Part shown: positions 1 through 64,000 of the stretch, piece by piece
Layout: the number at the start of each line of letters is the position of its first letter
Position numbering within the stretch: the first letter of the stretch is position 1
From: Chryseolinea lacunae
GTDB lineage: Bacteria > Bacteroidota > Bacteroidia > Cytophagales > Cyclobacteriaceae
Reading direction: 5' to 3'
DNA: 64,000 nt
NCBI RefSeq assembly: GCF_016735595.1
Contig: NZ_JAERRB010000006.1
Span: 1 to 64,000 of the forward strand
Made by a program: the position numbers and the translations under genes
The notes under the pieces: generated by a model
What the model was told of the DNA's origin: nothing
Databases searched by the model: none
Seen by the model: only the letters and a program-made list of their open reading frames with translations

Positions 1-310
1 GGGCGTGCGAAGGATTCTGCGCGGCCACTCGCGAAGCCCTTGACTTATTTGGAGCGGGGGCTACCTTTGTCTAGTAGGAAGGAATCCCTAGCTCAACTGT
101 CAGATCAAGTACTAGCTATTACACGTCATTTCAATTTGGGGTGTATCGCAATTTTCTGACGTGCCGGACACTATCCCTCTTATAGTACTTATGATATTTC
201 GCTACTTTTTTTCTAGCACTCACTAATTTGTTCTGGGCCTACGCAAGACTGTTTACTGACACGGTTATGGCAATACAGACTCCAACCAGAAAAAAATACT
301 TGCGCGCTTG
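1..310. other. Intergenic stretch at left window edge
   Basis: No convincing coding sequence is visible on either strand. The stretch is AT-rich to the right and contains a consensus-like rightward Bacteroidota promoter near its left end (listed separately) with no gene behind it. It may be the edge of an acquired region or hold an unrecognised small RNA. Confidence 0.5.
40..69 (+). promoter_or_regulatory. Candidate Bacteroidota promoter without a downstream gene
   Basis: TTG at 40-42 and TACCTTTG at 62-69 match the Bacteroidota -33 (TTG) and -7 (TAnnTTTG) elements with a 19-nt spacer. Nothing coding follows on this strand before the leftward gene at 311-598, so the site could drive a non-coding RNA or be a chance match. 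Confidence 0.3.
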
Positions 311-598
311 TCACTTCTGTTTCAGTAATTCTTTCAACTGCATAAGGACCTTCTCTTTTTCTTCTTCCTCATCTGGTTTTAGCATAACATGCAGTATTAT
401 CGTACTTGTTAAATAGTCATATAAAAAGACAGATAGCCAACCAGAACTCCAAAAATCAACTTCGCCACCTTTTTCATTCGAGTCAAATGAAACCTGATTA
501 AGATCACCAAAATCCCCGTCTTCGAAAAATCTGTAATTCACTTCGAAACTTTGAAGATAAGGTTCCACTTCCTCTTTAAACCAGCTGACATTTTTCAT
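311..598 (-). CDS. Small acidic protein, possible orphan immunity protein
   Basis: A 95-residue protein with no signal peptide or membrane segment. It is strongly acidic, with an EDGDFGD stretch near residue 26 and a run of glutamates around residue 77, and has a central aromatic segment (VDFWSSGWLSVFLYDY) followed by a C-terminal Lys/Leu helix. I do not recognise a named family with certainty. The size, acidity and FDS...KGG..DFWS-type core resemble small immunity proteins that accumulate downstream of RHS toxins in Bacteroidota. It lies on the same strand as the RHS operon but is separated from it by the DUF2167 gene, and no toxin gene adjoins it, so if it is an immunity gene it is an orphan. 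Base composition is AT-rich like the RHS locus and unlike the DUF2167 gene. Confidence 0.6.
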   Translation of the reverse strand: MKNVSWFKEEVEPYLQSFEVNYRFFEDGDFGDLNQVSFDSNEKGGEVDFWSSGWLSVFLYDYLTSTIILHVMLKPDEEEEKEKVLMQLKELLKQK

Positions 599-805
599 AT
601 TAATTTATATACAGGGGTTGGGGAGAAAGATTTCTTATTTGAGGCAGTATCTACCCCTTGCGTTAGAAATTAATCAAGAATTTCAACATGATCTTCTTTG
701 TATTCAAGTCTTGGAATTGAAAAAATTCTATTTCTCAAGTAGCACACCAAGCCAAAACACCATTAACAATCTTCAGTATCGGATATTTTTTATCCCAATA
801 GGTAA

Positions 806-849
806 CACCATCGTCCATCAGGATTTTTTTATACCAATGGACGATGGTG
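806..849. repeat. Perfect 13-bp inverted repeat with 18-nt loop
   Basis: CACCATCGTCCAT at 806-818 is repeated in reverse complement at 837-849. The hairpin sits just past the stop codon of the DUF2167 gene (873, leftward) and could act as a factor-dependent terminator or an mRNA 3' stabiliser. There is no U-tract on the leftward side, so it is not a classical intrinsic terminator. Confidence 0.5.
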
Positions 850-872
850 CTATGATTATTTTAGAACTTGAA

Positions 873-1790
873 CTACACCACCGGCGGCGGCGCATCCGTT
901 CCTCCAATATCGCGCACGGTAGGGGGCTCGACTTTGCGTTTCAGCCATTTGCGCGCGGCGGCAAAAGCTCCCACAATGGCAAGACCAATCAACTTGATGT
1001 TCTTCAACAACAGCGCAAGAATGCCAACCTTGGCCAACACTTTACCGGCCACCAGACCACCAATGGTCCACGCGGCCACTTCGTCGAGATCGGGATTGAA
1101 GTCGGAATATTTGTTGCCGTCGGAATAGCTGAACGACGACAGTACGGGGCTGATGTTTTTCTCTACGTCGGGAAGCTCGTCCATCGAGGCAACGGCGTTG
1201 AGCACAAGCACGCCTTTGCGGCCGAGGATGCGCACGTTGTAGTTAAGGGTGTTGGCTTCGGCGGTGCCGAATTTTATTTCTTTGGCCCAGTGAAGCACTT
1301 TTTTGTCGGCGTCATAGTAGGGCTTGGCTGCCCAGCCCACAATGGTGATGGGTTCGTAGCCTTCCTTTTCACGCTCCTTGTTTTCTTCTACGGTTTCCTC
1401 TTGCAGCTGGCCCAACATTTCGTCATAGTCGATGTCGTCGGCATCGTCGTCTTTCACGTGGCCCATTTCTTCGTAGCTGATGATGAAGGCCCACGACCGG
1501 CCATCGGTGATCGGAATTTCGTCGGGCAAGATCATGCCCAGCGTGCCCGAGCCTCCGGGGTTGCCCCACAGGTCGTGAATGACATATTCGGTTTGTTTGG
1601 CGTCGAGGTATCGAAATCCGGCGGGGACGTTCAGCGTTCCGATTTCATTTTCAAATTTGATTTCGCCATGCTGATAGTTGAACGTTGCCTCCAGGCTGTC
1701 CACAAACATTTGGGCACTGTCGACGGGAATTGTAAAGGCATGCGCCATGGTCATGCTAACGCACAACAAAAACGTGAGTAACGGTTTCAT
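873..1790 (-). CDS. DUF2167-family membrane-anchored protein
   Basis: A 305-residue protein matching the DUF2167 family by its order of motifs: a signal peptide (about residues 1-19), then a soluble domain with GTLNVPAGFRYLDA, an LWGNP motif around residue 75, W-AFIISYEEMGHVKDDDA, the GWAAKPYYD...LHWAKEI segment and an NYNVRILGRKGVLVLN strand. A pair of hydrophobic helices lies at about 240-285 (GGLVAGKVLAKVGILALL and LIGLAIVGAFAAA), followed by a basic anchor (RKWLKRK). The family is widespread in Gram-negative bacteria and has no established biochemical function; the topology suggests a periplasmic domain held by the inner membrane. Its GC-richer composition contrasts with the AT-rich genes on both sides, so it looks like core genome beside an acquired locus. 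Confidence 0.85.
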   Translation of the reverse strand: MKPLLTFLLCVSMTMAHAFTIPVDSAQMFVDSLEATFNYQHGEIKFENEIGTLNVPAGFRYLDAKQTEYVIHDLWGNPGGSGTLGMILPDEIPITDGRSWAFIISYEEMGHVKDDDADDIDYDEMLGQLQEETVEENKEREKEGYEPITIVGWAAKPYYDADKKVLHWAKEIKFGTAEANTLNYNVRILGRKGVLVLNAVASMDELPDVEKNISPVLSSFSYSDGNKYSDFNPDLDEVAAWTIGGLVAGKVLAKVGILALLLKNIKLIGLAIVGAFAAARKWLKRKVEPPTVRDIGGTDAPPPVV

Positions 1791-1947
1791 AGATAAAGGT
1801 TATGATGCCAAGAAAGATATTCTTTCCGACATCGCGAAGCCGTTGTAATGTTTCTTGCAAAAAAGCACCCCGCCAACTTTTCTCGGCAGTCACTCAAATC
1901 ACATATTGCCGCACAATCGTGTCCATTTGTTCCTCCCATCAACGCAG

Positions 1948-3351
1948 CTACCTATTCGGGTCATAAAAGATCTTCTTTTTCCGTATAGCCAGCTCGCTAA
2001 GCTGAAAACCAACTCGAACCTGAAATCTCCTTGGATGCACTGGATTGTTATTGCTGTTGTTCAGGTTGTACAATGCCGTCAATGTTAAGTACAGCTTGGG
2101 ATGCACAAGAAACTTCCTGCCAAGACCAACGAAGCAGTTGTTTTGCCAGGTCTTACGCGATTTGTCGTTGCCACTGGCTTTTATGCCACTTCGCTCAAAC
2201 TCGCCATAGAGAAAGAATGACTTGAAAAAATCGTAGTGGATGAAGGCTTTGTAGCTGGTGTTTGAAGGAGAAACGTAGGAGGAACTTTTGATGCTATCGC
2301 TATACGTGAACCGGTAGTTCATGCCGACGCCCACCGAAAAATTCGTAGTGAATTTATACCCCACTTGTGGCGAGAAATCCAGTGAAAACGGTTGTGTACT
2401 CACCACATTGAAATTTCCGCCGATCAATAGGTGCTCTTTAAATGATTTCCCCTGCATTGACGTGCGCTTCACGGCCGTGCTCAAATCGTTTGAATCCGAA
2501 AATTCCTTGTACTTCGCCAGAATCTTGCTCACCTTTTGTTGCGCACCTTGCAACTCCTTGGTGTGGTTTGCGAAATGATCTACGGCCTGTCTTGCTGCCT
2601 CAGCTTTGCCTTTCTCCTTAAGTTGTTCGGGATTTGTATACTGCTCGTATTGTTGCTTATACTGATCAGTCATTCCCTCCAACGCTCTGGCCTCACTTAT
2701 GCCTCCTCCTAAAGCTTTAGAGCCGAGAGCGTTTGCATATTTTTCAGATTGCTTTTCTGCTAGTTTGAAAACCTGCTCGGGGCTTGAATTGAAAACGGAG
2801 GACAACGTGTCGAAGCCTGGCGCGTGTTTGGCAAGTTCCTTCCAATCGGCGGTGTCCTTGCTGATTTGATATTTTTCGAGGAGATTTTGAAATCCGGGAT
2901 ATTGTTTTGCCTTTTGGACAGCTAGCTCTCTAACTTTGATGTTTGCTCTTTGCCGTATACTGTCTGTCGTTGATGAGTCTCTCAAGAAACTATACCATCT
3001 ATTCAATTCGGTGCTCAAACTATCAGACCCTGAAACCTGTGGCCGAATCATCCCCTTTCTTGCAAGTTTTTTTTGCAAGTGTCGTTGTTTTGACTCTGCT
3101 TTAAAGGTACTGTCGAGCCTTCTTTTGTAACTTCTTTCTTGGTCATGCACAAACCGAGAACTGTCGCGCCTATAATACTTGTAGTATCTAACAAGTCGGC
3201 TATGGCCATTTCTTGTCGCGTTGAGTTTTTTTTGATGCCTTGGAGACAGCGAGATCGTGAAATCCTGACTATAGGCAGATGTTGTCAACAAAAAAACAAA
3301 AAAAACTGTGAATACTTCTAGTTCAAAAATTGATCTGATTTTTTCCAGCAT
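1948..3351 (-). CDS. Coiled-coil protein with C-terminal beta-barrel-like domain, downstream of RHS genes
   Basis: A 467-residue exported protein. An N-terminal hydrophobic segment ends in TSAYSQ (signal peptide, about residues 1-29). Residues 30-310 are highly charged, Lys/Gln/Arg/Ser-rich and predicted helical. The last ~160 residues alternate like an outer-membrane barrel (FNVVSTQPFSLDFSPQVGY, FSVGVGMNYRFTY, KAFIHYDFFKSFFLYGEFE, KLYLTLTALYNLNN, RRFQVRVGFQL). I do not recognise a characterised family. It follows the toxin and immunity genes on the same strand, 79 nt after the immunity gene, so it is probably part of the RHS operon; an outer-membrane anchoring or release role is inference only. 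An ATG shortly inside would damage the signal peptide, so the first ATG is kept. Confidence 0.75.
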   Translation of the reverse strand: MLEKIRSIFELEVFTVFFVFLLTTSAYSQDFTISLSPRHQKKLNATRNGHSRLVRYYKYYRRDSSRFVHDQERSYKRRLDSTFKAESKQRHLQKKLARKGMIRPQVSGSDSLSTELNRWYSFLRDSSTTDSIRQRANIKVRELAVQKAKQYPGFQNLLEKYQISKDTADWKELAKHAPGFDTLSSVFNSSPEQVFKLAEKQSEKYANALGSKALGGGISEARALEGMTDQYKQQYEQYTNPEQLKEKGKAEAARQAVDHFANHTKELQGAQQKVSKILAKYKEFSDSNDLSTAVKRTSMQGKSFKEHLLIGGNFNVVSTQPFSLDFSPQVGYKFTTNFSVGVGMNYRFTYSDSIKSSSYVSPSNTSYKAFIHYDFFKSFFLYGEFERSGIKASGNDKSRKTWQNNCFVGLGRKFLVHPKLYLTLTALYNLNNSNNNPVHPRRFQVRVGFQLSELAIRKKKIFYDPNR

Positions 3352-3430
3352 TTTTATTTTTTTGATTGAATTTGCGAAAGCCCTTCGTTCTTCTGCAATT
3401 GAATGACTAGAGCCAATTACTGAACTTCAT

Positions 3431-3733
3431 TCAAAGCAGGCGTTCATCTTTTAATTTCTCTTTCGTTTCGAATATCTTTTGCTTTAGCTCTTCATTATTG
3501 TAATAAACACCAGGATATTTTCCGAGATCTTCATTAAACTGAGAAAAACGACTTGAAACTTTTTCTAACTCTGAAAAGGCAGAGTATTCCAAAGGAGACA
3601 ATGTATCATAGTCGATTTCCAAATCATACGAGCAATAAAATTCGTCGCAAAATACAGAAGCTGTTATTTGCTTTGCTAAGAACATATCAATTAATTGATA
3701 CAGCCTCCTTTTATCGTCTTTAGGAAACATCAC
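3431..3733 (-). CDS. Probable colicin-D-type immunity protein for the RHS toxin
   Basis: A 100-residue soluble acidic protein starting 6 nt after the RHS toxin gene. The arrangement LYQLIDMFLAKQITASVFCDEF, then LSPLEYSAFSELEKVSSRFSQF and a C-terminal NNEELKQKIFETKEKLK helix, resembles the self-protective colicin-D-like immunity family (PF09204), a small helical fold. The assignment rests on pattern and position; no search was run. Immunity proteins of this class bind and mask the active site of the toxin carried at the C-terminus of the neighbouring RHS protein, protecting the producer and its kin. Tight spacing means co-transcription and probably coupled translation. Composition is AT-rich like the toxin tip, as expected for an exchangeable toxin/immunity cassette. 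Either of the first two methionines could be used. Confidence 0.75.
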   Translation of the reverse strand: MMFPKDDKRRLYQLIDMFLAKQITASVFCDEFYCSYDLEIDYDTLSPLEYSAFSELEKVSSRFSQFNEDLGKYPGVYYNNEELKQKIFETKEKLKDERLL

Positions 3734-3739
3734 TAAAAC

Positions 3740-6700
3740 TTATTTAGGTATTTTAAGCAAAGGTCCCATAGCATCGTTACTATACTTAAAGTGCATTATT
3801 GTATTAGTTGCTTGGTCGTACAAAACTTCAACATTATACAGCTTTCCATTCTTCCACATTTGAGAATAGTGCATCATTGCATTTGTCGCACTCCGTGGGT
3901 CTTTTACAACAGCCAGTGGGGCTTTAATAACATTGTCTAACGTTTGAACGGGTATCATACGACCTGCTTCATCCATATGAGCAGTAGCCGTTTTAGTAAA
4001 GTTAAATAACTCCCTACCCCCCTGAGCGGCTCCCGACTCTGCAGCTGCTCCTCCAGCAAGCGGAACAGCCCCACTTGCTACTGGCCGAGCACCGATAAAT
4101 GGATTCGGTTTAGCGGCTAATGCGGCCGCTTCAGACGACCCAAATATAGCTCTAAAATAAGGAACTACAGGTGCACCAAGCCTGATGACAATACCCCCGG
4201 TTTCAGCTGCCGCAGCTCCTACCACAGTCTCGCCTATTGCTTTGGCTCCTCCCGCCACCGCTCTATAATTCTGCGGGCTTCCCCAGTCTGTAACACCAGC
4301 ATTCGTGTTCCATACTTTAGCCGGGCCAAATAGCGATTGTCCGTATAATTTCCATAACCCACTCGCAAACGTCGAAGCATAATTTGCTGCTCCCAGCCCA
4401 AGATCGACAGTACTTCTGTAGGTACTCAAGGCAAAGTCCCGACCGTACTGGTACATCGCTGGGTTATTAACACCCAACAACGTATTGCTGAATTCCAGGC
4501 CCTCCAACTCTACACCATTGACTAATCTATTCTCACTAAACACATATGTACCATTGTACAAATACTTCTCCGCCAACGGATCCACTCCACCAAACCGTCC
4601 AATCGACGGATCATGCATCCTGTATTTATACTGATACAATCCCAAATCAAAATCCAAATCAGAGTCGCTCTGCAGTTCCTGGTTTTGAAACAAGTACCGG
4701 TTTCTGAGAGTCCTGCCATACACCGTTGGATTTGTGCCAACGGTTTTCAAACGATCGGCTTGATATTCATTGAACGATAGACCATACGGATAATAATCCG
4801 ATGCCTGTAGCACCTGGAGGGTCGCATTGTTCTTCTGGTGCAGAATGCGGAAGTCGTCGAAGAACACATCTACGTTGATGTTGCCATCGCTCTCGTTGGC
4901 GACATACATATAGAGATAGCCATTTTTATTGGCCGTGAACGATCGGCTCAGTTTCTGAAAACCACTGGCAGCAGCATCAGAAACCGGCACAGCTGAAGAA
5001 GTCTGAAAGACATAGTTGTCGTCAAAGAAAAGATAAACGAGGTAGCTTCTTGGAATTAGAGTAGTATTTGACGGCATCGCAGCAGCAGCACCCGGCGCAA
5101 CGGCTGTCATGTTCTGAAAAAGAACTGGTAGTTCGCTACTCTTTATGTTAAATGATGTGGTCACAGCCGAAGCCAACACAGCTGCTGTTACCATGTGGCT
5201 AAAGTTTTTGCCCGGGGAATATCGTGCATAAACCTCCATGTAAACCGCATCGCCCGACAGCACACGCAAACTTTTGGACATACCGATGGCCCCAAGACCC
5301 GTGTTCAAAAATCCATTGGCCACAGCCGCACTAACAGGCGCAGGAACCTGATCGCTAGGCTTTGTATAATTGAAAGTCCCTAAATCATTTGGAGGGTTCG
5401 GAAAATTGAATCCCTGGACATTTCTTTCATTTGCAATTACACTACCCTCAACCGTGGCAAGGTAGTTTACTGTTTCTTTCACTGATCCATACACAACGCG
5501 TACGTTGTTTTGATGATCTTTCAGAAGATATTCATAGTCATAGCCGGTCCCATTGTACACGGCCCTGCCTTCTGCAGTGCTTATAAAGGCAATCTTACCG
5601 TTGTCGAGCTGAATCCCTTCCACATAGTCAGTCTTTCCAACCTGGGTCGTTCCTACCTCAAACGTCTTACCCAGTTTTACCCCCAAGGCATCATATGTAT
5701 ATTTGATTCTCCGTGTGCTGGAATTTTGTGGTGTAAATTCTATTGCCGTGGGGAGGTTTAGGTGATTGTAGGTAATCGAACCTATCGTTTTGTTCAGGTC
5801 GCTTATCAAATTTCCGTTCCGGTCATACTGAACCTCATCCAATGTGTAGGGAATGCCTGGAGCGTCTGCAAAACCTTGCTTACCGGCAACGGCATCCGAC
5901 ACATTTAGCAGCTGATTGCCCGAATAGCGATAGGCCAGATTGTCGATGTTTGTCTTGGCTCCTGCAAGCCACCGGTAGCGTGACAACGCAGGTGTAGAAG
6001 TGCCGCCAATGTTTCCATTGCGATCGTACGATGACACCGCTTCATTGTAAGCACCGGTCTTTCCGCTCCAATTGGCGGCCTCATTCGTACCGTAGGTGGC
6101 TTGCTTGAAACGTTTAAAAATATCGTATGAATAGCCGTAGATGTTCTCCACCGGTGTGCCGGTTTTGGTATCGGTCTTCCATTTGATGGCCGCAATGTTG
6201 CCGTCAAATTTCTTATGCGCGTCAAACCCATTCACCGAAACCGATTGGTCGTATAGAAACTCCATGCCAAACACATCGTTCGTGTCGTCGTTCTTCACGC
6301 CGTCGTTGGTGAGCGTGCTGTTGTTGATGCTGGTGATCCACCCTCTGATGTTATAGCGGGTGTCGACGGATTGAAGGAAGGTTACGCCATTGTCTGTGGA
6401 GTGTATGTTTTTCTCAATCAGTTGTCCTAACTCATTGTAGCGATTGGACACCATTAACACCTTAGGGCCTGCGTCAATTTGATGCGACCGGGTCAAAAGA
6501 CGTTTTGCGTCGTCGTATGTGTATTCTTCAACAACGGTTAGCGAATTTCCGGGCGAAGTGTGGGTGCTTTGGGATTTTAAGGGATTGCCAACAAAATCAA
6601 GGAGTGTGCTCGCCACATCCTGCCCGCCCAAATGATTTTCGGAGATGGTCTGAACGGTTCTGTATTGCTTGTCATAATAGGTGACACTATTCAACCAGCG

Positions 6701-8209
6701 GGAGTCATCCAGATTCTTGACCTTTGCCCCGGTCGCATAGCCCTTCACGGTCGTAGTGAAAACATCCGCCGTTGGTGTGAACCCGGAAACAGTTACGTAG
6801 GTATAGCTCAACCCTTGCGCATCCCAACCGGCATAGCCCTTAAAAGCATAGTCGTCATAGTATGAAATGGTGCGCAAATTTGCATCCGAATGCGAAGGAA
6901 AAGCGACGTTGGTGTAGCCGATGGCATTGGCGCTCGATCGGTCCTCATGGTGAACGGTGGCATTTGCGACGGCCGCTTCCAATGTAGTCTGCACGCCCGT
7001 GATGTAGCCCGTAAGAATGGTTCTGTTGTGAACGTCGTATTTGGTAAAGGTCCATTGACTGGTGGCGCTTTCGGTGGCACCTCGCTGGTTACCATCCTGT
7101 GTCAGCACCAGGCGGTCCCAATTGTCATAGATCATTTTAACGGATTCCGCTCCAGGAATTCGCTTGGATATTACACGACCATAAGCATCATAGGTATACT
7201 GAAAGGTTCTTAGGTTGAGAAACGCTTGTTTGTCGGCAACCGTAGCAGCTGCCGTATATTCTGCAAACCTGAAGGACGCGTCCGGTGGAAAAACAAAGAC
7301 GGCATTCCCATAATCGTCATAGACGTGATAGGTGTCGTGCCATTCGGTTGGATCACCCAGTCGCTCAAGAATAACCTGGCCTTTAAAGTTGGTATACACC
7401 CGCTTTATCTGCCCACTTTCGTCCGTTGTCTCCTGCACTTGCAAGGTATTGACTGGATAAAAGTTGTTCGCTTGTATGGTTGGAAGCGATCCTGTTAGGG
7501 TTATCTTCTGTACCTCGTTGGCGTTGTTGAGTTTTAGTGTATTGGTGGTTGGTTTACTTTCCGCGTCGGTATGCCACGACCATCCCGCTCCGTAAGACTT
7601 TGTTACCCGATTGAGCGGAGAATCCTCAAATTCATTTTTTGAAAAGGGTTCACTATCTACAGCAACTCCTGCTGTTCCACTATAGAATTTAGCCTGTTCA
7701 TTTATCGCATTCGTTCTAAACAACCCATTATTAGCAGAAGAAACATAGCTCAAATAGTTTATTGGTTCCCGGCCAAAGTTGCCGTATATGTGAAATTGAA
7801 CTAAGTCAGACTTTCCTGGGCTTGCTTTCACATTCACGTCCTGAGAGCTCCTTCCCAGACCATCCACATAATTGTAGGTAAGTGACTTCGACCCAATTGG
7901 CAAAGCCGCGACTGCAGTCTCTGTAGTGATTCCTTTTACAAAAACAGTCTCCGTCCTCACATAATTTTTATCTTGACTTGGGGGAACATTACTGAGATCT
8001 ATAGCCGCAGGTCGGGCATACCAGACTCCGTTCGTACCGTTGACAGAAAAACCAGGAGCAAGTATTACCTGCTTCGAAAATTGAAAGGAACTAGACGGTG
8101 TTCCCGTTTGAATACTATTGTTGCTATTGATGTAGATGAAGTTTTGCGCGTGAATTCCATGTAATGAAAACCCGCCGCAAAAGAGTGTCAGTAAAAATAT
8201 CTTTCTCAT
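3740..8209 (-). CDS. RHS repeat-associated core protein with C-terminal nuclease-like toxin tip
   Basis: 1489 residues. The signal peptide ends near residue 21 (GIHAQ). The N-terminal region matches the DUF6443 module of Bacteroidota RHS proteins (NYVRTETVFVKG, then YVDGLGRSSQDV and FGREPINYLSY). A long YD-repeat region follows (FQYTYDAYGRVISKR, EYTYDDAKRLLTRS, YDRNGNLISDLNKTIGSITYNHLNLP). The RHS core is near residues 1150-1240 (DYYPYGLSFNEY, GLYQYKYRMHDPSIGRFGGVDPLAEKY), then an Ala/Gly linker. The last ~87 residues (1403-1489) differ in composition and hold three conserved-looking histidines (H1411, H1447, H1473) in AHMDEAGRMIP, AMMHYSQMW and NTIMHFKYS, resembling the BECR/colicin-D-E5 RNase type; that family call is tentative. 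RHS repeats form a shell enclosing the tip. The next gene, 6 nt on, is the likely immunity gene. Confidence 0.9.
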   Translation of the reverse strand: MRKIFLLTLFCGGFSLHGIHAQNFIYINSNNSIQTGTPSSSFQFSKQVILAPGFSVNGTNGVWYARPAAIDLSNVPPSQDKNYVRTETVFVKGITTETAVAALPIGSKSLTYNYVDGLGRSSQDVNVKASPGKSDLVQFHIYGNFGREPINYLSYVSSANNGLFRTNAINEQAKFYSGTAGVAVDSEPFSKNEFEDSPLNRVTKSYGAGWSWHTDAESKPTTNTLKLNNANEVQKITLTGSLPTIQANNFYPVNTLQVQETTDESGQIKRVYTNFKGQVILERLGDPTEWHDTYHVYDDYGNAVFVFPPDASFRFAEYTAAATVADKQAFLNLRTFQYTYDAYGRVISKRIPGAESVKMIYDNWDRLVLTQDGNQRGATESATSQWTFTKYDVHNRTILTGYITGVQTTLEAAVANATVHHEDRSSANAIGYTNVAFPSHSDANLRTISYYDDYAFKGYAGWDAQGLSYTYVTVSGFTPTADVFTTTVKGYATGAKVKNLDDSRWLNSVTYYDKQYRTVQTISENHLGGQDVASTLLDFVGNPLKSQSTHTSPGNSLTVVEEYTYDDAKRLLTRSHQIDAGPKVLMVSNRYNELGQLIEKNIHSTDNGVTFLQSVDTRYNIRGWITSINNSTLTNDGVKNDDTNDVFGMEFLYDQSVSVNGFDAHKKFDGNIAAIKWKTDTKTGTPVENIYGYSYDIFKRFKQATYGTNEAANWSGKTGAYNEAVSSYDRNGNIGGTSTPALSRYRWLAGAKTNIDNLAYRYSGNQLLNVSDAVAGKQGFADAPGIPYTLDEVQYDRNGNLISDLNKTIGSITYNHLNLPTAIEFTPQNSSTRRIKYTYDALGVKLGKTFEVGTTQVGKTDYVEGIQLDNGKIAFISTAEGRAVYNGTGYDYEYLLKDHQNNVRVVYGSVKETVNYLATVEGSVIANERNVQGFNFPNPPNDLGTFNYTKPSDQVPAPVSAAVANGFLNTGLGAIGMSKSLRVLSGDAVYMEVYARYSPGKNFSHMVTAAVLASAVTTSFNIKSSELPVLFQNMTAVAPGAAAAMPSNTTLIPRSYLVYLFFDDNYVFQTSSAVPVSDAAASGFQKLSRSFTANKNGYLYMYVANESDGNINVDVFFDDFRILHQKNNATLQVLQASDYYPYGLSFNEYQADRLKTVGTNPTVYGRTLRNRYLFQNQELQSDSDLDFDLGLYQYKYRMHDPSIGRFGGVDPLAEKYLYNGTYVFSENRLVNGVELEGLEFSNTLLGVNNPAMYQYGRDFALSTYRSTVDLGLGAANYASTFASGLWKLYGQSLFGPAKVWNTNAGVTDWGSPQNYRAVAGGAKAIGETVVGAAAAETGGIVIRLGAPVVPYFRAIFGSSEAAALAAKPNPFIGARPVASGAVPLAGGAAAESGAAQGGRELFNFTKTATAHMDEAGRMIPVQTLDNVIKAPLAVVKDPRSATNAMMHYSQMWKNGKLYNVEVLYDQATNTIMHFKYSNDAMGPLLKIPK

Positions 8210-8225
8210 TTTCTTGTAACTTTTA

Positions 8226-11200
8226 TCAACAACCCGAACTAGATGCTACCACGGTTAATTGTGTGACTGATGACGGCTCAGATTCTCCACCACACTTATC
8301 AATTAATATGACCCTAACATTGAAGTAGACCGTACCACAACTTCCCGTTGTACGGCTACCAAATTCCTCCGGGGCATAAGAACTCGGCACCGTTGTCGTA
8401 TTATATGCACTCCACGGAATCGTTACTGTGCCACCACATACTCGCTGAAATTCCCATCTATAGCTAACTGTTCCCGCTCCAGTAATGCAACCACCCGTGC
8501 CAGTGGCCTTAAGGATCGTTGGACTACTATAGGAATTGTTGACCGATGATGCACATGTCCCAAAGCGAAGCACTGTTTGTGAGCATTTATTTACCTGCGT
8601 TGGACCATCCGCACACATGCTAACCGTCATTTTTGGATGGATCGTTATCTGTTTTGAAATTGAGATTGGGTTTCTTTCCGTAGAGGAAACGGTCAAGGTC
8701 ACGCTGTAGGTACCCGCCGCCGTGAAACTGTGGGTAGTACTGCTGGTGGTTGTGGTTGTCTGAATGCCGTCTCCAAAATCCCATTTATAGGAAACCGTAA
8801 AATCCCCCGGATAATCAAAGGCACTTGCGAAAGTCAGTGTTTTCTCCACATAAGGGCTTCCCTGAATAGAAAGGTCAGCATTCAAATCATCATTTTCGTT
8901 GTAATAATGATATCTAAAGCGACCTAAAATATTGTTCTCATTGTCCTTGGTATACCGCAGTCTTTGAAATCCATCATAAAAAAATGATGTTGCTATTCCG
9001 TTTGGATCGGTTACCGCGCTCAGTCCACCACTTCCATACGTATAGGTGGTGGTGTGCGACGATGCACCTGGGTTCGCTGTGAAGTCTGTTATCAAAGACT
9101 TGCTGGTGGGGTCCCACACATAGGCGGAAACAGTTCCATCGAGAGATGTTTGCTGTAAAACATTTCCCGTCGAAACGTCATAGCCAGAGTAGGCATGAAG
9201 ACGTCTCATGCGTGAATCTATCACAAACAAATTCGATCCAGGCACAGAAGACTCCTTGTATGCATCGGCCTCCAGTGCCGCCGATCCCTTCATACCCCAA
9301 ACTTCTTTAGGGCGTACATATTTTATCGAGCCATTTACACAGTTAATGAATTTATAACAAACGGCGGACTGAAGTTTGGAAACTCCTGCAGTTTCAATAA
9401 AAGTTGAAGTCTCAACCGCAGTAGACAATTGATTTGCTTTTCGAAGGTGCACCAAGGCGTTGACCTCATCTTGTGCCGCATTCTCGTTCATGCAGCCATT
9501 GAGTTGGTTCTCGCAGTTTCTCAAACATGCTGCAATATCTCCGGAATCGGTCAACCCAGCACAACCCGTTTTGCAATTCACGTATGTCGAAACACATGTC
9601 TTAGGGTAGATATAATCATCATGTGTAGTGAATTTTGTCTTCGCTATAATTTTGGTTGACAGATCACTTTCTCGCGTGGTTGAAGTTTGGACGACTTGCA
9701 TGAAATCTTTATCATAGCTAAAATCTGTAAGCGTAACCGCACTTTTTGCCAAGTCACTTTGATCATATACCGTTTCCTTCTTCTGCGTCAGCACTATCCA
9801 ATCTGACGAATATGAATTCCTGGCAAACCGGTAGCGTTGTTCCGCGTTAACCTCCAGTCCTCGCCAGAACGACACGCTTTCAGATGTTTTCCAGGTAAAG
9901 GATCCTCCTTTGAAACCCCAAACTATTTCCGGTTTGTAGCCAAGAATATTGATGTCATAGACATAGGCCGTTTCCTGAATGGGTACAACGCCTCCTTTCT
10001 TAAAGACCTGATGCAATTCAATTTGCCCCCTGAAGTAGTCTCTCTCCAGGCTCTTGGGGAACGGAAAAATATTCGTCATCGCGACACCATTGTTCTCTGC
10101 CGGAATTGAGTAGATTGACGAATTTGTATTTGCGCTATTCTTAAACTTAAATATTTCAAAGCCTGTATTGACATCGCCAGCCTTGACACCATGGTAAACT
10201 TTAACCTGATCATTTATCTGCACAACGCCATGGGGCCGAACGAATGATTCATTTTGGGCTGTCGTGGATATGACCTGGTACTTCATCCACGAGTTTTCGC
10301 CATCGTGCGATTCCAGAAAATCCTCGTATGAAGTGAATATCCCTCCCCCCACGGTAACGGTGTGCAAATATTCTATTTCCTTTTGCGATGTCACCAAATC
10401 GTTTTCATCAAGGTCCTGTACAAACTGCAGCTTTGGAATTGGTGTTACTGCATCAACTATTGGATAGTAGACAAATTTTGTCGAACCTCCTGTTGGATAC
10501 TTCATCCTTGTTAAAATTCCACTCAACGGCACTCTATTGGAAGACAAGTCAATAGTTATTCCCTGGGAAACTTTTGCAGCCTTACCGGTTTGCAAAACAT
10601 AGTCAAAAATCCCGCCGCTGTTACTCCGTGCAAATCCGGAGCCATCGTGCAGCATCGTGGTACGCCGTTTTAATGGCGTACTTTCGTATTGAAATTCATA
10701 CAGCTTAATTGGCTTAAGGGTGGCACCTGTAGGCACCTCTTCGATAGACTGCAAGAACAAACGCTTATAATTGTAGTCACGTAGCCCCTCATATACATAC
10801 TTGCGTAAAAGGGGATTTGATACTTGTGAAGCACTAAATGCCTTCACAAAATTAGCGTAGTACGCCGTACCGGGTTGAGTAAAAATTCCCAACTCCTTCA
10901 TCAACCTCGCTTCACTCACCCAAAAGTAATCGTTGGCCTCATCGGCCAGTTGCGTCGTATAGTTTAGTTTTACAGACTTTTCGCCCATAACACCGTTGTA
11001 AAGTGTAATCAAATCATATCTCACACCATTGGGAAGATCTTCCCTTGGAGAGCCCTTTGCAAAAACAATACTGCGGTTTGTGGACGATTTAATATCCACA
11101 AGACGACGGCTATTTTCAGTGATAATTGTGTGATATAGATTTACACTTCCTGGGGTCCATTTGTATTTGACCGGATCAAACCACGTTGTAGGTTCAGTAA

Positions 11201-12239
11201 TAAGGACCATAGGAGGGACCGCAGGCGCCGAGCCTGGGACGGATGCTGGAAATTTCAAAACTACCGGAAGGCTTTTTTCAGCGTTGTTATACACGTACCT
11301 ATTCAACGTCGCACCCAAAGGAAAAACGCGAATAGCACTTGGCCTTGTTGCATAAACCACGTCTCCATCGGCCGCGGCATAAGTAAATGTCATTGTTTCT
11401 CCGGATGGAGTCGTGATAGACACCAAATGCCATTTGGAGTTGTACTTTCCGATGACCTTTTCATGTGTAATCGGGTTGCTTTCATTAACAGAACTTATGC
11501 CGTTATTCAAATCCGATCCCGCAACCTGAGTCATGTTATATCTGAATCCGATCGAAAGAGTCTCCATCATAGTCTCCTCTACGGCTATGGATGTAGAACC
11601 TCCGAAAACATATTTAATACCGTCTTCTGTTATTACTGTGAATTTGTCAATCTTATTGTTAACAAGTTCATATGCAATAGAAACTTTCTCACGGGGAATT
11701 GGCACCGCTTGCTTGGATTTATTGAACACAAATTTGATCGTTCGTCCAAGTATATTGATGCTAAACTCATCGGGTTGCCCATCCCGCTCGTTCTTTTGAC
11801 TGTAATCAGACCATGCCATTTTTCCCTGATCGTCGACATTGAAGTAGTTAGTTTCATTGCTATATTTCCAATAGCCATTGTCCACATCTTCATCTGGTAA
11901 ACCATTCATTTCCCGATATATATACCCTCCTGCATTCAGGCTCCATTTAATCCCAACGGGTCCTGAAATTTCATCTGTCCTTACGCCGGAGGCGTCATAG
12001 CTGAGACTTATAGGCACCTCCAGTTCCCTTCCTTTCAGCGTCAGGAGGGGGATAGATACCTCTGGAAGCCCCGTAAAATAATTGATCGGAACATTGCCAA
12101 ACGTTCCAAGCGTTGCCGACTTGCTTTTTTGGGGAATAAAATTCTTATAATATTCACTATTCAGATACTCACCAATTTGACCAGATACATGCAAAGTGGT
12201 GGCCAAAAAAATTGTACAACAAAGTAATATGAAACGCAT
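8226..12239 (-). CDS. RHS/YD-repeat protein with PKD domain, no core or toxin tip
   Basis: 1337 residues with a signal peptide ending at about residue 20 (HVSGQ). The N-terminal half resembles SpvB/TcB-like and Bacteroidota RHS companions: FGNVPINYFTGLPEVSIPL, LEVPISLSYDASGVRTDE, GPVGIKWSLNAGG and PDEFSINILGRTIKFVFN. YD-type repeats follow (YVWDPTSKSLITDF, YTYGSGGLSAVTDPNGI, SFFYDGFQRLRYTKDNENN). A PKD domain (YKWDFGDGIQTTTTT ... AAGTYSVTLTVSS) lies near residues 1140-1200, before a cysteine-containing C-terminal domain. A cysteine-rich insert occurs around residues 875-915. It has no PDPLA-type core cleavage motif and no toxin tip. It ends 16 nt before the toxin-bearing RHS gene, so the two are made together; a B/C shell partnership as in Tc toxins is plausible inference. 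Confidence 0.85.
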   Translation of the reverse strand: MRFILLCCTIFLATTLHVSGQIGEYLNSEYYKNFIPQKSKSATLGTFGNVPINYFTGLPEVSIPLLTLKGRELEVPISLSYDASGVRTDEISGPVGIKWSLNAGGYIYREMNGLPDEDVDNGYWKYSNETNYFNVDDQGKMAWSDYSQKNERDGQPDEFSINILGRTIKFVFNKSKQAVPIPREKVSIAYELVNNKIDKFTVITEDGIKYVFGGSTSIAVEETMMETLSIGFRYNMTQVAGSDLNNGISSVNESNPITHEKVIGKYNSKWHLVSITTPSGETMTFTYAAADGDVVYATRPSAIRVFPLGATLNRYVYNNAEKSLPVVLKFPASVPGSAPAVPPMVLITEPTTWFDPVKYKWTPGSVNLYHTIITENSRRLVDIKSSTNRSIVFAKGSPREDLPNGVRYDLITLYNGVMGEKSVKLNYTTQLADEANDYFWVSEARLMKELGIFTQPGTAYYANFVKAFSASQVSNPLLRKYVYEGLRDYNYKRLFLQSIEEVPTGATLKPIKLYEFQYESTPLKRRTTMLHDGSGFARSNSGGIFDYVLQTGKAAKVSQGITIDLSSNRVPLSGILTRMKYPTGGSTKFVYYPIVDAVTPIPKLQFVQDLDENDLVTSQKEIEYLHTVTVGGGIFTSYEDFLESHDGENSWMKYQVISTTAQNESFVRPHGVVQINDQVKVYHGVKAGDVNTGFEIFKFKNSANTNSSIYSIPAENNGVAMTNIFPFPKSLERDYFRGQIELHQVFKKGGVVPIQETAYVYDINILGYKPEIVWGFKGGSFTWKTSESVSFWRGLEVNAEQRYRFARNSYSSDWIVLTQKKETVYDQSDLAKSAVTLTDFSYDKDFMQVVQTSTTRESDLSTKIIAKTKFTTHDDYIYPKTCVSTYVNCKTGCAGLTDSGDIAACLRNCENQLNGCMNENAAQDEVNALVHLRKANQLSTAVETSTFIETAGVSKLQSAVCYKFINCVNGSIKYVRPKEVWGMKGSAALEADAYKESSVPGSNLFVIDSRMRRLHAYSGYDVSTGNVLQQTSLDGTVSAYVWDPTSKSLITDFTANPGASSHTTTYTYGSGGLSAVTDPNGIATSFFYDGFQRLRYTKDNENNILGRFRYHYYNENDDLNADLSIQGSPYVEKTLTFASAFDYPGDFTVSYKWDFGDGIQTTTTTSSTTHSFTAAGTYSVTLTVSSTERNPISISKQITIHPKMTVSMCADGPTQVNKCSQTVLRFGTCASSVNNSYSSPTILKATGTGGCITGAGTVSYRWEFQRVCGGTVTIPWSAYNTTTVPSSYAPEEFGSRTTGSCGTVYFNVRVILIDKCGGESEPSSVTQLTVVASSSGC

Positions 12240-12296
12240 AAATTTTCTAGGGAAAAATTTCTAAGTGCAACATTGTTAGACAGTTCAACCAATATG

Positions 12297-13367
12297 TTAT
12301 TTGATTTTTGCTTTTAAAAGCTCAAGCTCCCGCTGTTGGTTTTTTATCATCTCCATCTGGGCCAGTATATCTTTCTGCTGCTGAATTGTGTAAAGGGTTA
12401 ATTCCTCGACTTTCTTCAGCAAGATTAAATTCATGTCTCCCAGATCCAATCCGTTTTTCTCCATTTCCTTGGCGGAGGGCACTTCAGGCAAATGTTTGTT
12501 TTGTTGAATGAACGCATTGAGTTCAAAAAGAGAAGGGAGTTTATAGTCGCTTTCAAAAACATAATCCGGACCCGCTACATTCAGATCTACTCGAACAGAC
12601 TTAGCATGCACGTCGCCATTAACGGTTAGGTATGCATCGGGATTTGCTGTGGCAATGCCAACATATCCCGTGCCTTTGACTATAAATGCCGTGGTGTTTC
12701 CCCCCACGTCGCGAACTCTAAAAAAATGGCTATTATTGGCGTTAGTGCCATTCACAAAGCTTTGAACATCCACAGACAAACCGCTTATCGGAGTAGAGGT
12801 TGACGGCACGTAAATATGAAAATTTGAAGAGGGTGCAACGGTGCCAAGGCCCAATTTCCCATCCTTTTGGAGTCGCATCAATTCACCATTGTTAGTACTA
12901 TAGTCGATTGTGGAATTGTCTGAAGACAGCCAGCGGAACGGTGAACCTACAGCATTCGGGCCATTTAATCCAAAATTAATAGCGGCATTCGACTCTAAAA
13001 CCAACCCGCTGCGATAATTTGAGATCGTGGCAAAGGAATAAATCAAATTAGAATAAGCGTTACCAGGATCTTCAATTCGAAATTTTCCGCCTCCACCTAA
13101 CGTTAATTTTTGCGTCGGTGTCGTTGTACCTATTCCCAGATATCCGCTATTCAAAAGTGTCATTTGAGGCGTCGAGCCTGAAGTTTGAAATTGAATTCCA
13201 TATCCGGCTGTACCTATTATTTTTTCGCCACTGCCGTAAAATTGAATTCCTCGATCTGCCACGTTAATAGACAAATTTCCGCCTACCCACGTTTGGGCTA
13301 ACGAAAAATGCGCTGTAAAGACCATGCCGATTAGAGTGGTGATGAATGTAGATTTGAGGTTTTTCAT
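12297..13367 (-). CDS. Tail-fibre-like exported protein with coiled-coil C-terminus (1)
   Basis: 356 residues from the ATG at 13367, chosen because it places the signal peptide (MKNLKSTFITTLIGMVF...SLAQ) at the N-terminus; an ATG 27 nt upstream would add nine hydrophilic residues. The body is a chain of short glycine-rich beta units of the type GYLGIGTTTPTQKLTLGG and GYVGIATANPDAYLTVNGD, common in Bacteroidota fibre-like proteins. The C-terminus carries the widespread block PDYVFESDYKLPSLFEL, NKHLPEVPSAKEMEKNGLDL and LLKKVEELTLY, followed by a Gln/Lys coiled coil that probably trimerises. The block resembles phage tail-fibre ends but lacks a recognisable S74 endosialidase-chaperone catalytic motif. 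The next gene starts 57 nt downstream, so it is likely co-transcribed with the RHS genes. Confidence 0.8.
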   Translation of the reverse strand: MKNLKSTFITTLIGMVFTAHFSLAQTWVGGNLSINVADRGIQFYGSGEKIIGTAGYGIQFQTSGSTPQMTLLNSGYLGIGTTTPTQKLTLGGGGKFRIEDPGNAYSNLIYSFATISNYRSGLVLESNAAINFGLNGPNAVGSPFRWLSSDNSTIDYSTNNGELMRLQKDGKLGLGTVAPSSNFHIYVPSTSTPISGLSVDVQSFVNGTNANNSHFFRVRDVGGNTTAFIVKGTGYVGIATANPDAYLTVNGDVHAKSVRVDLNVAGPDYVFESDYKLPSLFELNAFIQQNKHLPEVPSAKEMEKNGLDLGDMNLILLKKVEELTLYTIQQQKDILAQMEMIKNQQRELELLKAKIK

Positions 13368-13482
13368 TCTATTTAAATTAATATTCTTAGCCAAGAGTTG
13401 TACTTCTTATAACGTATTTCTTTCAGTCTGAATCTCTGTGGCAAGTGAACGCAGAGAAATTCACTTAAATACAAACCAACAT

Positions 13483-14493
13483 TCAATTGTCAGATTTCAG
13501 GGTTTCCACTTCAACTTTGAGTGTTTTGTTCTCAACCTTCAGATTTTCAATTTCCTTTTTCAAATCTATCAGATAAAGGGTAAGCTCTTCGATCTTCTGT
13601 AGTAGCTTCACGTCCATTTTACCAAGCTCGACACCTTCGCTTTTCATTTCTTCCGCAGAAGCGATTCCAGGCAAGTGTTTGTGTTCCTTGATATATTGAT
13701 CCACGTCCTTTAGATCTTTAAGTGAATAGTCATTGTCAAAAACAAAATCAGCGCCCGCATCTACGGTGACTCTTACCTCTCTGGCGTTAATATCGCCGGC
13801 CACGGTGAGTTTAGCATAAGGATTGGGATTTGTAGTGCCTATTCCAACGTTACCGTTGTAGGTTACCACCATGCGAGCTGCACCATTTGTAAAAATTTTC
13901 AGTCCTGCATGAGCCGATAAGTAACCGGAGGCGGCTCCTGACAGCCAAGAGTCCGGATACCAGCCCAATGAGTAATTTCCAACGGATTTGCCATCGTAGG
14001 TGAATTTGTCGGTGGCTGTACTCATACCAAAAGCAGACTGCTGTGATATGTTAACATTACCCGTCACGAAAGCATTGCCATAGACGCATAGCTTTTCATA
14101 AGGGGTCATGAATCCGATCCCTACATTTCCATTTGGATCAACCTGAATGGCCTCCGTAATAACACCACTGTTTGTTGTTCGGATTCGCAAAGACGTGGAG
14201 CCCGAGGTATCAGACCGCCTGGCCTGAAGGAAGGTCATGTCTCCTCCGTTATAAGGTGCCATAAAAATATGGCCAGGCAAATATAGGGACTGACCAGTAC
14301 CAAGTGTGGTACTTTCCGCGAGATAAATGTCGCCTGGACCCGAAACATCAAATCTTCCACGAGAATTGACGTTTGTGCCTATCCGAACATTTCCATTGTA
14401 ATAAATGTAGGTGGTTTGATTGTTCCATTGGGCATTTACTGTTTGCACTCCGTAAAGTCCGAGAGTTAAGATCGCAAAGAATAGTTTTCTCAT
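13483..14493 (-). CDS. Tail-fibre-like exported protein with coiled-coil C-terminus (2)
   Basis: 336 residues, a diverged paralogue of the next gene. The signal peptide ends at VNAQ (about residue 22). Beta units include GNVRIGTNVNSRGRFDVSG, GNVGIGFMTPYEKLCVYG and GNVGIGTTNPNPYAKLTVAG. The C-terminal block reads GADFVFDNDYSLKDLKDV, HKHLPGIASAEEMKSEGVEL and LLQKIEELTLYLI, then a leucine/lysine coiled coil (EIENLKVENKTLKVEVETLK). It is the first gene of the leftward RHS operon; a run of AT dinucleotides at 14494-14506 lies directly before its start codon. A role as a surface fibre or targeting stalk is inferred from domain type only. Confidence 0.8.
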   Translation of the reverse strand: MRKLFFAILTLGLYGVQTVNAQWNNQTTYIYYNGNVRIGTNVNSRGRFDVSGPGDIYLAESTTLGTGQSLYLPGHIFMAPYNGGDMTFLQARRSDTSGSTSLRIRTTNSGVITEAIQVDPNGNVGIGFMTPYEKLCVYGNAFVTGNVNISQQSAFGMSTATDKFTYDGKSVGNYSLGWYPDSWLSGAASGYLSAHAGLKIFTNGAARMVVTYNGNVGIGTTNPNPYAKLTVAGDINAREVRVTVDAGADFVFDNDYSLKDLKDVDQYIKEHKHLPGIASAEEMKSEGVELGKMDVKLLQKIEELTLYLIDLKKEIENLKVENKTLKVEVETLKSDN

Positions 14494-15099
14494 ATATATA
14501 TATATGGTTTTTCAAATACACATTATATTCCATCTCCTCAGTAGCCATTGCATAGCAATAACGTTGTTGTTCTCGGCCAACAAGGGGCAAATTATAGTTT
14601 ATAGAGTGGCTTGGAATTTCTGGAAATCGCAAAAAAACAACAAAGTTTAAACAATACGATCTTTTATTTGCAGCTCCAAATTATCAGCAGCAAGAAGGAT
14701 ATTTCTTACATGAAATAAAAATCATTCCTCGACATAAAACATACGCTTCAAAGTCTGCCGTATCAGTGAAATGTCTTAACGGGGCACTATTATTACCATC
14801 AATGAGATAGGCGACTTTGCTTAAAGAAATAATGCATTGTTGCCAATTCCGAATTTAAAAGAATTCCCCACTTTCTTACATGGCATCATGGTGAAGCCAG
14901 CAACTATTTTATACAAAGGGACTCTTTCTTGCTGAAAATTGTTCCCAAGGGGAAGACTGAATTACAACCAAATGCTTTAATAATAGAAACAATTTAGATC
15001 CCATCTCTTCGCGTGTTTCGCACGAGATCGATTAGGCTCTCGTCAAAGGACAAATTTGAGTGAAGCAACAAAGTGCCTTTCTACCCTAACTACCTCTCC
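14494..15099. other. AT-rich intergenic region upstream of the RHS operon
   Basis: No coding sequence is supported on either strand. The segment should hold the leftward promoter of the RHS operon, but I could not find a clean TTG/TAnnTTTG pair. The 11-bp string TTTCTTACATG occurs at 14702-14712 and again at 14872-14882. It ends next to the winged-helix mini-gene. Confidence 0.5.
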
Positions 15100-15303
15100 T
15101 CACTTCGTCATCACCTGAAAAGCACGTTCACCATTCTGCTCCACTTCTTTCACCACCCGGGTCTGTTTCAATTCTTCCAGCATCTGGTTGATGGCCGGTT
15201 CGTGGGTGGCGCCGAGGTGGGCCAGGATTTCGCCGTGGGTTTTGATGTCGTTGGGGGCTTTGCGGAAGCTGGTGATGAAGTTCAGGATGTCGATCTTTTT
15301 CAT
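15100..15303 (-). CDS. Winged-helix mini-protein
   Basis: A 67-residue basic protein consisting almost entirely of one small winged-helix unit: helix 1 (KKIDILNFITSFRKAP), helix 2 (THGEILAHLG), recognition-like helix 3 (HEPAINQMLEELKQTRVV) and a beta wing (KEVEQNGERAFQVM). It is probably a DNA-binding or protein-interaction module; no specific family or target is recognised. It lies downstream of the FtsX-type permease on the same strand with a 193-nt gap and has its own candidate promoter just upstream, so it may be transcribed separately. Confidence 0.7.
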   Translation of the reverse strand: MKKIDILNFITSFRKAPNDIKTHGEILAHLGATHEPAINQMLEELKQTRVVKEVEQNGERAFQVMTK

Positions 15304-15311
15304 GGTCGTGC

Positions 15312-15346
15312 CAAATGTAACAATATACTGCCCTACCCCATTTCAA
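15312..15346 (-). promoter_or_regulatory. Candidate promoter of the winged-helix mini-gene
   Basis: Read leftward, TTG (15344-15346) and TACATTTG (15312-15319) match the Bacteroidota -33/-7 elements, with a slightly long 24-nt spacer. The -7 box ends only 8 nt before the start codon at 15303, predicting a very short or absent 5' leader. Confidence 0.35.
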
Positions 15347-15496
15347 TCTGTGTGCCACGGCAAAAATGCGTTCACACCGCCTGCAACGGGCCGGCTAGTA
15401 AAGACCGTGTTCAAATCCGGATTTTGATGTGCGCTGGCGGGCATGGCAATGCAAATCCGTTTTCCCCAACGGATAATGAAACACCACCCCATTTCG

Positions 15497-17911
15497 TCAC
15501 TCCTGCTTCAATGCCTTTGCGGGATTTGCCAGGGCCGACTTCACCGTCTGGAAGCTCACCGTGGTGAGGGCCAGCAGCAGGATTATGGCCACGGGAAATA
15601 AAAATATCCAGGCGTTCAGGGTGATGCGCACGGCGTAGTTGGCGAGCCAGGCGTCCATGGCGAAGTAGGCCAACGGCATGGCTATTACGGCGGAGATAAG
15701 CACCACTTTGGCAAAGTCGCGAGAGAGCAGTCTCACTATTTGGAGCACCGATGCGCCCAGCACTTTGCGGATGCCGATTTCTTTTGTGCGCTGCACAATG
15801 GTGAACGACGACAAGCCAAACAAACCGAGACAGGCTATGAAAACTGCCAGTGCCGAAAAGGTTCCGATCACGCTTCCAAACTGCGCATCGGCGCGGTATT
15901 GCTGATTGTAGTTGTCGTCGAGGAAGAAATAGTGAAAGATACTGTTGGGATACACGTCAGCCCAAACCTGCTTCACGTCGGCGACGGCTTGTGTAACGTC
16001 CTGCCCTTTGAGGCGTATGGCAAAATAACTTGGCCAATCGGTGTAGCTGAACAACATGGGTATGTGTTCTTCCTTGGGCGACCGCTGGTAGAAATTTTTC
16101 AATACCCCGGCGATCACTGCGGGCTCGCCTTTCCAGCGCGTATAGTAGTCGAGCCGGCTGCCGATAGCTTCTTCCGCATTTGCAAAACCCAGGCGACGCA
16201 CGGCCTCTTCGTTGATGATCACCTTGTCGATGTTCGGGCTGCCGCTTTCGAAGTTGCTGCCCGCTACGAGTTTCATGCCCAGTGTTGGCACAAAGTCGGC
16301 GTCGATAGAGAACACATAATAGTTATAGCTTCCGCCTTCGTTTTTGTGGCCAAGGCGTTTCACGTTGTTGGTGGTGGCCAGTTCGTGCAGGCTCAGGCCC
16401 GGCAGCGACGTGGTTTGTGCCACACCCTGAACCACGGGTCGACGCAACAACTCCGTTTTCAAACTTTGGGCGGCCGACCGATAGAGCGAGTCGGAAAGTT
16501 CGAGGTCGGGTGCACGCACAATCAGCGTCTGATCGATGCTCATGCCCAGGTCGTATTTGCGCAGGTAGGTGATCTGAAGATAGACCGTGCACATGCAGGC
16601 CAGCAAAATTACCGTGGCGGCAAATTGAAACACCACAAGGGCCTGTCGCAACCGCTGGCCGTGTGTGGATGAACGGAATTTTCCTTTCAGTACCGTGGCA
16701 GGGTTGAAGGATGACAGCACAAAGGCCGGATACAATCCCGACAAGATCGATCCTGCCAACAGCAGGGCCGACCACAACATCCAAAAGGTGGTGTCGTCCA
16801 GCACGTGCATGGATAGCGGTTGACCTGTGAGCTGACGAAATAAGGGCAACGCGGTTTGAAAAAGTGCCAATGCCAGAAGCGACGCCAGGCCGTTCACTAA
16901 GACTGCTTCGGAGAGGAATTGAAAAATCAACTGCGACTTTAACGAACCCATCACTTTGCGTATGCCCACCTCGCGCGCACGTTCCATGGCGCGGGCTGTT
17001 GACAGGTTGATGTAGTTTACCCAGGCAATGATGATGATGAAGACGGCGATGAGCATCAAAAACGAAACGGTGCGTGCATTGCCGTTCACTTCGGGTTCAA
17101 ATGTTTTGTGTGAGTATAAATGTATGTCGCGCATGGGCTCGGCGGCGAGACGGTCTTTGTTGATTTTATCTTTCATCGTTTCCGAGAAAGCTACCAGCTT
17201 TTTGTTGAAGGCGTCTACGTCGGTGCCCGGCTTCATTTTGAGGTAAGTAAATTCGTTATTGTTTTCCCAGGTGTCGTCTTTGTACCAGGGATGTCTCTTC
17301 ATCACGCTGGTGTGTGACAACAGGATGTTGAATTTCAAGTGCGTGTTGGGAGGCACGTCGGCCATGACGCCGGAGACGTGGTAGAGCATCCGATCGATTT
17401 CCAGTGGCTCGCCCACCACGTCGGTGCGACCAAAATATTTGAGGGCGTTCGATTCGGAGATGACGGCCAGCATCGGCGCGGTGAGCGCAGTGGTGGTGTC
17501 GCCGGTGAGCAGGCGAACGGCAAACATGTCGAACGCCGAAGGGTCGGCAAAGTAGATGCCTTCATCCAGGAATTTACGGTCGCCTGTTTTTATTTCCTGC
17601 AGGCCATCGTTGTGAAACATGCGTGCGTAGTCGACCACTTCCGGCATTTTTTCTTTCAGACCGGGGCCGGTCATGGCGTAGGTTTCGCAGTCGGTCACCA
17701 CATATTCCGAGCCGTTGTAGAGATCGAGGGTCATGCGAAAAATATTCTCCGCGTTTTTGTTATACCCTTCGTAGCTGTGTTCGAACCTGACATAGTGCAC
17801 AATAAACAGAAACGCCGCCAGGCCCACAGCGAGGCCCACAATGTTGATGAATGAAAACGCTTTGTTTTTGAGAAGGGAGCGGTAGGCGATGCGCAGATAG
17901 TTCCGGATCAT
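15497..17911 (-). CDS. FtsX/MacB-type ABC transporter permease
   Basis: 804 residues from the ATG at 17911, which gives the standard family N-terminus MIRNYLRIAYRSLLKNKAF; the ATG 33 nt upstream adds an atypical leader. The layout is a first transmembrane helix (INIVGLAVGLAAFLFIVHYV), a large periplasmic MacB-type domain, FtsX domain 1 with three helices (about residues 280-420, including AREVGIRKVMGS), a second helix-plus-periplasmic-domain unit, and FtsX domain 2 at the C-terminus (KEIGIRKVLGASVLQIVRLLS). Such fused eight-helix permeases are abundant in Cytophagales and need a separate ATPase; none is encoded nearby. They are mechanotransmission-type exporters for peptides, lipoproteins or drugs; the substrate here is unknown. 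Confidence 0.93.
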   Translation of the reverse strand: MIRNYLRIAYRSLLKNKAFSFINIVGLAVGLAAFLFIVHYVRFEHSYEGYNKNAENIFRMTLDLYNGSEYVVTDCETYAMTGPGLKEKMPEVVDYARMFHNDGLQEIKTGDRKFLDEGIYFADPSAFDMFAVRLLTGDTTTALTAPMLAVISESNALKYFGRTDVVGEPLEIDRMLYHVSGVMADVPPNTHLKFNILLSHTSVMKRHPWYKDDTWENNNEFTYLKMKPGTDVDAFNKKLVAFSETMKDKINKDRLAAEPMRDIHLYSHKTFEPEVNGNARTVSFLMLIAVFIIIIAWVNYINLSTARAMERAREVGIRKVMGSLKSQLIFQFLSEAVLVNGLASLLALALFQTALPLFRQLTGQPLSMHVLDDTTFWMLWSALLLAGSILSGLYPAFVLSSFNPATVLKGKFRSSTHGQRLRQALVVFQFAATVILLACMCTVYLQITYLRKYDLGMSIDQTLIVRAPDLELSDSLYRSAAQSLKTELLRRPVVQGVAQTTSLPGLSLHELATTNNVKRLGHKNEGGSYNYYVFSIDADFVPTLGMKLVAGSNFESGSPNIDKVIINEEAVRRLGFANAEEAIGSRLDYYTRWKGEPAVIAGVLKNFYQRSPKEEHIPMLFSYTDWPSYFAIRLKGQDVTQAVADVKQVWADVYPNSIFHYFFLDDNYNQQYRADAQFGSVIGTFSALAVFIACLGLFGLSSFTIVQRTKEIGIRKVLGASVLQIVRLLSRDFAKVVLISAVIAMPLAYFAMDAWLANYAVRITLNAWIFLFPVAIILLLALTTVSFQTVKSALANPAKALKQE

Positions 17912-18032
17912 TTCGACGTGTTTAAGAGGTGTGGTCCATGCCACGTTCCAATATCAATGCCACGTTGAAAAGGCGCCGTGGCGTAGAAAAAGGGACATCT
18001 GTGAAGGTGGCGATTTCTTCTCCCTCCGTCAC

Positions 18033-18057
18033 CGAACAAAATTGTTCGTCAACGAAC
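18033..18057. promoter_or_regulatory. Overlapping palindromes in a divergent intergenic region
   Basis: CGAACAA-AA-TTGTTCG (18033-18048, 7-bp arms) overlaps GTTCG-TCAA-CGAAC (18044-18057, 5-bp arms). The cluster lies between the leftward permease gene and the rightward acetyltransferase gene, ending about 60 bp before the latter. It looks like an operator for a dimeric repressor; the regulator is not identified. Confidence 0.4.
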
Positions 18058-18117
18058 ATGGTGCATCGCCGCCGGCTTCCGATATTTGTCAACACAGAAA
18101 AAACTAGAGCAGCTTCC

Positions 18118-18426
18118 ATGGACGATATACAATTGCATTTGAACAGCGCCGGCCACGGTGCTTTCCTGCTGGAAAAAGACGGCGAACGCCTTGCCGAAAT
18201 GGTCATTAGTGTCATTGGCAAAAACCTGACGGTCTATCACACCGAAGTTTCCGAAAAGCTGAAAGGCCAGGGTGTGGCCGGGAAGATGTTGGCCCTGATG
18301 GTGGACTACGCCCGCACACACGACCTGAAGGTGATTGCGCTGTGTCCGTATGTGCTGGCCCAATTCAAACGCCACCCCGATCAGTATGCCGACATCTGGA
18401 ATCAGGACTGGCACCATCCGTCGTAG
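18118..18426 (+). CDS. GNAT-family small acetyltransferase (PF14542 type)
   Basis: 102 residues from the ATG at 18118; an open frame extends upstream to 17929 but its sequence is low-complexity basic and unlike the family, whereas MDDIQLHL is a normal start. The protein follows the single-domain Acetyltransf_CG pattern: GHGAFLLEKDGERLAEM, LTVYHTEVSEKLKGQGVAGK (acetyl-CoA pyrophosphate loop Q/RxGxG/A-like), MVDYARTHDLKVIALCPYV and the C-terminal HPDQYADIW. Members of this family (YidJ/YjdJ-like) are soluble; substrates are mostly unknown. It is transcribed alone, divergently from the permease. Confidence 0.9.
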   Translation: MDDIQLHLNSAGHGAFLLEKDGERLAEMVISVIGKNLTVYHTEVSEKLKGQGVAGKMLALMVDYARTHDLKVIALCPYVLAQFKRHPDQYADIWNQDWHHPS

Positions 18427-18453
18427 GCTTCGCGTTGAATTTGTGCGTGTGGG

Positions 18454-19005
18454 TTAAAGCACGTATTTGGCGTACTGTTTCATTTGGGTGAGGCCGCGTT
18501 GCAAAAGCTCGCGGGCCGTTGTTTCGTTAACGCAGAGGATCGTTCCAATCTCGGCAAACGACAAACCATCCTGGAGGCGAAGAATAAGCGCTTCGTATTG
18601 ACGCGGCGACAAGTCGCTCAGCAATTTCTGAAGGCGATAAAGACGTTGATCGCTGGGCTGTGCTTCGTTCAAATTTTCGTCCGACGACAATTCCGAAAAG
18701 TGAAATGCTTCTTCGATGAGGGCACCTTCGGATGTGAAAAAAGATTTCTGAGCGCCGTTTCGCAAAAGCCTGCGCCGGAGCGAACGATAGAGGTAGAAGC
18801 GTGCCGATGTGGTGGGCGAAACATTGTCGCGAAAGCGCCAGAGCTCCACAAACAATTCGTGCACGGCCTCTTGCACTGCCGCATCGTCGGCCCCGATCTT
18901 GCGACCGTAGTTGTACAAAAATTTGAAGTAGCGGTTAAACATCCAGGCAAAAGCTTCTTCGTCACCTCCCCGCATTGCGTCCCATTGCTTCAGCTCCATG
19001 TCCAT
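18454..19005 (-). CDS. ECF RNA polymerase sigma factor
   Basis: 183 residues. Region 2 is seen in EEAFAWMFNRYFKFLYNYGRK, QEAVHELFVELWRFRD and ARFYLYRSLRRRLLR. Region 4 is LSPRQYEALILRLQDGLSF, AEIGTILCVNETTARELLQRGL. The pattern is that of the Bacteroidota sigma-70 family. Such factors usually sit next to a FecR-type anti-sigma gene and a SusC gene, but neither adjoins this one, so its control is unknown. The first and third codons are both ATG; the difference is two residues. It converges with the acetyltransferase gene, leaving a 27-nt gap. Confidence 0.92.
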   Translation of the reverse strand: MDMELKQWDAMRGGDEEAFAWMFNRYFKFLYNYGRKIGADDAAVQEAVHELFVELWRFRDNVSPTTSARFYLYRSLRRRLLRNGAQKSFFTSEGALIEEAFHFSELSSDENLNEAQPSDQRLYRLQKLLSDLSPRQYEALILRLQDGLSFAEIGTILCVNETTARELLQRGLTQMKQYAKYVL

Positions 19006-19149
19006 TGTGCGTCTGATATTCCCGGCAATGAAGCAAAGGAATTTAATCTTTACAAACAGACTTCGGTGGAAAAAGTCTCGCCTTCAAAAAAGCCGCAAAA
19101 ACAGCGACCATGGCGGGTTTTGGAGGGAATGTTTTTGCCGGAATGCGGC

Positions 19150-19605
19150 CTATAAAACCTCCGCAAGTTTCTTGATTTCGACCAGGATTGGATTCCAGCC
19201 TTCGCCTTTGTTATAGGTTTCCGCATAGCGCCGTTCGCTATCCGCCACCGTGGCAAAGTCGCCTTGGGTGACCGTGAGGCGTGTTTGGTTTTGGATGGTC
19301 TCCAGGCTGTAGGTCACCGTGGTATAGTTTTCAGGCTTGTCTTCCATGGGCGTGTTGGGATCGAACGTGGTGTAGGCCAATCGCGACCCGTCTTTTTTTT
19401 CCACCAGCGTGCCTTTCACGGCCACCAGTTCTTTGCCATCAAATACCCCCTTCCAAAGAAATGGCCCTCCAATTTTCCAGTCCGACTCAATTTCGCAACC
19501 AAACATATATTGTCTTGTATACGCCGAGTTGGTTAACACTTCCCATACGCTTGCGGCCGGGGCATCGATGGTGATGGTGCTGGTAACAATCAAAGGTTTG
19601 CTCAT
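19150..19605 (-). CDS. SRPBCC/AHSA1-like domain protein
   Basis: 151 residues with the START/Bet v1-like helix-grip pattern of the AHSA1 family: ITIDAPAASVWEVLTNSAY at the N-terminus, then W-KIGGPFLWKGVFDGKEL, a VKGTLVEKKDGSRLAYT strand, YTTVTYSLETIQNQTRLTVTQGDF and a long C-terminal helix (NKGEGWNPILVEIKKLAEVL). It is cytoplasmic and likely binds a hydrophobic ligand or acts as an activator-type protein; function in this family is poorly predicted from sequence. It lies 46 nt downstream of an AraC-family gene on the same strand, an arrangement that suggests a two-gene operon. Confidence 0.9.
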   Translation of the reverse strand: MSKPLIVTSTITIDAPAASVWEVLTNSAYTRQYMFGCEIESDWKIGGPFLWKGVFDGKELVAVKGTLVEKKDGSRLAYTTFDPNTPMEDKPENYTTVTYSLETIQNQTRLTVTQGDFATVADSERRYAETYNKGEGWNPILVEIKKLAEVL

Positions 19606-19651
19606 AGATCTGATAGTTTTAATGCGTTGATCGGTGCAAAGATGCTGGTGG

Positions 19652-20575
19652 TCATGTTTCGCGGATTGCGTTTTCCGGATTTTTTCTCACGGCAAAGGGT
19701 GTCATTCCAAATTTTTTCTTGAACGCATTATTAAAGTGCTGGGGCGTGGCATAGCCCAGCTCCGACGAAATTTCGGCGGCAGTCTTTCGGGTGTCGCGCA
19801 AGTAGCGTTCGGCGAGATGGAGTCGTTGGGCGGTGAGGTAGCCAAACACGGTGGTGTCGAATATTTCCTTGAACCCACGCTTCAGTTTGTATTCATTCAA
19901 TCCCACAGCGCGGGCAATCTCCGAGAGATTGGGTGGACAATGTGCGCGTGCATTCACCAGGTCGCGCACGGCAATGATCTTCTCTTTATCGGTTTTGCTT
20001 TTCAGAAACGGTTCGCCCCGGACCACCGGTTTGGTGCAGGCTTCGGCCGAAAGCACCAACAACTCGACACTCTTCGACAACAAAAACATTTTCTTCACGT
20101 CGCCCGTGTAGGCATTGTGAAGAATTTGCTGAATCGCGGTTTGAATGCCCGGATCGATGGCTCCCCAGTGCGGCGACAACATCACGCTGCGACCGGCCAG
20201 AACATCATTAGAAAACTTTTCCAGCTCCGGCGTGGTGTTTTGCGTGTAGGCGATGAATGTATCTTTCGGAAACTGGATGCCAAACGTTTCGATCTCGGCG
20301 GTTTTGTTTTGCACCGTCATGTCGAAGCCTTGCGAATACATGAGGTTGTGGTGGCTGCCAATGAGGTCGAAGGTCTGGCCCAACTGCTGATAGGTGAAAC
20401 GATAGTCTCCTCTCATCCCGAAATGCAGGCGCACCACATCGGACTGGCTACTGGCCGAAAATGTGGTGTTGACCGCGCATCGTGAACGCGTGTGCCCCAA
20501 CCGGATGTCGTCGCAGGTCCATACGGTAGATTCACGCGAACCGCCTTCGATTTGCACTACGATTTTCTCTTCCAT
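19652..20575 (-). CDS. AraC-family transcriptional regulator
   Basis: 307 residues. The N-terminal ~190 residues form a sensor-like domain (VVQIEGGSRESTVW, VVRLHFGMRGDYRFTY). The C-terminal two-helix-turn-helix domain is clear: IRDL-type helix (ARAHCPPNLSEIARAVGLNEY), KLKRGFKEIFDTTVFGYLTAQRLH, then AAEISSELGYATPQHFNNAF and the signature end KKKFGMTPFAVR. It resembles the PchR-like class. It is upstream of the SRPBCC gene and likely regulates it or a nearby function; no operator was identified. Confidence 0.92.
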   Translation of the reverse strand: MEEKIVVQIEGGSRESTVWTCDDIRLGHTRSRCAVNTTFSASSQSDVVRLHFGMRGDYRFTYQQLGQTFDLIGSHHNLMYSQGFDMTVQNKTAEIETFGIQFPKDTFIAYTQNTTPELEKFSNDVLAGRSVMLSPHWGAIDPGIQTAIQQILHNAYTGDVKKMFLLSKSVELLVLSAEACTKPVVRGEPFLKSKTDKEKIIAVRDLVNARAHCPPNLSEIARAVGLNEYKLKRGFKEIFDTTVFGYLTAQRLHLAERYLRDTRKTAAEISSELGYATPQHFNNAFKKKFGMTPFAVRKNPENAIRET

Positions 20576-21022
20576 GGTCCTTGATCTTCGCGCTCAAGGT
20601 TAAAGGTACTTCATTATTCTGCGCGATGCCGTAGATAACTGCAGGAGCCGTGTTAAAAATCCCGCGGTCTGCGTCAGTAGTATGGCACAGCATACGACAC
20701 TGACCCTCCAGTTATTTTTTCAAGTACTCTGTGTTGGCAAAAAAAAGGCCCCGAATTGCCATTCGGGGCCAGCGGATGAATATTTCATCCAACCTAAACT
20801 AATCGCTGATGAGCCATTATCCAATATGCATGCCAACCCCTTAAAACGCGCTATTTGAAGTCGATTCGACTATTTGATACCCCACCGGCTGTACGCGCAT
20901 GGATATTTTTTGGCCGGTCGCAGTCCACCGATGAACACTTTCTGATTACCTTTCGGGTGCCCTAAAACTATCCAGGCACCAAACTCATCTTACCGTAACA
21001 CCTGAAAAAAACTAGCGTCTTT
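20576..21022. other. Divergent intergenic region with terminator and a second hairpin
   Basis: No protein gene is supported. It holds a strong leftward intrinsic terminator (20739-20770) immediately preceded, on the leftward strand, by a second short hairpin (GGATGAA/TTCATCC, 20774-20790). No leftward gene lies to the right that could feed this terminator, so a leftward small RNA is possible. The rightward ompH promoter should lie at its right end; TACCTTTC near 20950 is a near match to TAnnTTTG. Confidence 0.5.
20739..20770 (-). terminator. Intrinsic terminator, leftward
   Basis: The stem GGCCCCGAA (20747-20755) / TTCGGGGCC (20762-20770) has a 6-nt loop and is followed leftward by eight T residues (20739-20746). 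This is a textbook Rho-independent terminator on the minus strand. Confidence 0.85.
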
Positions 21023-21595
21023 ATGAAACTTCTTTCTCCGAAAACCTGCACACTCACCCTCATCACCCTGTTGCTTTGCGGCGCTGCCCTGGCACAAACA
21101 CCCCTGAAAGTCGGCTATGCCCGCATCGACTATATTTTCACACAATTGCCCGACGCCAAACAAGTGGAGTCTACCATGCAGACCCTTCAAAAACAACTTC
21201 AGGCACAAATTGAAGGAAAGGATGCCGAGCTGAAAAAGAAATATGCCGAATACATTTCGGGCCGCGAAACTATGTTGGAACCGGTGCGCAACAACACCGA
21301 AACCGAAATGCAACAAATGCAGGAGAACCTTCAGAAGCTGCGGGAAGATGCCCAGACCACACTTCAGAATAAACAAAATCAACTGCTGGAACCCGTCTAT
21401 AAAAAAATCGGCAAAGGCATTGAAGACACCGCGAAGGAAAACGGCTACCAGTTCATCGTGAGCGACGTGATTGGCGGCACCCGGCTGTTGCTCTATAGCG
21501 ATCCTTCCATGGATGTGTCGGATCTGATTCTGAAAAAACTGGGCGTAACTCCCAAACCCGTCGCGGCCACCACGCCCGCTCCGGCTACGCACTAA
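21023..21595 (+). CDS. OmpH/Skp-family periplasmic chaperone
   Basis: 190 residues. The signal peptide ends at AALAQ (about residue 25), followed by the family opening VGYARIDYIFTQLPDAKQVE. A long charged helical arm runs from about residue 45 to 140 (MQTLQKQLQAQIEGKDAELKKKYAEY ... VRNNTETEMQQMQENLQKLRED), then the short C-terminal beta part (NGYQFIVSDVIGGTRLLLYSDPSMDVSDLILKKLG). Skp trimers hold unfolded outer-membrane proteins in the periplasm. An Ala/Pro/Thr tail follows. It is a monocistronic gene: a strong terminator follows it, before the split-receptor operon. Confidence 0.93.
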   Translation: MKLLSPKTCTLTLITLLLCGAALAQTPLKVGYARIDYIFTQLPDAKQVESTMQTLQKQLQAQIEGKDAELKKKYAEYISGRETMLEPVRNNTETEMQQMQENLQKLREDAQTTLQNKQNQLLEPVYKKIGKGIEDTAKENGYQFIVSDVIGGTRLLLYSDPSMDVSDLILKKLGVTPKPVAATTPAPATH

Positions 21596-21618
21596 GTCAC
21601 CAAGATCACTCTATAGTA

Positions 21619-21654
21619 AAAAGGGAAAGCTCGCACGCTTTCCCTTTTTCTTTT
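21619..21654 (+). terminator. Intrinsic terminator after ompH
   Basis: The stem AAAAGGGAAAGC (21619-21630) / GCTTTCCCTTTT (21637-21648) has the loop TCGCAC and is followed by a T-rich tract. It separates ompH transcription from the TonB-receptor operon. Confidence 0.85.
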
Positions 21655-21675
21655 ATGCAGCGGTTGGTGGCTCTA

Positions 21676-21711
21676 TCATGATTTTTTGATCATTCATGAT
21701 TTTTTGATCAT
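21676..21711. repeat. Perfect tandem 18-bp repeat upstream of the receptor operon
   Basis: TCATGATTTTTTGATCAT is repeated head-to-tail without a gap (21676-21693 and 21694-21711). Each copy contains TGATCA. It ends 85 bp before the start codon of the plug-less receptor gene, a position suited to an activator or repressor site. Confidence 0.6.
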
Positions 21712-21796
21712 TGTATAAAAACAAATAACTTTTTCGGGGGATCGTATGGAATCCCGACCGGCTCTGCATCATAGAAACACCTAAATCAAAAAGTCT

Positions 21797-24655
21797 ATGC
21801 TGCGAACCTTTACCCTGCTGCTGTTTCTGCTTGCATCGTGGCAAGCTCACAGCCAAACCCGCACCATCAGCGGAACGCTGCACGACACCGACGGAAGTCC
21901 GCTTCCCGGTGTGAATGTGATAATAAAGGGCACCCAGACGGGAACCGTCACCAATGCGGATGGCTACTACTCCATACAGGCGCCTGTTGGATCGACGCTG
22001 GTGTTTGCGTTCATCGGCATGCAAACACGCGAAGTGGTGGTGAGCCCCGAAAATTTTAAGACACCGCCGAGAATTCCCGCGCAGAAGCGCATAGAAAAAC
22101 CGCAGCCCTCGCTCTACGCGATGCTGTTCAAAGACTCCACCACGTTGAACACACCGGGTGTGACGGTGCTCTCCGACAAGACCCCATCCTATACCAACCG
22201 CGCCAACGTTGCGCCCGAACGCATCAAGGCCATTCGACGCGTGGGGCAGCACTATACGGTTGTTGCCAACGACCCCAACCCCGTGGGCGGCATAAGTGGT
22301 CAGTTCACCAACACCGTCAGTTTCGAAACCATCAACAAACTGCCGTCGCTTCAAAATGTCTATGCACAAGGTCGGCCGCAAGGCGGAAGCGCGCAATGGC
22401 AAGGCCCCGACAACAACGAAATTTTCAGCTGGGGTCCGCTTCTCCGAACGCTCGAATACGACGGCAGTGTGTATCCGTATGATCGTCAAGGCAGGTTGGT
22501 GACGGCGGGAACGGGCAGTGGAGCATCGGCCGCCGCATATGATGCCTCTGTTTTTCGAACCGCCATCTCCACATCAACGGAGCTTCAGCTCACAGTGCCC
22601 TCCTTCAAAAAAGGAAATATCAGTGTGTCGCTTGAGAACCGAAATCGCCAGGGCATTCTTCCAAACGCACACTACACGCGACAAAACGCGTCGCTGTCAT
22701 TGAGAAATGTGCAGCTGTGCGATCGCACAAAATTGCAGGGACTGTTTTCGTACAATCATTCATCCGGCCGGCTCATGAATCGCGGGGCAAACCTGGCCAC
22801 CATTGTCGGCTCGATCTATCGCACACCGCCCACCTTCGACAACGCCAACGGTCTGCAGCGAAATGCGGCGCTTCATTCAACGGAGGCCTACCGGCTTGCC
22901 GATGGTTCTGTCCGGTCGCATGCGCCTGAACTTGTCGATAATCCCTATGACCTGCTCAGCAACTTTCCAGATCGCGAAAAACAAAACCGGTTGCTGGCCA
23001 ACCTAAACCTGCAACGCACGGAAAAACCGTTTGGCTATCTCGCATCGGCGAGCATAGAAAAACAACAAAACGATATCGTGCACGGATTTCCCATAGGCTA
23101 TGCGGGATTTGCCGACGGCCGGATCACACATCGCGTAGACGATCAAACCCTGCTCAGTGCCATGGTGTCGCCGACCTACAAACATCCTTCACACGATTTG
23201 AAAGTCAACGCCTCCTATGTCGTCAACGCCGAATTCCGGAAGCTCAACCGCACCGACGGCACACGCTTTCGCGAAGGTGACTATTCTCTTGAAGCAGCCG
23301 GTATGCGCACCCAGATGCAACAAACACCTTCGCGAACAAGCCATGAGTTGTCGGTGAACCTGCAGGAGCGTTATGAGGATTTCATTCTATTAAAGCTGGC
23401 AAACCGCAGCTACTTCTCGAATACAGCGCCGGCCGATTCGTATACAAACTTCTTTCCTACAGCCAGTCTCAGTGTGGACCTGGCAAACAAACTATACATC
23501 GACCAAGTCGACTTACTAAGACCGTATGTGTCACTCTCACGCACGCTACACGAAGCACCCTTGATCTATAACAACTGGTCATATCTCTCCACACGTCAGA
23601 CGCTCCAGGCTTACAACACCTTCAATGAATCGACGGAGCTTTTCTTCCCGTCGGGCCTCGCACCGGAAACCACACGCAAACTCGAAACGGGTGTGCGCCT
23701 GGATGCGTTCCGGTATTTTTCGTTCGAGTTTTCCTATTTCAATTTTCAAACCGACAACTTTGTGAGCCCAATATATCGCAACGGTCATTTCGCCCTGGGC
23801 AACGCGGCATCCATCAGCAACACGGGCGCATCGGTCGCACTGGCCTTCAACTCTTCGAACTGGAACCAAACGTACTGGGGTGTTGACCTGAAGTGGAGCA
23901 CCTATAATAACGTTGTGGATGCACTGGCTACAACCGATCCCTTCATTGCACTGGCGGGTTTTGAATCGGTGGCCTCCGTGTTGGCGCCGGGCAAGCCGGT
24001 GGGCGCGCTGTATGGCACAACGTTTCAACGAAACGAAAACGGCGACATGATCATTGGTGCCGATGGCTTTCCGCTGGTAGACAACACCTTGAAAATGATT
24101 GGCAACCCACAACCCGATTGGGTCCTGGGCTTCACCAGTTTCCTGAACATACATCAATTCAAAATTTCCACGACGCTCGATTTCAAACACGGTGGCCAGG
24201 CCTGGAACGGAACAGCCCGCATGCTGGACTATCTCGGCAAGTCTGCCACAACGGCAGAGCTACGCAACACCAGCGCCTATGTGTTTGAAGGTGTGAACGA
24301 GCAAGGGCAGGTGAACACACAGTCCGTGAACTTCGCCGATCCTTCGCAACCCGTGGCCAGCAACCGGTGGGTGCGCTATGGCTGGGCTGGCGTGGGCGAA
24401 GAGTATATTCAGAATGCATCGTGGTTCCGGATGAGTGAGTTGTCGCTCTCGTATGCCACACCCCGCGTCAACCAGCGGCAGTTCATCAAGGAAGCAAGGT
24501 TCTCGCTTGTTGGTCGTAATCTTTTTCTGGTCACGCCCTACGAAGGTGTGGACCCGTCGTCGACATTGTTCGGCTATGCCACCGGGTCGGGCCTCGACCT
24601 CTTCAACACACCCAGTACCCGCAGCTTCAGTGCCATCGTAACCCTTCTCTTTTAA
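21797..24655 (+). CDS. SusC-like outer-membrane barrel lacking its plug domain
   Basis: 952 residues. The signal peptide ends at AHSQ (about residue 20). A CarboxypepD_reg-like domain spans about 22-92 (ISGTLHDTDGSPLPGVNVI, GTQTGTVTNADGYYSI, LVFAFIGMQTREVVV). In SusC proteins a TonB-box-like EVVVVGYG and a ~130-residue plug should come next. Here a ~50-residue linker leads straight into the region that normally follows the plug (TNTVSFETINKLPSLQNVYAQG) and then a full SusC-type barrel ending in SLVGRNLFLVTPYEGVDPSS and the terminal strand RSFSAIVTLLF. The reading frame is uninterrupted, so this is not a frameshift. The stop codon is 4 nt before the next gene, which encodes the missing plug. 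A TonB-linked transport role therefore probably needs the partner protein. Confidence 0.9.
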   Translation: MLRTFTLLLFLLASWQAHSQTRTISGTLHDTDGSPLPGVNVIIKGTQTGTVTNADGYYSIQAPVGSTLVFAFIGMQTREVVVSPENFKTPPRIPAQKRIEKPQPSLYAMLFKDSTTLNTPGVTVLSDKTPSYTNRANVAPERIKAIRRVGQHYTVVANDPNPVGGISGQFTNTVSFETINKLPSLQNVYAQGRPQGGSAQWQGPDNNEIFSWGPLLRTLEYDGSVYPYDRQGRLVTAGTGSGASAAAYDASVFRTAISTSTELQLTVPSFKKGNISVSLENRNRQGILPNAHYTRQNASLSLRNVQLCDRTKLQGLFSYNHSSGRLMNRGANLATIVGSIYRTPPTFDNANGLQRNAALHSTEAYRLADGSVRSHAPELVDNPYDLLSNFPDREKQNRLLANLNLQRTEKPFGYLASASIEKQQNDIVHGFPIGYAGFADGRITHRVDDQTLLSAMVSPTYKHPSHDLKVNASYVVNAEFRKLNRTDGTRFREGDYSLEAAGMRTQMQQTPSRTSHELSVNLQERYEDFILLKLANRSYFSNTAPADSYTNFFPTASLSVDLANKLYIDQVDLLRPYVSLSRTLHEAPLIYNNWSYLSTRQTLQAYNTFNESTELFFPSGLAPETTRKLETGVRLDAFRYFSFEFSYFNFQTDNFVSPIYRNGHFALGNAASISNTGASVALAFNSSNWNQTYWGVDLKWSTYNNVVDALATTDPFIALAGFESVASVLAPGKPVGALYGTTFQRNENGDMIIGADGFPLVDNTLKMIGNPQPDWVLGFTSFLNIHQFKISTTLDFKHGGQAWNGTARMLDYLGKSATTAELRNTSAYVFEGVNEQGQVNTQSVNFADPSQPVASNRWVRYGWAGVGEEYIQNASWFRMSELSLSYATPRVNQRQFIKEARFSLVGRNLFLVTPYEGVDPSSTLFGYATGSGLDLFNTPSTRSFSAIVTLLF

Positions 24656-24659
24656 ACTT

Positions 24660-27600
24660 ATGAAACGCATCGTCTACATCGCCCTCCTGCTCTTCGCATT
24701 TGTTTTGCAGGCATCGTTCGACAACATTCCTTTCCTGGAAAAACTGAAAGCTTCTTTGCAACACTACAATCGGCAATACCCCGAAGAAAAAGTGTATCTG
24801 CAATTCGACAAAACTTTCTATAAGCCCGGAGAAGACATCTGGTTCAACGCGTTTGTGTTGAACAGCAACCATCACACGGCCACCACCATCAGCGACGTGG
24901 TGTATGTGGAGCTCATCGATCCCAAGGGAAACCTGGCCACACGCCTGGAGCTCTTTGTAAAAGAAGGCACAAGCCGCGGCGACTTTAAACTAACCGAAGC
25001 CGCCGCCGGTGGGCTTTACAAGATCAAAGCCTACACGCAATGGATGAAAAATGGTGGCGACGATAATGCGTTCAAGAAAGAGATTATCGTGCAACGCGTC
25101 ATCACACCACGGCTGTTGCTGAAACTGGATTTTGAAAAGGAAGCCTATGGCGTCGGCGACCGCGTTACGGCCGATCTTTCGGTGAGAGATTTGCGAAATG
25201 AACCTGCCCGCTCCCATGTAAAATGGTCGGTGTCGTTGGCCGGCAGCAACATTCTTTCTTCCACAGCAGAGACCGACAACACCGGCGCAACGAAAATAAC
25301 ATTCACGCTTCCGCAGGATTTAAAAACCTCCGACGGTCTGTTGCAGGTTTTGGTTGAGAACAACGGCGTGCAAGAATCCATCTCCCGATCCGTTCCTATT
25401 GTGCTGAACAAAATTGCGCTTCAATTTTTTCCCGAAGGTGGCGACCTTGTTGAAGATGTGCCGACACAAGTAGCGTTCAAAGCCGTGAACGAATTTGGCA
25501 AAGGCGCCGATGTGTCGGGGCAGGTTTTGGATGACGATGGTAAATTTGTTTGCACATTCGAAAGCTATCACATGGGCATGGGCGCGTTTTCGTTTGTTGC
25601 GAAACCAGGCAAGCAGTATCGGGCTATCATCACTAAACCTGTGGGCATCGCTGGCGCAACCCTGCTCCCTAAGCCACAAGCGCAGGGCTTTGGCCTGACC
25701 AAAGCAGCGCAGGACGATGACGATGCCACGTTTGAGATCCATGCACCGTTTGCCACCGATGGTTTTCTGGTCGGCCAGGTGCAGGGCGAACTTTATCATA
25801 CCGGCAAAGTGACGTTGAAGGCTGGTAAAAACACCGTCGCCGTGAATACAAAAAAATTTCCCCCGGGCATTGCCGTGTTCACCCTGTTTGATGCACAAGG
25901 TCTTGAACAGTGCGAGCGTCTCGTGTTTGTGAATGCCAAAACGCAGTTGAACATCAAAATAAAGTCCGACAAAAAACACTATCAGCCGCGCGAACAAGTA
26001 TCGCTCGACATTGAGACCACGGATGCCAACGGCCATCCTATCCCTGCAAAGCTCTCGCTGGCCGTGGTCGACGATCAACTCATTTCGATGGCCGACGACA
26101 AACAGGACAATATTCTTTCGTGGTGCCTGTTGTCGTCGGAACTGAAGGGCGCCGTGCAAGAACCCTCCTTCTATTTCGACAAGACCGAACCAAAAGCCAC
26201 GCTGGCTCTTGACTACCTGCTGATGACGCAAGGATGGAGAAGGTTTAACTGGTCGACTCTGGCTACACCAAAAGAAATTACCTATGCGCCCGAAAAAGAA
26301 AACCTGCTGCTGGGTTCGGTGAGCGACGGAAAAAAACTCAGCGCAAACGAAGAGGTGATCCTTATGGAACTTAACAACCGAAGACGCATCGCCAACGTGA
26401 AAACCACCGGCGACGGCAAATTCATGTTCAAAAATATCGATCCAACCACACCCATTCTTTTGCTCTCCCGCAGGCCCAACAAAATGGTTCTTCACAAAGG
26501 CAACACCAGCATGGACACCATTTTTCCTTCGGGTGTGGGCGATGACGCTGCGCCTTCTTCGGACGTTCGAAGTGAAACGTTGCAGGACAACGTCGGCCCA
26601 GCCGTGGAAAAAAATCCTGGCCTCAATTCGTCCACAGGTTTCGATATGTCTATGGACCCGGACATTCAGCAACTGAGTGAGGTGGTTGTGGTGGGTTATG
26701 CTGCAACGGAACGACGCGATATGACCGGGAGTGTATCGGTTGTCCGGTGGAATGCATTGGAAGGTTTCGCGCCAGCACTGTCGTTCGAGACTGCGCTGCA
26801 AGGAAGAGTAGCCGGCGTTCAGATTCAATCCCAACCCGGCAATCCGGGATCGCACACCGGCATCGTCATACGCGGCGCCAGCTCCCTGGCCAGCGGCAAT
26901 CGCGAACCTCTTTTTGTGATCGATGGTGTGCCCGTGGGGAACAGCCTGAACACAAATTTCTCAACCGGCAGCATCATCAACCCAAACAACATCGAAAGCA
27001 TTACGGTGCTTCAATCGCCCGAAGCCTCGGCGCTCTATGGCAGCCAGGCCATCAACGGTGTCATTGTCATCAACACGCGTTCGCGGATCTGGCGTGGGAA
27101 CCTTTCGACAAAAAGGAAAGCATCGCGCTATGACCATCTCACCATTTTTCCGCGCGCATTTTCGGCGGTGCGCGAGTTCTATGCACCGGTCTATTCCAGG
27201 AAAGAACAGGGTGCACCTCGAAACGATTTTCGCACCACGGTGTATTGGAACCCGACGGTGGTCACCGATAACAGAGGCAAGGCATCGCTGTCGTTTTTCA
27301 ACGGCGATATCACCAGCACGTTTCGCATAACCGCAGAAGGCATGTCGGGGCTGGGCTTGCTGGGAAGAACAGAAGAAACCTATTTCACTGAGCTTCCCTT
27401 TTCGATCGATGCAAAGCTGCCTGAATTTATCGGCTATGAAGACACGCTGAAAATCCCTGTGCGCATCAAAAACACCACTTCCAAAATCCTGAGCGGTGAA
27501 CTTGTCATCACCGTGCCCGATGCCCTGACCGCGTCTGCCAAAACGGTGAACGTGAATGTGGCGGCGCACCAAACACAAACCACCTACATCACCCTTGTGC

Positions 27601-29282
27601 CCCAGGCGAAAGCCGGTGTGTATCCCGTAACGATACAGCTAAGCAGTGGAGACTATCGCGACGAGATTCACAAGTCGCTGCAAGTTCACCCCGTGGGTTT
27701 CCCCGTGCAGCTTGACTTTGGTGGAAAAGCGCTGGACACTTTGTTTCGGTTTGCAGTGCACGATGTCGAGAAAGGTTCGTTGCAGGCCAGGCTCACGGCC
27801 TATCCCGACGTGATCAGCGACCTGTTCACCGGGGCCGAGTCCATTCTGCGCGCACCACACGGTTGCTTCGAGCAAGTTTCGTCGAGCACGTTCCCCAACA
27901 TTCTCGCCCTGCAGTATCTGCGCAAAGCAGGGATCTCAAATCCCGCTGCAGAAGACATCGCACTGCGGTATATCAAGAGCGGCTACCAGCAACTTGCTGC
28001 CTACGAAATAAAGGACGGTGGCTTTGAGTGGTTTGGACATCCGCCCGCACACGAGGCATTGAGTGCCTATGGTTTGGTAGAATTTCACGAGATGAAAAAA
28101 GTTTATCCGGGCGTAGACGAAGCCATGCTCACGCGAACACGCGACTGGCTGATGTCGCGCCGCGATAACGCTGGGGGGTTTCGTCAAAATCATGGCAAGT
28201 ATGGTTTCTCTTCGGCACCCAAAAACACCAACAATGCCTACATCGTCTATGCGTTGGCACTCACCGGAAGCAAAGACATCCGGAGAGAATATGAAACCGC
28301 GCGCGACGAAGCGTGGAGCAACAAAGATTTGTATCGCATGGCTCTTTTGGCAAACGCCGCCTTTGAGTTGAACGCAATGGACGACTATCAAAAATTTGTA
28401 ACACACTTCCGTCACCATGTCACATCAACGCAATTGAAGTCCGTCACTGCAGAAAATTCAATTACCTGGAGCCAGGGTGTGTCGCTGGAAAACGAAACGA
28501 TCGGCTTCTGGGTGCAAGCGTTGCTCAAGGAAGGGTTGCTCCATAAGGCTGTCGTTGATCGCTGCATTCATTTTCTTCTGGAACATCGTCAATATGGAAG
28601 CTTCGGGTCAACCCAGGCCATAACGGTGTCGCTGCAGGCATTGACTGCCTATGCCAACGTGATGCGCGCCATCCAGGAAAGTGGCGACGTTGCGCTCACG
28701 GTGAATGGCCAACGCTCGCAAAGCCGCCACTTCGAAAAGGACACCAAAGACAAACTTGTGCTTGATCGTTTTGCCCATCAACTCACGTCCGATGGTTCAC
28801 AAACGGTTCGCGTTGCCTTCGAAGGAACAAAGCTTCCATTGCCCTACAGCCTTCAGTTGCAGTGGAGTTCAAAAACACCGCCATCGCACGAACGTTGCCC
28901 CGTGAAAATTGAAACCGTACTGAATCAATCGTCGGTTCGTGCAAATGAAACCGTGAGGCTCCGCATTCAGTTGGCAAACAAAACAGCGAGCGGCTTGCCC
29001 ATGACACTAGCGGTTGTGGGAATTCCCGCAGGACTGGCCGTGCAACCGTGGCAACTGAAGGAACTACAGGAGAAAGGTGTCTTTGACTTCTATGAAATTC
29101 TGGAAGACCGCATCGCTTTCTATTATCGCGAGATGGGACCTTCTGAAACACGCACCATCAACCTCGACCTGAAAGCCGAAATTCCGGGCCGCTATACGGG
29201 CGCAGCCAACGCAGCTTATTTGTACTACAGTCATGAATGGAAACATTGGACAAAGGGGTTGACCGTGAATGTTGCCCAGTAA
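24660..29282 (+). CDS. Alpha-2-macroglobulin-like thioester protein with an embedded TonB plug domain
   Basis: 1540 residues; the signal peptide is about 1-19 and there is no lipobox cysteine. An MG2-like domain starts near residue 44 (KVYLQFDKTFYKPGEDIWFN), followed by more beta-sandwich macroglobulin domains to about 640. Residues 672-810 form a complete SusC-type TonB box and plug: LSEVVVVGYAATERRDMTGS, ALQGRVAGVQIQSQPGNPGS, IVIRGASSLASGNREPLFVI, DGVPVG, NPNNIESITVLQSPEASALY, GSQAINGVIVINTRS. Next is the A2M (MG7) domain (YWNPTVVTDNRGKASLSF, residue 862 on), a thioester motif GCFEQ (C1069, Q1072; consensus CxEQ), the helical thioester domain and a C-terminal receptor-binding-like sandwich. 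A2M proteins trap proteases covalently; bacterial forms act in the periplasm. The plug sits roughly where the bait region would be. Confidence 0.9.
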   Translation: MKRIVYIALLLFAFVLQASFDNIPFLEKLKASLQHYNRQYPEEKVYLQFDKTFYKPGEDIWFNAFVLNSNHHTATTISDVVYVELIDPKGNLATRLELFVKEGTSRGDFKLTEAAAGGLYKIKAYTQWMKNGGDDNAFKKEIIVQRVITPRLLLKLDFEKEAYGVGDRVTADLSVRDLRNEPARSHVKWSVSLAGSNILSSTAETDNTGATKITFTLPQDLKTSDGLLQVLVENNGVQESISRSVPIVLNKIALQFFPEGGDLVEDVPTQVAFKAVNEFGKGADVSGQVLDDDGKFVCTFESYHMGMGAFSFVAKPGKQYRAIITKPVGIAGATLLPKPQAQGFGLTKAAQDDDDATFEIHAPFATDGFLVGQVQGELYHTGKVTLKAGKNTVAVNTKKFPPGIAVFTLFDAQGLEQCERLVFVNAKTQLNIKIKSDKKHYQPREQVSLDIETTDANGHPIPAKLSLAVVDDQLISMADDKQDNILSWCLLSSELKGAVQEPSFYFDKTEPKATLALDYLLMTQGWRRFNWSTLATPKEITYAPEKENLLLGSVSDGKKLSANEEVILMELNNRRRIANVKTTGDGKFMFKNIDPTTPILLLSRRPNKMVLHKGNTSMDTIFPSGVGDDAAPSSDVRSETLQDNVGPAVEKNPGLNSSTGFDMSMDPDIQQLSEVVVVGYAATERRDMTGSVSVVRWNALEGFAPALSFETALQGRVAGVQIQSQPGNPGSHTGIVIRGASSLASGNREPLFVIDGVPVGNSLNTNFSTGSIINPNNIESITVLQSPEASALYGSQAINGVIVINTRSRIWRGNLSTKRKASRYDHLTIFPRAFSAVREFYAPVYSRKEQGAPRNDFRTTVYWNPTVVTDNRGKASLSFFNGDITSTFRITAEGMSGLGLLGRTEETYFTELPFSIDAKLPEFIGYEDTLKIPVRIKNTTSKILSGELVITVPDALTASAKTVNVNVAAHQTQTTYITLVPQAKAGVYPVTIQLSSGDYRDEIHKSLQVHPVGFPVQLDFGGKALDTLFRFAVHDVEKGSLQARLTAYPDVISDLFTGAESILRAPHGCFEQVSSSTFPNILALQYLRKAGISNPAAEDIALRYIKSGYQQLAAYEIKDGGFEWFGHPPAHEALSAYGLVEFHEMKKVYPGVDEAMLTRTRDWLMSRRDNAGGFRQNHGKYGFSSAPKNTNNAYIVYALALTGSKDIRREYETARDEAWSNKDLYRMALLANAAFELNAMDDYQKFVTHFRHHVTSTQLKSVTAENSITWSQGVSLENETIGFWVQALLKEGLLHKAVVDRCIHFLLEHRQYGSFGSTQAITVSLQALTAYANVMRAIQESGDVALTVNGQRSQSRHFEKDTKDKLVLDRFAHQLTSDGSQTVRVAFEGTKLPLPYSLQLQWSSKTPPSHERCPVKIETVLNQSSVRANETVRLRIQLANKTASGLPMTLAVVGIPAGLAVQPWQLKELQEKGVFDFYEILEDRIAFYYREMGPSETRTINLDLKAEIPGRYTGAANAAYLYYSHEWKHWTKGLTVNVAQ

Positions 29283-29329
29283 AAAAGATCAAGTGATTTT
29301 TATAATGCCGTTGTGCGTAATTCAATTCT

Positions 29330-29373
29330 GCCGGTGAGCCGCCATGCCTTCGCGCGTGAGCGGCTTCGCCGGC
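29330..29373. terminator. GC-rich hairpin between convergent genes
   Basis: GCCGGTGA-GCCGC (29330-29342) pairs with GCGGC-T-TCGCCGGC (29360-29373), with one bulge and one wobble pair. It lies between the stop codons of the macroglobulin gene and the convergent AI-2E-family gene. Neither side has a clear U-tract, so it may be a bidirectional 3'-end structure rather than a strong intrinsic terminator. Confidence 0.45.
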
Positions 29374-29374
29374 T

Positions 29375-30409
29375 TTACGGTTCAAACAACGTGGTGTAAG
29401 ACTTCAGCGAACCGTGACTCACTGTGATGGCCTTCAACACGCCCAGCAGCGGGATGAACAACACCATGCCCGACAGCCCCCAGATCATGCCTCCCACTAC
29501 CACGGCACTGAACACCACCATCGAGTTCATTTCCATTTTATTGCCGATCAGCTTTGGACGCAGAAAATTTTCCTGACTCACATTCACCACATACAACGCC
29601 ACAGCCACCAGAATCACCGACAGGCCAGAGTCTTTCGTGACCCAGGCAAACACAATGATGATGATGAAGGCAATCAAATGTCCGATGTAGGGAATGAGGC
29701 TGAGGATGGCATAGAACACGCTGAAGAAAAATGCATGACGTATGCCCAGCGACAACAAGATGATGAATGTGACCAAAGCCACAAGTGCGGTGAGCACCAG
29801 CGTTCCGTTGAGATAGCTCTGCACGGCATTGCGAGAATTCTTCAACAGCAGCGAAAGAAAGTCAAGGTGTTCCTGTTCGAAGCGGTGTCGCACAAACCGC
29901 TTGATCGTTCCTCTGAACGTGAGCATGAAAAAAAGATAGATGGGCACCAGCAACACGGTCACCAGGTTTTCGCCAATGGAGCTCACTTGTTTGGCCACCC
30001 ACGGCAGCGCTTTCATGAGGGGTTCTGACGATGAATTGCTTTCGGCCTGAGGATCATACAGCGCAACGCCGGTGGCCTCCTGGAATTTGGCCAGCAGCGC
30101 TGTGATCTGTTCCTTCATTTTAGAATATAACACGGGCTCATTCTCCAGTATCCGCACCGCTTCATAAATAAGGTATATGAGAATAAAGCCACTCACAAAA
30201 CAGAACACCAACACAGCCGTCAATGATGCCGTGGTACGGCCAAACCGGTGTTTCTCCAGGAAACGACAAAACGGATGCAGCACAAACGAAAACAAAAATG
30301 CCCAGGTGAGTGGGATGAATAATTTTTGCCCGACAATCATCAGGGCAAGCACACCCAAAATCAGCAGCACGGCGTGCGTGGCATTGGTGAGGTATTTGTT
30401 TTCGTTCAT
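29375..30409 (-). CDS. AI-2E/PerM-family transporter
   Basis: 344 residues with the eight-helix pattern of the UPF0118/AI-2E family: two N-terminal helices (AVLLILGVLALMIVGQKLF, FLFSFVLHPFCRFLEKHRFG), a third helix, an amphipathic cytoplasmic stretch with a polar Ser-rich loop near residues 120-130, then a hydrophobic bundle with the family motif LSLIPYIGHLIAFIIII and the terminal GLSGMVLFIPLLGVLKA. Members include TqsA (autoinducer-2 export) and several Na+/H+ antiporter-like proteins; the substrate cannot be told from sequence. It lies 33 nt downstream of a small membrane-protein gene on the same strand. Confidence 0.92.
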   Translation of the reverse strand: MNENKYLTNATHAVLLILGVLALMIVGQKLFIPLTWAFLFSFVLHPFCRFLEKHRFGRTTASLTAVLVFCFVSGFILIYLIYEAVRILENEPVLYSKMKEQITALLAKFQEATGVALYDPQAESNSSSEPLMKALPWVAKQVSSIGENLVTVLLVPIYLFFMLTFRGTIKRFVRHRFEQEHLDFLSLLLKNSRNAVQSYLNGTLVLTALVALVTFIILLSLGIRHAFFFSVFYAILSLIPYIGHLIAFIIIIVFAWVTKDSGLSVILVAVALYVVNVSQENFLRPKLIGNKMEMNSMVVFSAVVVGGMIWGLSGMVLFIPLLGVLKAITVSHGSLKSYTTLFEP

Positions 30410-30442
30410 GCGAGAGAGAGGTTTAGTTTTTTTATTATCCGG

Positions 30443-31015
30443 TCAGGATTCAAGCGTGAAGTAAAGCCTGAAGATGTAGACGAACTGATACACAATCACC
30501 GTCACCACAAAGGCTTTGTGAAAACGCTCGTCTTCGATTTTTATCGCCAGCAAATAGCCCACCACGTGGAAGGCGATGTAGAACACATACTCATAGCCGA
30601 GGTGGGTCATGTGCGACTCTCCCTTGATGAGGGTGTCGATGATGTCGAGAAGAAATGTGGCGGTGAGCACGCCGAAGAACCACTTGCGTCGCGAATAGAA
30701 GTAGTCTTTGTAGCCGGCATAGTCGGTCATTACTTCCGGAAACAATAGGGTGGCGTTCACATAGAATGATGCCGTGTAGACGATGAGGTAGAGATAGGTA
30801 AGAAAATTCCAGGTGGTGATGAGGTGGAGTGAAAATTCCCACCACCAGAAATGCACGATGAGCAGCAGCAGATACAACACCCACAGCATGTGCACGCTAT
30901 AGGATTTTACTTTCCCGGGGTGCTCAATAATTTTCACAACGCCTTTCAGCAGGTGGGCAATGCTCAAACCGAGTATGGTGCCCATGAGCATCCGGATGTG
31001 GAAAAATTTATCCAT
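30443..31015 (-). CDS. Five-helix integral membrane protein of unknown function
   Basis: 190 residues, mostly transmembrane: helices at about residues 10-28 (MLMGTILGLSIAHLLKGVV), 40-62 (MLWVLYLLLLIVHFWWWEF), 68-90, 115-135 (WFFGVLTATFLLDIIDTLI) and 140-185 (EYVFYIAFHVVGYLLAIKI, FVVTVIVYQFVYIFRLYF). No catalytic motif is evident and I do not recognise the family. It starts 86 nt after the symporter stop codon and precedes the AI-2E-family gene, so it may be read through from the PUL operon or form its own two-gene unit. Confidence 0.8.
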   Translation of the reverse strand: MDKFFHIRMLMGTILGLSIAHLLKGVVKIIEHPGKVKSYSVHMLWVLYLLLLIVHFWWWEFSLHLITTWNFLTYLYLIVYTASFYVNATLLFPEVMTDYAGYKDYFYSRRKWFFGVLTATFLLDIIDTLIKGESHMTHLGYEYVFYIAFHVVGYLLAIKIEDERFHKAFVVTVIVYQFVYIFRLYFTLES

Positions 31016-31101
31016 GCGTTCGCGCCGGGGTTAGGTTGGTCAGCCCGCGATGAACGAAGATAAAAAACAAACCCGACAATTGCGAAGGCGGGCGCGCCCG
31101 G

Positions 31102-32763
31102 TCAGGCCGTAGTGCGAATGCGCCAATAGCCCACCAGCGACAAGGTGAAGATGGCACCGCCCACCAGCATCACCACCGTGTTGGTGGCCGACAGCGTGCC
31201 CAGAATAAAAATGCCCAATCCCACCACGGCCGACGCGATCACGATTACAGTTGTGCCAAACACATTCTGGCGCTTTGCTTCCACGTGGTGTGCTTCCGAA
31301 AGCACTGGCGGCACGGCTTGTTCCTGGCGCAGTTGCAACGCCTTCGCCGAGTGCATGCCTTTCAGATAATAATAGATTTCAAAACCCGCCAGCAACAACA
31401 ACGGAAGGCCTACGCCCAGCAGCGTTTCTACCGTGCGATTAAACTTGAGGCCGATGAGCGATGGTGCAATGACTTTAAAAAACAAATTAATGAGCAACGC
31501 CACCACGGTGGTGGTGACCACCGAAACGGATGTTTGCCGTGTGGAAAACAACGACCAGATGACCGGCGCAAACAACGCACCGCCGGCAATGGCCGCGATG
31601 CTCAGCACCACTTCCACAATTCCCCCGGCCTGTGGCACCAGCATAGCCACACCAATGGTGCCCGCACCAAACAGCAACGTGAATACACGCGCCACAAGAA
31701 TCTGTTCTTTGTCGGAAGCCTGTGGACGAAACACGCGATACACATCCTGCGCAAACACCGTAGCCGCAAGATTGATGGTGGTGTTGGCCTTGCTCGACGT
31801 GGCCGAAACCATGCCCGACAACACCAAGCCAATCAACCCTGCCGGCAACACGCGCTGACACAGCATCATGTACGCTCCCTCGGGATCAAGACCTTGCAGG
31901 TTTGGGTTGATGATGCGGTAGATCATGGGCGGCAACATCCAGATGACGGGGCTTACAAGGTAGAGACCGGCAAACAGATAGGCCACTTTCTTCGCCTGCC
32001 GCTCGCTTGCCACACTGGTGTAGCGTTGAACGTAGGCCCAGTTGCCCCCGATGTAAACCGTTTGATAGCCGATGAACGCCAGCATAAAGCCCGCCGTGTA
32101 GTCGGAGGTGAAGGGTTCGAAAAAATGTTCAGGGGCTTTCACAAACAGGTTGTTCACGCCGCCGATTTCACCAAAGGCCGCCGGAATAACGATGAGCACA
32201 GCCGCCATAAGAATGATGAACTGCACCACGTCGGTGACCAGCACGGCCCACAGTCCACCCGCCGCCGTGTATAACACAATGACCACCCCAATGCCAATGA
32301 TGCACGCGTTCAGCGAAAACGGTGTGGCTACATACACCATCTTGCCCACGGGATAGAGCACGGCGCCGGTGTTGACCAGACTGAGAATGAGAATGAGATA
32401 GGTATAGAACTGCTGCGCATTGGTGCCCAGTCGCTTGCCGATATATTCCGCCGCTGTGCGGGTGCCCGTGCGTTTCCACTTGGCGGCTATGAACATGGCG
32501 ACCAGCAAACCGCTCACCGCCATGGTGAGTTGAATAACATTTGCCACAGCGCCATGCTTGTAAGCAATGGAGCCCCACACCACAAACGTGCCCGCCGAAA
32601 AATAGCTGATGAACAATGACAGCCCGTTGATCCACCAGGGCGTTTCACCACCGGCTTCAAAAAAGGCCTGGCTGCTCTTGCTGCCCATGCGGGTGAAGGC
32701 CAGCCCGATGGAAAAAATCAGCAACGCAAAAACGATCATCACAATAAAATCCAGTTGTTCCAT
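31102..32763 (-). CDS. Sodium/solute symporter (SSS family)
   Basis: 553 residues with about 13 transmembrane segments. Family features include the N-terminal FEAGGETPWWINGLSLFISYFSAGTFVVWGS helix pair, the YIGKRLGTNAQQFY loop, VLYTAAGGLWAVLVTDVVQFIILM, matching the conserved (Y/F)T..GG...V..TD..Q segment of SSS proteins, and GLIGLVLSGMVSATSSKANTT near helix 8. It would couple Na+ entry to uptake of a sugar or sugar acid across the inner membrane. It is the last clear member of the PUL operon, 47 nt after the lipoprotein gene, consistent with importing the product of the GH2 and other enzymes. Confidence 0.93.
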   Translation of the reverse strand: MEQLDFIVMIVFALLIFSIGLAFTRMGSKSSQAFFEAGGETPWWINGLSLFISYFSAGTFVVWGSIAYKHGAVANVIQLTMAVSGLLVAMFIAAKWKRTGTRTAAEYIGKRLGTNAQQFYTYLILILSLVNTGAVLYPVGKMVYVATPFSLNACIIGIGVVIVLYTAAGGLWAVLVTDVVQFIILMAAVLIVIPAAFGEIGGVNNLFVKAPEHFFEPFTSDYTAGFMLAFIGYQTVYIGGNWAYVQRYTSVASERQAKKVAYLFAGLYLVSPVIWMLPPMIYRIINPNLQGLDPEGAYMMLCQRVLPAGLIGLVLSGMVSATSSKANTTINLAATVFAQDVYRVFRPQASDKEQILVARVFTLLFGAGTIGVAMLVPQAGGIVEVVLSIAAIAGGALFAPVIWSLFSTRQTSVSVVTTTVVALLINLFFKVIAPSLIGLKFNRTVETLLGVGLPLLLLAGFEIYYYLKGMHSAKALQLRQEQAVPPVLSEAHHVEAKRQNVFGTTVIVIASAVVGLGIFILGTLSATNTVVMLVGGAIFTLSLVGYWRIRTTA

Positions 32764-32810
32764 GAAGTACGGGCTGTGGGGTGTAAACTTAAGTTAGGAT
32801 GGAGATTGAA

Positions 32811-35381
32811 TCAAAGGTCGATGGCAAAAACTTGCAGGCCATAAGGTGCCAGCGTGATCTCCACAAATTCCCCGGCCGGTGTTGTTTTCTGCGTGGTCAG
32901 TTCGGTGATGCTTTTCACCGTGGCCCCGGTTTTCCATTTGGCCGCGTCGATGCGCAGCATGTCGTGCAGGGTTTCGTTGCGGTCGTTCAGCAACACCACA
33001 AACAACCGGTTGCCCGATGTGGCCCGTGCGGCGATGCATTCTATGTTGGGGTTGGCTACCGAGAACAGTCCTTCGCGCAGGATCAGGTTGGCCGACTCCT
33101 TGTAAATTTTTCCGGCGGCAAAACCATAACTCTGGTGCGGCCCCACTTTGGGGGTCACAAAGCCGCGGGGAAACACCACGTTGTTGTCGGACCGCAGTTG
33201 TGCTTCGGCCATCAGGTAGTCGGTGATCCATCCAATTTGCCACCATGCATGGTGAGGATAAGGACCGGAGCCTTTGTTCATTGCTTGCCAATAGTAGGAC
33301 GCCACGTGTGTGGCCGAGTCCACAAAAGCATCGCGGCCGATGGCCGATGCGCGCGCCATATCGATCAGCAACGAGTCGCCGGTGAGCGCGAAGGCCCGCA
33401 CAAACAGGCCGGCATGGCTGGCGAGTTGAATGGGACCGTTGCGTTGCGCCGAACCCATGATGCCGCCGTGTTCAAAGCCCAGACCGGCTTGCGCGATCTC
33501 CCAATCTTCGCGCGTCCTTCCCTTCACGGTTTTTGCTGCCCGGGTTGGGATGGGGTGTGTATAGATGGAGGTGGTATACATCCGCGCGGTGGCGATGGCC
33601 GCATCGCGGTATTGTGGTTTGTGCGTGAGGTCATAGAGGTCGAGCAACGCCTGCGCTGTCTGCGCTGTGGCAAAATCGGGGGCATAGCGCGCGTCGCCAC
33701 ACACACCAATGAATTGTCCTTTCTCGACACCTTCTTTCATCAGCCAGGTTGCACCTTTCTCTGCGGCCGCTAAATATTTTTCATCCTTCAAAATTCTGTA
33801 GGCCACAATCAGGCCATAGAATGTCGGGCGCAGATCCTGGATGTCGGTGAACAAGGGCTTCTGGTTTTCCTGGTCGTAGGCCACTTCCCAACTGCCGTCG
33901 CTTTTCTGCCAGTGCAACAGCAGGTCGGCTCCAAGGCGCAGGCGATCTCGAAGCAATTTATTTTCCGGTTCGAACAGAAGAATGTTACCCATGTCGAGCA
34001 TCGTGTAATACGTGAGGCTGATGGGCTCTACAAATTCTCCCCATTCCTCCACAAATATTTTACGCTTCATCAGGTAATACTGCCCCATGGCGGCGCCCTG
34101 AAAAAATCCGGGTTTTGTTTGTTGCTGGGCCAGTTTGAAGTTGAGTGCATAGGGCAACACGTTCTTTTGCAGTATCGGATCGCCGGTGGCGTTGGCCAGC
34201 ATCCACATGGCGCCATAGTCCGAATTTTTGATGGCATCGTTTTGCGAACCCACCACGCCGCCGTGATATTCCTGCCCGCCGATCTTCATGCCCTGAAAGG
34301 TTTCCACATTCCACAGCGATGTCTTGGGGTCGGTGAGGTAGTGGTGCATGGCCTCCACGCGGTGCATGAGCGACTCTTTATTAGTGCGCAGCGCAAGTCC
34401 TTTTTTGAATTGATAGATGTCGTTGGCAGCGTGATTCAAACTCTTGTACCAATTGCCGTCTTGCAGGCTGTAGCGAAACTCAAACGACAGCGTGTCGCCC
34501 GCCTTGAGGTGCGAAGGATTTTCGCCCAGCACCGGAAAATAAAGCGAAGGCGAAAGCGCTGCCGCGCGATTTTTATGCGACACACCAATGTTCCAGTCTT
34601 CGTGTGTCTTTTGATCTTTCGCCCAGGGGTCACGACCCAAACCCGGAGCAGGTATCACGGAAAACGAAACGTTCTCCTTTGTGTCGATGATAGACGTTAG
34701 TGTGCTCACGCAACGCTCGCGGTAGATCACGGGTCGCTCGGGAACACCCTGACCGTAGGCATAGCCACGCACAAAGTCTTTCTGAATCGCGTTGCCCTGA
34801 AAATATCCCGGCACTGCGGCCCACGCCATGTCCTTCTCGGCGATGGTGACCAGCGTTGGAGAGCTGAGGGAATAGTAGCCGTCTTTCTTCACCACGGCGT
34901 GTTGTTTCACAACGATGTCGGACGAAAATGTTTTGTCGAGTGTCCATGTGGCGGTCAGCGTCAGGTAGTCGTTGTCGCTTGAAAACACGATGGCGTCGGG
35001 CGATGTTGTTTTTGCTTCGGTGGGAAAGAAGTCCACGGCTTGCCCCGCTGTGTTCAGCGAAACGGATGCCGTTGCCTGTTTCCAAAAGTCCTGTTGATAG
35101 CGATAAATTTTCTCCGGAAACACCACGCCGGTGCTGGTCTTAAAAACCGTGGAGGTTGTGTCGGGTTTGTTTTCACTAAACAACAGCGTGTAGCGGCCCG
35201 ACGGTGTGCCCACGGGTGTCCAGGTTTTGCTCACCAGCACCTGCAGTTCATTCAACTGCCAGCCGTCGCTACCTTTCTTCCATTGCACGTTCAGGTTTTC
35301 GTTTTTCAACGCTATTTCCTTTTGCCCGCAGCCGCTCAACGCCAGCATCAACACACCTGCCCAAATCATTATAGTCTTCAT
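32811..35381 (-). CDS. PUL lipoprotein with helical-toroid (six-hairpin-like) domain
   Basis: 856 residues from the ATG at 35381. This start gives a clean lipoprotein signal (MKTIMIWAGVLMLALSGC, lipobox LSGC) and avoids overlap with the preceding gene, whose stop is at 35392; upstream ATGs would bury the signal. An N-terminal beta-rich half (about 20-330) precedes a helical region (about 340-720) with repeated aromatic/glycine helices such as DYGAMWMLANATGDPILQKN, LLLHWQKSDGSWEVAYDQE, RPTFYGLIVAYRILKDEKY and HHAWWQIGWITDYLM, as in six-hairpin glycosidases and lyases. A C-terminal beta-sandwich ends APYGLQVFAIDL. No specific GH or PL family is recognised and catalytic residues are not assigned. 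Its place between the oxidoreductase and the symporter supports a role in glycan degradation. Confidence 0.8.
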   Translation of the reverse strand: MKTIMIWAGVLMLALSGCGQKEIALKNENLNVQWKKGSDGWQLNELQVLVSKTWTPVGTPSGRYTLLFSENKPDTTSTVFKTSTGVVFPEKIYRYQQDFWKQATASVSLNTAGQAVDFFPTEAKTTSPDAIVFSSDNDYLTLTATWTLDKTFSSDIVVKQHAVVKKDGYYSLSSPTLVTIAEKDMAWAAVPGYFQGNAIQKDFVRGYAYGQGVPERPVIYRERCVSTLTSIIDTKENVSFSVIPAPGLGRDPWAKDQKTHEDWNIGVSHKNRAAALSPSLYFPVLGENPSHLKAGDTLSFEFRYSLQDGNWYKSLNHAANDIYQFKKGLALRTNKESLMHRVEAMHHYLTDPKTSLWNVETFQGMKIGGQEYHGGVVGSQNDAIKNSDYGAMWMLANATGDPILQKNVLPYALNFKLAQQQTKPGFFQGAAMGQYYLMKRKIFVEEWGEFVEPISLTYYTMLDMGNILLFEPENKLLRDRLRLGADLLLHWQKSDGSWEVAYDQENQKPLFTDIQDLRPTFYGLIVAYRILKDEKYLAAAEKGATWLMKEGVEKGQFIGVCGDARYAPDFATAQTAQALLDLYDLTHKPQYRDAAIATARMYTTSIYTHPIPTRAAKTVKGRTREDWEIAQAGLGFEHGGIMGSAQRNGPIQLASHAGLFVRAFALTGDSLLIDMARASAIGRDAFVDSATHVASYYWQAMNKGSGPYPHHAWWQIGWITDYLMAEAQLRSDNNVVFPRGFVTPKVGPHQSYGFAAGKIYKESANLILREGLFSVANPNIECIAARATSGNRLFVVLLNDRNETLHDMLRIDAAKWKTGATVKSITELTTQKTTPAGEFVEITLAPYGLQVFAIDL

Positions 35382-35391
35382 ACTTCTCATT

Positions 35392-37674
35392 TCAATTTTC
35401 ATAGCACAGCACTTCAAACACAGCGGCCGGAACGTTTGCCGACGGATGCTCCACCTCCAGCGTCAGTTGCCGGGTTTGCATGGGCGTTGCCAGCCGAATC
35501 ACGTTCATGGTTTGATGGTTGTCCGTCTTCTCATATACCACACGGCCTTCGTCATCGCGCAACACATAACGGCGCACACAAAAGGGCATCACGTTTTCCG
35601 GATGGCCCATCAGCACCGACTCCATGGGGTGATCGAAGTCAGTGTCGAATTTCAGCACAATGTTGCGGATGATTTTTGGCGTTTGCCACGTCAGCGTCAA
35701 CGTTGGCTTTTTGTCGTTCAAGTCTGCCACCCATGCGTTGGGTTTGTCGGTGGGGCGGGCAATGCCGTTCCGGATATTTTCTGCTTCAAAGCCCTTCAAT
35801 GGCTCGCTCATTTTAATGGCGAGGTTCTGTCCTTCTGGCCTGCGCTGCGGGCACCAGAATTCAAATGCGTCAATGCCGATGTCTTCGGGTGGTTCCTGTT
35901 TGCCGTAGTTCGACACGGCTTCGTTCACCAGATTAAACACCGACAACACGCCCGTCACGCGACGTGACGTGAAGTGCAATTGCACGGCAGGATTCTTACG
36001 AAACGTGATGAACACATATTGTGTCGACGCCAGCACGGTGTCGAACGCGATCTTCACACAATTTCTTCCCGGAGTTAGTGCCACAGTTTTTTGTTCCAGC
36101 ACCACATCGGGTGTGTAGCTTCCGGTTTTGCTGCAAATGCGCAACTCCACCTCCAGCGATGTCGCAGTCGTCGTCTGCGCATGCACCGTGAACACGGGAA
36201 GGCTACCCGCTGATACCGGCAACATTTGCGCCACGGCCGGATCGAGTGTCTTCAGCAAACCTTCTTCCGGAAGTTCGTTCACACTTGCCACACTCGACGC
36301 CGAGACTGTCGCCGTCCGCATCAGGTCTTCCGGATCGGCCAACGTGAGTCCGGGAATGTGTTGACCGGAACGCATCAGCATTTGCTGCAACGTCTTCATG
36401 TGTTTGTCGTCGCCCAGTGCGGCGGGCAACACGTTCAATCTTTTACACAACACGGCGGCCATGCCTACGGCTTGTCCACCATAGGCGCTGGTGCCCATCA
36501 CGCGTGCCGACCCAAACGCCACATGACTGACGCTGATGATGCGCCCTGCGAAGAAAAGATTTTTGATGTTGCGGCTGTAGTAGCTGCGATAAGGAATTTG
36601 ATAAATGCCTTTGCCATGCCACTGATTGCACCCGGGCTTTTCGCTGAACACACCGTCGGCAGGATGAAGGTCGATTGACCAACCGCCAAAGGCTACGGCG
36701 TCTTTATGTTCGCGTTGCTCCACGATGTCTTGTTGTCGTAGCATATAGTCGCCTTCGAAGCGACGGCTTTCGCGCTTGCCCGGAATTGTTCCAACCCATT
36801 CCAGCGTGAGGTTGCGCGCTTCGGGAAACTGGCCCGAGTTTTTGATGTGATTCCAAACGCCATACACCACACGCCACAATTCCCACTTGATGGTTTCTGT
36901 TTCATGCACCGTGTCCAGTCGTCCACCATATTCAATCCACCACAGGTTGCACCCGAATTCTTTTGTGTTGAATTTCCGGTAGCGCGGAATAGACGTGATG
37001 TCTTCCAACGCATACGACGGCGCCACGAAGTTCACCGGTTTGCCCGTGTCTTTGCTATAAAAATAAAGCGAGTGTCCCAACAACTCGCCGTAATCTTTTG
37101 TGGGCGCAAATTTTTCGCCCAGCTCTTCACGCGATTCAGCACCCATGCGAAATGCAGCGCCCGACAAAAAGCCCAGTACGCCATCGCCCGAAGCATCACA
37201 AAACAACGGCGCAATGAGCATGTACTCCACGGAGTTCTGGCTGCAAAATGCTTTCACTCCGCTAATGGTATCGTCTGTAGATTTCTGAACTTCCATCACC
37301 GCCGTGTTCAACAGCAGTGTGATGTTGGGTTCGCTTGTCACCTTGTCGAGCAACACCGTGTCGAATATAACGGCGTTGCCTTCGGGGTTGCGATACATGT
37401 TCTCGACCAGAATTTCGTCTATGACGCCACCCTCGCGTGCCCAGCGATTGTTATTGCCCATGTGCGACGTCGCACCGAGCACCCACAGGCGCACTTCACT
37501 CGAAGCATTGCCGCCCAACACGGGCCGGTCCTGCACCAACGTTACCTTAATGCCTTCACGGGCTGCCGTGATGGCACAGCATGCACCGGCCAATCCTCCG
37601 CCCACTACCACCAGATCGGACGCGATGAGCTTTTGTTGAAAAGACCGTGACGATGCGCGTTCTGCTATAATCAT
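35392..37674 (-). CDS. FAD-dependent oxidoreductase (PF12831 type) with C-terminal discoidin-like domain
   Basis: 760 residues from the ATG at 37674, preceded by GGAG and located after the GH2 stop codon (37692); the ATG at 37770 would overlap GH2 by 79 nt. The Rossmann FAD-binding motif is near residues 19-48 (DLVVVGGGLAGACCAITAA, GIKVTL). PF12831 features follow: GGNASSEVRLWVLG, ARE-GGVIDEI, FCDASGDGVLGFLSGA, and the late FAD-binding part (NLFFAGRIISVSHVAFGSARVMGTSAYGGQ). After about residue 450 come two beta-sandwich regions, the last resembling an F5/8-type carbohydrate-binding fold (TLTWQTPKIIRNIVLKFDTD). Such enzymes recur in Bacteroidota PULs but their reactions are largely unassigned. 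No clear signal peptide is visible, so the location is uncertain. Confidence 0.88.
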   Translation of the reverse strand: MIIAERASSRSFQQKLIASDLVVVGGGLAGACCAITAAREGIKVTLVQDRPVLGGNASSEVRLWVLGATSHMGNNNRWAREGGVIDEILVENMYRNPEGNAVIFDTVLLDKVTSEPNITLLLNTAVMEVQKSTDDTISGVKAFCSQNSVEYMLIAPLFCDASGDGVLGFLSGAAFRMGAESREELGEKFAPTKDYGELLGHSLYFYSKDTGKPVNFVAPSYALEDITSIPRYRKFNTKEFGCNLWWIEYGGRLDTVHETETIKWELWRVVYGVWNHIKNSGQFPEARNLTLEWVGTIPGKRESRRFEGDYMLRQQDIVEQREHKDAVAFGGWSIDLHPADGVFSEKPGCNQWHGKGIYQIPYRSYYSRNIKNLFFAGRIISVSHVAFGSARVMGTSAYGGQAVGMAAVLCKRLNVLPAALGDDKHMKTLQQMLMRSGQHIPGLTLADPEDLMRTATVSASSVASVNELPEEGLLKTLDPAVAQMLPVSAGSLPVFTVHAQTTTATSLEVELRICSKTGSYTPDVVLEQKTVALTPGRNCVKIAFDTVLASTQYVFITFRKNPAVQLHFTSRRVTGVLSVFNLVNEAVSNYGKQEPPEDIGIDAFEFWCPQRRPEGQNLAIKMSEPLKGFEAENIRNGIARPTDKPNAWVADLNDKKPTLTLTWQTPKIIRNIVLKFDTDFDHPMESVLMGHPENVMPFCVRRYVLRDDEGRVVYEKTDNHQTMNVIRLATPMQTRQLTLEVEHPSANVPAAVFEVLCYEN

Positions 37675-37691
37675 ATCTCCTGCCGTTAACG

Positions 37692-39653
37692 TTATTGTCC
37701 AATTGATTTTTTGAGTACCGTGAAACCACCGGGTTTCACCAGCGACAATTGTGTGGCGCTGCCCTCGCACTCAAACGTTTTGCTTTCGCCGGGTTTAAGC
37801 TGCGCGATGTCGAACGTTTGGTTGCCACAGAGAAGTTTGTAGTTCCGAAGTGTGTAGCTGGGCAGATCTTTTCGCGCCGACACGGTGACCGAAAGTTTGT
37901 TGCCTGTGCGTGTCACCGAAAGTGTTGCCGGAGAAAATTCTTCCTGCCACGTAAAATACATGTCGCGCAACTCGCGCTCGGGCGACACCAATCCCCACGG
38001 ACGATAACCGTTTGCATTTGTGCCGGGGAAACGGCTTTGATAGTCGTTGAAGGTCCACACCGAGGCACCCACCACAAAATCGCACTGCCGAAAATCCTGC
38101 ATTGCTTTCACGAGGTGATCCACACGTCCCTGTTCGTTTTTCACACCGTCGGTGCGGATACCAAATTCGCTGACGTAGACGGCCTTGTTCGGGTAGAGTT
38201 CGTGAATATGTTTCAGGTTGGCGAGGTAGTTGCCATACATGTTGGCGCTGATGAAGTCAACATACTGCGATGCTTCTCCCTCGGCGGTCTTAATGTTTTC
38301 GCGCCATACCATCATGCTGGCAAAGGTGACGAGGCGTGAAGGATCGAGTTGCTTTGCGTAGGCATACATATCTTTTGTCCACGTCTGGCCTTCGGGGGTT
38401 TGCGATTGATATTCATTGCCCACACTCCACGCGATCACCGATGGATGATTCCAATCGCGCTCAACCATTTCGCTGAACTGTGACTGAAATTTTTTGCGCA
38501 TCACCGGATCCGCCATCTGTTTAGGCGTGAGTTGCCAGTTGCCGGCTTCGGCAATAATCAACAAGCCGTGTGCATCAGCCCAGTCCAGCAATTGTGTTGA
38601 CACGGGATAGTGACTGATGCGCGAAAGCTCCATGCTTCCGGCTTTGATGAGATTCAGATCCTGTTCCAGCACTATTGCAGGATCCATCGATCCATACTTC
38701 GGATAGTCAAGCGGGCGGTTGCATCCACCCATGCGAATGGGTTCACCGTTCAGCAAAAGACTTGTGCCCTTCACCTCCACTTTGCGAATACCAAATTTTG
38801 TTCGAAGCGTATCGGCACCAGCCACCACCTCGGCATCATAGAGCACGGGTTCGTCCTGGTTCCACAACTTCACATCTTTGGCAGCCAGTGTGCCTTCCAG
38901 TGTATAAGATCCTGTGGTTCCGGGTTTTGATTTCCACTTCACAGGAATTTTTGTCTTGTTGTTATAGATGGTCAGTGCGGGTGCAGGCTTTGAAGCATCG
39001 GCGTTTGCCACATCGACCCTTACTTGTATGGAGGCTGTTTTCTTTATAAGATCGGGATCGGCCACAATCTTCACCCGCTGGATGAATGTTGTCGGGCGCA
39101 CAATGAGGTATACTTCGCGGTTGATGCCGCCGTAGTTTATCCACGGAAAAACCTGTGCGCTGTTTTCGTTTTCAAAATTCACACGCGTCTTGGCACCGGG
39201 AATGGTGGTGGTGTCCCACGCGTTGTTCACACGCAAGGCCAGTGTATTTTCTTCCGACAACGCTTCGGTCACGTCGATCTCAAAGGGTGTGTAGCCGCCT
39301 TCGTGTTCGCCAAGCTTTTTGCCGTTCACCCAAATACCGGCTTTATAAAACACGGCTTCAAACCGAAGAAAAGCACGATGACCCGCGGGTAGTTTTGTTT
39401 GCTTGAATTTCTTAATGTACCAGGCTGTGCCGGTATAGAGGGAATATCTTGGGTCGACGGAGAAACAATGCGGCACCGTCACCTTGTCCCAGCGGTTGCT
39501 GGGGAATGTGGGTTTATACCAGTCCTCACGGTCACCAATGTTCACCGGGTCCAGCGCGAAGGCCCACTCGCCATGCAACGGTGTTTTCGAGGCTTGCGCC
39601 TGAATACCAAAAGGAAGAAGAAACAGAATAAGAAAAAGATAATTGACTTTCAT
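37692..39653 (-). CDS. Glycoside hydrolase family 2 (beta-glucuronidase/galactosidase-like)
   Basis: 653 residues. The signal peptide ends at IQAQ (about residue 20). A sugar-binding jelly-roll domain lies at about 25-185 (FLRFEAVFYKAGIWVNGKKLG, EHEGGYTPFEIDVTE), an Ig-like domain at about 190-290, and a TIM barrel at about 290-590. The acid/base glutamate is E414 in the family motif NHPSVIAWSVGNE and the nucleophile is E496 in YVSEFG. The ISHYP segment in the barrel is also typical. GH2 members remove terminal beta-linked glucuronic acid, galactose or mannose; specificity is not settled here. Its start codon overlaps the stop of the upstream esterase gene (ATGA), indicating translational coupling within the PUL operon. 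Confidence 0.93.
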   Translation of the reverse strand: MKVNYLFLILFLLPFGIQAQASKTPLHGEWAFALDPVNIGDREDWYKPTFPSNRWDKVTVPHCFSVDPRYSLYTGTAWYIKKFKQTKLPAGHRAFLRFEAVFYKAGIWVNGKKLGEHEGGYTPFEIDVTEALSEENTLALRVNNAWDTTTIPGAKTRVNFENENSAQVFPWINYGGINREVYLIVRPTTFIQRVKIVADPDLIKKTASIQVRVDVANADASKPAPALTIYNNKTKIPVKWKSKPGTTGSYTLEGTLAAKDVKLWNQDEPVLYDAEVVAGADTLRTKFGIRKVEVKGTSLLLNGEPIRMGGCNRPLDYPKYGSMDPAIVLEQDLNLIKAGSMELSRISHYPVSTQLLDWADAHGLLIIAEAGNWQLTPKQMADPVMRKKFQSQFSEMVERDWNHPSVIAWSVGNEYQSQTPEGQTWTKDMYAYAKQLDPSRLVTFASMMVWRENIKTAEGEASQYVDFISANMYGNYLANLKHIHELYPNKAVYVSEFGIRTDGVKNEQGRVDHLVKAMQDFRQCDFVVGASVWTFNDYQSRFPGTNANGYRPWGLVSPERELRDMYFTWQEEFSPATLSVTRTGNKLSVTVSARKDLPSYTLRNYKLLCGNQTFDIAQLKPGESKTFECEGSATQLSLVKPGGFTVLKKSIGQ

Positions 39654-40519
39654 TGATCGTTACGTTTTGAAATGACTTCGGCCACGGTGGTGCCGATATG
39701 ATTTAATCCCGTTTGGTTGTAGTGTATTTGATCCTTCATCCATCCGCGTGCTTCAAATGTATGGGTTTCTGTGTAGGCGATGAATGTGTTTTTTAACGCT
39801 GTGGCTACATGTCTCTGGGCTTCACGCACGGCGTCAAAACCTTCCCTGGGGTGATCGGTGTAATAGCCGGTCTGCACAATATAAAACGGCACCTGGTCGC
39901 CCAGTGATTTCCGGAAACGATTCACCAGATCCACAAGACTTTGTTCATACTCCGCTGCCGTAAGCGTGCCAGCGTTAATCGCGTTGGCGTCGCGCTCGCC
40001 CTGAAGCCACACAATGCCTTCGAGCGATTCTTTTGTTTTCTTTTCGGCAGCCTTCACTTTTTGTATTGCTGCATCAAACAACAACAGGTCGCCCGAAGTG
40101 TCCCACGTGCCATAGTTGTTCAACTCGGCTCTGCGATGACAAGCGCTTCCACCACGCGCGGCAGCAATCACAACCACCGGTTTGTGGGCATAGGTAGAAA
40201 ACGTTTTGGCAAACGCTGGCGCAATGCTTCCGCTGTGCGCCGCTTCAAAATTTAATCCGCGTTCGCCCACCGGATCGGCCAACTGAATCAAAACGTCGGA
40301 AGCATACACATACTCCCACGCGCTCCCCACCTCACACACCGGCGACAAGGTGCTATCGCCCTGCCCCACAGCGTTGCTCTGCCCGGCAATCAGCCACAAA
40401 CTTTTTGATTGAGCATTTCCTTCCGTCATACACCCGAACATACTCACGACAACGAAACAGCAGGCCAGCACGTGTGGTCGTTTCCAAAATTCAACATTGT
40501 TGCTGGCCTGCCTATTCAT
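39650..40519 (-). CDS. Carbohydrate acetylesterase (SASA/CE6-type SGNH hydrolase)
   Basis: 289 residues. A hydrophobic N-terminal segment ends in VVVSMFGC, a weak lipobox, so it may be an exported lipoprotein. The SGNH/SASA motifs are present: block I LWLIAGQSNAVG with nucleophile S48, AAARGGSACH, block III-like IVWLQGERDAN and the catalytic Asp-His pair in KDQIHYNQTGLNHIG near the C-terminus. The family removes acetyl groups from xylan, pectin or sialic acids; genomic context favours a plant-type acetylated polysaccharide, but this is inference. It lies 20 nt after susD and overlaps the GH2 gene by 4 nt. Confidence 0.9.
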   Translation of the reverse strand: MNRQASNNVEFWKRPHVLACCFVVVSMFGCMTEGNAQSKSLWLIAGQSNAVGQGDSTLSPVCEVGSAWEYVYASDVLIQLADPVGERGLNFEAAHSGSIAPAFAKTFSTYAHKPVVVIAAARGGSACHRRAELNNYGTWDTSGDLLLFDAAIQKVKAAEKKTKESLEGIVWLQGERDANAINAGTLTAAEYEQSLVDLVNRFRKSLGDQVPFYIVQTGYYTDHPREGFDAVREAQRHVATALKNTFIAYTETHTFEARGWMKDQIHYNQTGLNHIGTTVAEVISKRNDQ

Positions 40520-40539
40520 TCTTCGCGCACGGTTTCGTT

Positions 40540-42051
40540 CTATTTCCAGGGATCATTCTGTACCAACAAGGTGTTTGCGTTCAGCTCGTCCTGTGGTATG
40601 GGGAAATATTTGTTTTTGGGTTGTGGTGTGCGCACAGGATAATAGTCGCTCACGGCCAGCGGAATGAGGGTCATGAATTTGTCGGTGCGGGTCAGGTCAT
40701 ACCAGCGGTCGCCTTCCGAGAAAAATTCCCATGAACGTTCCTGAATCACGGCGTCCACAAACGCGTCGGTGCCCAACGCATCATCAAGGTCTTCGAGGCC
40801 AGCGCGGTCGCGCACTTTTTTGATGAAACCATAGGCAAGCGTCGTGGGACCATTCAGACGCGCTTCGGCTTCGGCGGCGATGAGGTAAACATCGGCCAGG
40901 CGAAGAATCGGAATGTTGTTGGTGTTGCCCGATGTGGAAATGGGGTCCATGTATTTTTTAACCAACACACCTTTCGTGGTGATGGTGGTGATGCTCTTTT
41001 GCGGAATAGTTTTTCCCGTCTTGTCAACATACGTGGTGTCGAGCAACAGCCTGCGTTTGTCATCGGGATCAAACGAGTTGAAGAAAGACTGGTAGGCAAA
41101 GAAAGAGCCGAACGTTGTCAGACCATACTTGGGACCGTTGCTGCCGGGAGGGCCGCAGAGTCCCACCATCTGGTGACTGCGTGCTGAAGTGGAACCGGTG
41201 ACGGACGCTGTAGACTCCGCTTCGAAAGCAAAGATGTTTTCCACACGGGCAGCGTCTTCTTTCGTCACATCATACACGTCGAGCACATTCGTCATCAACG
41301 TAAGGTAAGGGTTTGTCAACACAGCCTGCGCTTTTGCCACGGCCGTAGCCCAGTCTTCATTATAGAGTGCCGCCTTCGCATACAAGGCCAGCGCTGCTTC
41401 TTTCGACGCACGGCCTTTCACCAACGACGCCGTGTGCACAGGCAATTTTGCTGTGGCCGAGTCAAGGTCTTTATAAATCTGTTTGTAGACGTCGGCCTTT
41501 GCACTCTTCGGAAAAAATGCATCCGAGATCAGCTCGCTCGCTTTTACTTTGATCACCACGTCGCCAAAATTTTTGGTAGCCATCCAGTGATAGAAAGCCC
41601 TCAGGAAAAACGCTTCGCCGATGATTTCTTTTTTGCGTGTGGCGTCCATGGTGGCGCGGGGCACGTTCTCGATCACGCGGTTTGCCTTTTCAATGCCGTC
41701 GTAGCACGAAATCCAGATTTGTTGTGGCGACTCGAACAAGCGACCGGCCGTGCGCTGCGCCGTGTAGTTCACGTCGTAGGTAAACAACGTGAGCGTGTTG
41801 CGCGAAACGGCTACGCGCGGATAGGTTTGATCGGCGCTGAAGTCAGACACCAGCACCGCCGCCGGTCCGTTATACATGTCGGCGATCGGATCGTAGGCTG
41901 CTGCAATGGCGGCCTCAGCATCGGACGATGTCTTGTAGAAGTTTGTGGTAAAGATAGACGAGTACACATACTGCTCTTCGTCGAGCTTGCAAGCACTCAG
42001 CATCACAACGACAAAGCACAGCAGAAGGAGAAATGAATGAATGTATTTCAT
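40540..42051 (-). CDS. SusD/RagB-family nutrient-binding lipoprotein
   Basis: 503 residues. A lipoprotein signal with lipobox LSAC (C21) is clear (MKYIHSFLLLLCFVVVMLSAC). The N-terminal TPR-like helical part shows the family pattern (TTNFYKTSSDAEAAIAAAYDPI, WISCYDGIEKANRVIENVPRA, KKEIIGEAFFLRAFYHWM, GRASKEAALALYAKAALY), and the C-terminus has the usual IPILRLADVYLIAAEAEARLN, IQERSWEFFSEGDRWYDLTR and YFPIPQDELN motifs. SusD caps the SusC barrel on the cell surface and captures oligosaccharides. It lies 38 nt downstream of susC, as in nearly all such pairs. Confidence 0.97.
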   Translation of the reverse strand: MKYIHSFLLLLCFVVVMLSACKLDEEQYVYSSIFTTNFYKTSSDAEAAIAAAYDPIADMYNGPAAVLVSDFSADQTYPRVAVSRNTLTLFTYDVNYTAQRTAGRLFESPQQIWISCYDGIEKANRVIENVPRATMDATRKKEIIGEAFFLRAFYHWMATKNFGDVVIKVKASELISDAFFPKSAKADVYKQIYKDLDSATAKLPVHTASLVKGRASKEAALALYAKAALYNEDWATAVAKAQAVLTNPYLTLMTNVLDVYDVTKEDAARVENIFAFEAESTASVTGSTSARSHQMVGLCGPPGSNGPKYGLTTFGSFFAYQSFFNSFDPDDKRRLLLDTTYVDKTGKTIPQKSITTITTKGVLVKKYMDPISTSGNTNNIPILRLADVYLIAAEAEARLNGPTTLAYGFIKKVRDRAGLEDLDDALGTDAFVDAVIQERSWEFFSEGDRWYDLTRTDKFMTLIPLAVSDYYPVRTPQPKNKYFPIPQDELNANTLLVQNDPWK

Positions 42052-42089
42052 AGTAGTATCAATGTTCGTGAGTTGGGAATAGCGGTCGT

Positions 42090-45000
42090 TTAGAAAGTTA
42101 CCTGCACACCACCCAAAAATGATTTAGCCGGCGGGTACACCAGGTTGTCAACACCAATGGTTGTGTTGGAACCTGCGTAGGTGTTCACCTCCGGATCGTA
42201 GCCGGAATATTTGGTGATGGTGAACAGGTTGTTCGTGCTCACATACACACGGATGCTGCTCACACCTTTTATCGTCGGCAGACGGTAGCCCAGTGTGATG
42301 TTTTTGCAGCGCAGGTAAGATCCGTCTTCTACAAAACGATCGGATATCGGCAGACGGCCACCCTGTAACGGGCTTGCGTACTCGTTGTTTGGGTTGTCGG
42401 CCGTCCAATGATCTACCACACCTTCCAGCAGGTTGCGTTGTCCCAGCGGATTTTCGAACGAGGCACGGCTCACGTTGTAGATGCTGTTGCCGTACGTGCC
42501 CGAAAGAAATATGCTGAGGTCAAAATTCTTATACGACACATTCGTGGAAATGCCATAGATAAATTTCGGATTGGGATTGCCGGTGATCACCTGGTCTTCG
42601 GATGTGATCCGGCCATCGCCATTGTAGTCTTTCACTTTTGTTCCGCCGATGCGTCCATCCGAACCCGGAATGATGGTCTCGCCGGTTTGATAGATGCCGT
42701 CGAACAGATACGTTTTGAATACACCCACAGGTTCACCCACTTTTAATAGCGTATAGGTGGTGATAAACTTCTCCTGTGTCTTGCCGTCGATGTCGGTAAC
42801 CTTGTTCCGGTTGGCGGTGAAGTTTGCCCCCACATTCCATTTGAAATCGCCCGACGAAATGATGCGCGCGTTCGCCGACAGCTCGATCCCTTTGTTCTCG
42901 ATGCCCCCCAGGTTGGCAATCATGGTTTGATAGCCCGAAGAGAATGGCAGCGATTGATCGTATAACAAATCTTTGGTTGTCTTTTTATAGACATCAATGG
43001 TCAGGTCGAGGCGATCGCTGAACAAGCTCACATCCAGACCGATGTTTGCCTGCAACGATTTTTCCCAGCGCAAATCCGGGTTGGAGATACCCGCAGGGCT
43101 CAGGCCTTTGGTGTAGCCGTGGTTAAATTGATAGTCGCCACCCGTAGTTTGAAGCGACAATGATTTGTAGGGATCGATGGCGCCGGCATTTCCGGTGAGG
43201 CCATAGCTTCCGCGCAGTTTCAGATCGCTGATAAACGTTACGTTCTGCATGAAGCTCTCTTCAATGATACGCCATGCGGCCGATGCAGCCGGGAAGAAAC
43301 CATAGCGATAGTTTGCGCCGAACTTGCTCGAACCATCGGCGCGGGCCGTGACGTCGAAGAAGTACTTATCCTTATAGCCATAGTTCACGCGACCCATATA
43401 CGAGTCAAGGCGTTCTTTCGACTTGAAGCTGCTGGTCGACACGGTGTTGGCCAACTCCAGACGCTCGTTGGTAGTGGCGTCGTTCGGGAAACCATTTCCA
43501 AGAATCAGGTTGACGTCGTTTTGAGAAGTCTGCGTGGCAAAAACGCCGGTGAACTTCAATGTATGATCCTGCGCCAACACCGTGGTGTAGGTAAGAATGC
43601 TTTCGTGCAACAAGGTGAGACCGTTTCTATGTTCTTTGCGGCCCGATCCTGATGTAGCATTGAGATCCTTCGTTGCAATGATGGAACGTGGCGAGTAGTA
43701 GTTGTTGATGCTTCCCTGCACATCGGCGTTGAACGAGGCGCGATAGGTAAGTCCTTTCAACAATTGTGCTTCACCATACACATTCACCAGCACGCGCTTG
43801 AGGTCGGTGCGGTTCTTGATGGCGGCCAATCCCAATGGGTTGGTCACTTCGCGGTAGCGGCCGTCGCGCTGTTCGGCAAAGGGGAAAAGCGATCCGTCGT
43901 CGCGATAGGGTTTCAACGTAGGTGGTGCGCCAAGCGCGGCACCCACAATACTCCCTGTCACCACATCGGCGTCGCCAACGGTTTGTGAGCCGGTAGGGAT
44001 GCCGTTGTTGATGTTGAAGCTTCCCATGAGGCTGGTTCCCATTTTCACGCGATCGTTGATTTTGTGATCGATGTTGAGACGCAGCGAGTAACGTTTAAAG
44101 TTTGAGTTGATGATGATACCGTCCTGGTTGAAGTAGTTCATCGACAGGGCGAGTTGAGTTTTTTCCGATCCGCCATTCACCGACAGCTGATGGTTTTGGA
44201 TGGGCGCTGAACGGAAGATGAGGTCCTGCCAGTTCACACCTTGTCCTTCGGCGGCGGGGTCGGCATACACCTGGGTTTTGAAAACTTCGTTTTCCAGCTG
44301 TGCAAACTGCGACGCGTTCATCATGTCGAGCGTCTTGCGCACTTCCTGGACGCCATAGTAACCTTCGTACGACACCCGTGTCGATCCGCTTTTTCCGCGT
44401 TTCGTGGTGATGAGCACCACGCCGTTGGCACCGCGGGCACCGTAGATAGAGGTGGCCGAAGCATCTTTCAGCACTTCAATGGATTCAATGTCGTTGGGGT
44501 TGATGGTCGACAGCGGGCTCACATCGTTGATGTTTCCGCTGTTGGCAATCTGGATGCCATCCACGACGTATAGGGGTTCCGATGTGCCGTTGATGGAGTT
44601 TGTTCCGCGGATGCGCACACTCACGTTCCCGCCGGGAGCCGACGAGTTCTGGGTGATCTGCACACCAGCCACACGGGCCTGCAGGCCTTGCGCCACGTTC
44701 GACACCGGGGTTTGCACGAGGTCGGCCGATTTCACCGAAGCGATCGAGCCGGTGGTTTCTATTTTGCGTTGTGTGCCATAGCCCACCACTACCACTTCGC
44801 TAAGGGTTTCCACATCGGTGGCCAGGGTCACGTTCAGTGTGGTTTGGTTGCCCACCGTCACTTCCTGTGTGGTGTAGCCGATAAACGACAAGGTGAGCAC
44901 ATCTTCGGGTTTCACATTATCCAGCATAAACACGCCATCCCCATCCGTAGTGGTGCCTCGCGACGATCCTTTGATGAGCACGTTAACCCCGGGCAGCACC

Positions 45001-45137
45001 TCGCCCGCATCGGACTTCACGGTGCCTTTCAGGGCAGCGCCCTGTGCCCACACAGACGCCGGACTGCCGAGCCAATACAGCATGATTCCCAGCAGCAGGA
45101 AAACACGCGTTGCAGTAGAACATTTTCTCATAAGCAT
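42090..45137 (-). CDS. SusC/RagA-family TonB-linked outer-membrane transporter
   Basis: 1015 residues. The signal peptide ends at VWAQ (about residue 32). A CarboxypepD_reg-like domain follows (LKGTVKSDAGEVLPGVNVLI, DGVFMLDNVKPEDVLTLSFI), then the TonB-box-like LSEVVVVGYGTQRK and a complete plug domain (SIASVKSADLVQTPVSNVAQ, GLQARVAGVQITQNSSAPGG, VRIRGTNSINGTSEPLYVVD, NPNDIESIEVLKDASATSIY, GARGANGVVLITTKRG) and a 22-strand-type barrel ending in PPAKSFLGGVQVTF. It forms the pedal-bin transporter with SusD. It is the first gene of the leftward PUL and divergent from the LacI gene; CGATTGAAATCG sites lie 42-64 bp upstream of its start. This normal SusC is the reference for seeing what the other receptor (21797-24655) lacks. 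Confidence 0.97.
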   Translation of the reverse strand: MLMRKCSTATRVFLLLGIMLYWLGSPASVWAQGAALKGTVKSDAGEVLPGVNVLIKGSSRGTTTDGDGVFMLDNVKPEDVLTLSFIGYTTQEVTVGNQTTLNVTLATDVETLSEVVVVGYGTQRKIETTGSIASVKSADLVQTPVSNVAQGLQARVAGVQITQNSSAPGGNVSVRIRGTNSINGTSEPLYVVDGIQIANSGNINDVSPLSTINPNDIESIEVLKDASATSIYGARGANGVVLITTKRGKSGSTRVSYEGYYGVQEVRKTLDMMNASQFAQLENEVFKTQVYADPAAEGQGVNWQDLIFRSAPIQNHQLSVNGGSEKTQLALSMNYFNQDGIIINSNFKRYSLRLNIDHKINDRVKMGTSLMGSFNINNGIPTGSQTVGDADVVTGSIVGAALGAPPTLKPYRDDGSLFPFAEQRDGRYREVTNPLGLAAIKNRTDLKRVLVNVYGEAQLLKGLTYRASFNADVQGSINNYYSPRSIIATKDLNATSGSGRKEHRNGLTLLHESILTYTTVLAQDHTLKFTGVFATQTSQNDVNLILGNGFPNDATTNERLELANTVSTSSFKSKERLDSYMGRVNYGYKDKYFFDVTARADGSSKFGANYRYGFFPAASAAWRIIEESFMQNVTFISDLKLRGSYGLTGNAGAIDPYKSLSLQTTGGDYQFNHGYTKGLSPAGISNPDLRWEKSLQANIGLDVSLFSDRLDLTIDVYKKTTKDLLYDQSLPFSSGYQTMIANLGGIENKGIELSANARIISSGDFKWNVGANFTANRNKVTDIDGKTQEKFITTYTLLKVGEPVGVFKTYLFDGIYQTGETIIPGSDGRIGGTKVKDYNGDGRITSEDQVITGNPNPKFIYGISTNVSYKNFDLSIFLSGTYGNSIYNVSRASFENPLGQRNLLEGVVDHWTADNPNNEYASPLQGGRLPISDRFVEDGSYLRCKNITLGYRLPTIKGVSSIRVYVSTNNLFTITKYSGYDPEVNTYAGSNTTIGVDNLVYPPAKSFLGGVQVTF

Positions 45138-45179
45138 TTGAAATTATGGGTGGAAATGTAATGTGGGACTTTCTAAAAA

Positions 45180-45201
45180 CGATTGAAATCGATTGAAATC
45201 G
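45180..45201. promoter_or_regulatory. Two overlapping operator-like sites CGATTGAAATCG
   Basis: CGATTGAAATCG at 45180-45191 and again at 45190-45201, sharing the CG. Each is a 5-bp palindrome (CGATT/AATCG) around GA. They lie 43 bp upstream of the susC start codon, suited to repression of susC by the divergent LacI regulator. Confidence 0.55.
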
Positions 45202-45217
45202 TGTTTCAGAATGTACC

Positions 45218-45230
45218 GGGAGCGCTTTCG
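45218..45230. promoter_or_regulatory. LacI-type operator-like AGCGCT core
   Basis: GGGAGCGCTTTCG has the perfect AGCGCT palindrome with a central CG step and flanks resembling classic LacI/GalR-family operators. It lies midway between susC and the LacI gene. It is weaker evidence than the repeated CGATTGAAATCG sites. Confidence 0.3.
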
Positions 45231-45269
45231 CAACCGCTCTCGATAGGTGCGGTGCCGGTTTGTCATACC

Positions 45270-45281
45270 CGATTTCAATCG
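45270..45281. promoter_or_regulatory. Third operator-like site, inverted
   Basis: CGATTTCAATCG is the reverse complement of the two sites at 45180-45201. It lies 84 bp before the LacI start codon, so one regulator could control both divergent genes, possibly with looping. Confidence 0.5.
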
Positions 45282-45350
45282 ATAGCAGCTTTTTTTCGGC
45301 CGGCTTTTTTCACTACTTTTCACGTGGCGAAAGTCATGGAACGCGCCGTC

Positions 45351-45359
45351 AAAGGAGGG
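45351..45359 (+). promoter_or_regulatory. Strong Shine-Dalgarno site deciding the LacI start
   Basis: AAAGGAGGG lies 5 nt before the ATG at 45365. Strong Shine-Dalgarno sites are unusual in Bacteroidota, and this one fixes the start downstream of the in-frame ATG at 45260. Confidence 0.7.
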
Positions 45360-45364
45360 AGACT

Positions 45365-46537
45365 ATGATCAAATGCGTTAAATGCGGGGAGGTGGATGCC
45401 ATTGCCAAATCGGGCATCATCAGGGGTAAGCAACGGTTCTATTGCAAGCGGTGCGACTACTATTTCACGCAGCCTTCGCTCCTTTCGCCCGAAACACATC
45501 ACCACCGCCGGCATCAAACCACCATCATGGACATTGCCAGCGCGTTGCAAATCTCAAAGTCAACAGTATCGCGCGCACTGCAGGGCCACTCCGACATCAA
45601 TGCCAACACACGCAAGGCCGTGCTCGACATGGCCCACCAACTTGATTATCAACCCAACCTGCTCGCGCTGGGTCTGGCCAAGAGCCGGAGTTTCACGCTG
45701 GGCATCATCGTGCCGGAATTCATCAACAGCTTCTTTCCCTATATTATAATAGGTGCACAGCAGGTGGCCAACCCCGCCGGCTATCACGTCATCATCTGCC
45801 AGTCGAACGAGTCGCTCGACACCGAGATTGCCAACACCAACGTGCTCATGGCCAGCCGTGTGGATGGCGTGGTGGCGTCGGTAACGGCCGAGACAAAAAG
45901 TCTCGACCACTTTCACAAGTTTCAGCGCGCCGGCATCCCCCTTGTCATGTTCAATCGCATCTGCGATGGCCTTGATGTGTCGAAGGTTTTGGTTGACGAT
46001 TATGATGGGGCGTATCGTGGTGTGGAACACCTGATTCAGCAAGGGTGCACACGCATTGCGCATTTGGCGGGTCCGCAAAATCTGCAAGTGGGCAAACAAC
46101 GGCTTCAGGGCTACCTCGATGCGCTTCGCAAATATGGCTTGCCGGTGTATGACGAGCTGATTGTGTATTACAACCTCACCAAGACCAGCGCGCAGGCAGC
46201 AGCCCGGCAATTACTGGAACTCCCAACCCTGCCCGACAGCATTTTCGCTGTCAACGACCCGGCGGCCATCGAAACCATTCTCATCGCAAAAAGCAAAGGC
46301 ATTAAAATTCCGTCCGAGCTGGCCATTGTGGGCTTCAGCAACGAACCCACGTCGGCGCTCATCGAACCCGGCCTCACCACGCTGGCCCAACCGCTCGACG
46401 AGATCGGCAAAACCGTTGTTCAACTTTTATTGCATGAAATTGAAAGTGAAGACGACGTGCTGGTGCCCCGAACAGAAATTTTAAAGACACAGCTTATTGT
46501 GCGCGGATCGTCGCTACGCAAACCCTTGGTGAGTTAA
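45365..46537 (+). CDS. LacI-family regulator with N-terminal transposase-type zinc ribbon
   Basis: 390 residues from the ATG at 45365. Residues 1-36 form a CxxC...CxxC zinc ribbon (C4, C7, C27, C30) with GKQRFYCKRCDYYFTQ, the pattern seen in InsA/IS1- and IS1595-type transposases. A His/Arg-rich linker leads to the LacI helix-turn-helix (MDIASALQISKSTVSRALQG, residues 55-74) and hinge (NANTRKAVLDMAHQLDYQPN). The rest is a periplasmic-binding-protein-like ligand domain (SFTLGIIVPEFINSFFPYII, RVDGVVASV, GCTRIAHLAGPQ, IFAVNDPAAIETI, IVGFSNEP). It is divergent from susC and is the probable PUL repressor or activator, sensing a mono- or oligosaccharide. The ribbon fusion is uncommon and may add DNA contacts or a partner interface. 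Confidence 0.92.
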   Translation: MIKCVKCGEVDAIAKSGIIRGKQRFYCKRCDYYFTQPSLLSPETHHHRRHQTTIMDIASALQISKSTVSRALQGHSDINANTRKAVLDMAHQLDYQPNLLALGLAKSRSFTLGIIVPEFINSFFPYIIIGAQQVANPAGYHVIICQSNESLDTEIANTNVLMASRVDGVVASVTAETKSLDHFHKFQRAGIPLVMFNRICDGLDVSKVLVDDYDGAYRGVEHLIQQGCTRIAHLAGPQNLQVGKQRLQGYLDALRKYGLPVYDELIVYYNLTKTSAQAAARQLLELPTLPDSIFAVNDPAAIETILIAKSKGIKIPSELAIVGFSNEPTSALIEPGLTTLAQPLDEIGKTVVQLLLHEIESEDDVLVPRTEILKTQLIVRGSSLRKPLVS

Positions 46538-46573
46538 GCTATCCGATCCCCACGCCTCTCTCCTTCTCAATTT

Positions 46574-47392
46574 TTAGAATTCCTGATATCGTTTTTTCAA
46601 AAGTTCCATCATGAACACGTTGCTAGCCCATTGGTCGGCTAGCGGAGTAAGCGTGTAGGGATGCAGTGGCAAGTATGGAGGGGCGCCAAATTCAGGAGTG
46701 ATCGTGACGGTATTCACACCCCGGCGTTTTTTATCTTCCACCACACGATCCCAACATGACAAATGAAAGTCAAGTGCTTCTTTCCATTCCGGTGCTTGCG
46801 GGTCGTTCACCTGTGGTCCTTGTGTGAAGCCCACGCGGGCATGGATGTGATCGGTGCGCCCGATGGCCAGGGCCAACGCTTCCGGCTGATCGTGCAGGAA
46901 CGTTTCGGCCACGGTGCACCAATGCGAAACGTCGAGCGTGAGGCGAAGGGACGGGAGTGCTTCCAGGTATTGTTTTGTGATGTGTGATGCAAAACTGAAT
47001 TTGCCGCGGTGTGTTTCGTGCACGATGGGTATTCCGGTCTGCTTTGCAAGGGTTGCGGCCAGCGATATCAGCGATTCGTTTTGTGCAAATGTGAAATGAT
47101 CTTTCCCCGTTTGTGTGTTGATGAAAAGCGGTTGTGCATTGGCCAGTCGGCGCAGTCGCCTGGCAAACGCCTCGGCATGAACGTCCAGATCGCTGTCGGT
47201 CGTTTCCCAATGCTGACCGATGAAACGGAGCTGATGTTCGCGGAGACCGTCTGAAATTATCTTGCCCTCCGCTTCATCCTCCGGCAACGACATTTCTACA
47301 CCATCATAGCCGGCGTGCTTCACTTTCGCAAAGAAATCGTTCCACGACAAATGTTCACTTCCCCAGCGGGGACAGAAGAAGAGGAGGTTCAT
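46574..47392 (-). CDS. Sugar phosphate isomerase/epimerase-like TIM-barrel protein
   Basis: 272 residues, AP_endonuc_2/xylose-isomerase-like fold. Motifs: N-terminal LLFFCPRWGSEHLSWNDFF, GYDGVEMSLPED, likely metal-binding residues in IPIVHETHRGK, RLTLDVSHWC, HIHARVGFTQGPQ and TITPEFG. It is soluble with no signal peptide. The family includes sugar isomerases and epimerases and, in Bacteroidota, enzymes for keto-sugars; the exact reaction is unknown. It converges on the LacI gene with a 36-nt gap, so it is not in the PUL operon, but its function could link to catabolism of the imported sugar. Confidence 0.87.
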   Translation of the reverse strand: MNLLFFCPRWGSEHLSWNDFFAKVKHAGYDGVEMSLPEDEAEGKIISDGLREHQLRFIGQHWETTDSDLDVHAEAFARRLRRLANAQPLFINTQTGKDHFTFAQNESLISLAATLAKQTGIPIVHETHRGKFSFASHITKQYLEALPSLRLTLDVSHWCTVAETFLHDQPEALALAIGRTDHIHARVGFTQGPQVNDPQAPEWKEALDFHLSCWDRVVEDKKRRGVNTVTITPEFGAPPYLPLHPYTLTPLADQWASNVFMMELLKKRYQEF

Positions 47393-47428
47393 AGGGGTGA
47401 TGAGAGAAACAAAAGTAACGGAAGAATG

Positions 47429-47851
47429 TCAATCGACGAATTTCACTTTCACCATGCCCGCACCCAATCTTTCCGAAGGTCGTTCGGTAAATCCCAGCGC
47501 GCGATAAAACGGCTCCCTTCCTTTGCTGCTGCTCAGGGCGATCTGGGCATTTCGGCCCGCGTTTGCTTCGGTGTAGGTCAGGATGGCGTTCATGATCATT
47601 TTGCCTATGCCATGCCGTTGAAAGTCGGGAGCCACAATCACATCGTGAATGTGAAAGTAAAGCACGCCATCACCAATCACCCTACCCATGCCTGCAATGC
47701 GGCCGTCGGCAGCTTCCACCACCACGGCAAAAAGGGTGGCATTGAGGCTCGTCTGTGCTGCACGCTCTTCGAACGCAGGCCAGAGCACCAGGCTTCTCAA
47801 CACCTGATATTCTGTGAGGGTTGGTGTTCGGTGATGGAGTGTAAAGTTCAT
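47429..47851 (-). CDS. GNAT-family N-acetyltransferase
   Basis: 140 residues with the full GNAT core: VVVEAADGRIAGMGRVIGDG (beta 2-3), FHIHDVIVAPDFQRHGIGKM (beta 4 and acetyl-CoA-binding Q/RxxGxG/A loop), IALSSSKGREPFYRALGF (motif B). The beta-4 HIHDVIV run and the loop QRHGIG are intact, so it is probably active. The substrate is unknown. It lies 36 nt upstream of the TIM-barrel isomerase on the same strand and 15 nt downstream of an outer-membrane barrel gene, so the four leftward genes 49112-46574 may be co-transcribed. Confidence 0.92.
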   Translation of the reverse strand: MNFTLHHRTPTLTEYQVLRSLVLWPAFEERAAQTSLNATLFAVVVEAADGRIAGMGRVIGDGVLYFHIHDVIVAPDFQRHGIGKMIMNAILTYTEANAGRNAQIALSSSKGREPFYRALGFTERPSERLGAGMVKVKFVD

Positions 47852-47866
47852 AGTGAATGGGGGAGG

Positions 47867-48481
47867 TTACTTTCTGATGTAATACGCAACCCCAAGGGAA
47901 ATGGATCCATACCTGGCCTGAAAACTATCACTGGACCTGCCTTCTCCCAAATGGTGAAAGTGCCCGTATCCAATATTTCCGATATTGGCCTCGAAGCCCC
48001 AACGCCTGGAGGGAAAGTAAAGAAAGGTCGGATTGATGTTCAGCGACAACAGGTAGTATTTGTTGACGTCGGCCTCACTGTCGTTGGCCTGGTACTCATC
48101 GCGTGTCCGTGAGTAGTTGACAATGCCCGTGAGCGCAAACATAAATTTCTCATTGATCGGAAAAAAGTATCTGCCCACTGTGCCGACAGCATAACTTCTG
48201 CTTTTTGCCGTGCTGTTGTTGAACGTAGATTCGTTTTCGCTTTTCGACAAACCCAAGCCAAGTTTGGCACCCAATGCAAATCGATCCGACAAAAAGAAGC
48301 CCGCCAGCGGCGAAATCCAGATGCTACGACTATCGGTGAACGTACGATAAGGAGCGATCTCCTTGGCAGCATTTTTATTGAACGACCCGTTGAGGGTGCC
48401 GCCGACGTACACATCGCCTTTGGTGAATTGTGCCTTTGCCACAACGGGCAACAGGAAAAGTATGAGTAATATGTATTTCAT
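47867..48481 (-). CDS. Outer-membrane beta-barrel protein (1)
   Basis: 204 residues. The signal peptide ends at AKAQ (about residue 18). The mature part alternates as in small OmpA/OmpW-like eight-strand barrels: FTKGDVYVGGTLNGSFN, ISPLAGFFLSDRFALGAKLG, RSYAVGTVGRYFFPINEKFM, ALTGIVNYSRTR and the terminal GSISLGVAYYIRK with the C-terminal aromatic-rich strand required for BAM recognition. It is a paralogue of the preceding gene, 46 nt away. The role could be structural or a small pore; there is no specific evidence. Confidence 0.85.
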   Translation of the reverse strand: MKYILLILFLLPVVAKAQFTKGDVYVGGTLNGSFNKNAAKEIAPYRTFTDSRSIWISPLAGFFLSDRFALGAKLGLGLSKSENESTFNNSTAKSRSYAVGTVGRYFFPINEKFMFALTGIVNYSRTRDEYQANDSEADVNKYYLLSLNINPTFLYFPSRRWGFEANIGNIGYGHFHHLGEGRSSDSFQARYGSISLGVAYYIRK

Positions 48482-48527
48482 AAGGGTGCAGATTCTTTAG
48501 TAAATAAATGGTTTGAAGAAGGAGCGA

Positions 48528-49112
48528 TTATTTCCTGAAGTAATAGGCAAACCCCAGGGTAACAGTGCCGGCGTCAAGCGAGGCGATGTGGTTGGAAGAA
48601 CCGGAAAGAGCCTTGCTGAAGGTATAGCCCAAGCTTCCCACACTGCCTTCAATACCCCACTTTGGTGATGGAAAGTAAGCGAAGACAGGCTTCACATTGA
48701 GGCCCAGTGAATACACGTCGTCATGGCTTTCCACGCCATTGTTCTCATTCATCACATTCGATCTGCCATAGTTCAATTCGCCTTGAAGGGCAAAGAAAAA
48801 TTTATCGGAGAGGGGATAATACTTACGACCGACCACGGCGACAAAAAAGCTTTTGGTACTTGTAACAAGGTGACTCGTGCTGCCGTCGTTTGCGGTGAGG
48901 TTTTGCTCTGAGCGCGTCGAACCGTATTCGACGCGGCCACCCAGGGAAATTTTGGAATTCAGAAAAAAGCCGAAGAAGGGCGACACGCTCAGGTTATTCG
49001 AGAAGTCGGACGAACCGGAAATGGTGCCGCCCAAAAAAGCATCGCCCTTGTTGAATTGCGCATGGGCAAACGCGGGGATCAGTACGACCACCAGGAGTAG
49101 TAACTTTTTCAT
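48528..49112 (-). CDS. Outer-membrane beta-barrel protein (2)
   Basis: 194 residues and the same architecture as its downstream paralogue: signal peptide ending at AHAQ (about residue 18), FNKGDAFLGGTISGSSDFSN, VSPFFGFFLNSKISLGGRVE, VAVVGRKYYPLSDKFFFALQ, GELNYGRS, FAYFPSPKWGIEGSVGSLGY and the terminal GTVTLGFAYYFRK. It is preceded by a good Bacteroidota promoter at 49202-49231, making it the likely first gene of the leftward unit. The pair probably arose by local duplication. Confidence 0.85.
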   Translation of the reverse strand: MKKLLLLVVVLIPAFAHAQFNKGDAFLGGTISGSSDFSNNLSVSPFFGFFLNSKISLGGRVEYGSTRSEQNLTANDGSTSHLVTSTKSFFVAVVGRKYYPLSDKFFFALQGELNYGRSNVMNENNGVESHDDVYSLGLNVKPVFAYFPSPKWGIEGSVGSLGYTFSKALSGSSNHIASLDAGTVTLGFAYYFRK

Positions 49113-49156
49113 ATAGGAGTTGGTTGGTTAAAGCTAATCGTATCATGTACAAACGG

Positions 49157-49180
49157 AGGCTTTACGCACGTAAAGCCTTT
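49157..49180. repeat. Short hairpin in the barrel-gene leader
   Basis: GGCTTTAC (49158-49165) and GTAAAGCC (49170-49177) form an 8-bp stem with a 4-nt loop, about 50 nt upstream of the barrel gene start and inside its predicted 5' leader. It may influence translation or mRNA stability. Confidence 0.4.
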
Positions 49181-49201
49181 CTTATGAAACAACTTTTGGA
49201 C

Positions 49202-49231
49202 CAAAAGTAGCGCGTCACGATCGCTTTCAAA
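49202..49231 (-). promoter_or_regulatory. Promoter of the outer-membrane barrel operon
   Basis: Read leftward, TTTG (49228-49231) and TACTTTTG (49202-49209) match the Bacteroidota -33 and -7 elements with an 18-nt spacer. The -7 box lies about 90 nt before the start codon of the barrel gene at 49112. Confidence 0.55.
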
Positions 49232-49286
49232 AAATTTATACCCTACCGATCCCGTTGGGGATATTAAAAAAAATGACGATCTCTTA

Positions 49287-49324
49287 GAAAAAGAAAAAGC
49301 ACAACCGTGTAGAACGGTCATGCT
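49287..49324 (-). terminator. Intrinsic terminator of the giant adhesin gene
   Basis: The stem is AGCACAACCGT (49298-49308) / ACGGTCATGCT (49314-49324), fully paired in the leftward RNA allowing two G-U wobbles, with a 5-nt loop, and followed leftward by TTTTTCTTTTT. It lies 27 nt past the adhesin stop codon. Confidence 0.8.
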
Positions 49325-49350
49325 TCCCGGGCTCCAGTAAAATAGCGTAC

Positions 49351-52300
49351 CTATCGAACAATCATCACGTAACCGCTGATCGATTTTGTTTCTTCGCCAA
49401 GGCTTAGCGCATAGAAATACGTTCCCTGATCCAAAAGCTTTCCGGACTCCTGCCCTGCGTTAGAGCGTCCATCCCAGATCACCGACGTGTTGTTATAGTG
49501 ACTTGCCTGATACACCAGCAGTCCCCAACGGTCAAACACTTTAATAGAATTGTTGGGGAAGCTTTCGATGCTCCGGATATACCAGGCATCGTTGTTGCCG
49601 TCGTTGTTGGGCGAAAATCCTTCCGACACCGTGAGGGGTTGATACACATACTCAATGGTCACGGTGGCCTCGTCGGTCAGACCTGCCGGATCGGAAATGG
49701 TGTAGGTGAATGTCACCACGCCCGACTCCGTACCCGAGGGTTGATATACCACCTTGCCGTCCACAATACTCACCGAGCCTACCTGAGGCTGCGTCACCGA
49801 CACCAGGGTGAGTTCACTCTGGGTGTTGTCCACGTCGCTGTCGTTGGCCAGCACGTCAATGGCAAGCGGGATCAAAAATTTGTGCACGATCGGGCCATCG
49901 TCTACCGCGTTGGGCTTGCGGTTGGGGGGCGTCACCAAAACATTCACCGCCGCCACGTTTGATGCGGCACCCGATGCATCGCTGATGGTGTAGCTAAATG
50001 CATCGCCACCCAGATAGGCATTGGACGGTGTGTAGGTTATTTTTCCAGAAACATTGTCGATCGAAACCGTGCCGTGCGCGGGCGCATCCACCAGTGTAAC
50101 CGTCGATGCATCCAGGGCATTGTCAACATCGCTGTCGTTCGCGAGTATGGTAATGATTACCGCCGTTTCTTCCAGGGTGCCGACATTGTCGTTCACTGCC
50201 ACAGGCGCATCGTTCACCGGGTGCACATCCAGCGAAATCGTCACCACATTAGAAACACCGCCGTCAACATCTTTCACTGTGTAGGTGAAGGAATCAGCGC
50301 CGAAGTAATCCTTTGCCGGCGTATACAAGATTGCACCGGTTGTCGCATCAAGTGTCGTCGTGCCATGAGCGGCCGCGCTCACCACGTGCACCGACGCTGG
50401 GGCCAGCGAGTTGTCAACATCCGTGTCGTTTGCCAGCACATCGATCGTTGTGGGCGTGTCTTCATCGAGCACAGCGTTGTCATTAAAGGCCACGGGCACA
50501 TCGTTCACCGGCGTCACCGTGATGTTCGTGGTGGCGGTGTTCGAAGTAGCACCCGTTGCATCGTTCACGGTATAGGTAAACGAGTCGGTGCCGTAATAAT
50601 TCAGATCCGGCATATAGGTCACTACACCCGTTGTTGCATTCAGCACGGCAGTTCCGTGTGCGGGCAAAGTAGCCAGCGTCACCGAAGTTGCATCAATGGC
50701 ATTGTCAACATCCACGTCGTTCGCCAACACAGAAATGACTACCTGGGAATCTTCCTGAACGGTTGGCGCATCGTTGGCTGCGGCAGGGGCATCGTTCACC
50801 GGGTTGATGGTCAGACTCACCGTAACAATATTCGAGTTGTTCACGCCGTCGTTGATTTTGTATGTGAAGCTGTCGGTGCCATTATAGTCTGCGGCAGGCA
50901 CATAGCTGAAACTTCCGTTTGCGTTAAACGTCAGCGTGCCGTGCGTGGCAGTGCTCACCAGCAGTGCGGTCAGAACGTCGCCATCGGCATCCACGTCGTT
51001 TGTCAACACGCCCGCTGCGGCAACGTTCAACGTCACATCTTCATTCAGCGGATACGCATCGGCCGTTGCCACCGGATTGTCGCTCACGGGAGCAATGGTG
51101 ATGTTCACAGTGCCCGTTGTGCAGCCCGAGGTAGAAAAGTCGTCGCAGATCTGGTAGGTGAAAGAATCGGTTCCATTGTAGTCGTGCGCCGGGGTGTAGG
51201 TGTACGTTCCGTCGGCATTGATCACTACGGAGCCGTGGGTTGTTGTTTTTGTTTCGGCCGTCGCCGTCAACACACCGCTTTCAGGATCGATGTCGTTTGT
51301 CAGAAACGAAGCGGTCACCGACTGGTCTTCGTCTACCGCGACCACATCGTTTGTTGTGACCGGGTTCAGGTTGGTCGTATTCATGGTGATGCCGCAAACG
51401 CCCTGGTAGTTGTTCTTCCCTCCGGTGCTGGACGAGAATCCCCAATACACATGCGTGGCATCGCCACCAAAAACACTGGCCACAATGTCGTTGCTATAGC
51501 TGATGCGCTCCACGCCGTCGAAGTATACCTTGAATGTATTCGAAGGTTTATCCCACGACATTTTTACAGTATGCTCCACACCGTCTTCAATATCGAGTGG
51601 TGTGTTGGTGCCGTCAACAAGGGCGGGCACGGGGCTGGCCAGAATGCTATACACGTCGCCGTCTTTGCTGATGGCAATGTGATCGTATGCCGGTTCGCCG
51701 GCGTTCTGATACGTGTCCACTTCAATGCCGATGCCGGGTGAAATGCCACCCACCCCTAAATATTCTCCAACCGAACCCCGCGCATCAATGGGCGAACCGG
51801 CCACGTTCAGTGGCGGCGGGGTGTCGTCGCGTTGCAACATCCAGATGATGCCGTCGGCACCGGCGTCGTTCACGGTGCCCGGTGCGCTGAAGATGGCATT
51901 GAAATTCAATTCAAACGAATAGCGCAAATCCAGCGGCTTCCGGTTCCATACGGCACCTTGCTGATTGTTCAACGCTTTGGTAAGAATAAAACAGTCGGGT
52001 GCCGTTTCGATGGAGTTGTTTCCCACAATGTTGTAGCTCGCGTTGGGAGGATTCACGGTGATCGACACCACGGCCTGTCCGCAGCGCGAGGCCGGCACGC
52101 CGTTGTCGGTGCCGTTGTCACATACCTGATACGTAAACGTGTCGGTGCCGGTGAAGCTACCATCGGGTGTGTAGGTAAACGTTCCCACGGCGTTGATCAC
52201 CACCGAACCGTGTGCCGGTGGCACCAATGGTGCAGGCGACAGGCTGAGTGTGTTGTTCTCTGTGTCGGTGTCGTTGGTGCGCGCGTTGGCCGTCAATGCC

Positions 52301-55122
52301 GAGTTGGAACTTGTGCTATAAAAATCGTCCACGCCCACGGGTGCGTCGTTCACAGCTGTGATCGTGATGGTGAAGGTTTGTGACGCACTGATGTTCACGT
52401 TGGGCGCCGTGTTCGAGCCGTTGTCTTTCAGCGTCACGGTAACGGTCGTTGAACCATTCGCGTTGTTGGCCGGCTTGAATGTTAACGTTCCGGTTGTGCC
52501 GCTGATGGCGGGTTGCGTGGCAAACAATGCTGTGTTGGCGGCCGTGGCTGTGAACGTGAGGGTTTGCGTGGTGAACGGATCACCATCGTTGAGGTTGGTG
52601 GCCCAACCGGTCACGGTTTGTGTTCCAAAATCTTCTGTCACCGTTTGGTCTGCACCGATCGTGAAGGAAGGCGCATCGTTGATCAGCGAAACGGTGATGG
52701 TGACTGTGGCCGCCAGTGATGTTGTCCCGGCTACGTCTTTCACCGTATACTTAATGGTATTGGTGCCGCTGAATTCTGCGTTGGGCACATAGGTGATCTT
52801 TCCGTTCACCGGATCGATCGATGCTGTTCCGTTCACCGGCGACACGGTGATGGCCAGGGTGGTCGGGTCAATAGTGTCGTCCACATCCGAGTCGTTCGCC
52901 AGCACGTCGATGGTGATGGTGGTTTCTTCCGGCGTGGTCACGTTGTCGGCCACCACGGTGGGTGCGTCGTTCACGGGTGTCACCGTGATGTTCCGCGTGG
53001 TGGTGTTGCTGCTCAGGCTGCCGTCTGTCACGGTGAAGCTCACGGTCCGTGTTGCCGGCGATGGCGTGGCCAGGTTGCTGTTTTTGTATCGTACGGCACG
53101 CAATGCGTTTTGATAATTTACAACCGATGCACTACCCGTCAATGTCATGGTGCCGGTCGTGGCGTTGAACGAGCCGGTGATGCCCGAGGCGTTTGTAAAA
53201 GACAACACATCTTCTGTGCTCACATAGTTGCCGGTGATCTGGATGGTGGCTCCGGCCAGGTTGGTGTTGTCGCCATCGCTTGCCGTTTGGGTCGTAGTCA
53301 TGGCGGTGGCAGCTTGGTCTTCGGTGTAGGCCATGTCGGCCGATTCAATTGCGGCCAACACGGGCGCGTCGTTTACCACGGCAATGGTAATGTTCCGGAT
53401 CATGGTGTTGCTGTTGCCACTGCCATCGTTCACTCTAAAGGCCACCGCGCGTGTGGTGGTGGACGGTGCCAGATGGTTTGTGTTTTCATACGTCACCGAA
53501 CGCAGCGCAGCTTCATAGTCCGACAAAGAGGCGACACCGGTAAGTGTCAAAATTCCCGTGGTGCTGTTGAACGAACCGGTGATGCCAAACGCGTTTGCAA
53601 ATGCCAACACATCCTGCGATGCGTTGTAAGCGGGCGCATTGATTTGCACCGTGGCACTGGCCAGCGTGGTGTTGTCAACATCGGCGATGGCAAGGGTTGA
53701 GGTGATGGTGGTGGCTCCCTGATCTTCGGTATAAGAAAGGGCCGCCGGTTCAACCGCCGACAGCACCGACACGTCGTTCACCGGAGTGACGGTTATGTTT
53801 CGTGTCACGGTGTTGCTGGCGTCGGTGCCGTCTGTCACGGTAATGCTAAGCGTGCGTGTGGACGATGAAGGGTTGTCGGTGTTGGTGTTTTTGTAGAGCA
53901 CATTGCGCAGGGCCGTTTGATAGTTGCCCACGGTCGCGGTGCCGGTCAATGCAATGGTTCCCGTGGCCGCGTCGAAAGTGCCGGTGATGCCGTTGGCCGT
54001 GGTGAACGACAACACATCTTCCGTGGCCACGAAGTTGCCGGTGATCTGAATGGTTGCCCCGGTGAGGTTTGCGTTGTCGACATCAACCGCTGTGATGGCG
54101 CCGCTTATATTTTTTGCTGCGCCGCCTTCGCTAAACGTCAGGGCAGCGGCTTCAATAGCGGCCAGCACCGGTGCGTCGTTCACGGCCGTGAAGGTGATGT
54201 TGCGCGACAGGGTGGTGCTGTTTGTAGCGCCATCGTTCACTCTAAAGGTGATGGTGCGGGTGGTCGTGGAGGGATTGTTGTTATTGTTGTTTTGAAACGT
54301 GACGGACTGCAATGCGGCCTGATAGTTGGCCAGTGACGAAGCACCGCTCAGCGTGAGCGTGCTCCCGCTAAACGAACCCGTGATGCCAAACGCGTTGGTG
54401 AACGCCAGCACATCTTTGCCGGATTCAAAACCGGCAGAAATCACTACGGTGGCACTCGCGATGTTTACGTTGTCGACATCCGAAACGGCAATCGACGATG
54501 TGATTTGTGTGGCCGCTTGCCCTTCGCTGTAGGCAAGGTTTGTCATCTCGATGCCGGAGAGCACGGGTGCATCGTTCACACCACTCACGTTGATGTTGCG
54601 CGACACGGTGTTGCTGTTCACCGTTCCGTCGTTCACGGTGAAGCTCAAGGTTCTTGCGGTAGTGGATGGCGCGTCTGTATTTGTGTTTTGATATTTCACG
54701 GCGCGCAACGCCGTTTGGTAATTTGCTTTGGTGGCCGAACCGGTGAGGGTGAGGGTTCCGGTAGAGACATCCCAGGTGCCGGTGATGCCCGAGGCGTTCG
54801 TAAAAGACAACACGTCTTCGGTGCTCACATAGTTGCCGGTGATCTGCACCGTGGCGCTCACCATGTTCGCATTGTCTGCATCGGCCACGGTGATGTTGGC
54901 CGTGATTGATGTGGCGGCGGCGCCTTCGGCATAGGCCAACGCCCCCGGTTCGATGCCAGCCAAAACCGGCGCCACATTGGCCGGAACAAACGCTACCGTC
55001 TTTTTCGCGCCAGCTAGCGGCGCGGCCGAAACGGCTGCTGCCGTAATCAACAGTAATGTGATGACGATGCCGGCAAGCAGCTTGTAGCCAATTTTTGTCT
55101 TTGCCAGAATGGTAGTACTCAT
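49351..55122 (-). CDS. Giant T9SS-exported surface adhesin with L-type lectin domain
   Basis: 1923 residues with an N-terminal hydrophobic segment (YKLLAGIVITLLLITAAAV) acting as signal. Five ~133-residue repeats follow (about 48-715), each with VNDAPVL, an AYxEG/E motif, VxDVDN and LSFTNASGITG. Then three ~95-residue cadherin/Big-type repeats (about 715-1025), an L-type lectin-like domain (about 1025-1245; DGIIWMLQRDD, GIGIEVDTYQN, HTVKMSWDKPSNTFKVYFDG) and six more VNDAPVA..D...DE...DVLANDSDVD repeats (about 1245-1815), rich in acidic calcium-binding-like motifs. The end is a gliding-associated CHU_C/type-B sorting domain (VSEGFSPNNDGNNDAWYI ... FDRWGLLVYQ ... GTYFYALSL), which directs secretion through the type IX system. 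It probably binds glycans on surfaces or prey. Monocistronic. Confidence 0.92.
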   Translation of the reverse strand: MSTTILAKTKIGYKLLAGIVITLLLITAAAVSAAPLAGAKKTVAFVPANVAPVLAGIEPGALAYAEGAAATSITANITVADADNANMVSATVQITGNYVSTEDVLSFTNASGITGTWDVSTGTLTLTGSATKANYQTALRAVKYQNTNTDAPSTTARTLSFTVNDGTVNSNTVSRNINVSGVNDAPVLSGIEMTNLAYSEGQAATQITSSIAVSDVDNVNIASATVVISAGFESGKDVLAFTNAFGITGSFSGSTLTLSGASSLANYQAALQSVTFQNNNNNNPSTTTRTITFRVNDGATNSTTLSRNITFTAVNDAPVLAAIEAAALTFSEGGAAKNISGAITAVDVDNANLTGATIQITGNFVATEDVLSFTTANGITGTFDAATGTIALTGTATVGNYQTALRNVLYKNTNTDNPSSSTRTLSITVTDGTDASNTVTRNITVTPVNDVSVLSAVEPAALSYTEDQGATTITSTLAIADVDNTTLASATVQINAPAYNASQDVLAFANAFGITGSFNSTTGILTLTGVASLSDYEAALRSVTYENTNHLAPSTTTRAVAFRVNDGSGNSNTMIRNITIAVVNDAPVLAAIESADMAYTEDQAATAMTTTQTASDGDNTNLAGATIQITGNYVSTEDVLSFTNASGITGSFNATTGTMTLTGSASVVNYQNALRAVRYKNSNLATPSPATRTVSFTVTDGSLSSNTTTRNITVTPVNDAPTVVADNVTTPEETTITIDVLANDSDVDDTIDPTTLAITVSPVNGTASIDPVNGKITYVPNAEFSGTNTIKYTVKDVAGTTSLAATVTITVSLINDAPSFTIGADQTVTEDFGTQTVTGWATNLNDGDPFTTQTLTFTATAANTALFATQPAISGTTGTLTFKPANNANGSTTVTVTLKDNGSNTAPNVNISASQTFTITITAVNDAPVGVDDFYSTSSNSALTANARTNDTDTENNTLSLSPAPLVPPAHGSVVINAVGTFTYTPDGSFTGTDTFTYQVCDNGTDNGVPASRCGQAVVSITVNPPNASYNIVGNNSIETAPDCFILTKALNNQQGAVWNRKPLDLRYSFELNFNAIFSAPGTVNDAGADGIIWMLQRDDTPPPLNVAGSPIDARGSVGEYLGVGGISPGIGIEVDTYQNAGEPAYDHIAISKDGDVYSILASPVPALVDGTNTPLDIEDGVEHTVKMSWDKPSNTFKVYFDGVERISYSNDIVASVFGGDATHVYWGFSSSTGGKNNYQGVCGITMNTTNLNPVTTNDVVAVDEDQSVTASFLTNDIDPESGVLTATAETKTTTHGSVVINADGTYTYTPAHDYNGTDSFTYQICDDFSTSGCTTGTVNITIAPVSDNPVATADAYPLNEDVTLNVAAAGVLTNDVDADGDVLTALLVSTATHGTLTFNANGSFSYVPAADYNGTDSFTYKINDGVNNSNIVTVSLTINPVNDAPAAANDAPTVQEDSQVVISVLANDVDVDNAIDATSVTLATLPAHGTAVLNATTGVVTYMPDLNYYGTDSFTYTVNDATGATSNTATTNITVTPVNDVPVAFNDNAVLDEDTPTTIDVLANDTDVDNSLAPASVHVVSAAAHGTTTLDATTGAILYTPAKDYFGADSFTYTVKDVDGGVSNVVTISLDVHPVNDAPVAVNDNVGTLEETAVIITILANDSDVDNALDASTVTLVDAPAHGTVSIDNVSGKITYTPSNAYLGGDAFSYTISDASGAASNVAAVNVLVTPPNRKPNAVDDGPIVHKFLIPLAIDVLANDSDVDNTQSELTLVSVTQPQVGSVSIVDGKVVYQPSGTESGVVTFTYTISDPAGLTDEATVTIEYVYQPLTVSEGFSPNNDGNNDAWYIRSIESFPNNSIKVFDRWGLLVYQASHYNNTSVIWDGRSNAGQESGKLLDQGTYFYALSLGEETKSISGYVMIVR
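49700..51360. repeat. Tandem Ig/cadherin-like coding repeats, type 2
   Basis: Six consecutive ~95-residue units in the C-terminal part of the adhesin gene, each encoding a variant of ND...DE...VLANDxDVD, AHGTxxL, YTPxxxYxGxDSFTYTV. DNA copies are diverged but clearly related, so recombination-driven length variation is possible. Confidence 0.8.
52975..54980. repeat. Tandem coding repeats, type 1
   Basis: Five consecutive ~133-residue units in the N-terminal half of the adhesin gene, each with APVLxxIE, YxEGxAAT, DVDNxN, EDVLSFTNxxGITG and a closing TRTxSFxVNDG strand. Similarity is high, suggesting fairly recent duplication. Confidence 0.8.
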
Positions 55123-55413
55123 AGTTAGGGGTCGTGTTGACCTCTAGTATCCAAGGCGTGTACCAAAGCCGTTATCCGGATGAAAAACAGCATCTAAGCT
55201 CTGAAAACGAAAGTCCTGCTTAAGATACACCACTCTTCATTTTCCTTTTTTGGGATTAAACCCGACGGTCTTCCATTTTTGGGGAGCCTTTTTTGGTGGA
55301 ACGGATGGGTTGGGAGGGGCTATAAATGCCGGATTGGGGTCGTGATAGAACACGGTAGTCTATAGTATATGCTAGTATGTGCTCTGAGTTTTAATGTGTC
55401 GGATGAGGGCTGT
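55123..55413. other. Intergenic region before the adhesin gene
   Basis: No gene is visible. It must contain the leftward adhesin promoter, but no clean TTG/TAnnTTTG pair was found. Several G-rich and T-rich runs are present without convincing hairpins. Confidence 0.4.
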
Positions 55414-56511
55414 CTACTTTGCCCGGACTTTCTTCCTCGGCGCTTCCGCTTTATCGTTGGGCATGGCAAACGCCAGGTATTCTTTCACGGCCTTGGCCAC
55501 AGCCTGTGTCTGTTGTTTTGAGAACGTATAGAATGGCATGACTTCTATTCCGCCCGGCGATTTTTGTTTTCGCTGCCACGTTCCACTGATCACCCCGTTC
55601 ACCACCAGCATGTGATTGGAGCCCGGAGTGTCAACCGCCGGTTTGTGTTGACGTTTCGGATCGACCAAAGCCTCCCTGTTTTTATAGCTCATCCCATATT
55701 CATCGTAGTCAGGCATGAGAAACGTTGTTTGGCTTGTCGCGCTGATTTTGGATGAACCGGGTTTCTCGATATACTCTACTCCATTCACGTTTTCATTTTC
55801 GAATGTTGCCGGGAGCAGGTTGGCGGCAGCCTGCGCATCTTTGAGCGTTAAGCCCGACCAGTATGACAGATCGTGAACCGTTGCCGGACTTCGCGATGTG
55901 AAATAACGGTTGGCCAACCGGGCCAGCGCTTCCTCGCGCGCGATTGTTTTAGTTTCGGGCACACGTTCATCGAGCCATGCATACGTGAACTGCTTGCCCT
56001 GGCGCGGGCCGCTGCAAATCAATCCCTCCAATTCAGCATGCATGAACAAGTACGCCAGGCGAAGACCGTCGGCATGGATTTTTTTCTCCGCCAGTTTCTC
56101 GTTCAGAATGTCGCGTGTTAAAAAATGTTTTCCCGCCAATGCTTTCTCGAAAACGGCTCGGCTTCGTTTCAACGTGCCGGCATCCAATTCAAATTTCCGA
56201 TACCAATATGCATTCACAGCGTGCACGCGTGGCGCGGTGAGCATGAGCAGCCAACGAATATCGTCGGGCGACACAAAGTGCCAGGTAGGTCGTAGCAAAT
56301 GGGTACGCAAAATATCGCCGCGGTTGAATGCGTTTTCAATCACCACATCATCAACGCCACGTGCGCGTAAAGCAATAGCCCACTTGGCCATGGCAAACTC
56401 CTGCGCCTGCATGGCCCCGAGCCATTGCACCACCTCTTGTGGTTTCTCAAATTCTGATCCAGCGATGCCGTGATTGATCAGCCGATGCTTTGCTAGGTCT
56501 GCGATGGTCAT
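55414..56511 (-). CDS. Winged-helix protein of the AlkZ/AlkX (HTH_42) family
   Basis: 365 residues of the PF06224 family. The N-terminal part has LAKHRLINHGI and the diagnostic LGAMQAQEFAMAKWAI segment, whose Q35-A-Q37 matches the QxQ catalytic motif of AlkZ-type DNA glycosylases. Also typical are ILRTHLLRPTWHFV, LLMLTAPRV, the winged-helix stretch, RSPATVHDLSYWSGLTLKDA and the C-terminal LMPDYDEYGMSYKNREAL and GVISGTWQRK. AlkZ enzymes unhook interstrand crosslinks or protect producers of DNA-damaging metabolites; AlkX-like members act in general crosslink tolerance. No antibiotic cluster is nearby, so a housekeeping role is more likely. The C-terminal tail is lysine/arginine-rich. Monocistronic by spacing. 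Confidence 0.88.
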   Translation of the reverse strand: MTIADLAKHRLINHGIAGSEFEKPQEVVQWLGAMQAQEFAMAKWAIALRARGVDDVVIENAFNRGDILRTHLLRPTWHFVSPDDIRWLLMLTAPRVHAVNAYWYRKFELDAGTLKRSRAVFEKALAGKHFLTRDILNEKLAEKKIHADGLRLAYLFMHAELEGLICSGPRQGKQFTYAWLDERVPETKTIAREEALARLANRYFTSRSPATVHDLSYWSGLTLKDAQAAANLLPATFENENVNGVEYIEKPGSSKISATSQTTFLMPDYDEYGMSYKNREALVDPKRQHKPAVDTPGSNHMLVVNGVISGTWQRKQKSPGGIEVMPFYTFSKQQTQAVAKAVKEYLAFAMPNDKAEAPRKKVRAK

Positions 56512-56651
56512 GGTGTGTTTGAATATATCCTTCGCTTATCGGACACTATTCAAATATCGCACTTCTCATCCTGTTTTAAATAACAAGGCACGTCATTCTA
56601 AAAATTGAAAAGAACCAAATCTCAAATTCACGCAAGCCGTGGGACAAGGTC

Positions 56652-57578
56652 TCAATCATACATCGCGATGTGCCACATGATTTTCAATGAACCATCCTTT
56701 TCCCGTCTCCAAATTCTTAAATCTTTACCCAACCCCACACCCGACCAGTCGCCACTTCTCACCGCCGCAAAATGACTGGCATACTCAATGACATACATTC
56801 CAAGATGATCGATGTGGTCGTTACGGATATCCAGCTTTTCAAAAACCGGAAGTCCCTTGCAATGCTCCACCAAAAAATCTTCCAACGCTTTTTTGCCCTT
56901 GCGCAAAGGCTGTCCGGAATACAGAAACATGCCATCGTCGGCATAGAACTGTGCCCAGATGGCCGCGTCGTGTTGGCTCACGGTGGCTTCCATCAAGCGA
57001 TTCAGCGCCGCCAGTTCAAAGCTGATATTGTTGTTTATGTTCACATGCGACATGACCGCCACATCCTCATTGGGCACGTCAGCGAACTTCAATTGATTGG
57101 CATCGTCGGTTGGGTGATCATAGTTCCAGGCTTCTGTGATGAGACGCAGCGTTTTGTTTTCTTGCTTCTTCCAGAGATTTAAATACTTGCCCTTCCAATC
57201 AAAGTCTTTGCCAGTGCTTTTCAATTTCATTTTCTGCGTAAACGTTCCAACCTCGGCAACGAGCGTACCCAGGTCAATCACGTCCATTTCCATCATGTTG
57301 TATTCCCGAACATCGAAACGCGAAGCAAAAGCTTTCCGGTATGCCAACACATTCGCTTTGCCTACAATGGTTTTCTGAAACGCGGGCATCAGCCGGAGAT
57401 TGTCGTCATAGTAGGCGACTATCGCCTCTGGCTTTTTTCCAACCATGCTTTTGGCTACATCAGATCTGAATTGTTTCAAATACGCCTGTGCCTGCTCATC
57501 GGGTTTTGTCTGAGACCAGGCGTTTCGAATCATCACGGCGAGGCAAGCGAGAAGGAGAATGAATTTGATTTTTGGCAT
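56652..57578 (-). CDS. Exported protein with two NTF2-like (SnoaL/DUF4440) domains
   Basis: 308 residues. The signal peptide ends at AWSQ (about residue 23). Two NTF2-fold units are visible: residues 30-150 (EAIVAYYDDNLRLMPAFQKT, VGKANVLAYRKAF, GTLVAEVGTFTQ, GKYLNLWKKQENKTLRLITE) and 185-308 (LNRLMEATVSQHDAAIWAQF, YADDGMFLYSGQPLRKGKKA, LEDFL, YVIEYASHFAAV, LRIWRREKDGSLKIMWHIAM). NTF2-like domains bind small hydrophobic ligands or act as isomerase-like scaffolds; no catalytic residues can be assigned. The duplication within one chain is notable. The next leftward gene is 140 nt away, so it is likely monocistronic. Confidence 0.85.
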   Translation of the reverse strand: MPKIKFILLLACLAVMIRNAWSQTKPDEQAQAYLKQFRSDVAKSMVGKKPEAIVAYYDDNLRLMPAFQKTIVGKANVLAYRKAFASRFDVREYNMMEMDVIDLGTLVAEVGTFTQKMKLKSTGKDFDWKGKYLNLWKKQENKTLRLITEAWNYDHPTDDANQLKFADVPNEDVAVMSHVNINNNISFELAALNRLMEATVSQHDAAIWAQFYADDGMFLYSGQPLRKGKKALEDFLVEHCKGLPVFEKLDIRNDHIDHLGMYVIEYASHFAAVRSGDWSGVGLGKDLRIWRREKDGSLKIMWHIAMYD

Positions 57579-57822
57579 AGCTTGATTTTATTATTCCTTT
57601 AAAAACAATACGCATTGTCGAATTTGTCTGGAATCAATTTCACAAGAAGTGTGGGGACATACAATGTGAAAGTCGGTGTTATTGATAACCCGCCGCTGCA
57701 GGTTGACTACGGGCCGGATTTTATTGACGACAGAACTCCCTTCGTCCGCTAGCGGATAGGCGCGTCCGATTCCAGGCCATTATTCACAGGAAGCTATCGA
57801 TCGATCATTGTCATGGCGGTGG

Positions 57823-58293
57823 TCACTTCCCCCAGAACCTATCCTCCTGAAGAATATTCTCCGAATAAATCTTCACGTGCGTGATCTTTCCATTCTCCAC
57901 CGTGTAGATATCAATGTTGCTCACGTCAAGTACGTTGCCGGTGGGTTGTGCAGCGGTCCAGCGAAGTTGCACGGCCACGGTGTTGCCGGTCACGCCGTAA
58001 TGGCGGATGGCGGCGAGCTTCACGGTTTTTTCCGACCATTCGCCCATGATGCGTCCCATCTCGAACACTTCGGCCATCGACCTCTTGGTTCCGGATAGCC
58101 GGTTGTTGCCGGGCTGCTCCCACTGCACGTTCGGATGGAGCAGCGTTTTCAGTTTTTCGTGGTCGCCTTGTTGCACGGCGAAAAGAAATTCGCGCACAAT
58201 TTGTTCGGGTGTAGTGGTGACCGGTTCTGTCTTTTGTGCCGTGGCCATGGTCGCTATCCCGACGAAGAAGAGAATAAGCATGTTGGTTTTCAT
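57823..58293 (-). CDS. SnoaL-like ketosteroid-isomerase-fold protein
   Basis: 156 residues. The signal peptide ends near TATAQ (ATMATAQ, about residue 20). A single NTF2/SnoaL domain follows: QIVREFLFAVQQGDHEKLKT, LLHPNVQWEQPGNNRLSGTK, EVFEMGRIMGEW, AIRHYGVTGNTVAVQLRWTA and NVLDVSNIDIYTVENGKITH. The exported location is unusual for SnoaL enzymes and matches the larger two-domain protein nearby. It starts 18 nt after the stop of the small membrane protein gene, so both are co-transcribed and probably controlled by the divergent AraC regulator. Confidence 0.87.
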   Translation of the reverse strand: MKTNMLILFFVGIATMATAQKTEPVTTTPEQIVREFLFAVQQGDHEKLKTLLHPNVQWEQPGNNRLSGTKRSMAEVFEMGRIMGEWSEKTVKLAAIRHYGVTGNTVAVQLRWTAAQPTGNVLDVSNIDIYTVENGKITHVKIYSENILQEDRFWGK

Positions 58294-58311
58294 GTTGCTG
58301 TGGTTTAGAAA

Positions 58312-58689
58312 TTACGCTTCGATTTGTTTCACGCCTCTGAATTGCAAATAGGCCATGGCGGCCACCCACAAGGCGACACCCGCCACAAACAGGTTTCCCA
58401 AAACTGAAAATGCGACGGGCCGAATGCCGAGCAGCAGCGCGCTGGCAATCACCCAAAGCGTGTCAGCGGCTACGATGCCATAGATACGGGACACGTTCAC
58501 CGTTTTGCGTCGTGACTCATACAGCACAAAGGCGGCGAACACCAACAGGAAAATACCAACCTCTGCAAAAGGCATCACCGCGTCAACGGCAAAAAGGTTG
58601 GCAATGAAACCCGGAAACACCACCAGCAGAAAACCTGTGGCACCTGAACTGATGGCGTTGATGAGCAGAACATTTCTGAGCGTTATCAT
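58312..58689 (-). CDS. Four-helix integral membrane protein
   Basis: 125 residues with four predicted transmembrane helices: VLLINAISSGATGFLLVVFP, VMPFAEVGIFLLVFAAFVLY, IYGIVAADTLWVIASALLLG and VAFSVLGNLFVAGVALWVAA. Only short loops connect them, and a basic loop (ESRRKTVN) lies between helices 2 and 3. No characterised family is recognised with certainty; similar small proteins often accompany AraC and SnoaL genes. It is the first gene of a leftward pair divergent from the AraC regulator. Confidence 0.8.
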   Translation of the reverse strand: MITLRNVLLINAISSGATGFLLVVFPGFIANLFAVDAVMPFAEVGIFLLVFAAFVLYESRRKTVNVSRIYGIVAADTLWVIASALLLGIRPVAFSVLGNLFVAGVALWVAAMAYLQFRGVKQIEA

Positions 58690-58724
58690 ATTTGTTTCGT
58701 TTTGGTTTGTGAAATTTTATATGA

Positions 58725-58732
58725 CAAAAGTA
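58725..58732 (-). promoter_or_regulatory. Candidate -7 element of the membrane protein/SnoaL pair
   Basis: Leftward TACTTTTG fits TAnnTTTG exactly, 36 nt before the start codon at 58689. No good -33 TTG is found at normal spacing, consistent with an activator-dependent promoter. Confidence 0.4.
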
Positions 58733-58778
58733 TGGTGCGCTCCACACGCAGGATTTACCTTTAGGCGTCATTCGATTA

Positions 58779-58828
58779 TCATTTCACGACATCGGCTTTT
58801 TGGCGCCATGGCGATCTCATTTCACGAC
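58779..58828. promoter_or_regulatory. Direct repeats TCATTTCACGAC, candidate AraC-family operator
   Basis: A perfect 12-bp direct repeat at 58779-58790 and 58817-58828 (38 bp apart) lies between the AraC gene and the divergent membrane/SnoaL pair. AraC-type activators commonly bind direct repeats. The second copy ends 14 bp before the regulator's start codon, suggesting autorepression. Confidence 0.5.
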
Positions 58829-58842
58829 TTTACTTTTACGGC

Positions 58843-59847
58843 ATGGAAGAACATCAACGACAATTTATGCTGAGCCTGCTGGCCTATGCAGTGCAGAAAG
58901 GAATCTCACCCCAACAGTTGTGTAAACTATCGCATGTGGATCTGGAGGCTGTGAAGAAAGGAACGGCGACGGACCTCACCCCGAAACAGGTACACGACCT
59001 CTGGCACAACGCGAGCCATCTTTGCGAGGACCCGTTGTTCGGGCTTCACTTTGGCGAGTCGTTGCAGTTGGCGGCGCTAGGGGTGGTGGGTCAGATCATA
59101 CAAGCCAGCAACACGGTGGGCGACGCACTCACCATCGCCAATTCGCTGAGCCATCTCATCACCGATTTTTTTTCGATGGACGTGAAGCACAACAAAAAAA
59201 CATTCAGTATCCTGCTGGTGCCGCGCACAAATGCCCAACAGGAATCGCCGTTTCTTTTCGCACAGCTACGCGACCTGTTGCTCGTGTTCATCATTCACGA
59301 GCTCGACGGTTTGCTGCTGGTGAAGATCAAACCCGAAGCCGTGAAGTTCCCCTACGACAGCACCACCAACCTTGCAGAATACGAACGCGTGCTGCGTTGC
59401 AAGCCCTCCCGCAAAGGCAATGAGTATTCGCTCGAATTCGATAGCCGCTATTGGAACGAACCGATCCTGACGGCAAGCTATGAACTCCAAAAATTGCTGC
59501 TTCAAAAAGTGAACGCGGGCACACCGGCATTGAAGTCTGCACCAACCCTGCAAAAACGCATTCACGAATATCTGCTGGCCCATGCCTATCTGGGCATCCT
59601 GTCGCTTGAAGACGTGGCCGCCAATTTCAACGTGAGTCCACGGAGCCTGCAACGAAAATTGAAAGAAGAAGGTGTTACGTTCCTGGAGCTCTCGGATGCC
59701 GTGCGCAAAATGTTGGCACTGGAGTATGTGAAGAAAGGAAGTTATCAGGTAAAAGAAATTTCGCACATGTTGGGCTACAATGAACTCAGTGCATTTTCAA
59801 GAGCATTCAAACGCTGGACGGGAAAGACGCCTGTGCAATATCCGTAG
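58843..59847 (+). CDS. AraC-family regulator (PF12625 sensor type)
   Basis: 334 residues. The N-terminal ~200 residues follow the Arabinose_bd/OruR-like sensor pattern (AVQKGISPQQLCKLSHVDLE, DPLFGLHFGESLQLAALGVV, GQIIQASNTVGDALTIANSL). The C-terminal domain has both helix-turn-helix motifs: LGILSLEDVAANFNVSPRSL, QRKLKEEGVTFLELSDAVRK and VKEISHMLGYNELSAFSRAF, KRWTGKTPVQYP. Such proteins sense small organic ligands. It is divergent from the small membrane protein/SnoaL pair and is the probable regulator of that pair. Confidence 0.93.
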   Translation: MEEHQRQFMLSLLAYAVQKGISPQQLCKLSHVDLEAVKKGTATDLTPKQVHDLWHNASHLCEDPLFGLHFGESLQLAALGVVGQIIQASNTVGDALTIANSLSHLITDFFSMDVKHNKKTFSILLVPRTNAQQESPFLFAQLRDLLLVFIIHELDGLLLVKIKPEAVKFPYDSTTNLAEYERVLRCKPSRKGNEYSLEFDSRYWNEPILTASYELQKLLLQKVNAGTPALKSAPTLQKRIHEYLLAHAYLGILSLEDVAANFNVSPRSLQRKLKEEGVTFLELSDAVRKMLALEYVKKGSYQVKEISHMLGYNELSAFSRAFKRWTGKTPVQYP

Positions 59848-59863
59848 TGCATGATGTGGCGGT

Positions 59864-60844
59864 TTATTCCACCGTTAAAACAATCTTGCCGATATGCTCG
59901 CTGGTCTCCATTAGCCGGTGGGCGTCGGCAGCATTTTGCAACGGAAATGTTTTATAGACAATGGGTTTAACACGACCACTTTCCAGCCATGGCCACACGT
60001 GTTTTTCCAGGCTCTGGGCGACGGCGGTCTTGAATGCTGTGTCGCGCGCGCGTAATGTGGAGCCCGTCACGGTAAGTCGCTTCCGCATGATCTGCGACAG
60101 CTTCACGTTGGTTTCGTCGCCTCCCATCGTGTTGATGAGGACGAGCCTTCCTTCGTCGGCCAGGATGTCGAGGTTGATGGCCGTGTAGTCACCGCCAATC
60201 ATGTCGAGGATGACGTCAACACCTTTTTTGTTTGTGATGGACTTCACCACGTCGCCAAATTTTTCAGTCTTGTAGTTTATGGCATGGTTCGCCCCAAGGG
60301 CTATGCAGGCTGCGCATTTGTCTGCGCTTCCGGCGGTAATGTACACCGTCGCCCCCCATGCTTTGGCCAGTTGAATGGCCGTTACCCCAATACCGCTGGA
60401 GCCGCCGTGCACCAACAGGGTTTCGCCGGGCTTCAGGCGGCCGCGTTCGAACACGTTGCTCCACACCGTAAAAAACGTTTCGGGGAGAGACGCCGCTTCG
60501 GCCATCGACAATGGTGTGGGTACGGGCAAGCATTGTCCTTCCGGCACAACACAATATTCGGCATAACCACCACCGGCCACCAGTGCGCAAACTTTGTCGC
60601 CCACTTTCCAACGCACCACCTTCGCTCCCACCGCCACAACAGTGCCGGCAATTTCAAGTCCCGGAATTTCCGACGCACCCGGCGGCGGCGGATAATTTCC
60701 TTTGCGTTGATAAACATCGGGGCGGTTCACGCCAGCCGAGGCCACTTTCACCAACACCTCATGATCAGCGGGCGAGGGCATGGGCCAGGGCTTCAGTGTG
60801 AGCACGTCGGGGTCGCCTGGCTTTGCTATGGTTATCGCGTTCAT
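59864..60844 (-). CDS. NAD(P)H-quinone oxidoreductase (PIG3/Qor-type MDR)
   Basis: 326 residues of the zinc-independent medium-chain dehydrogenase family. Motifs are NRPDVYQRKGNYPPPPGASE, IPGLEIAGTVVAVGAKV, WKVGDKVCALVAGGGYAEY, VPEGQCLPVP, LPETFFTVWSNVF, and the nucleotide-binding Rossmann segment GETLLVHGGSSGIGVTAIQL. The PIG3-type ending MRKRLTVTGSTLRARDTAFK and MLETSEHIGKIVLTVE-like tail (here RLMETSEHIGKIVLTVE) are clear. It is cytosolic and reduces quinones or enals with NADPH. It stands 28 nt downstream of a surface-type protein gene, so it may be at the end of that leftward unit, although functional relation is not obvious. It converges with the AraC gene. Confidence 0.93.
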   Translation of the reverse strand: MNAITIAKPGDPDVLTLKPWPMPSPADHEVLVKVASAGVNRPDVYQRKGNYPPPPGASEIPGLEIAGTVVAVGAKVVRWKVGDKVCALVAGGGYAEYCVVPEGQCLPVPTPLSMAEAASLPETFFTVWSNVFERGRLKPGETLLVHGGSSGIGVTAIQLAKAWGATVYITAGSADKCAACIALGANHAINYKTEKFGDVVKSITNKKGVDVILDMIGGDYTAINLDILADEGRLVLINTMGGDETNVKLSQIMRKRLTVTGSTLRARDTAFKTAVAQSLEKHVWPWLESGRVKPIVYKTFPLQNAADAHRLMETSEHIGKIVLTVE

Positions 60845-60872
60845 CGTGTGTTTGTGAGTGATTTATTTTTTT

Positions 60873-61922
60873 CTACTTGTGCGGAACGTGAAGGTCCATG
60901 AACCGCTTGCGCGACGTTTCCCAATTGTTAAGCACCTTGTTGCGACCGGTATTCAATTCGTTGTTCACTTTATTATAGTCCTGCACCGACTTGTTGAAGG
61001 TCGCGATGCTTTTGTTGTAGGTATCCACTTCGGCGGCTGTGCGGCTGTTGGCCGGTTTGGCGTCAAAAGCTTTTTTCATTTTCTCGAATTCGTCGTTCTT
61101 CAGAGTAAAATCTGAAAGTGCACTGATCTTTGTCGCTTCGTTTTTCTGAAACTCCAACACCTTGCGACAGGCGGTGATCACGGAGCCATCGCCTTTGAAA
61201 GGTTTCAACGTGTCGAGCTTCGCGAGGCCTTCTTCGGCATAGGATTTCATGGCATTCTTGTTTTGCTCCATGCCGTTGATGTCTTTTTTGTTCAAGGCTT
61301 CGATCATGTTGCTTTCCTGCACGGTGCTCTTGAAATATATGAGAAACAACTGATGCAGATAGGTGTTCACTTTTCCGGTTTGGTTGAGTTTGCGCGTGAG
61401 TTTGGTACTCTGTCCTTCCGAGAGCTGCACGTTGTGTTTGGCTGCAAAAGCCTGATAAGCGGCGGGCACTTTCAGATAGGCCTCGTTCAATTTTTCGTCG
61501 GCCTTCTCCTGCATGAGGAGGTAGGCCTCCATGGCGTCGTATGACCGCTCGGCCACTTCTTCCATGTCGATGATCTTGTGATAGTCTTCGTTCAACACCG
61601 ACAGTAAGACATTCCAGTAGCCAACATAGGCGTTGCGCAGGCTGACATCGCCTTCGAAAGGTTTCACTTTGCCGCCTTCGCGAATGGCGGTGCGCACCGC
61701 CGCAAGCAAGTCCTGACGACGCTTCTCCATTTTGCGTGCGCTGCCGCCATGGGCCACTTCGCTCATGTAGCTCAGGTACTTCAACGACAACGTTTCTTCC
61801 TGTTCCGAAAGAAGGTTCATGTGCTCCACTGGCGATCCGGCCGCAACACGGGCGGCGGTAACTGCCGGTGAATAGAGGCATGACAGGACGCAGACTAAGA
61901 TTAAGGCCAACTTTTTTCTCAT
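60873..61922 (-). CDS. LIC11966/DUF3829-like exported helical protein
   Basis: 349 residues from the ATG at 61922, chosen because it opens a clean signal peptide (MRKKLALILVCVLSCLYSPA) and sits 2 nt after the preceding stop codon; an in-frame ATG at 62009 would overlap the protease gene by 85 nt. The mature part is almost all helical and lysine/glutamate-rich (EQEETLSLKYLSYMSEVAHG, GSARKMEKRRQDLLAAVRTA, YVGYWNVLLSVLNEDYHKII, LHQLFLIYFKSTVQESNMIE). It resembles proteins annotated LIC11966-family surface protein or DUF3829/YiiG-like in Bacteroidota; the function is unknown. Tight coupling to the tail-specific protease gene suggests it is a substrate, adaptor or regulator of that protease, as an inference. 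Confidence 0.8.
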   Translation of the reverse strand: MRKKLALILVCVLSCLYSPAVTAARVAAGSPVEHMNLLSEQEETLSLKYLSYMSEVAHGGSARKMEKRRQDLLAAVRTAIREGGKVKPFEGDVSLRNAYVGYWNVLLSVLNEDYHKIIDMEEVAERSYDAMEAYLLMQEKADEKLNEAYLKVPAAYQAFAAKHNVQLSEGQSTKLTRKLNQTGKVNTYLHQLFLIYFKSTVQESNMIEALNKKDINGMEQNKNAMKSYAEEGLAKLDTLKPFKGDGSVITACRKVLEFQKNEATKISALSDFTLKNDEFEKMKKAFDAKPANSRTAAEVDTYNKSIATFNKSVQDYNKVNNELNTGRNKVLNNWETSRKRFMDLHVPHK

Positions 61923-61924
61923 TG

Positions 61925-64000
61925 TTATTTTTTCTTTTGGTTTATGTAGTCGCAAAGAATATAAAAAGCTTCCTCCAACGAAATATCTTGTTGAAGTTTT
62001 TTTATCCACGTCTCATTAAAGTTTCGGCCGTATTCGTCTATGGCCAGGCGCTGCTGTTCGAAGTTGCTGCCCGTCACGGTGAACGTAGAGGTTAGGGGCG
62101 ACAACTGTTTTTCCATTTCCTGCAGGTTCTTTCCCCGGACATTTCGCCAATTCACATATTCGGTCCAGTGCAACGGCACAGCCTCCGTTGATTCGTGCAT
62201 CTCTTTGAGCAACGCGCCGTATTGCTCGTGTGCCCTGAAGGCCGACGATGCCGATACGCGTAGCGCGCTCTTGGCCTTCAATTCGTGGAGTGGCAACAGC
62301 GTGAGCGGTTGATAGTAGGTTTTTTTCGCTATCGAATCCGACGGCAACACCGGCGACGCATTGTTTTCTTCGCGCAGCGAAAGTCCTTCCAGCATATCGG
62401 GCAACAGAATGTCGGGTGTGACGCCTTTGCGCTGCGCCGTTTTGCCGCTCACACGGTAAATTTTTTCGAGGGTCACGGCCGAGTAACCATTAAGACTTTT
62501 GCGTTTGGCATAGGTGGCCGCCGTGCTTTGAAGGTCGAGGGCAAAGAGTTCCTGCGCGGTGGCTTTGCCATAGGTGCGGCCCCCCACAACGATGGCCCGG
62601 CGATAGTCTTGCAACGCCGCCGCCAGAAATTCGGATGCCGAGGCACTGAGCGCGTTCACCATCAACACCAGCGGTCCGTCATAGATCGTTCCGCGGTTCA
62701 TGTCTTTTACGGACACTACATTGCCCGTCTTGTCTTTCAACACGCCCATGGGACCGGCGTCGATAAAAATTCCGGCCATGGCCACGGCTTCTTCAAGCGA
62801 CCCGCCACCGTTGAAGCGCACGTCCAGCACAAGGCCTTCGATGTTTTCTTTTTTCAGCTTCAGAATTTCTTTTGCCACATCGTTGGCACAGCGCGCGCCA
62901 CCGGCATCACCCCAATTGGAGTAGAAACCCGGCAGAAAGATGTAGCCTATTTTTTTCTGTCCCTGCATCACAAAACTTTTCACGATGTTGTCTTCGTCCG
63001 ATATTTTTTCCTTCCGGAGGCGCACGGTTTTTTGCTGACCGCTCACGTTCCGAAGTTCGAAATCGAGGGCAAGCTGATTCGACTCTTCCATGATGTTGCC
63101 AGCTTCTTCAAGGTCCAATCCAAAAAGATCCATCCACTCGCGCCCTTCCCACCGCAGCCGCTGCACCACATCGCCTACATAGACAACACCCGATTTCCAG
63201 GCGGGACCACCGGGGGTGAGTTTGTCGATGACTACTTCACCCAGTTCATTTTCTTTTAGCGTCACACCAAAAAAGAAACCTTCGGTGCTGAGAGCTCCCA
63301 TAAAACTTTCCATCTCCTTGGGCGAAAAATAGTTGGTGTGTGCATCCACGCTGTTGGCCATGGCGTGCAGAAAAGCAAAGCCCACATAGTTGTCGTAGCC
63401 GTTGGGATGAAACAGGATTCGTTTGCCGCGGGCAATGTTATTGGCTTTGGCTTGCTCGCGGGCTTCGGGTTCGTGCTTTTTCAAAAAGGCATCTTCGGCT
63501 TCCGCCGGATACTTTCGTTTCATATCTGCCAAACGTGCCAGCACATCCAACTTCAAATCCAGACGCCAGCGCGTTTGCAGTGCTGCTTCATCGGCGGCCC
63601 AGGTGGTGTCGTCGGGCAACGTTTCTTTTGTCTTTAAATCGAAGGGGCTTTGGGTGTGTTGAAGAATGGACGACGCAGCCCGCGCCAGGCATTTTTTGTA
63701 GGTCTGTGTTATGGTAGGCAGGAAGACCCAGTTGTTACCATTCAACTCGTCGTCGAGCTTGTCGCGAAAAACCAGCAGAGACTTTAGTTCACCTGCCGTG
63801 AAGAGCATGCGGTCGGGATCGAGGTCGTCCAGAAAGTCGTCGAACACACGGGCAGAATAGGCGTCGTTGAGCGGCGGTGGGTTATAGTGTTTTTGTTGTA
63901 TTACTTTTTTGAGCAGCTGGGCTTCGGTCTTGAAATTGATCGGTGTTTGCGCGTTGGCGTCGAAGGCCCATGCAAAGGCCAGGGTCGTTAGCAACGCGTG
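61925..64000 (-). CDS. prc: C-terminal processing (tail-specific) protease, S41 family, 5' end cut by window
   Basis: At least 691 residues; the frame continues past the right window edge, so the true start and most of the signal peptide (visible end: LAFAWAFDANAQ) lie outside. Order: an N-terminal helical domain (VFDDFLDDLDPDRMLFTAGE), a PDZ domain (GVTLKENELGEVVIDKLTPG, GPAWKSGVVYVGDVV), the S41 catalytic core (IGYIFLPGFYSNWGD, EGLVLDVRFNGGGSLEEAVA, LVLMVNALSASASEFLAAAL with the nucleophilic Ser, VVGGRTYGKATAQ with the catalytic Lys), a TPDILLPD-type segment and a DUF3340-like C-terminal domain. Prc is a periplasmic Ser/Lys protease that trims or degrades proteins from their C-terminal tails, including peptidoglycan hydrolases. 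The LIC11966-like gene follows 2 nt later in the same operon. Confidence 0.93.
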   Translation of the reverse strand, partial: HALLTTLAFAWAFDANAQTPINFKTEAQLLKKVIQQKHYNPPPLNDAYSARVFDDFLDDLDPDRMLFTAGELKSLLVFRDKLDDELNGNNWVFLPTITQTYKKCLARAASSILQHTQSPFDLKTKETLPDDTTWAADEAALQTRWRLDLKLDVLARLADMKRKYPAEAEDAFLKKHEPEAREQAKANNIARGKRILFHPNGYDNYVGFAFLHAMANSVDAHTNYFSPKEMESFMGALSTEGFFFGVTLKENELGEVVIDKLTPGGPAWKSGVVYVGDVVQRLRWEGREWMDLFGLDLEEAGNIMEESNQLALDFELRNVSGQQKTVRLRKEKISDEDNIVKSFVMQGQKKIGYIFLPGFYSNWGDAGGARCANDVAKEILKLKKENIEGLVLDVRFNGGGSLEEAVAMAGIFIDAGPMGVLKDKTGNVVSVKDMNRGTIYDGPLVLMVNALSASASEFLAAALQDYRRAIVVGGRTYGKATAQELFALDLQSTAATYAKRKSLNGYSAVTLEKIYRVSGKTAQRKGVTPDILLPDMLEGLSLREENNASPVLPSDSIAKKTYYQPLTLLPLHELKAKSALRVSASSAFRAHEQYGALLKEMHESTEAVPLHWTEYVNWRNVRGKNLQEMEKQLSPLTSTFTVTGSNFEQQRLAIDEYGRNFNETWIKKLQQDISLEEAFYILCDYINQKKK

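Follow-up and report, generated by a model that had tools for sequence, protein, structure and literature searches.

In TonB-dependent transporters (TBDTs), both ends of the plug domain lie on the periplasmic side, and there is ongoing debate over how far the plug moves out of the barrel. To our knowledge, the plug of the natural TBDTs known so far is always part of the same chain as the barrel. Among the SusC/RagA transporters, such as BT2264, Bt1763 and RagA, the SusC plug reportedly may exit the barrel in vitro. Deleting the VDEVVV motif of Bt1763, or replacing it with alanines, is reported to impair growth on levan much as deletion of SusD does. A plug has been supplied in trans in an engineered split FpvA, in which a soluble FpvAI plug is reported to have partly restored uptake by a plugless FpvAI barrel and to have also restored pyocin import (PMC10994204).

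The alpha-2-macroglobulins (A2Ms) of bacteria include the Type I proteins E. coli ECAM/YfhM and Salmonella SaA2M, with MG domains, an A2M_BRD domain and a thioester-containing domain (TED) with a CXEQ motif, and with PBP1c as the partner gene. The Type II A2M MagD is found within the multi-protein Mag complex of Pseudomonas in the periplasm; the available account describes MagD as lacking CXEQ and mentions neither a plug nor an outer-membrane barrel. Among the literature matches listed, there was no A2M with a plug and no adjacent plugless SusC, while a 2021 review of TBDT domains in Bacteroidetes might mention one.

The window, a stretch of 64,000 nucleotides from Chryseolinea lacunae, contains a gene of each type, and the checked coordinates of the two ORFs place only 4 nt between them. 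The features of the pair are as follows.

21797..24655, + strand: gene for a SusC/RagA-like, plug-less outer-membrane barrel, 952 aa (Pfam, TIGR04056, AlphaFold model, Foldseek)
21797..21853, + strand: putative Sec signal peptide of the barrel, residues 1-19 (reading of the sequence)
21866..22054, + strand: N-terminal CarboxypepD_reg-like domain (NTE), residues 24-86 (Pfam PF13715, CarbopepD_reg_2, E 4e-16)
22055..22276, + strand: residues 87-160, a linker where TonB box and plug would be expected (AlphaFold model, profile comparison)
22301..24652, + strand: SusC-type beta-barrel, residues 169-952 (TIGR04056 214-981; pLDDT mostly >90)
24660..29282, + strand: gene for an A2M with TonB box and plug, 1540 aa (Pfam, TIGR04056)
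24789..25052, + strand: MG2 domain, residues 44-131 (Pfam PF01835)
25704..26084, + strand: A2M_BRD domain, residues 349-475 (Pfam PF07703)
26292..26495, + strand: small beta domain ahead of the linker, residues about 545-612 (strands at 550-611 in the model)
26673..26699, + strand: TonB box LSEVVVVGY, residues 672-680 (within the low-confidence linker 615-690 of the model)
26712..27062, + strand: TonB-dependent receptor plug, residues 685-801 (Pfam PF07715, E 2e-18; genome-wide search)
26871..26873, + strand: residue 738, the arginine in the IRG motif of the plug (conservation count)
27237..27500, + strand: A2M domain (MG7), residues 860-947, directly after the plug in domain order (Pfam PF00207)
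27807..28652, + strand: TED, residues 1050-1331 (Pfam PF07678)
27864..27875, + strand: thioester motif CFEQ, residues 1069-1072 (in all 97 A2Ms classified)

The Pfam and TIGR04056 matches in both ORFs confirm the original prediction that a plug-less SusC-like barrel lies beside an A2M that carries the plug, and the two proteins cover complementary parts of the TIGR04056 model. Residues 660-807 of the A2M match model positions 66-204 (E 6e-44), while the best stretch of the barrel places residues 169-952 on positions 214-981, and the whole-protein score of the barrel, 218 bits, is below the cut-off of 368. The boundaries of the deletion and the insertion could also be placed on a solved SusC structure, 5fq6_B, of which A2M residues 665-808 cover chain residues 16-168 and the barrel profile covers 159-984. 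The SusC at 42090-45137, which had been proposed as an ordinary, plug-bearing comparison, does have its own plug and matches TIGR04056 3-981 in one piece. TIGR04056 scores were obtained for 56 of the 145 candidates in the whole genome. Each of the 56 listed covers the model starting at position 1-3, and the list does not contain the window's plugless barrel. An assembly error or frameshift is ruled out as the cause of the split, because 32 further distinct pairs are split in the same way, one of them, L004, in Chryseolinea serpens DSM 24574.

The AlphaFold model of the barrel has a mean pLDDT of 87.1, and its top Foldseek match is SusC 5fq6 (E 2e-48, TM 0.69), with RagA also among its structural matches. 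As predicted, there is no plug within 21797-24655: Pfam reports no Plug domain at E values up to 1. We considered a hidden or degenerate plug and rejected it, based on this lack of a Pfam match, on a profile-profile comparison in which residues 84-200 aligned with SusC plugs over only 15 columns at a probability of 3.9%, and on the AlphaFold model, in which pLDDT is <50 at residues 88-135 and a lone hairpin is found at 143-157. Nor was a TonB-box pattern found in any of the 34 fetched barrel ORFs, although the pattern applied was a strict one, by which 9 of 32 real boxes also went undetected.

The A2M has the MG2, BRD, A2M and TED domains of a Type I alpha-2-macroglobulin (all by Pfam), but differs from the described Type I proteins in that a TonB box and plug occupy the position of the bait region and in that its partner gene encodes an outer-membrane barrel. 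Residues 672-810 had been predicted to be this box and plug, which we can now refine: the box begins at residue 672, and the plug as delimited by Pfam spans 685-801. The box, LSEVVVVGY, resembles the VDEVVV of Bt1763. The linker 615-690 is of low confidence in the model, but box and plug occupy the bait-region site before MG7; the plug modeled alone is poor (pLDDT about 40-65). With a profile of 20 plug-free relatives, human A2M is alignable from residue 725. The small beta domain occupies the position of the CarboxypepD_reg domain of relatives, which has a Pfam match in 51 of 64 relatives and none in the window's A2M.

A plug of the SusC type is present in 33 of the 97 distinct A2M loci classified, and every one of these 33 A2Ms has a plugless barrel upstream, an association that on the tree amounts to one gain and about one loss, not many independent events. 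None of these 33 barrels has a match to the SusC-plug profile (Pfam for the window's barrel), and so the homologous pairs agree with the prediction made from the window, with no barrel that has its own plug. A plugless barrel was found beside none of the other 64 A2Ms in the sequence examined, in which the upstream stretch was <2.9 kb for 8. In a reciprocal search within the organism's own family, the 14 best barrel matches came from exactly the 14 A2M-bearing genomes, and the next match (E 6e-213) is an ordinary SusC. Seven of the 64 other A2Ms have a TonB C-terminal domain (TonB_C) and/or a different type of plug at the same site; the SusC plug profile misses another plug type, carried by L124 and L137.

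The CFEQ thioester motif is intact in all 97 A2Ms classified. A TonB-box-like motif can be read in all 33 plug-bearing A2Ms, by eye in the 9 of the 32 fetched that the strict pattern missed. The IRG arginine is kept in 32 of the 33 A2M plugs and in 38 of 38 own-genome SusC plugs. We had considered this arginine as a marker separating plugs partnered with barrels from short A2M-like ones, an idea that was dropped on re-check: it is lacking in the plug-like domains of L052 and L054, while L010 and L011 have an IPRA stretch directly before the VDG motif that may be its misaligned counterpart. The lipobox pattern is found in none of the 32 fetched plug-bearing A2Ms, a further difference from the described Type I proteins, and none is seen by eye in the window's A2M. 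Lipid anchoring does not clearly separate these from the other A2Ms (0/32 versus 7/64); at least one of the seven matches, L105, is plainly false.

The plugless barrels cluster on one side of a branch with support of 100. Closest to them is L164, the one example of a single chain with the order NTE-VIT-VWA-box-plug-barrel, followed by ordinary SusCs with their own plug and a SusD. This nearest relative also joins a large domain to box and plug, but has VIT-VWA in place of the A2M and is a single chain. Co-evolution of plug and barrel, which would have been positive proof, came out negative: the distances of plug and barrel do not covary (Spearman 0.32, partial 0.03; 30 pairs, with L055, L080, L061, L067 and L077 excluded). 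The corresponding correlation between barrel and A2M body is 0.81-0.82. For 6 of the 33 A2M plugs, plus one tie, the best-scoring match is an ordinary SusC plug, and the plug sequence of L077 looks swapped.

Unlike the ordinary SusC/RagA transporters, with which the pair shares the NTE, the SusC-type barrel, the SusC-type box and plug and the 5fq6 fold, the pairs encode box and plug in a separate gene, and no SusD gene was found beside them. A profile of six SusDs, which does find the SusDs of L165 and L167 (both outside the profile), matched 0 of 182 neighbor ORFs of the 33 pairs (≥90 aa, within 3.5 kb upstream and 2.5 kb downstream), while a SusD adjoins 7 of 7 ordinary SusC relatives fetched. 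No conserved third gene emerged, as no family occurs in more than 4 of the 33 neighborhoods. Directly upstream of one pair, L051, is a VWA-plug-T9SS-tail gene, and directly upstream of another, L049, is a double half-plug gene.

We consider it probable that the two chains encoded here together form one TonB-dependent outer-membrane receptor, split in nature, whose plug the A2M supplies in trans. The presence of 33 pairs out of 33, the kept IRG arginine and the single-chain L164 are consistent with this arrangement and support the original prediction, as does the split FpvA, which also has its plug in trans, although that plug is free rather than within a larger protein and the construct was made in the laboratory. 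Docking would likely take place from the periplasm, with the plug entering the partner barrel, and therefore the A2M would hang below the pore, probably held there by its own plug, with the TonB box presented in a flexible linker. Since the channel appears to have lost the stopper it once contained, and that stopper lies within a neighboring protease trap akin to animal complement, the trap would act as a removable gate. TonB might then pull the box, loosening the plug and opening the pore, and the A2M under the pore could serve as a covalent trap for entering proteases or other proteins, which might fire upon a protease cut in the linkers flanking the plug. Of the functional options originally proposed, gating together with TonB coupling fits best, while presentation via the barrel is unlikely, since a TBDT plug has both its ends on the periplasmic side.

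A barrel that imports proteins or peptides by TonB action in the manner of RagAB, with the A2M thioester capturing cargo rather than serving in defense, would consist of the same parts, and RagA does appear as a structural match of the barrel. The lack of a SusD lid gene beside the pairs argues against import, as does the description of A2Ms studied elsewhere as protective, and we consider this explanation unlikely. We regard as less likely still that the plug is a mere structural replacement of the bait region that never enters a barrel, the barrel being permanently open or otherwise gated. The missing covariation of plug and barrel would fit such a module, as would the plug-like domains of L010, L011, L052 and L054, found in proteins beside which no SusC barrel was detected, and the half-plug domains reused likewise in Bacteroidota proteins; against it stand a plugless barrel beside all 33 A2Ms with a SusC-type plug, a relative in which one chain joins a large domain to the plug, and A2Ms that keep box and IRG arginine while the barrels are without a box by the pattern used.

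The genes upstream of L051 and L049, and plug sequences that seem swapped, as in L077, might instead suggest that the barrel serves as a dock for more than one kind of plug-bearing protein, with the A2M alongside VWA-plug and half-plug proteins. Such genes were noticed, by incidental inspection, at only 2 of the 33 pairs, and with no neighbor family recurring in more than 4 neighborhoods, exchangeable plugs appear quite improbable. Export, in which all or part of the A2M is pushed through the barrel for display on the surface, would have a parallel in Myxococcus, where secretion of the protease PopC reportedly requires the TBDT Oar. We find export highly improbable, given that a plug with both ends in the periplasm blocks passage while within the barrel, and that the A2M is modeled as a large chain of folded domains.

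Returning to the split receptor, a more speculative extension, which we think doubtful, is that the pull of TonB on the box has two effects, opening the pore and putting strain on the MG6-MG7 junction, which would make a mechanically fired protease trap; such strain could arise because box and plug sit at the bait-cleavage site of other A2Ms. If this improbable extension were correct, then at the pore the thioester of a complement-like protein would be armed or exposed by proton-motive force as well as by proteolysis.

With plug and barrel on separate proteins, a receptor found in nature would allow each part to be purified and mutated on its own, mixed with the other and pulled individually. 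The pair would also link the TonB system with a member of the complement family, a thioester A2M, two systems not joined in the literature searched, and may give bacterial A2Ms a definite address, the outer-membrane pore.

The pair and its upstream surroundings are arranged as follows:

15497-21595 (whole upstream region, both strands): on the minus strand, genes for an ADOP-like permease (below the family cut-off), an ECF sigma factor and an AraC-type regulator (HTH part only); on the plus strand, the gene of the next line
21023-21595, plus strand: OmpH/Skp-like gene, just upstream of the barrel gene
21797-24655, plus strand: plugless SusC-type barrel gene, 952 aa
24660-29282, plus strand: alpha-2-macroglobulin (A2M) gene

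The two parts of a SusC receptor are divided between the two products, as the original prediction held. The barrel protein carries a signal peptide, recognised by eye, a CarboxypepD_reg-like N-terminal domain (NTE; PF13715, residues 24-86), which is usual in SusC proteins, and a C-terminal barrel, and it lacks both TonB box and plug. The A2M gene starts 4 bases downstream and encodes 1540 residues, of which 672-810 are a TonB box and plug based on Pfam, TIGR04056 matches and motif reading; the protein also has MG2, BRD, A2M and thioester-containing (TED) domains and the thioester motif CFEQ (Pfam and motif scan). The SusC/RagA model TIGR04056 is split in a complementary manner, with model positions 66-204 matched by the A2M and 214-981 by the barrel. 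Alignment to the solved SusC chain 5fq6_B, proposed as a check of the split, also gave complementary halves, the plug part of the A2M falling on 16-168 and the barrel on 159-984.

Predicted structures give a similar division. The AlphaFold model of the barrel (alignment of 32 rows, mean pLDDT 87.1) has a barrel of high confidence from residue ∼170 onward; at the place expected for box and plug it has residues 88-135 at pLDDT <50 and a lone hairpin at 143-157, and its best 22 matches among solved structures are all SusC/RagA-type proteins. The A2M model, which covers residues 1-960 (mean pLDDT 77.5), has confident MG domains and a linker (615-690) at pLDDT <50 that contains the TonB box; the plug modelled alone had low confidence. 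Complement C4b, TEP1, CD109 and human A2M are among the best structural matches of this model, and ECAM ranks 20th.

The C-terminal part of the A2M served as the query for relatives in samples of the phylum (found in 5 of 395 genomes), the Cyclobacteriaceae (14 of 196), another family (14 of 397) and the class Bacteroidia (66 of 395, of which 62 were examined, leaving out G1270, G1209, G1001 and G1160); for named genomes the query was the whole A2M. The named genomes yielded 12 loci, of which L001-L009 were classified and L010-L012 are short A2M-like forms outside the classification. Removal of two duplicates (L055 of L004, L080 of L003) from the 98 fetched A2M loci classified left 96, or 97 with the window.

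A SusC-type plug is present in 33 of the 97 A2Ms, and the search for further adjacent pairs that had been suggested found a plugless barrel upstream of all 33. The plug profile had 0 matches in these barrels, in agreement with the original prediction. In 30 of 32 fetched pairs the opening of the A2M frame lies within a range from 79 nt ahead of the point where the barrel frame ends to 3 nt beyond it; the divergent L067 has a gap of 487 nt, and the L065 barrel runs off its contig before reaching the NTE. At L061:3107-10843, beside an intact plugless barrel, the part of the A2M gene upstream of the plug has a break in its frame, which reflects either a pseudogene or a sequencing error. No plugless barrel was found beside the other 64 A2Ms, 8 of which (L064, L122, L009, L137, L112, L106, L132 and L094) were tested on <2.9 kb of upstream DNA. 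In the reciprocal search with a profile of 32 plugless barrels, scoring only the best 2-4 candidates per genome, the best 14 matches in the family came from the same 14 genomes as the A2M, and the three best in the class from the three known plug-A2M genomes. Among eight lower-ranking matches that were fetched, seven were SusCs with their own plug, and SusD adjoins all seven (five by Pfam, L165 and L167 by SusD profile). Around the 33 pairs, 182 neighbour ORFs were scanned with the SusD profile and gave no match, and no neighbour family recurred in more than 4 of the pairs. The pair architecture is real and conserved.

The eighth match, L164:5911-10833 (genome G1264), is a 1641-aa single chain of NTE, VIT, VWA, TonB box, plug and SusC barrel, that is, a receptor with a built-in inter-alpha-inhibitor-like module. 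A quick tree with SH-aLRT support, rooted at the midpoint, was built from 62 barrel domains; in it, all 33 plugless barrels fall on one side of a branch with support 100, and L164 adjoins them, also with support 100; the barrel line therefore has a record of a large domain hung on TonB box and plug. As the plug is inside the A2M and the chain runs on into MG7 (the Pfam A2M domain) rather than a barrel, the barrel must be a second chain. A2M trees were made with 97 rows and with 64, the second without L067 and some of the plugless rows. The plug requires two changes on the A2M tree, and the AU test does not reject a single clade (p 0.22). L008, L009 and L139, which have neither plug nor barrel, are placed, on long branches and with weak support, among the plug-bearing rows. 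In L008 and L009 TonB-box-like motifs (EVVVTGYS/ELIVTGYS) persist, which suggests joint loss of plug and barrel, L009 being judged on 454 bases upstream. The association is therefore old and strict, though it depends on a small number of events.

The plug bears signs of function. A TonB-box-like motif is readable in 33 of 33 plug-A2Ms; mutation of VDEVVV, the counterpart in Bt1763, is reported to show its importance for growth on levan (PMC7782687). The IRG-motif arginine is retained by 32 of 33 A2M plugs (the exception is L067) and by 38 of 38 SusC plugs of the window's genome. Of the polar positions in the barrel that 20 SusCs of this genome conserve, E624, N382, N669 and N908 are kept in 28, 29, 31 and 32, respectively, of 32 plugless barrels, and others, such as R599 and D601 (ordinary SusC numbering), are not. 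Such residues lock plug and barrel in other TonB-dependent transporters (TBDTs).

Barrel and A2M body are correlated in their pairwise distances (0.81-0.82). For plug and barrel the correlation is 0.32 and the partial correlation 0.03 (30 pairs); this absence of covariation gives no support for a private plug-barrel interface. The plug is short, and a generic SusC plug that fits any SusC-type barrel would explain the low covariation. For six of the 33 A2M plugs the highest score is to an ordinary SusC plug of the window's genome rather than to another A2M plug, and a seventh is tied, a pattern that occasional exchange of plugs would produce. The plug of L077:4028-11093 is 55% identical to such an ordinary plug and 46% to the best-scoring other A2M plug, a possible exchange; the L077 barrel is short (813 aa).

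There is precedent for a plug acting on a separate barrel. The FpvAI plug in trans restores pyocin S2 import via the plugless FpvAI barrel (PMC10994204), and the same paper relates that soluble plug partly restores ferripyoverdine uptake; a plug supplied in trans can therefore be functional. For the levan SusC studied in vitro, a plug within the barrel is described for open states alone (PMC7782687). Neither a natural trans plug nor an A2M with a plug was found among the matches listed in the open-access literature. Published work on the A2M of E. coli describes a trap in the periplasm that is anchored in the inner membrane and fired by bait cleavage (PMC4498604). In Pseudomonas, MagD is reported to give protection from some cell-wall enzymes that are injected, but not from another attacker that was tested (PMC12663445).

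In the A2M, the plug lies between the BRD and MG7 domains (Pfam). A profile of 20 plug-free relatives aligns to human A2M from residue 725 on, at the end of its bait region (690-728). In most of 14 relatives examined the stretch before MG7 appears, by eye, to be of low complexity; in L124 and L137 its place is taken by domains. Because of this alignment start and the low-complexity stretch, box and plug would, from their position, occupy the place where other A2Ms are cut.

We consider supply of the plug in trans to the neighbouring barrel the best reading of these sequences and, for this step alone, highly probable. The A2M would then likely both gate the pore and tether a covalent trap beneath it; opening of the gate by TonB is plausible, and force-fired activation of the thioester would be a bold option.

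Other proteins with plug-like or TonB_C-like parts occur near such pairs and elsewhere. Directly upstream of one pair, L051:879-3203 encodes a protein that combines VWA, an orphan plug and a tail for type IX secretion; L049:3105-3590, directly upstream of a plugless barrel, has two half-plug repeats in 162 aa; and L003:3730-4458, ∼2.6 kb upstream of a pair, is a 243-aa ORF with two TonB_C-like matches. L054:958-3756 and L052:1997-4462 (window's genome) are short A2M-like forms with MG2, a plug-like stretch and an MG7-like end, without TED, and no SusC barrel was found in the 7-8 kb fetched at each locus. The IRG arginine is not a clean marker against short forms (L052 and L054 are without it, L010 and L011 ambiguous).

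Among the 64 A2Ms without a SusC-type plug, TonB_C is found at the plug site in six (L007, L064, L098, L136, L137 and L138) and a plug of another type in two (L124 and L137), based on Pfam; these are seven proteins, as L137 has both. Genome G403 has both a plug pair (L057) and a TonB_C A2M (L064). Since the same spot holds either a TonB-box-binding domain or a domain that enters TBDT barrels, this pattern suggests that docking on the machinery of TonB receptors may be a recurring theme in this group of A2Ms.
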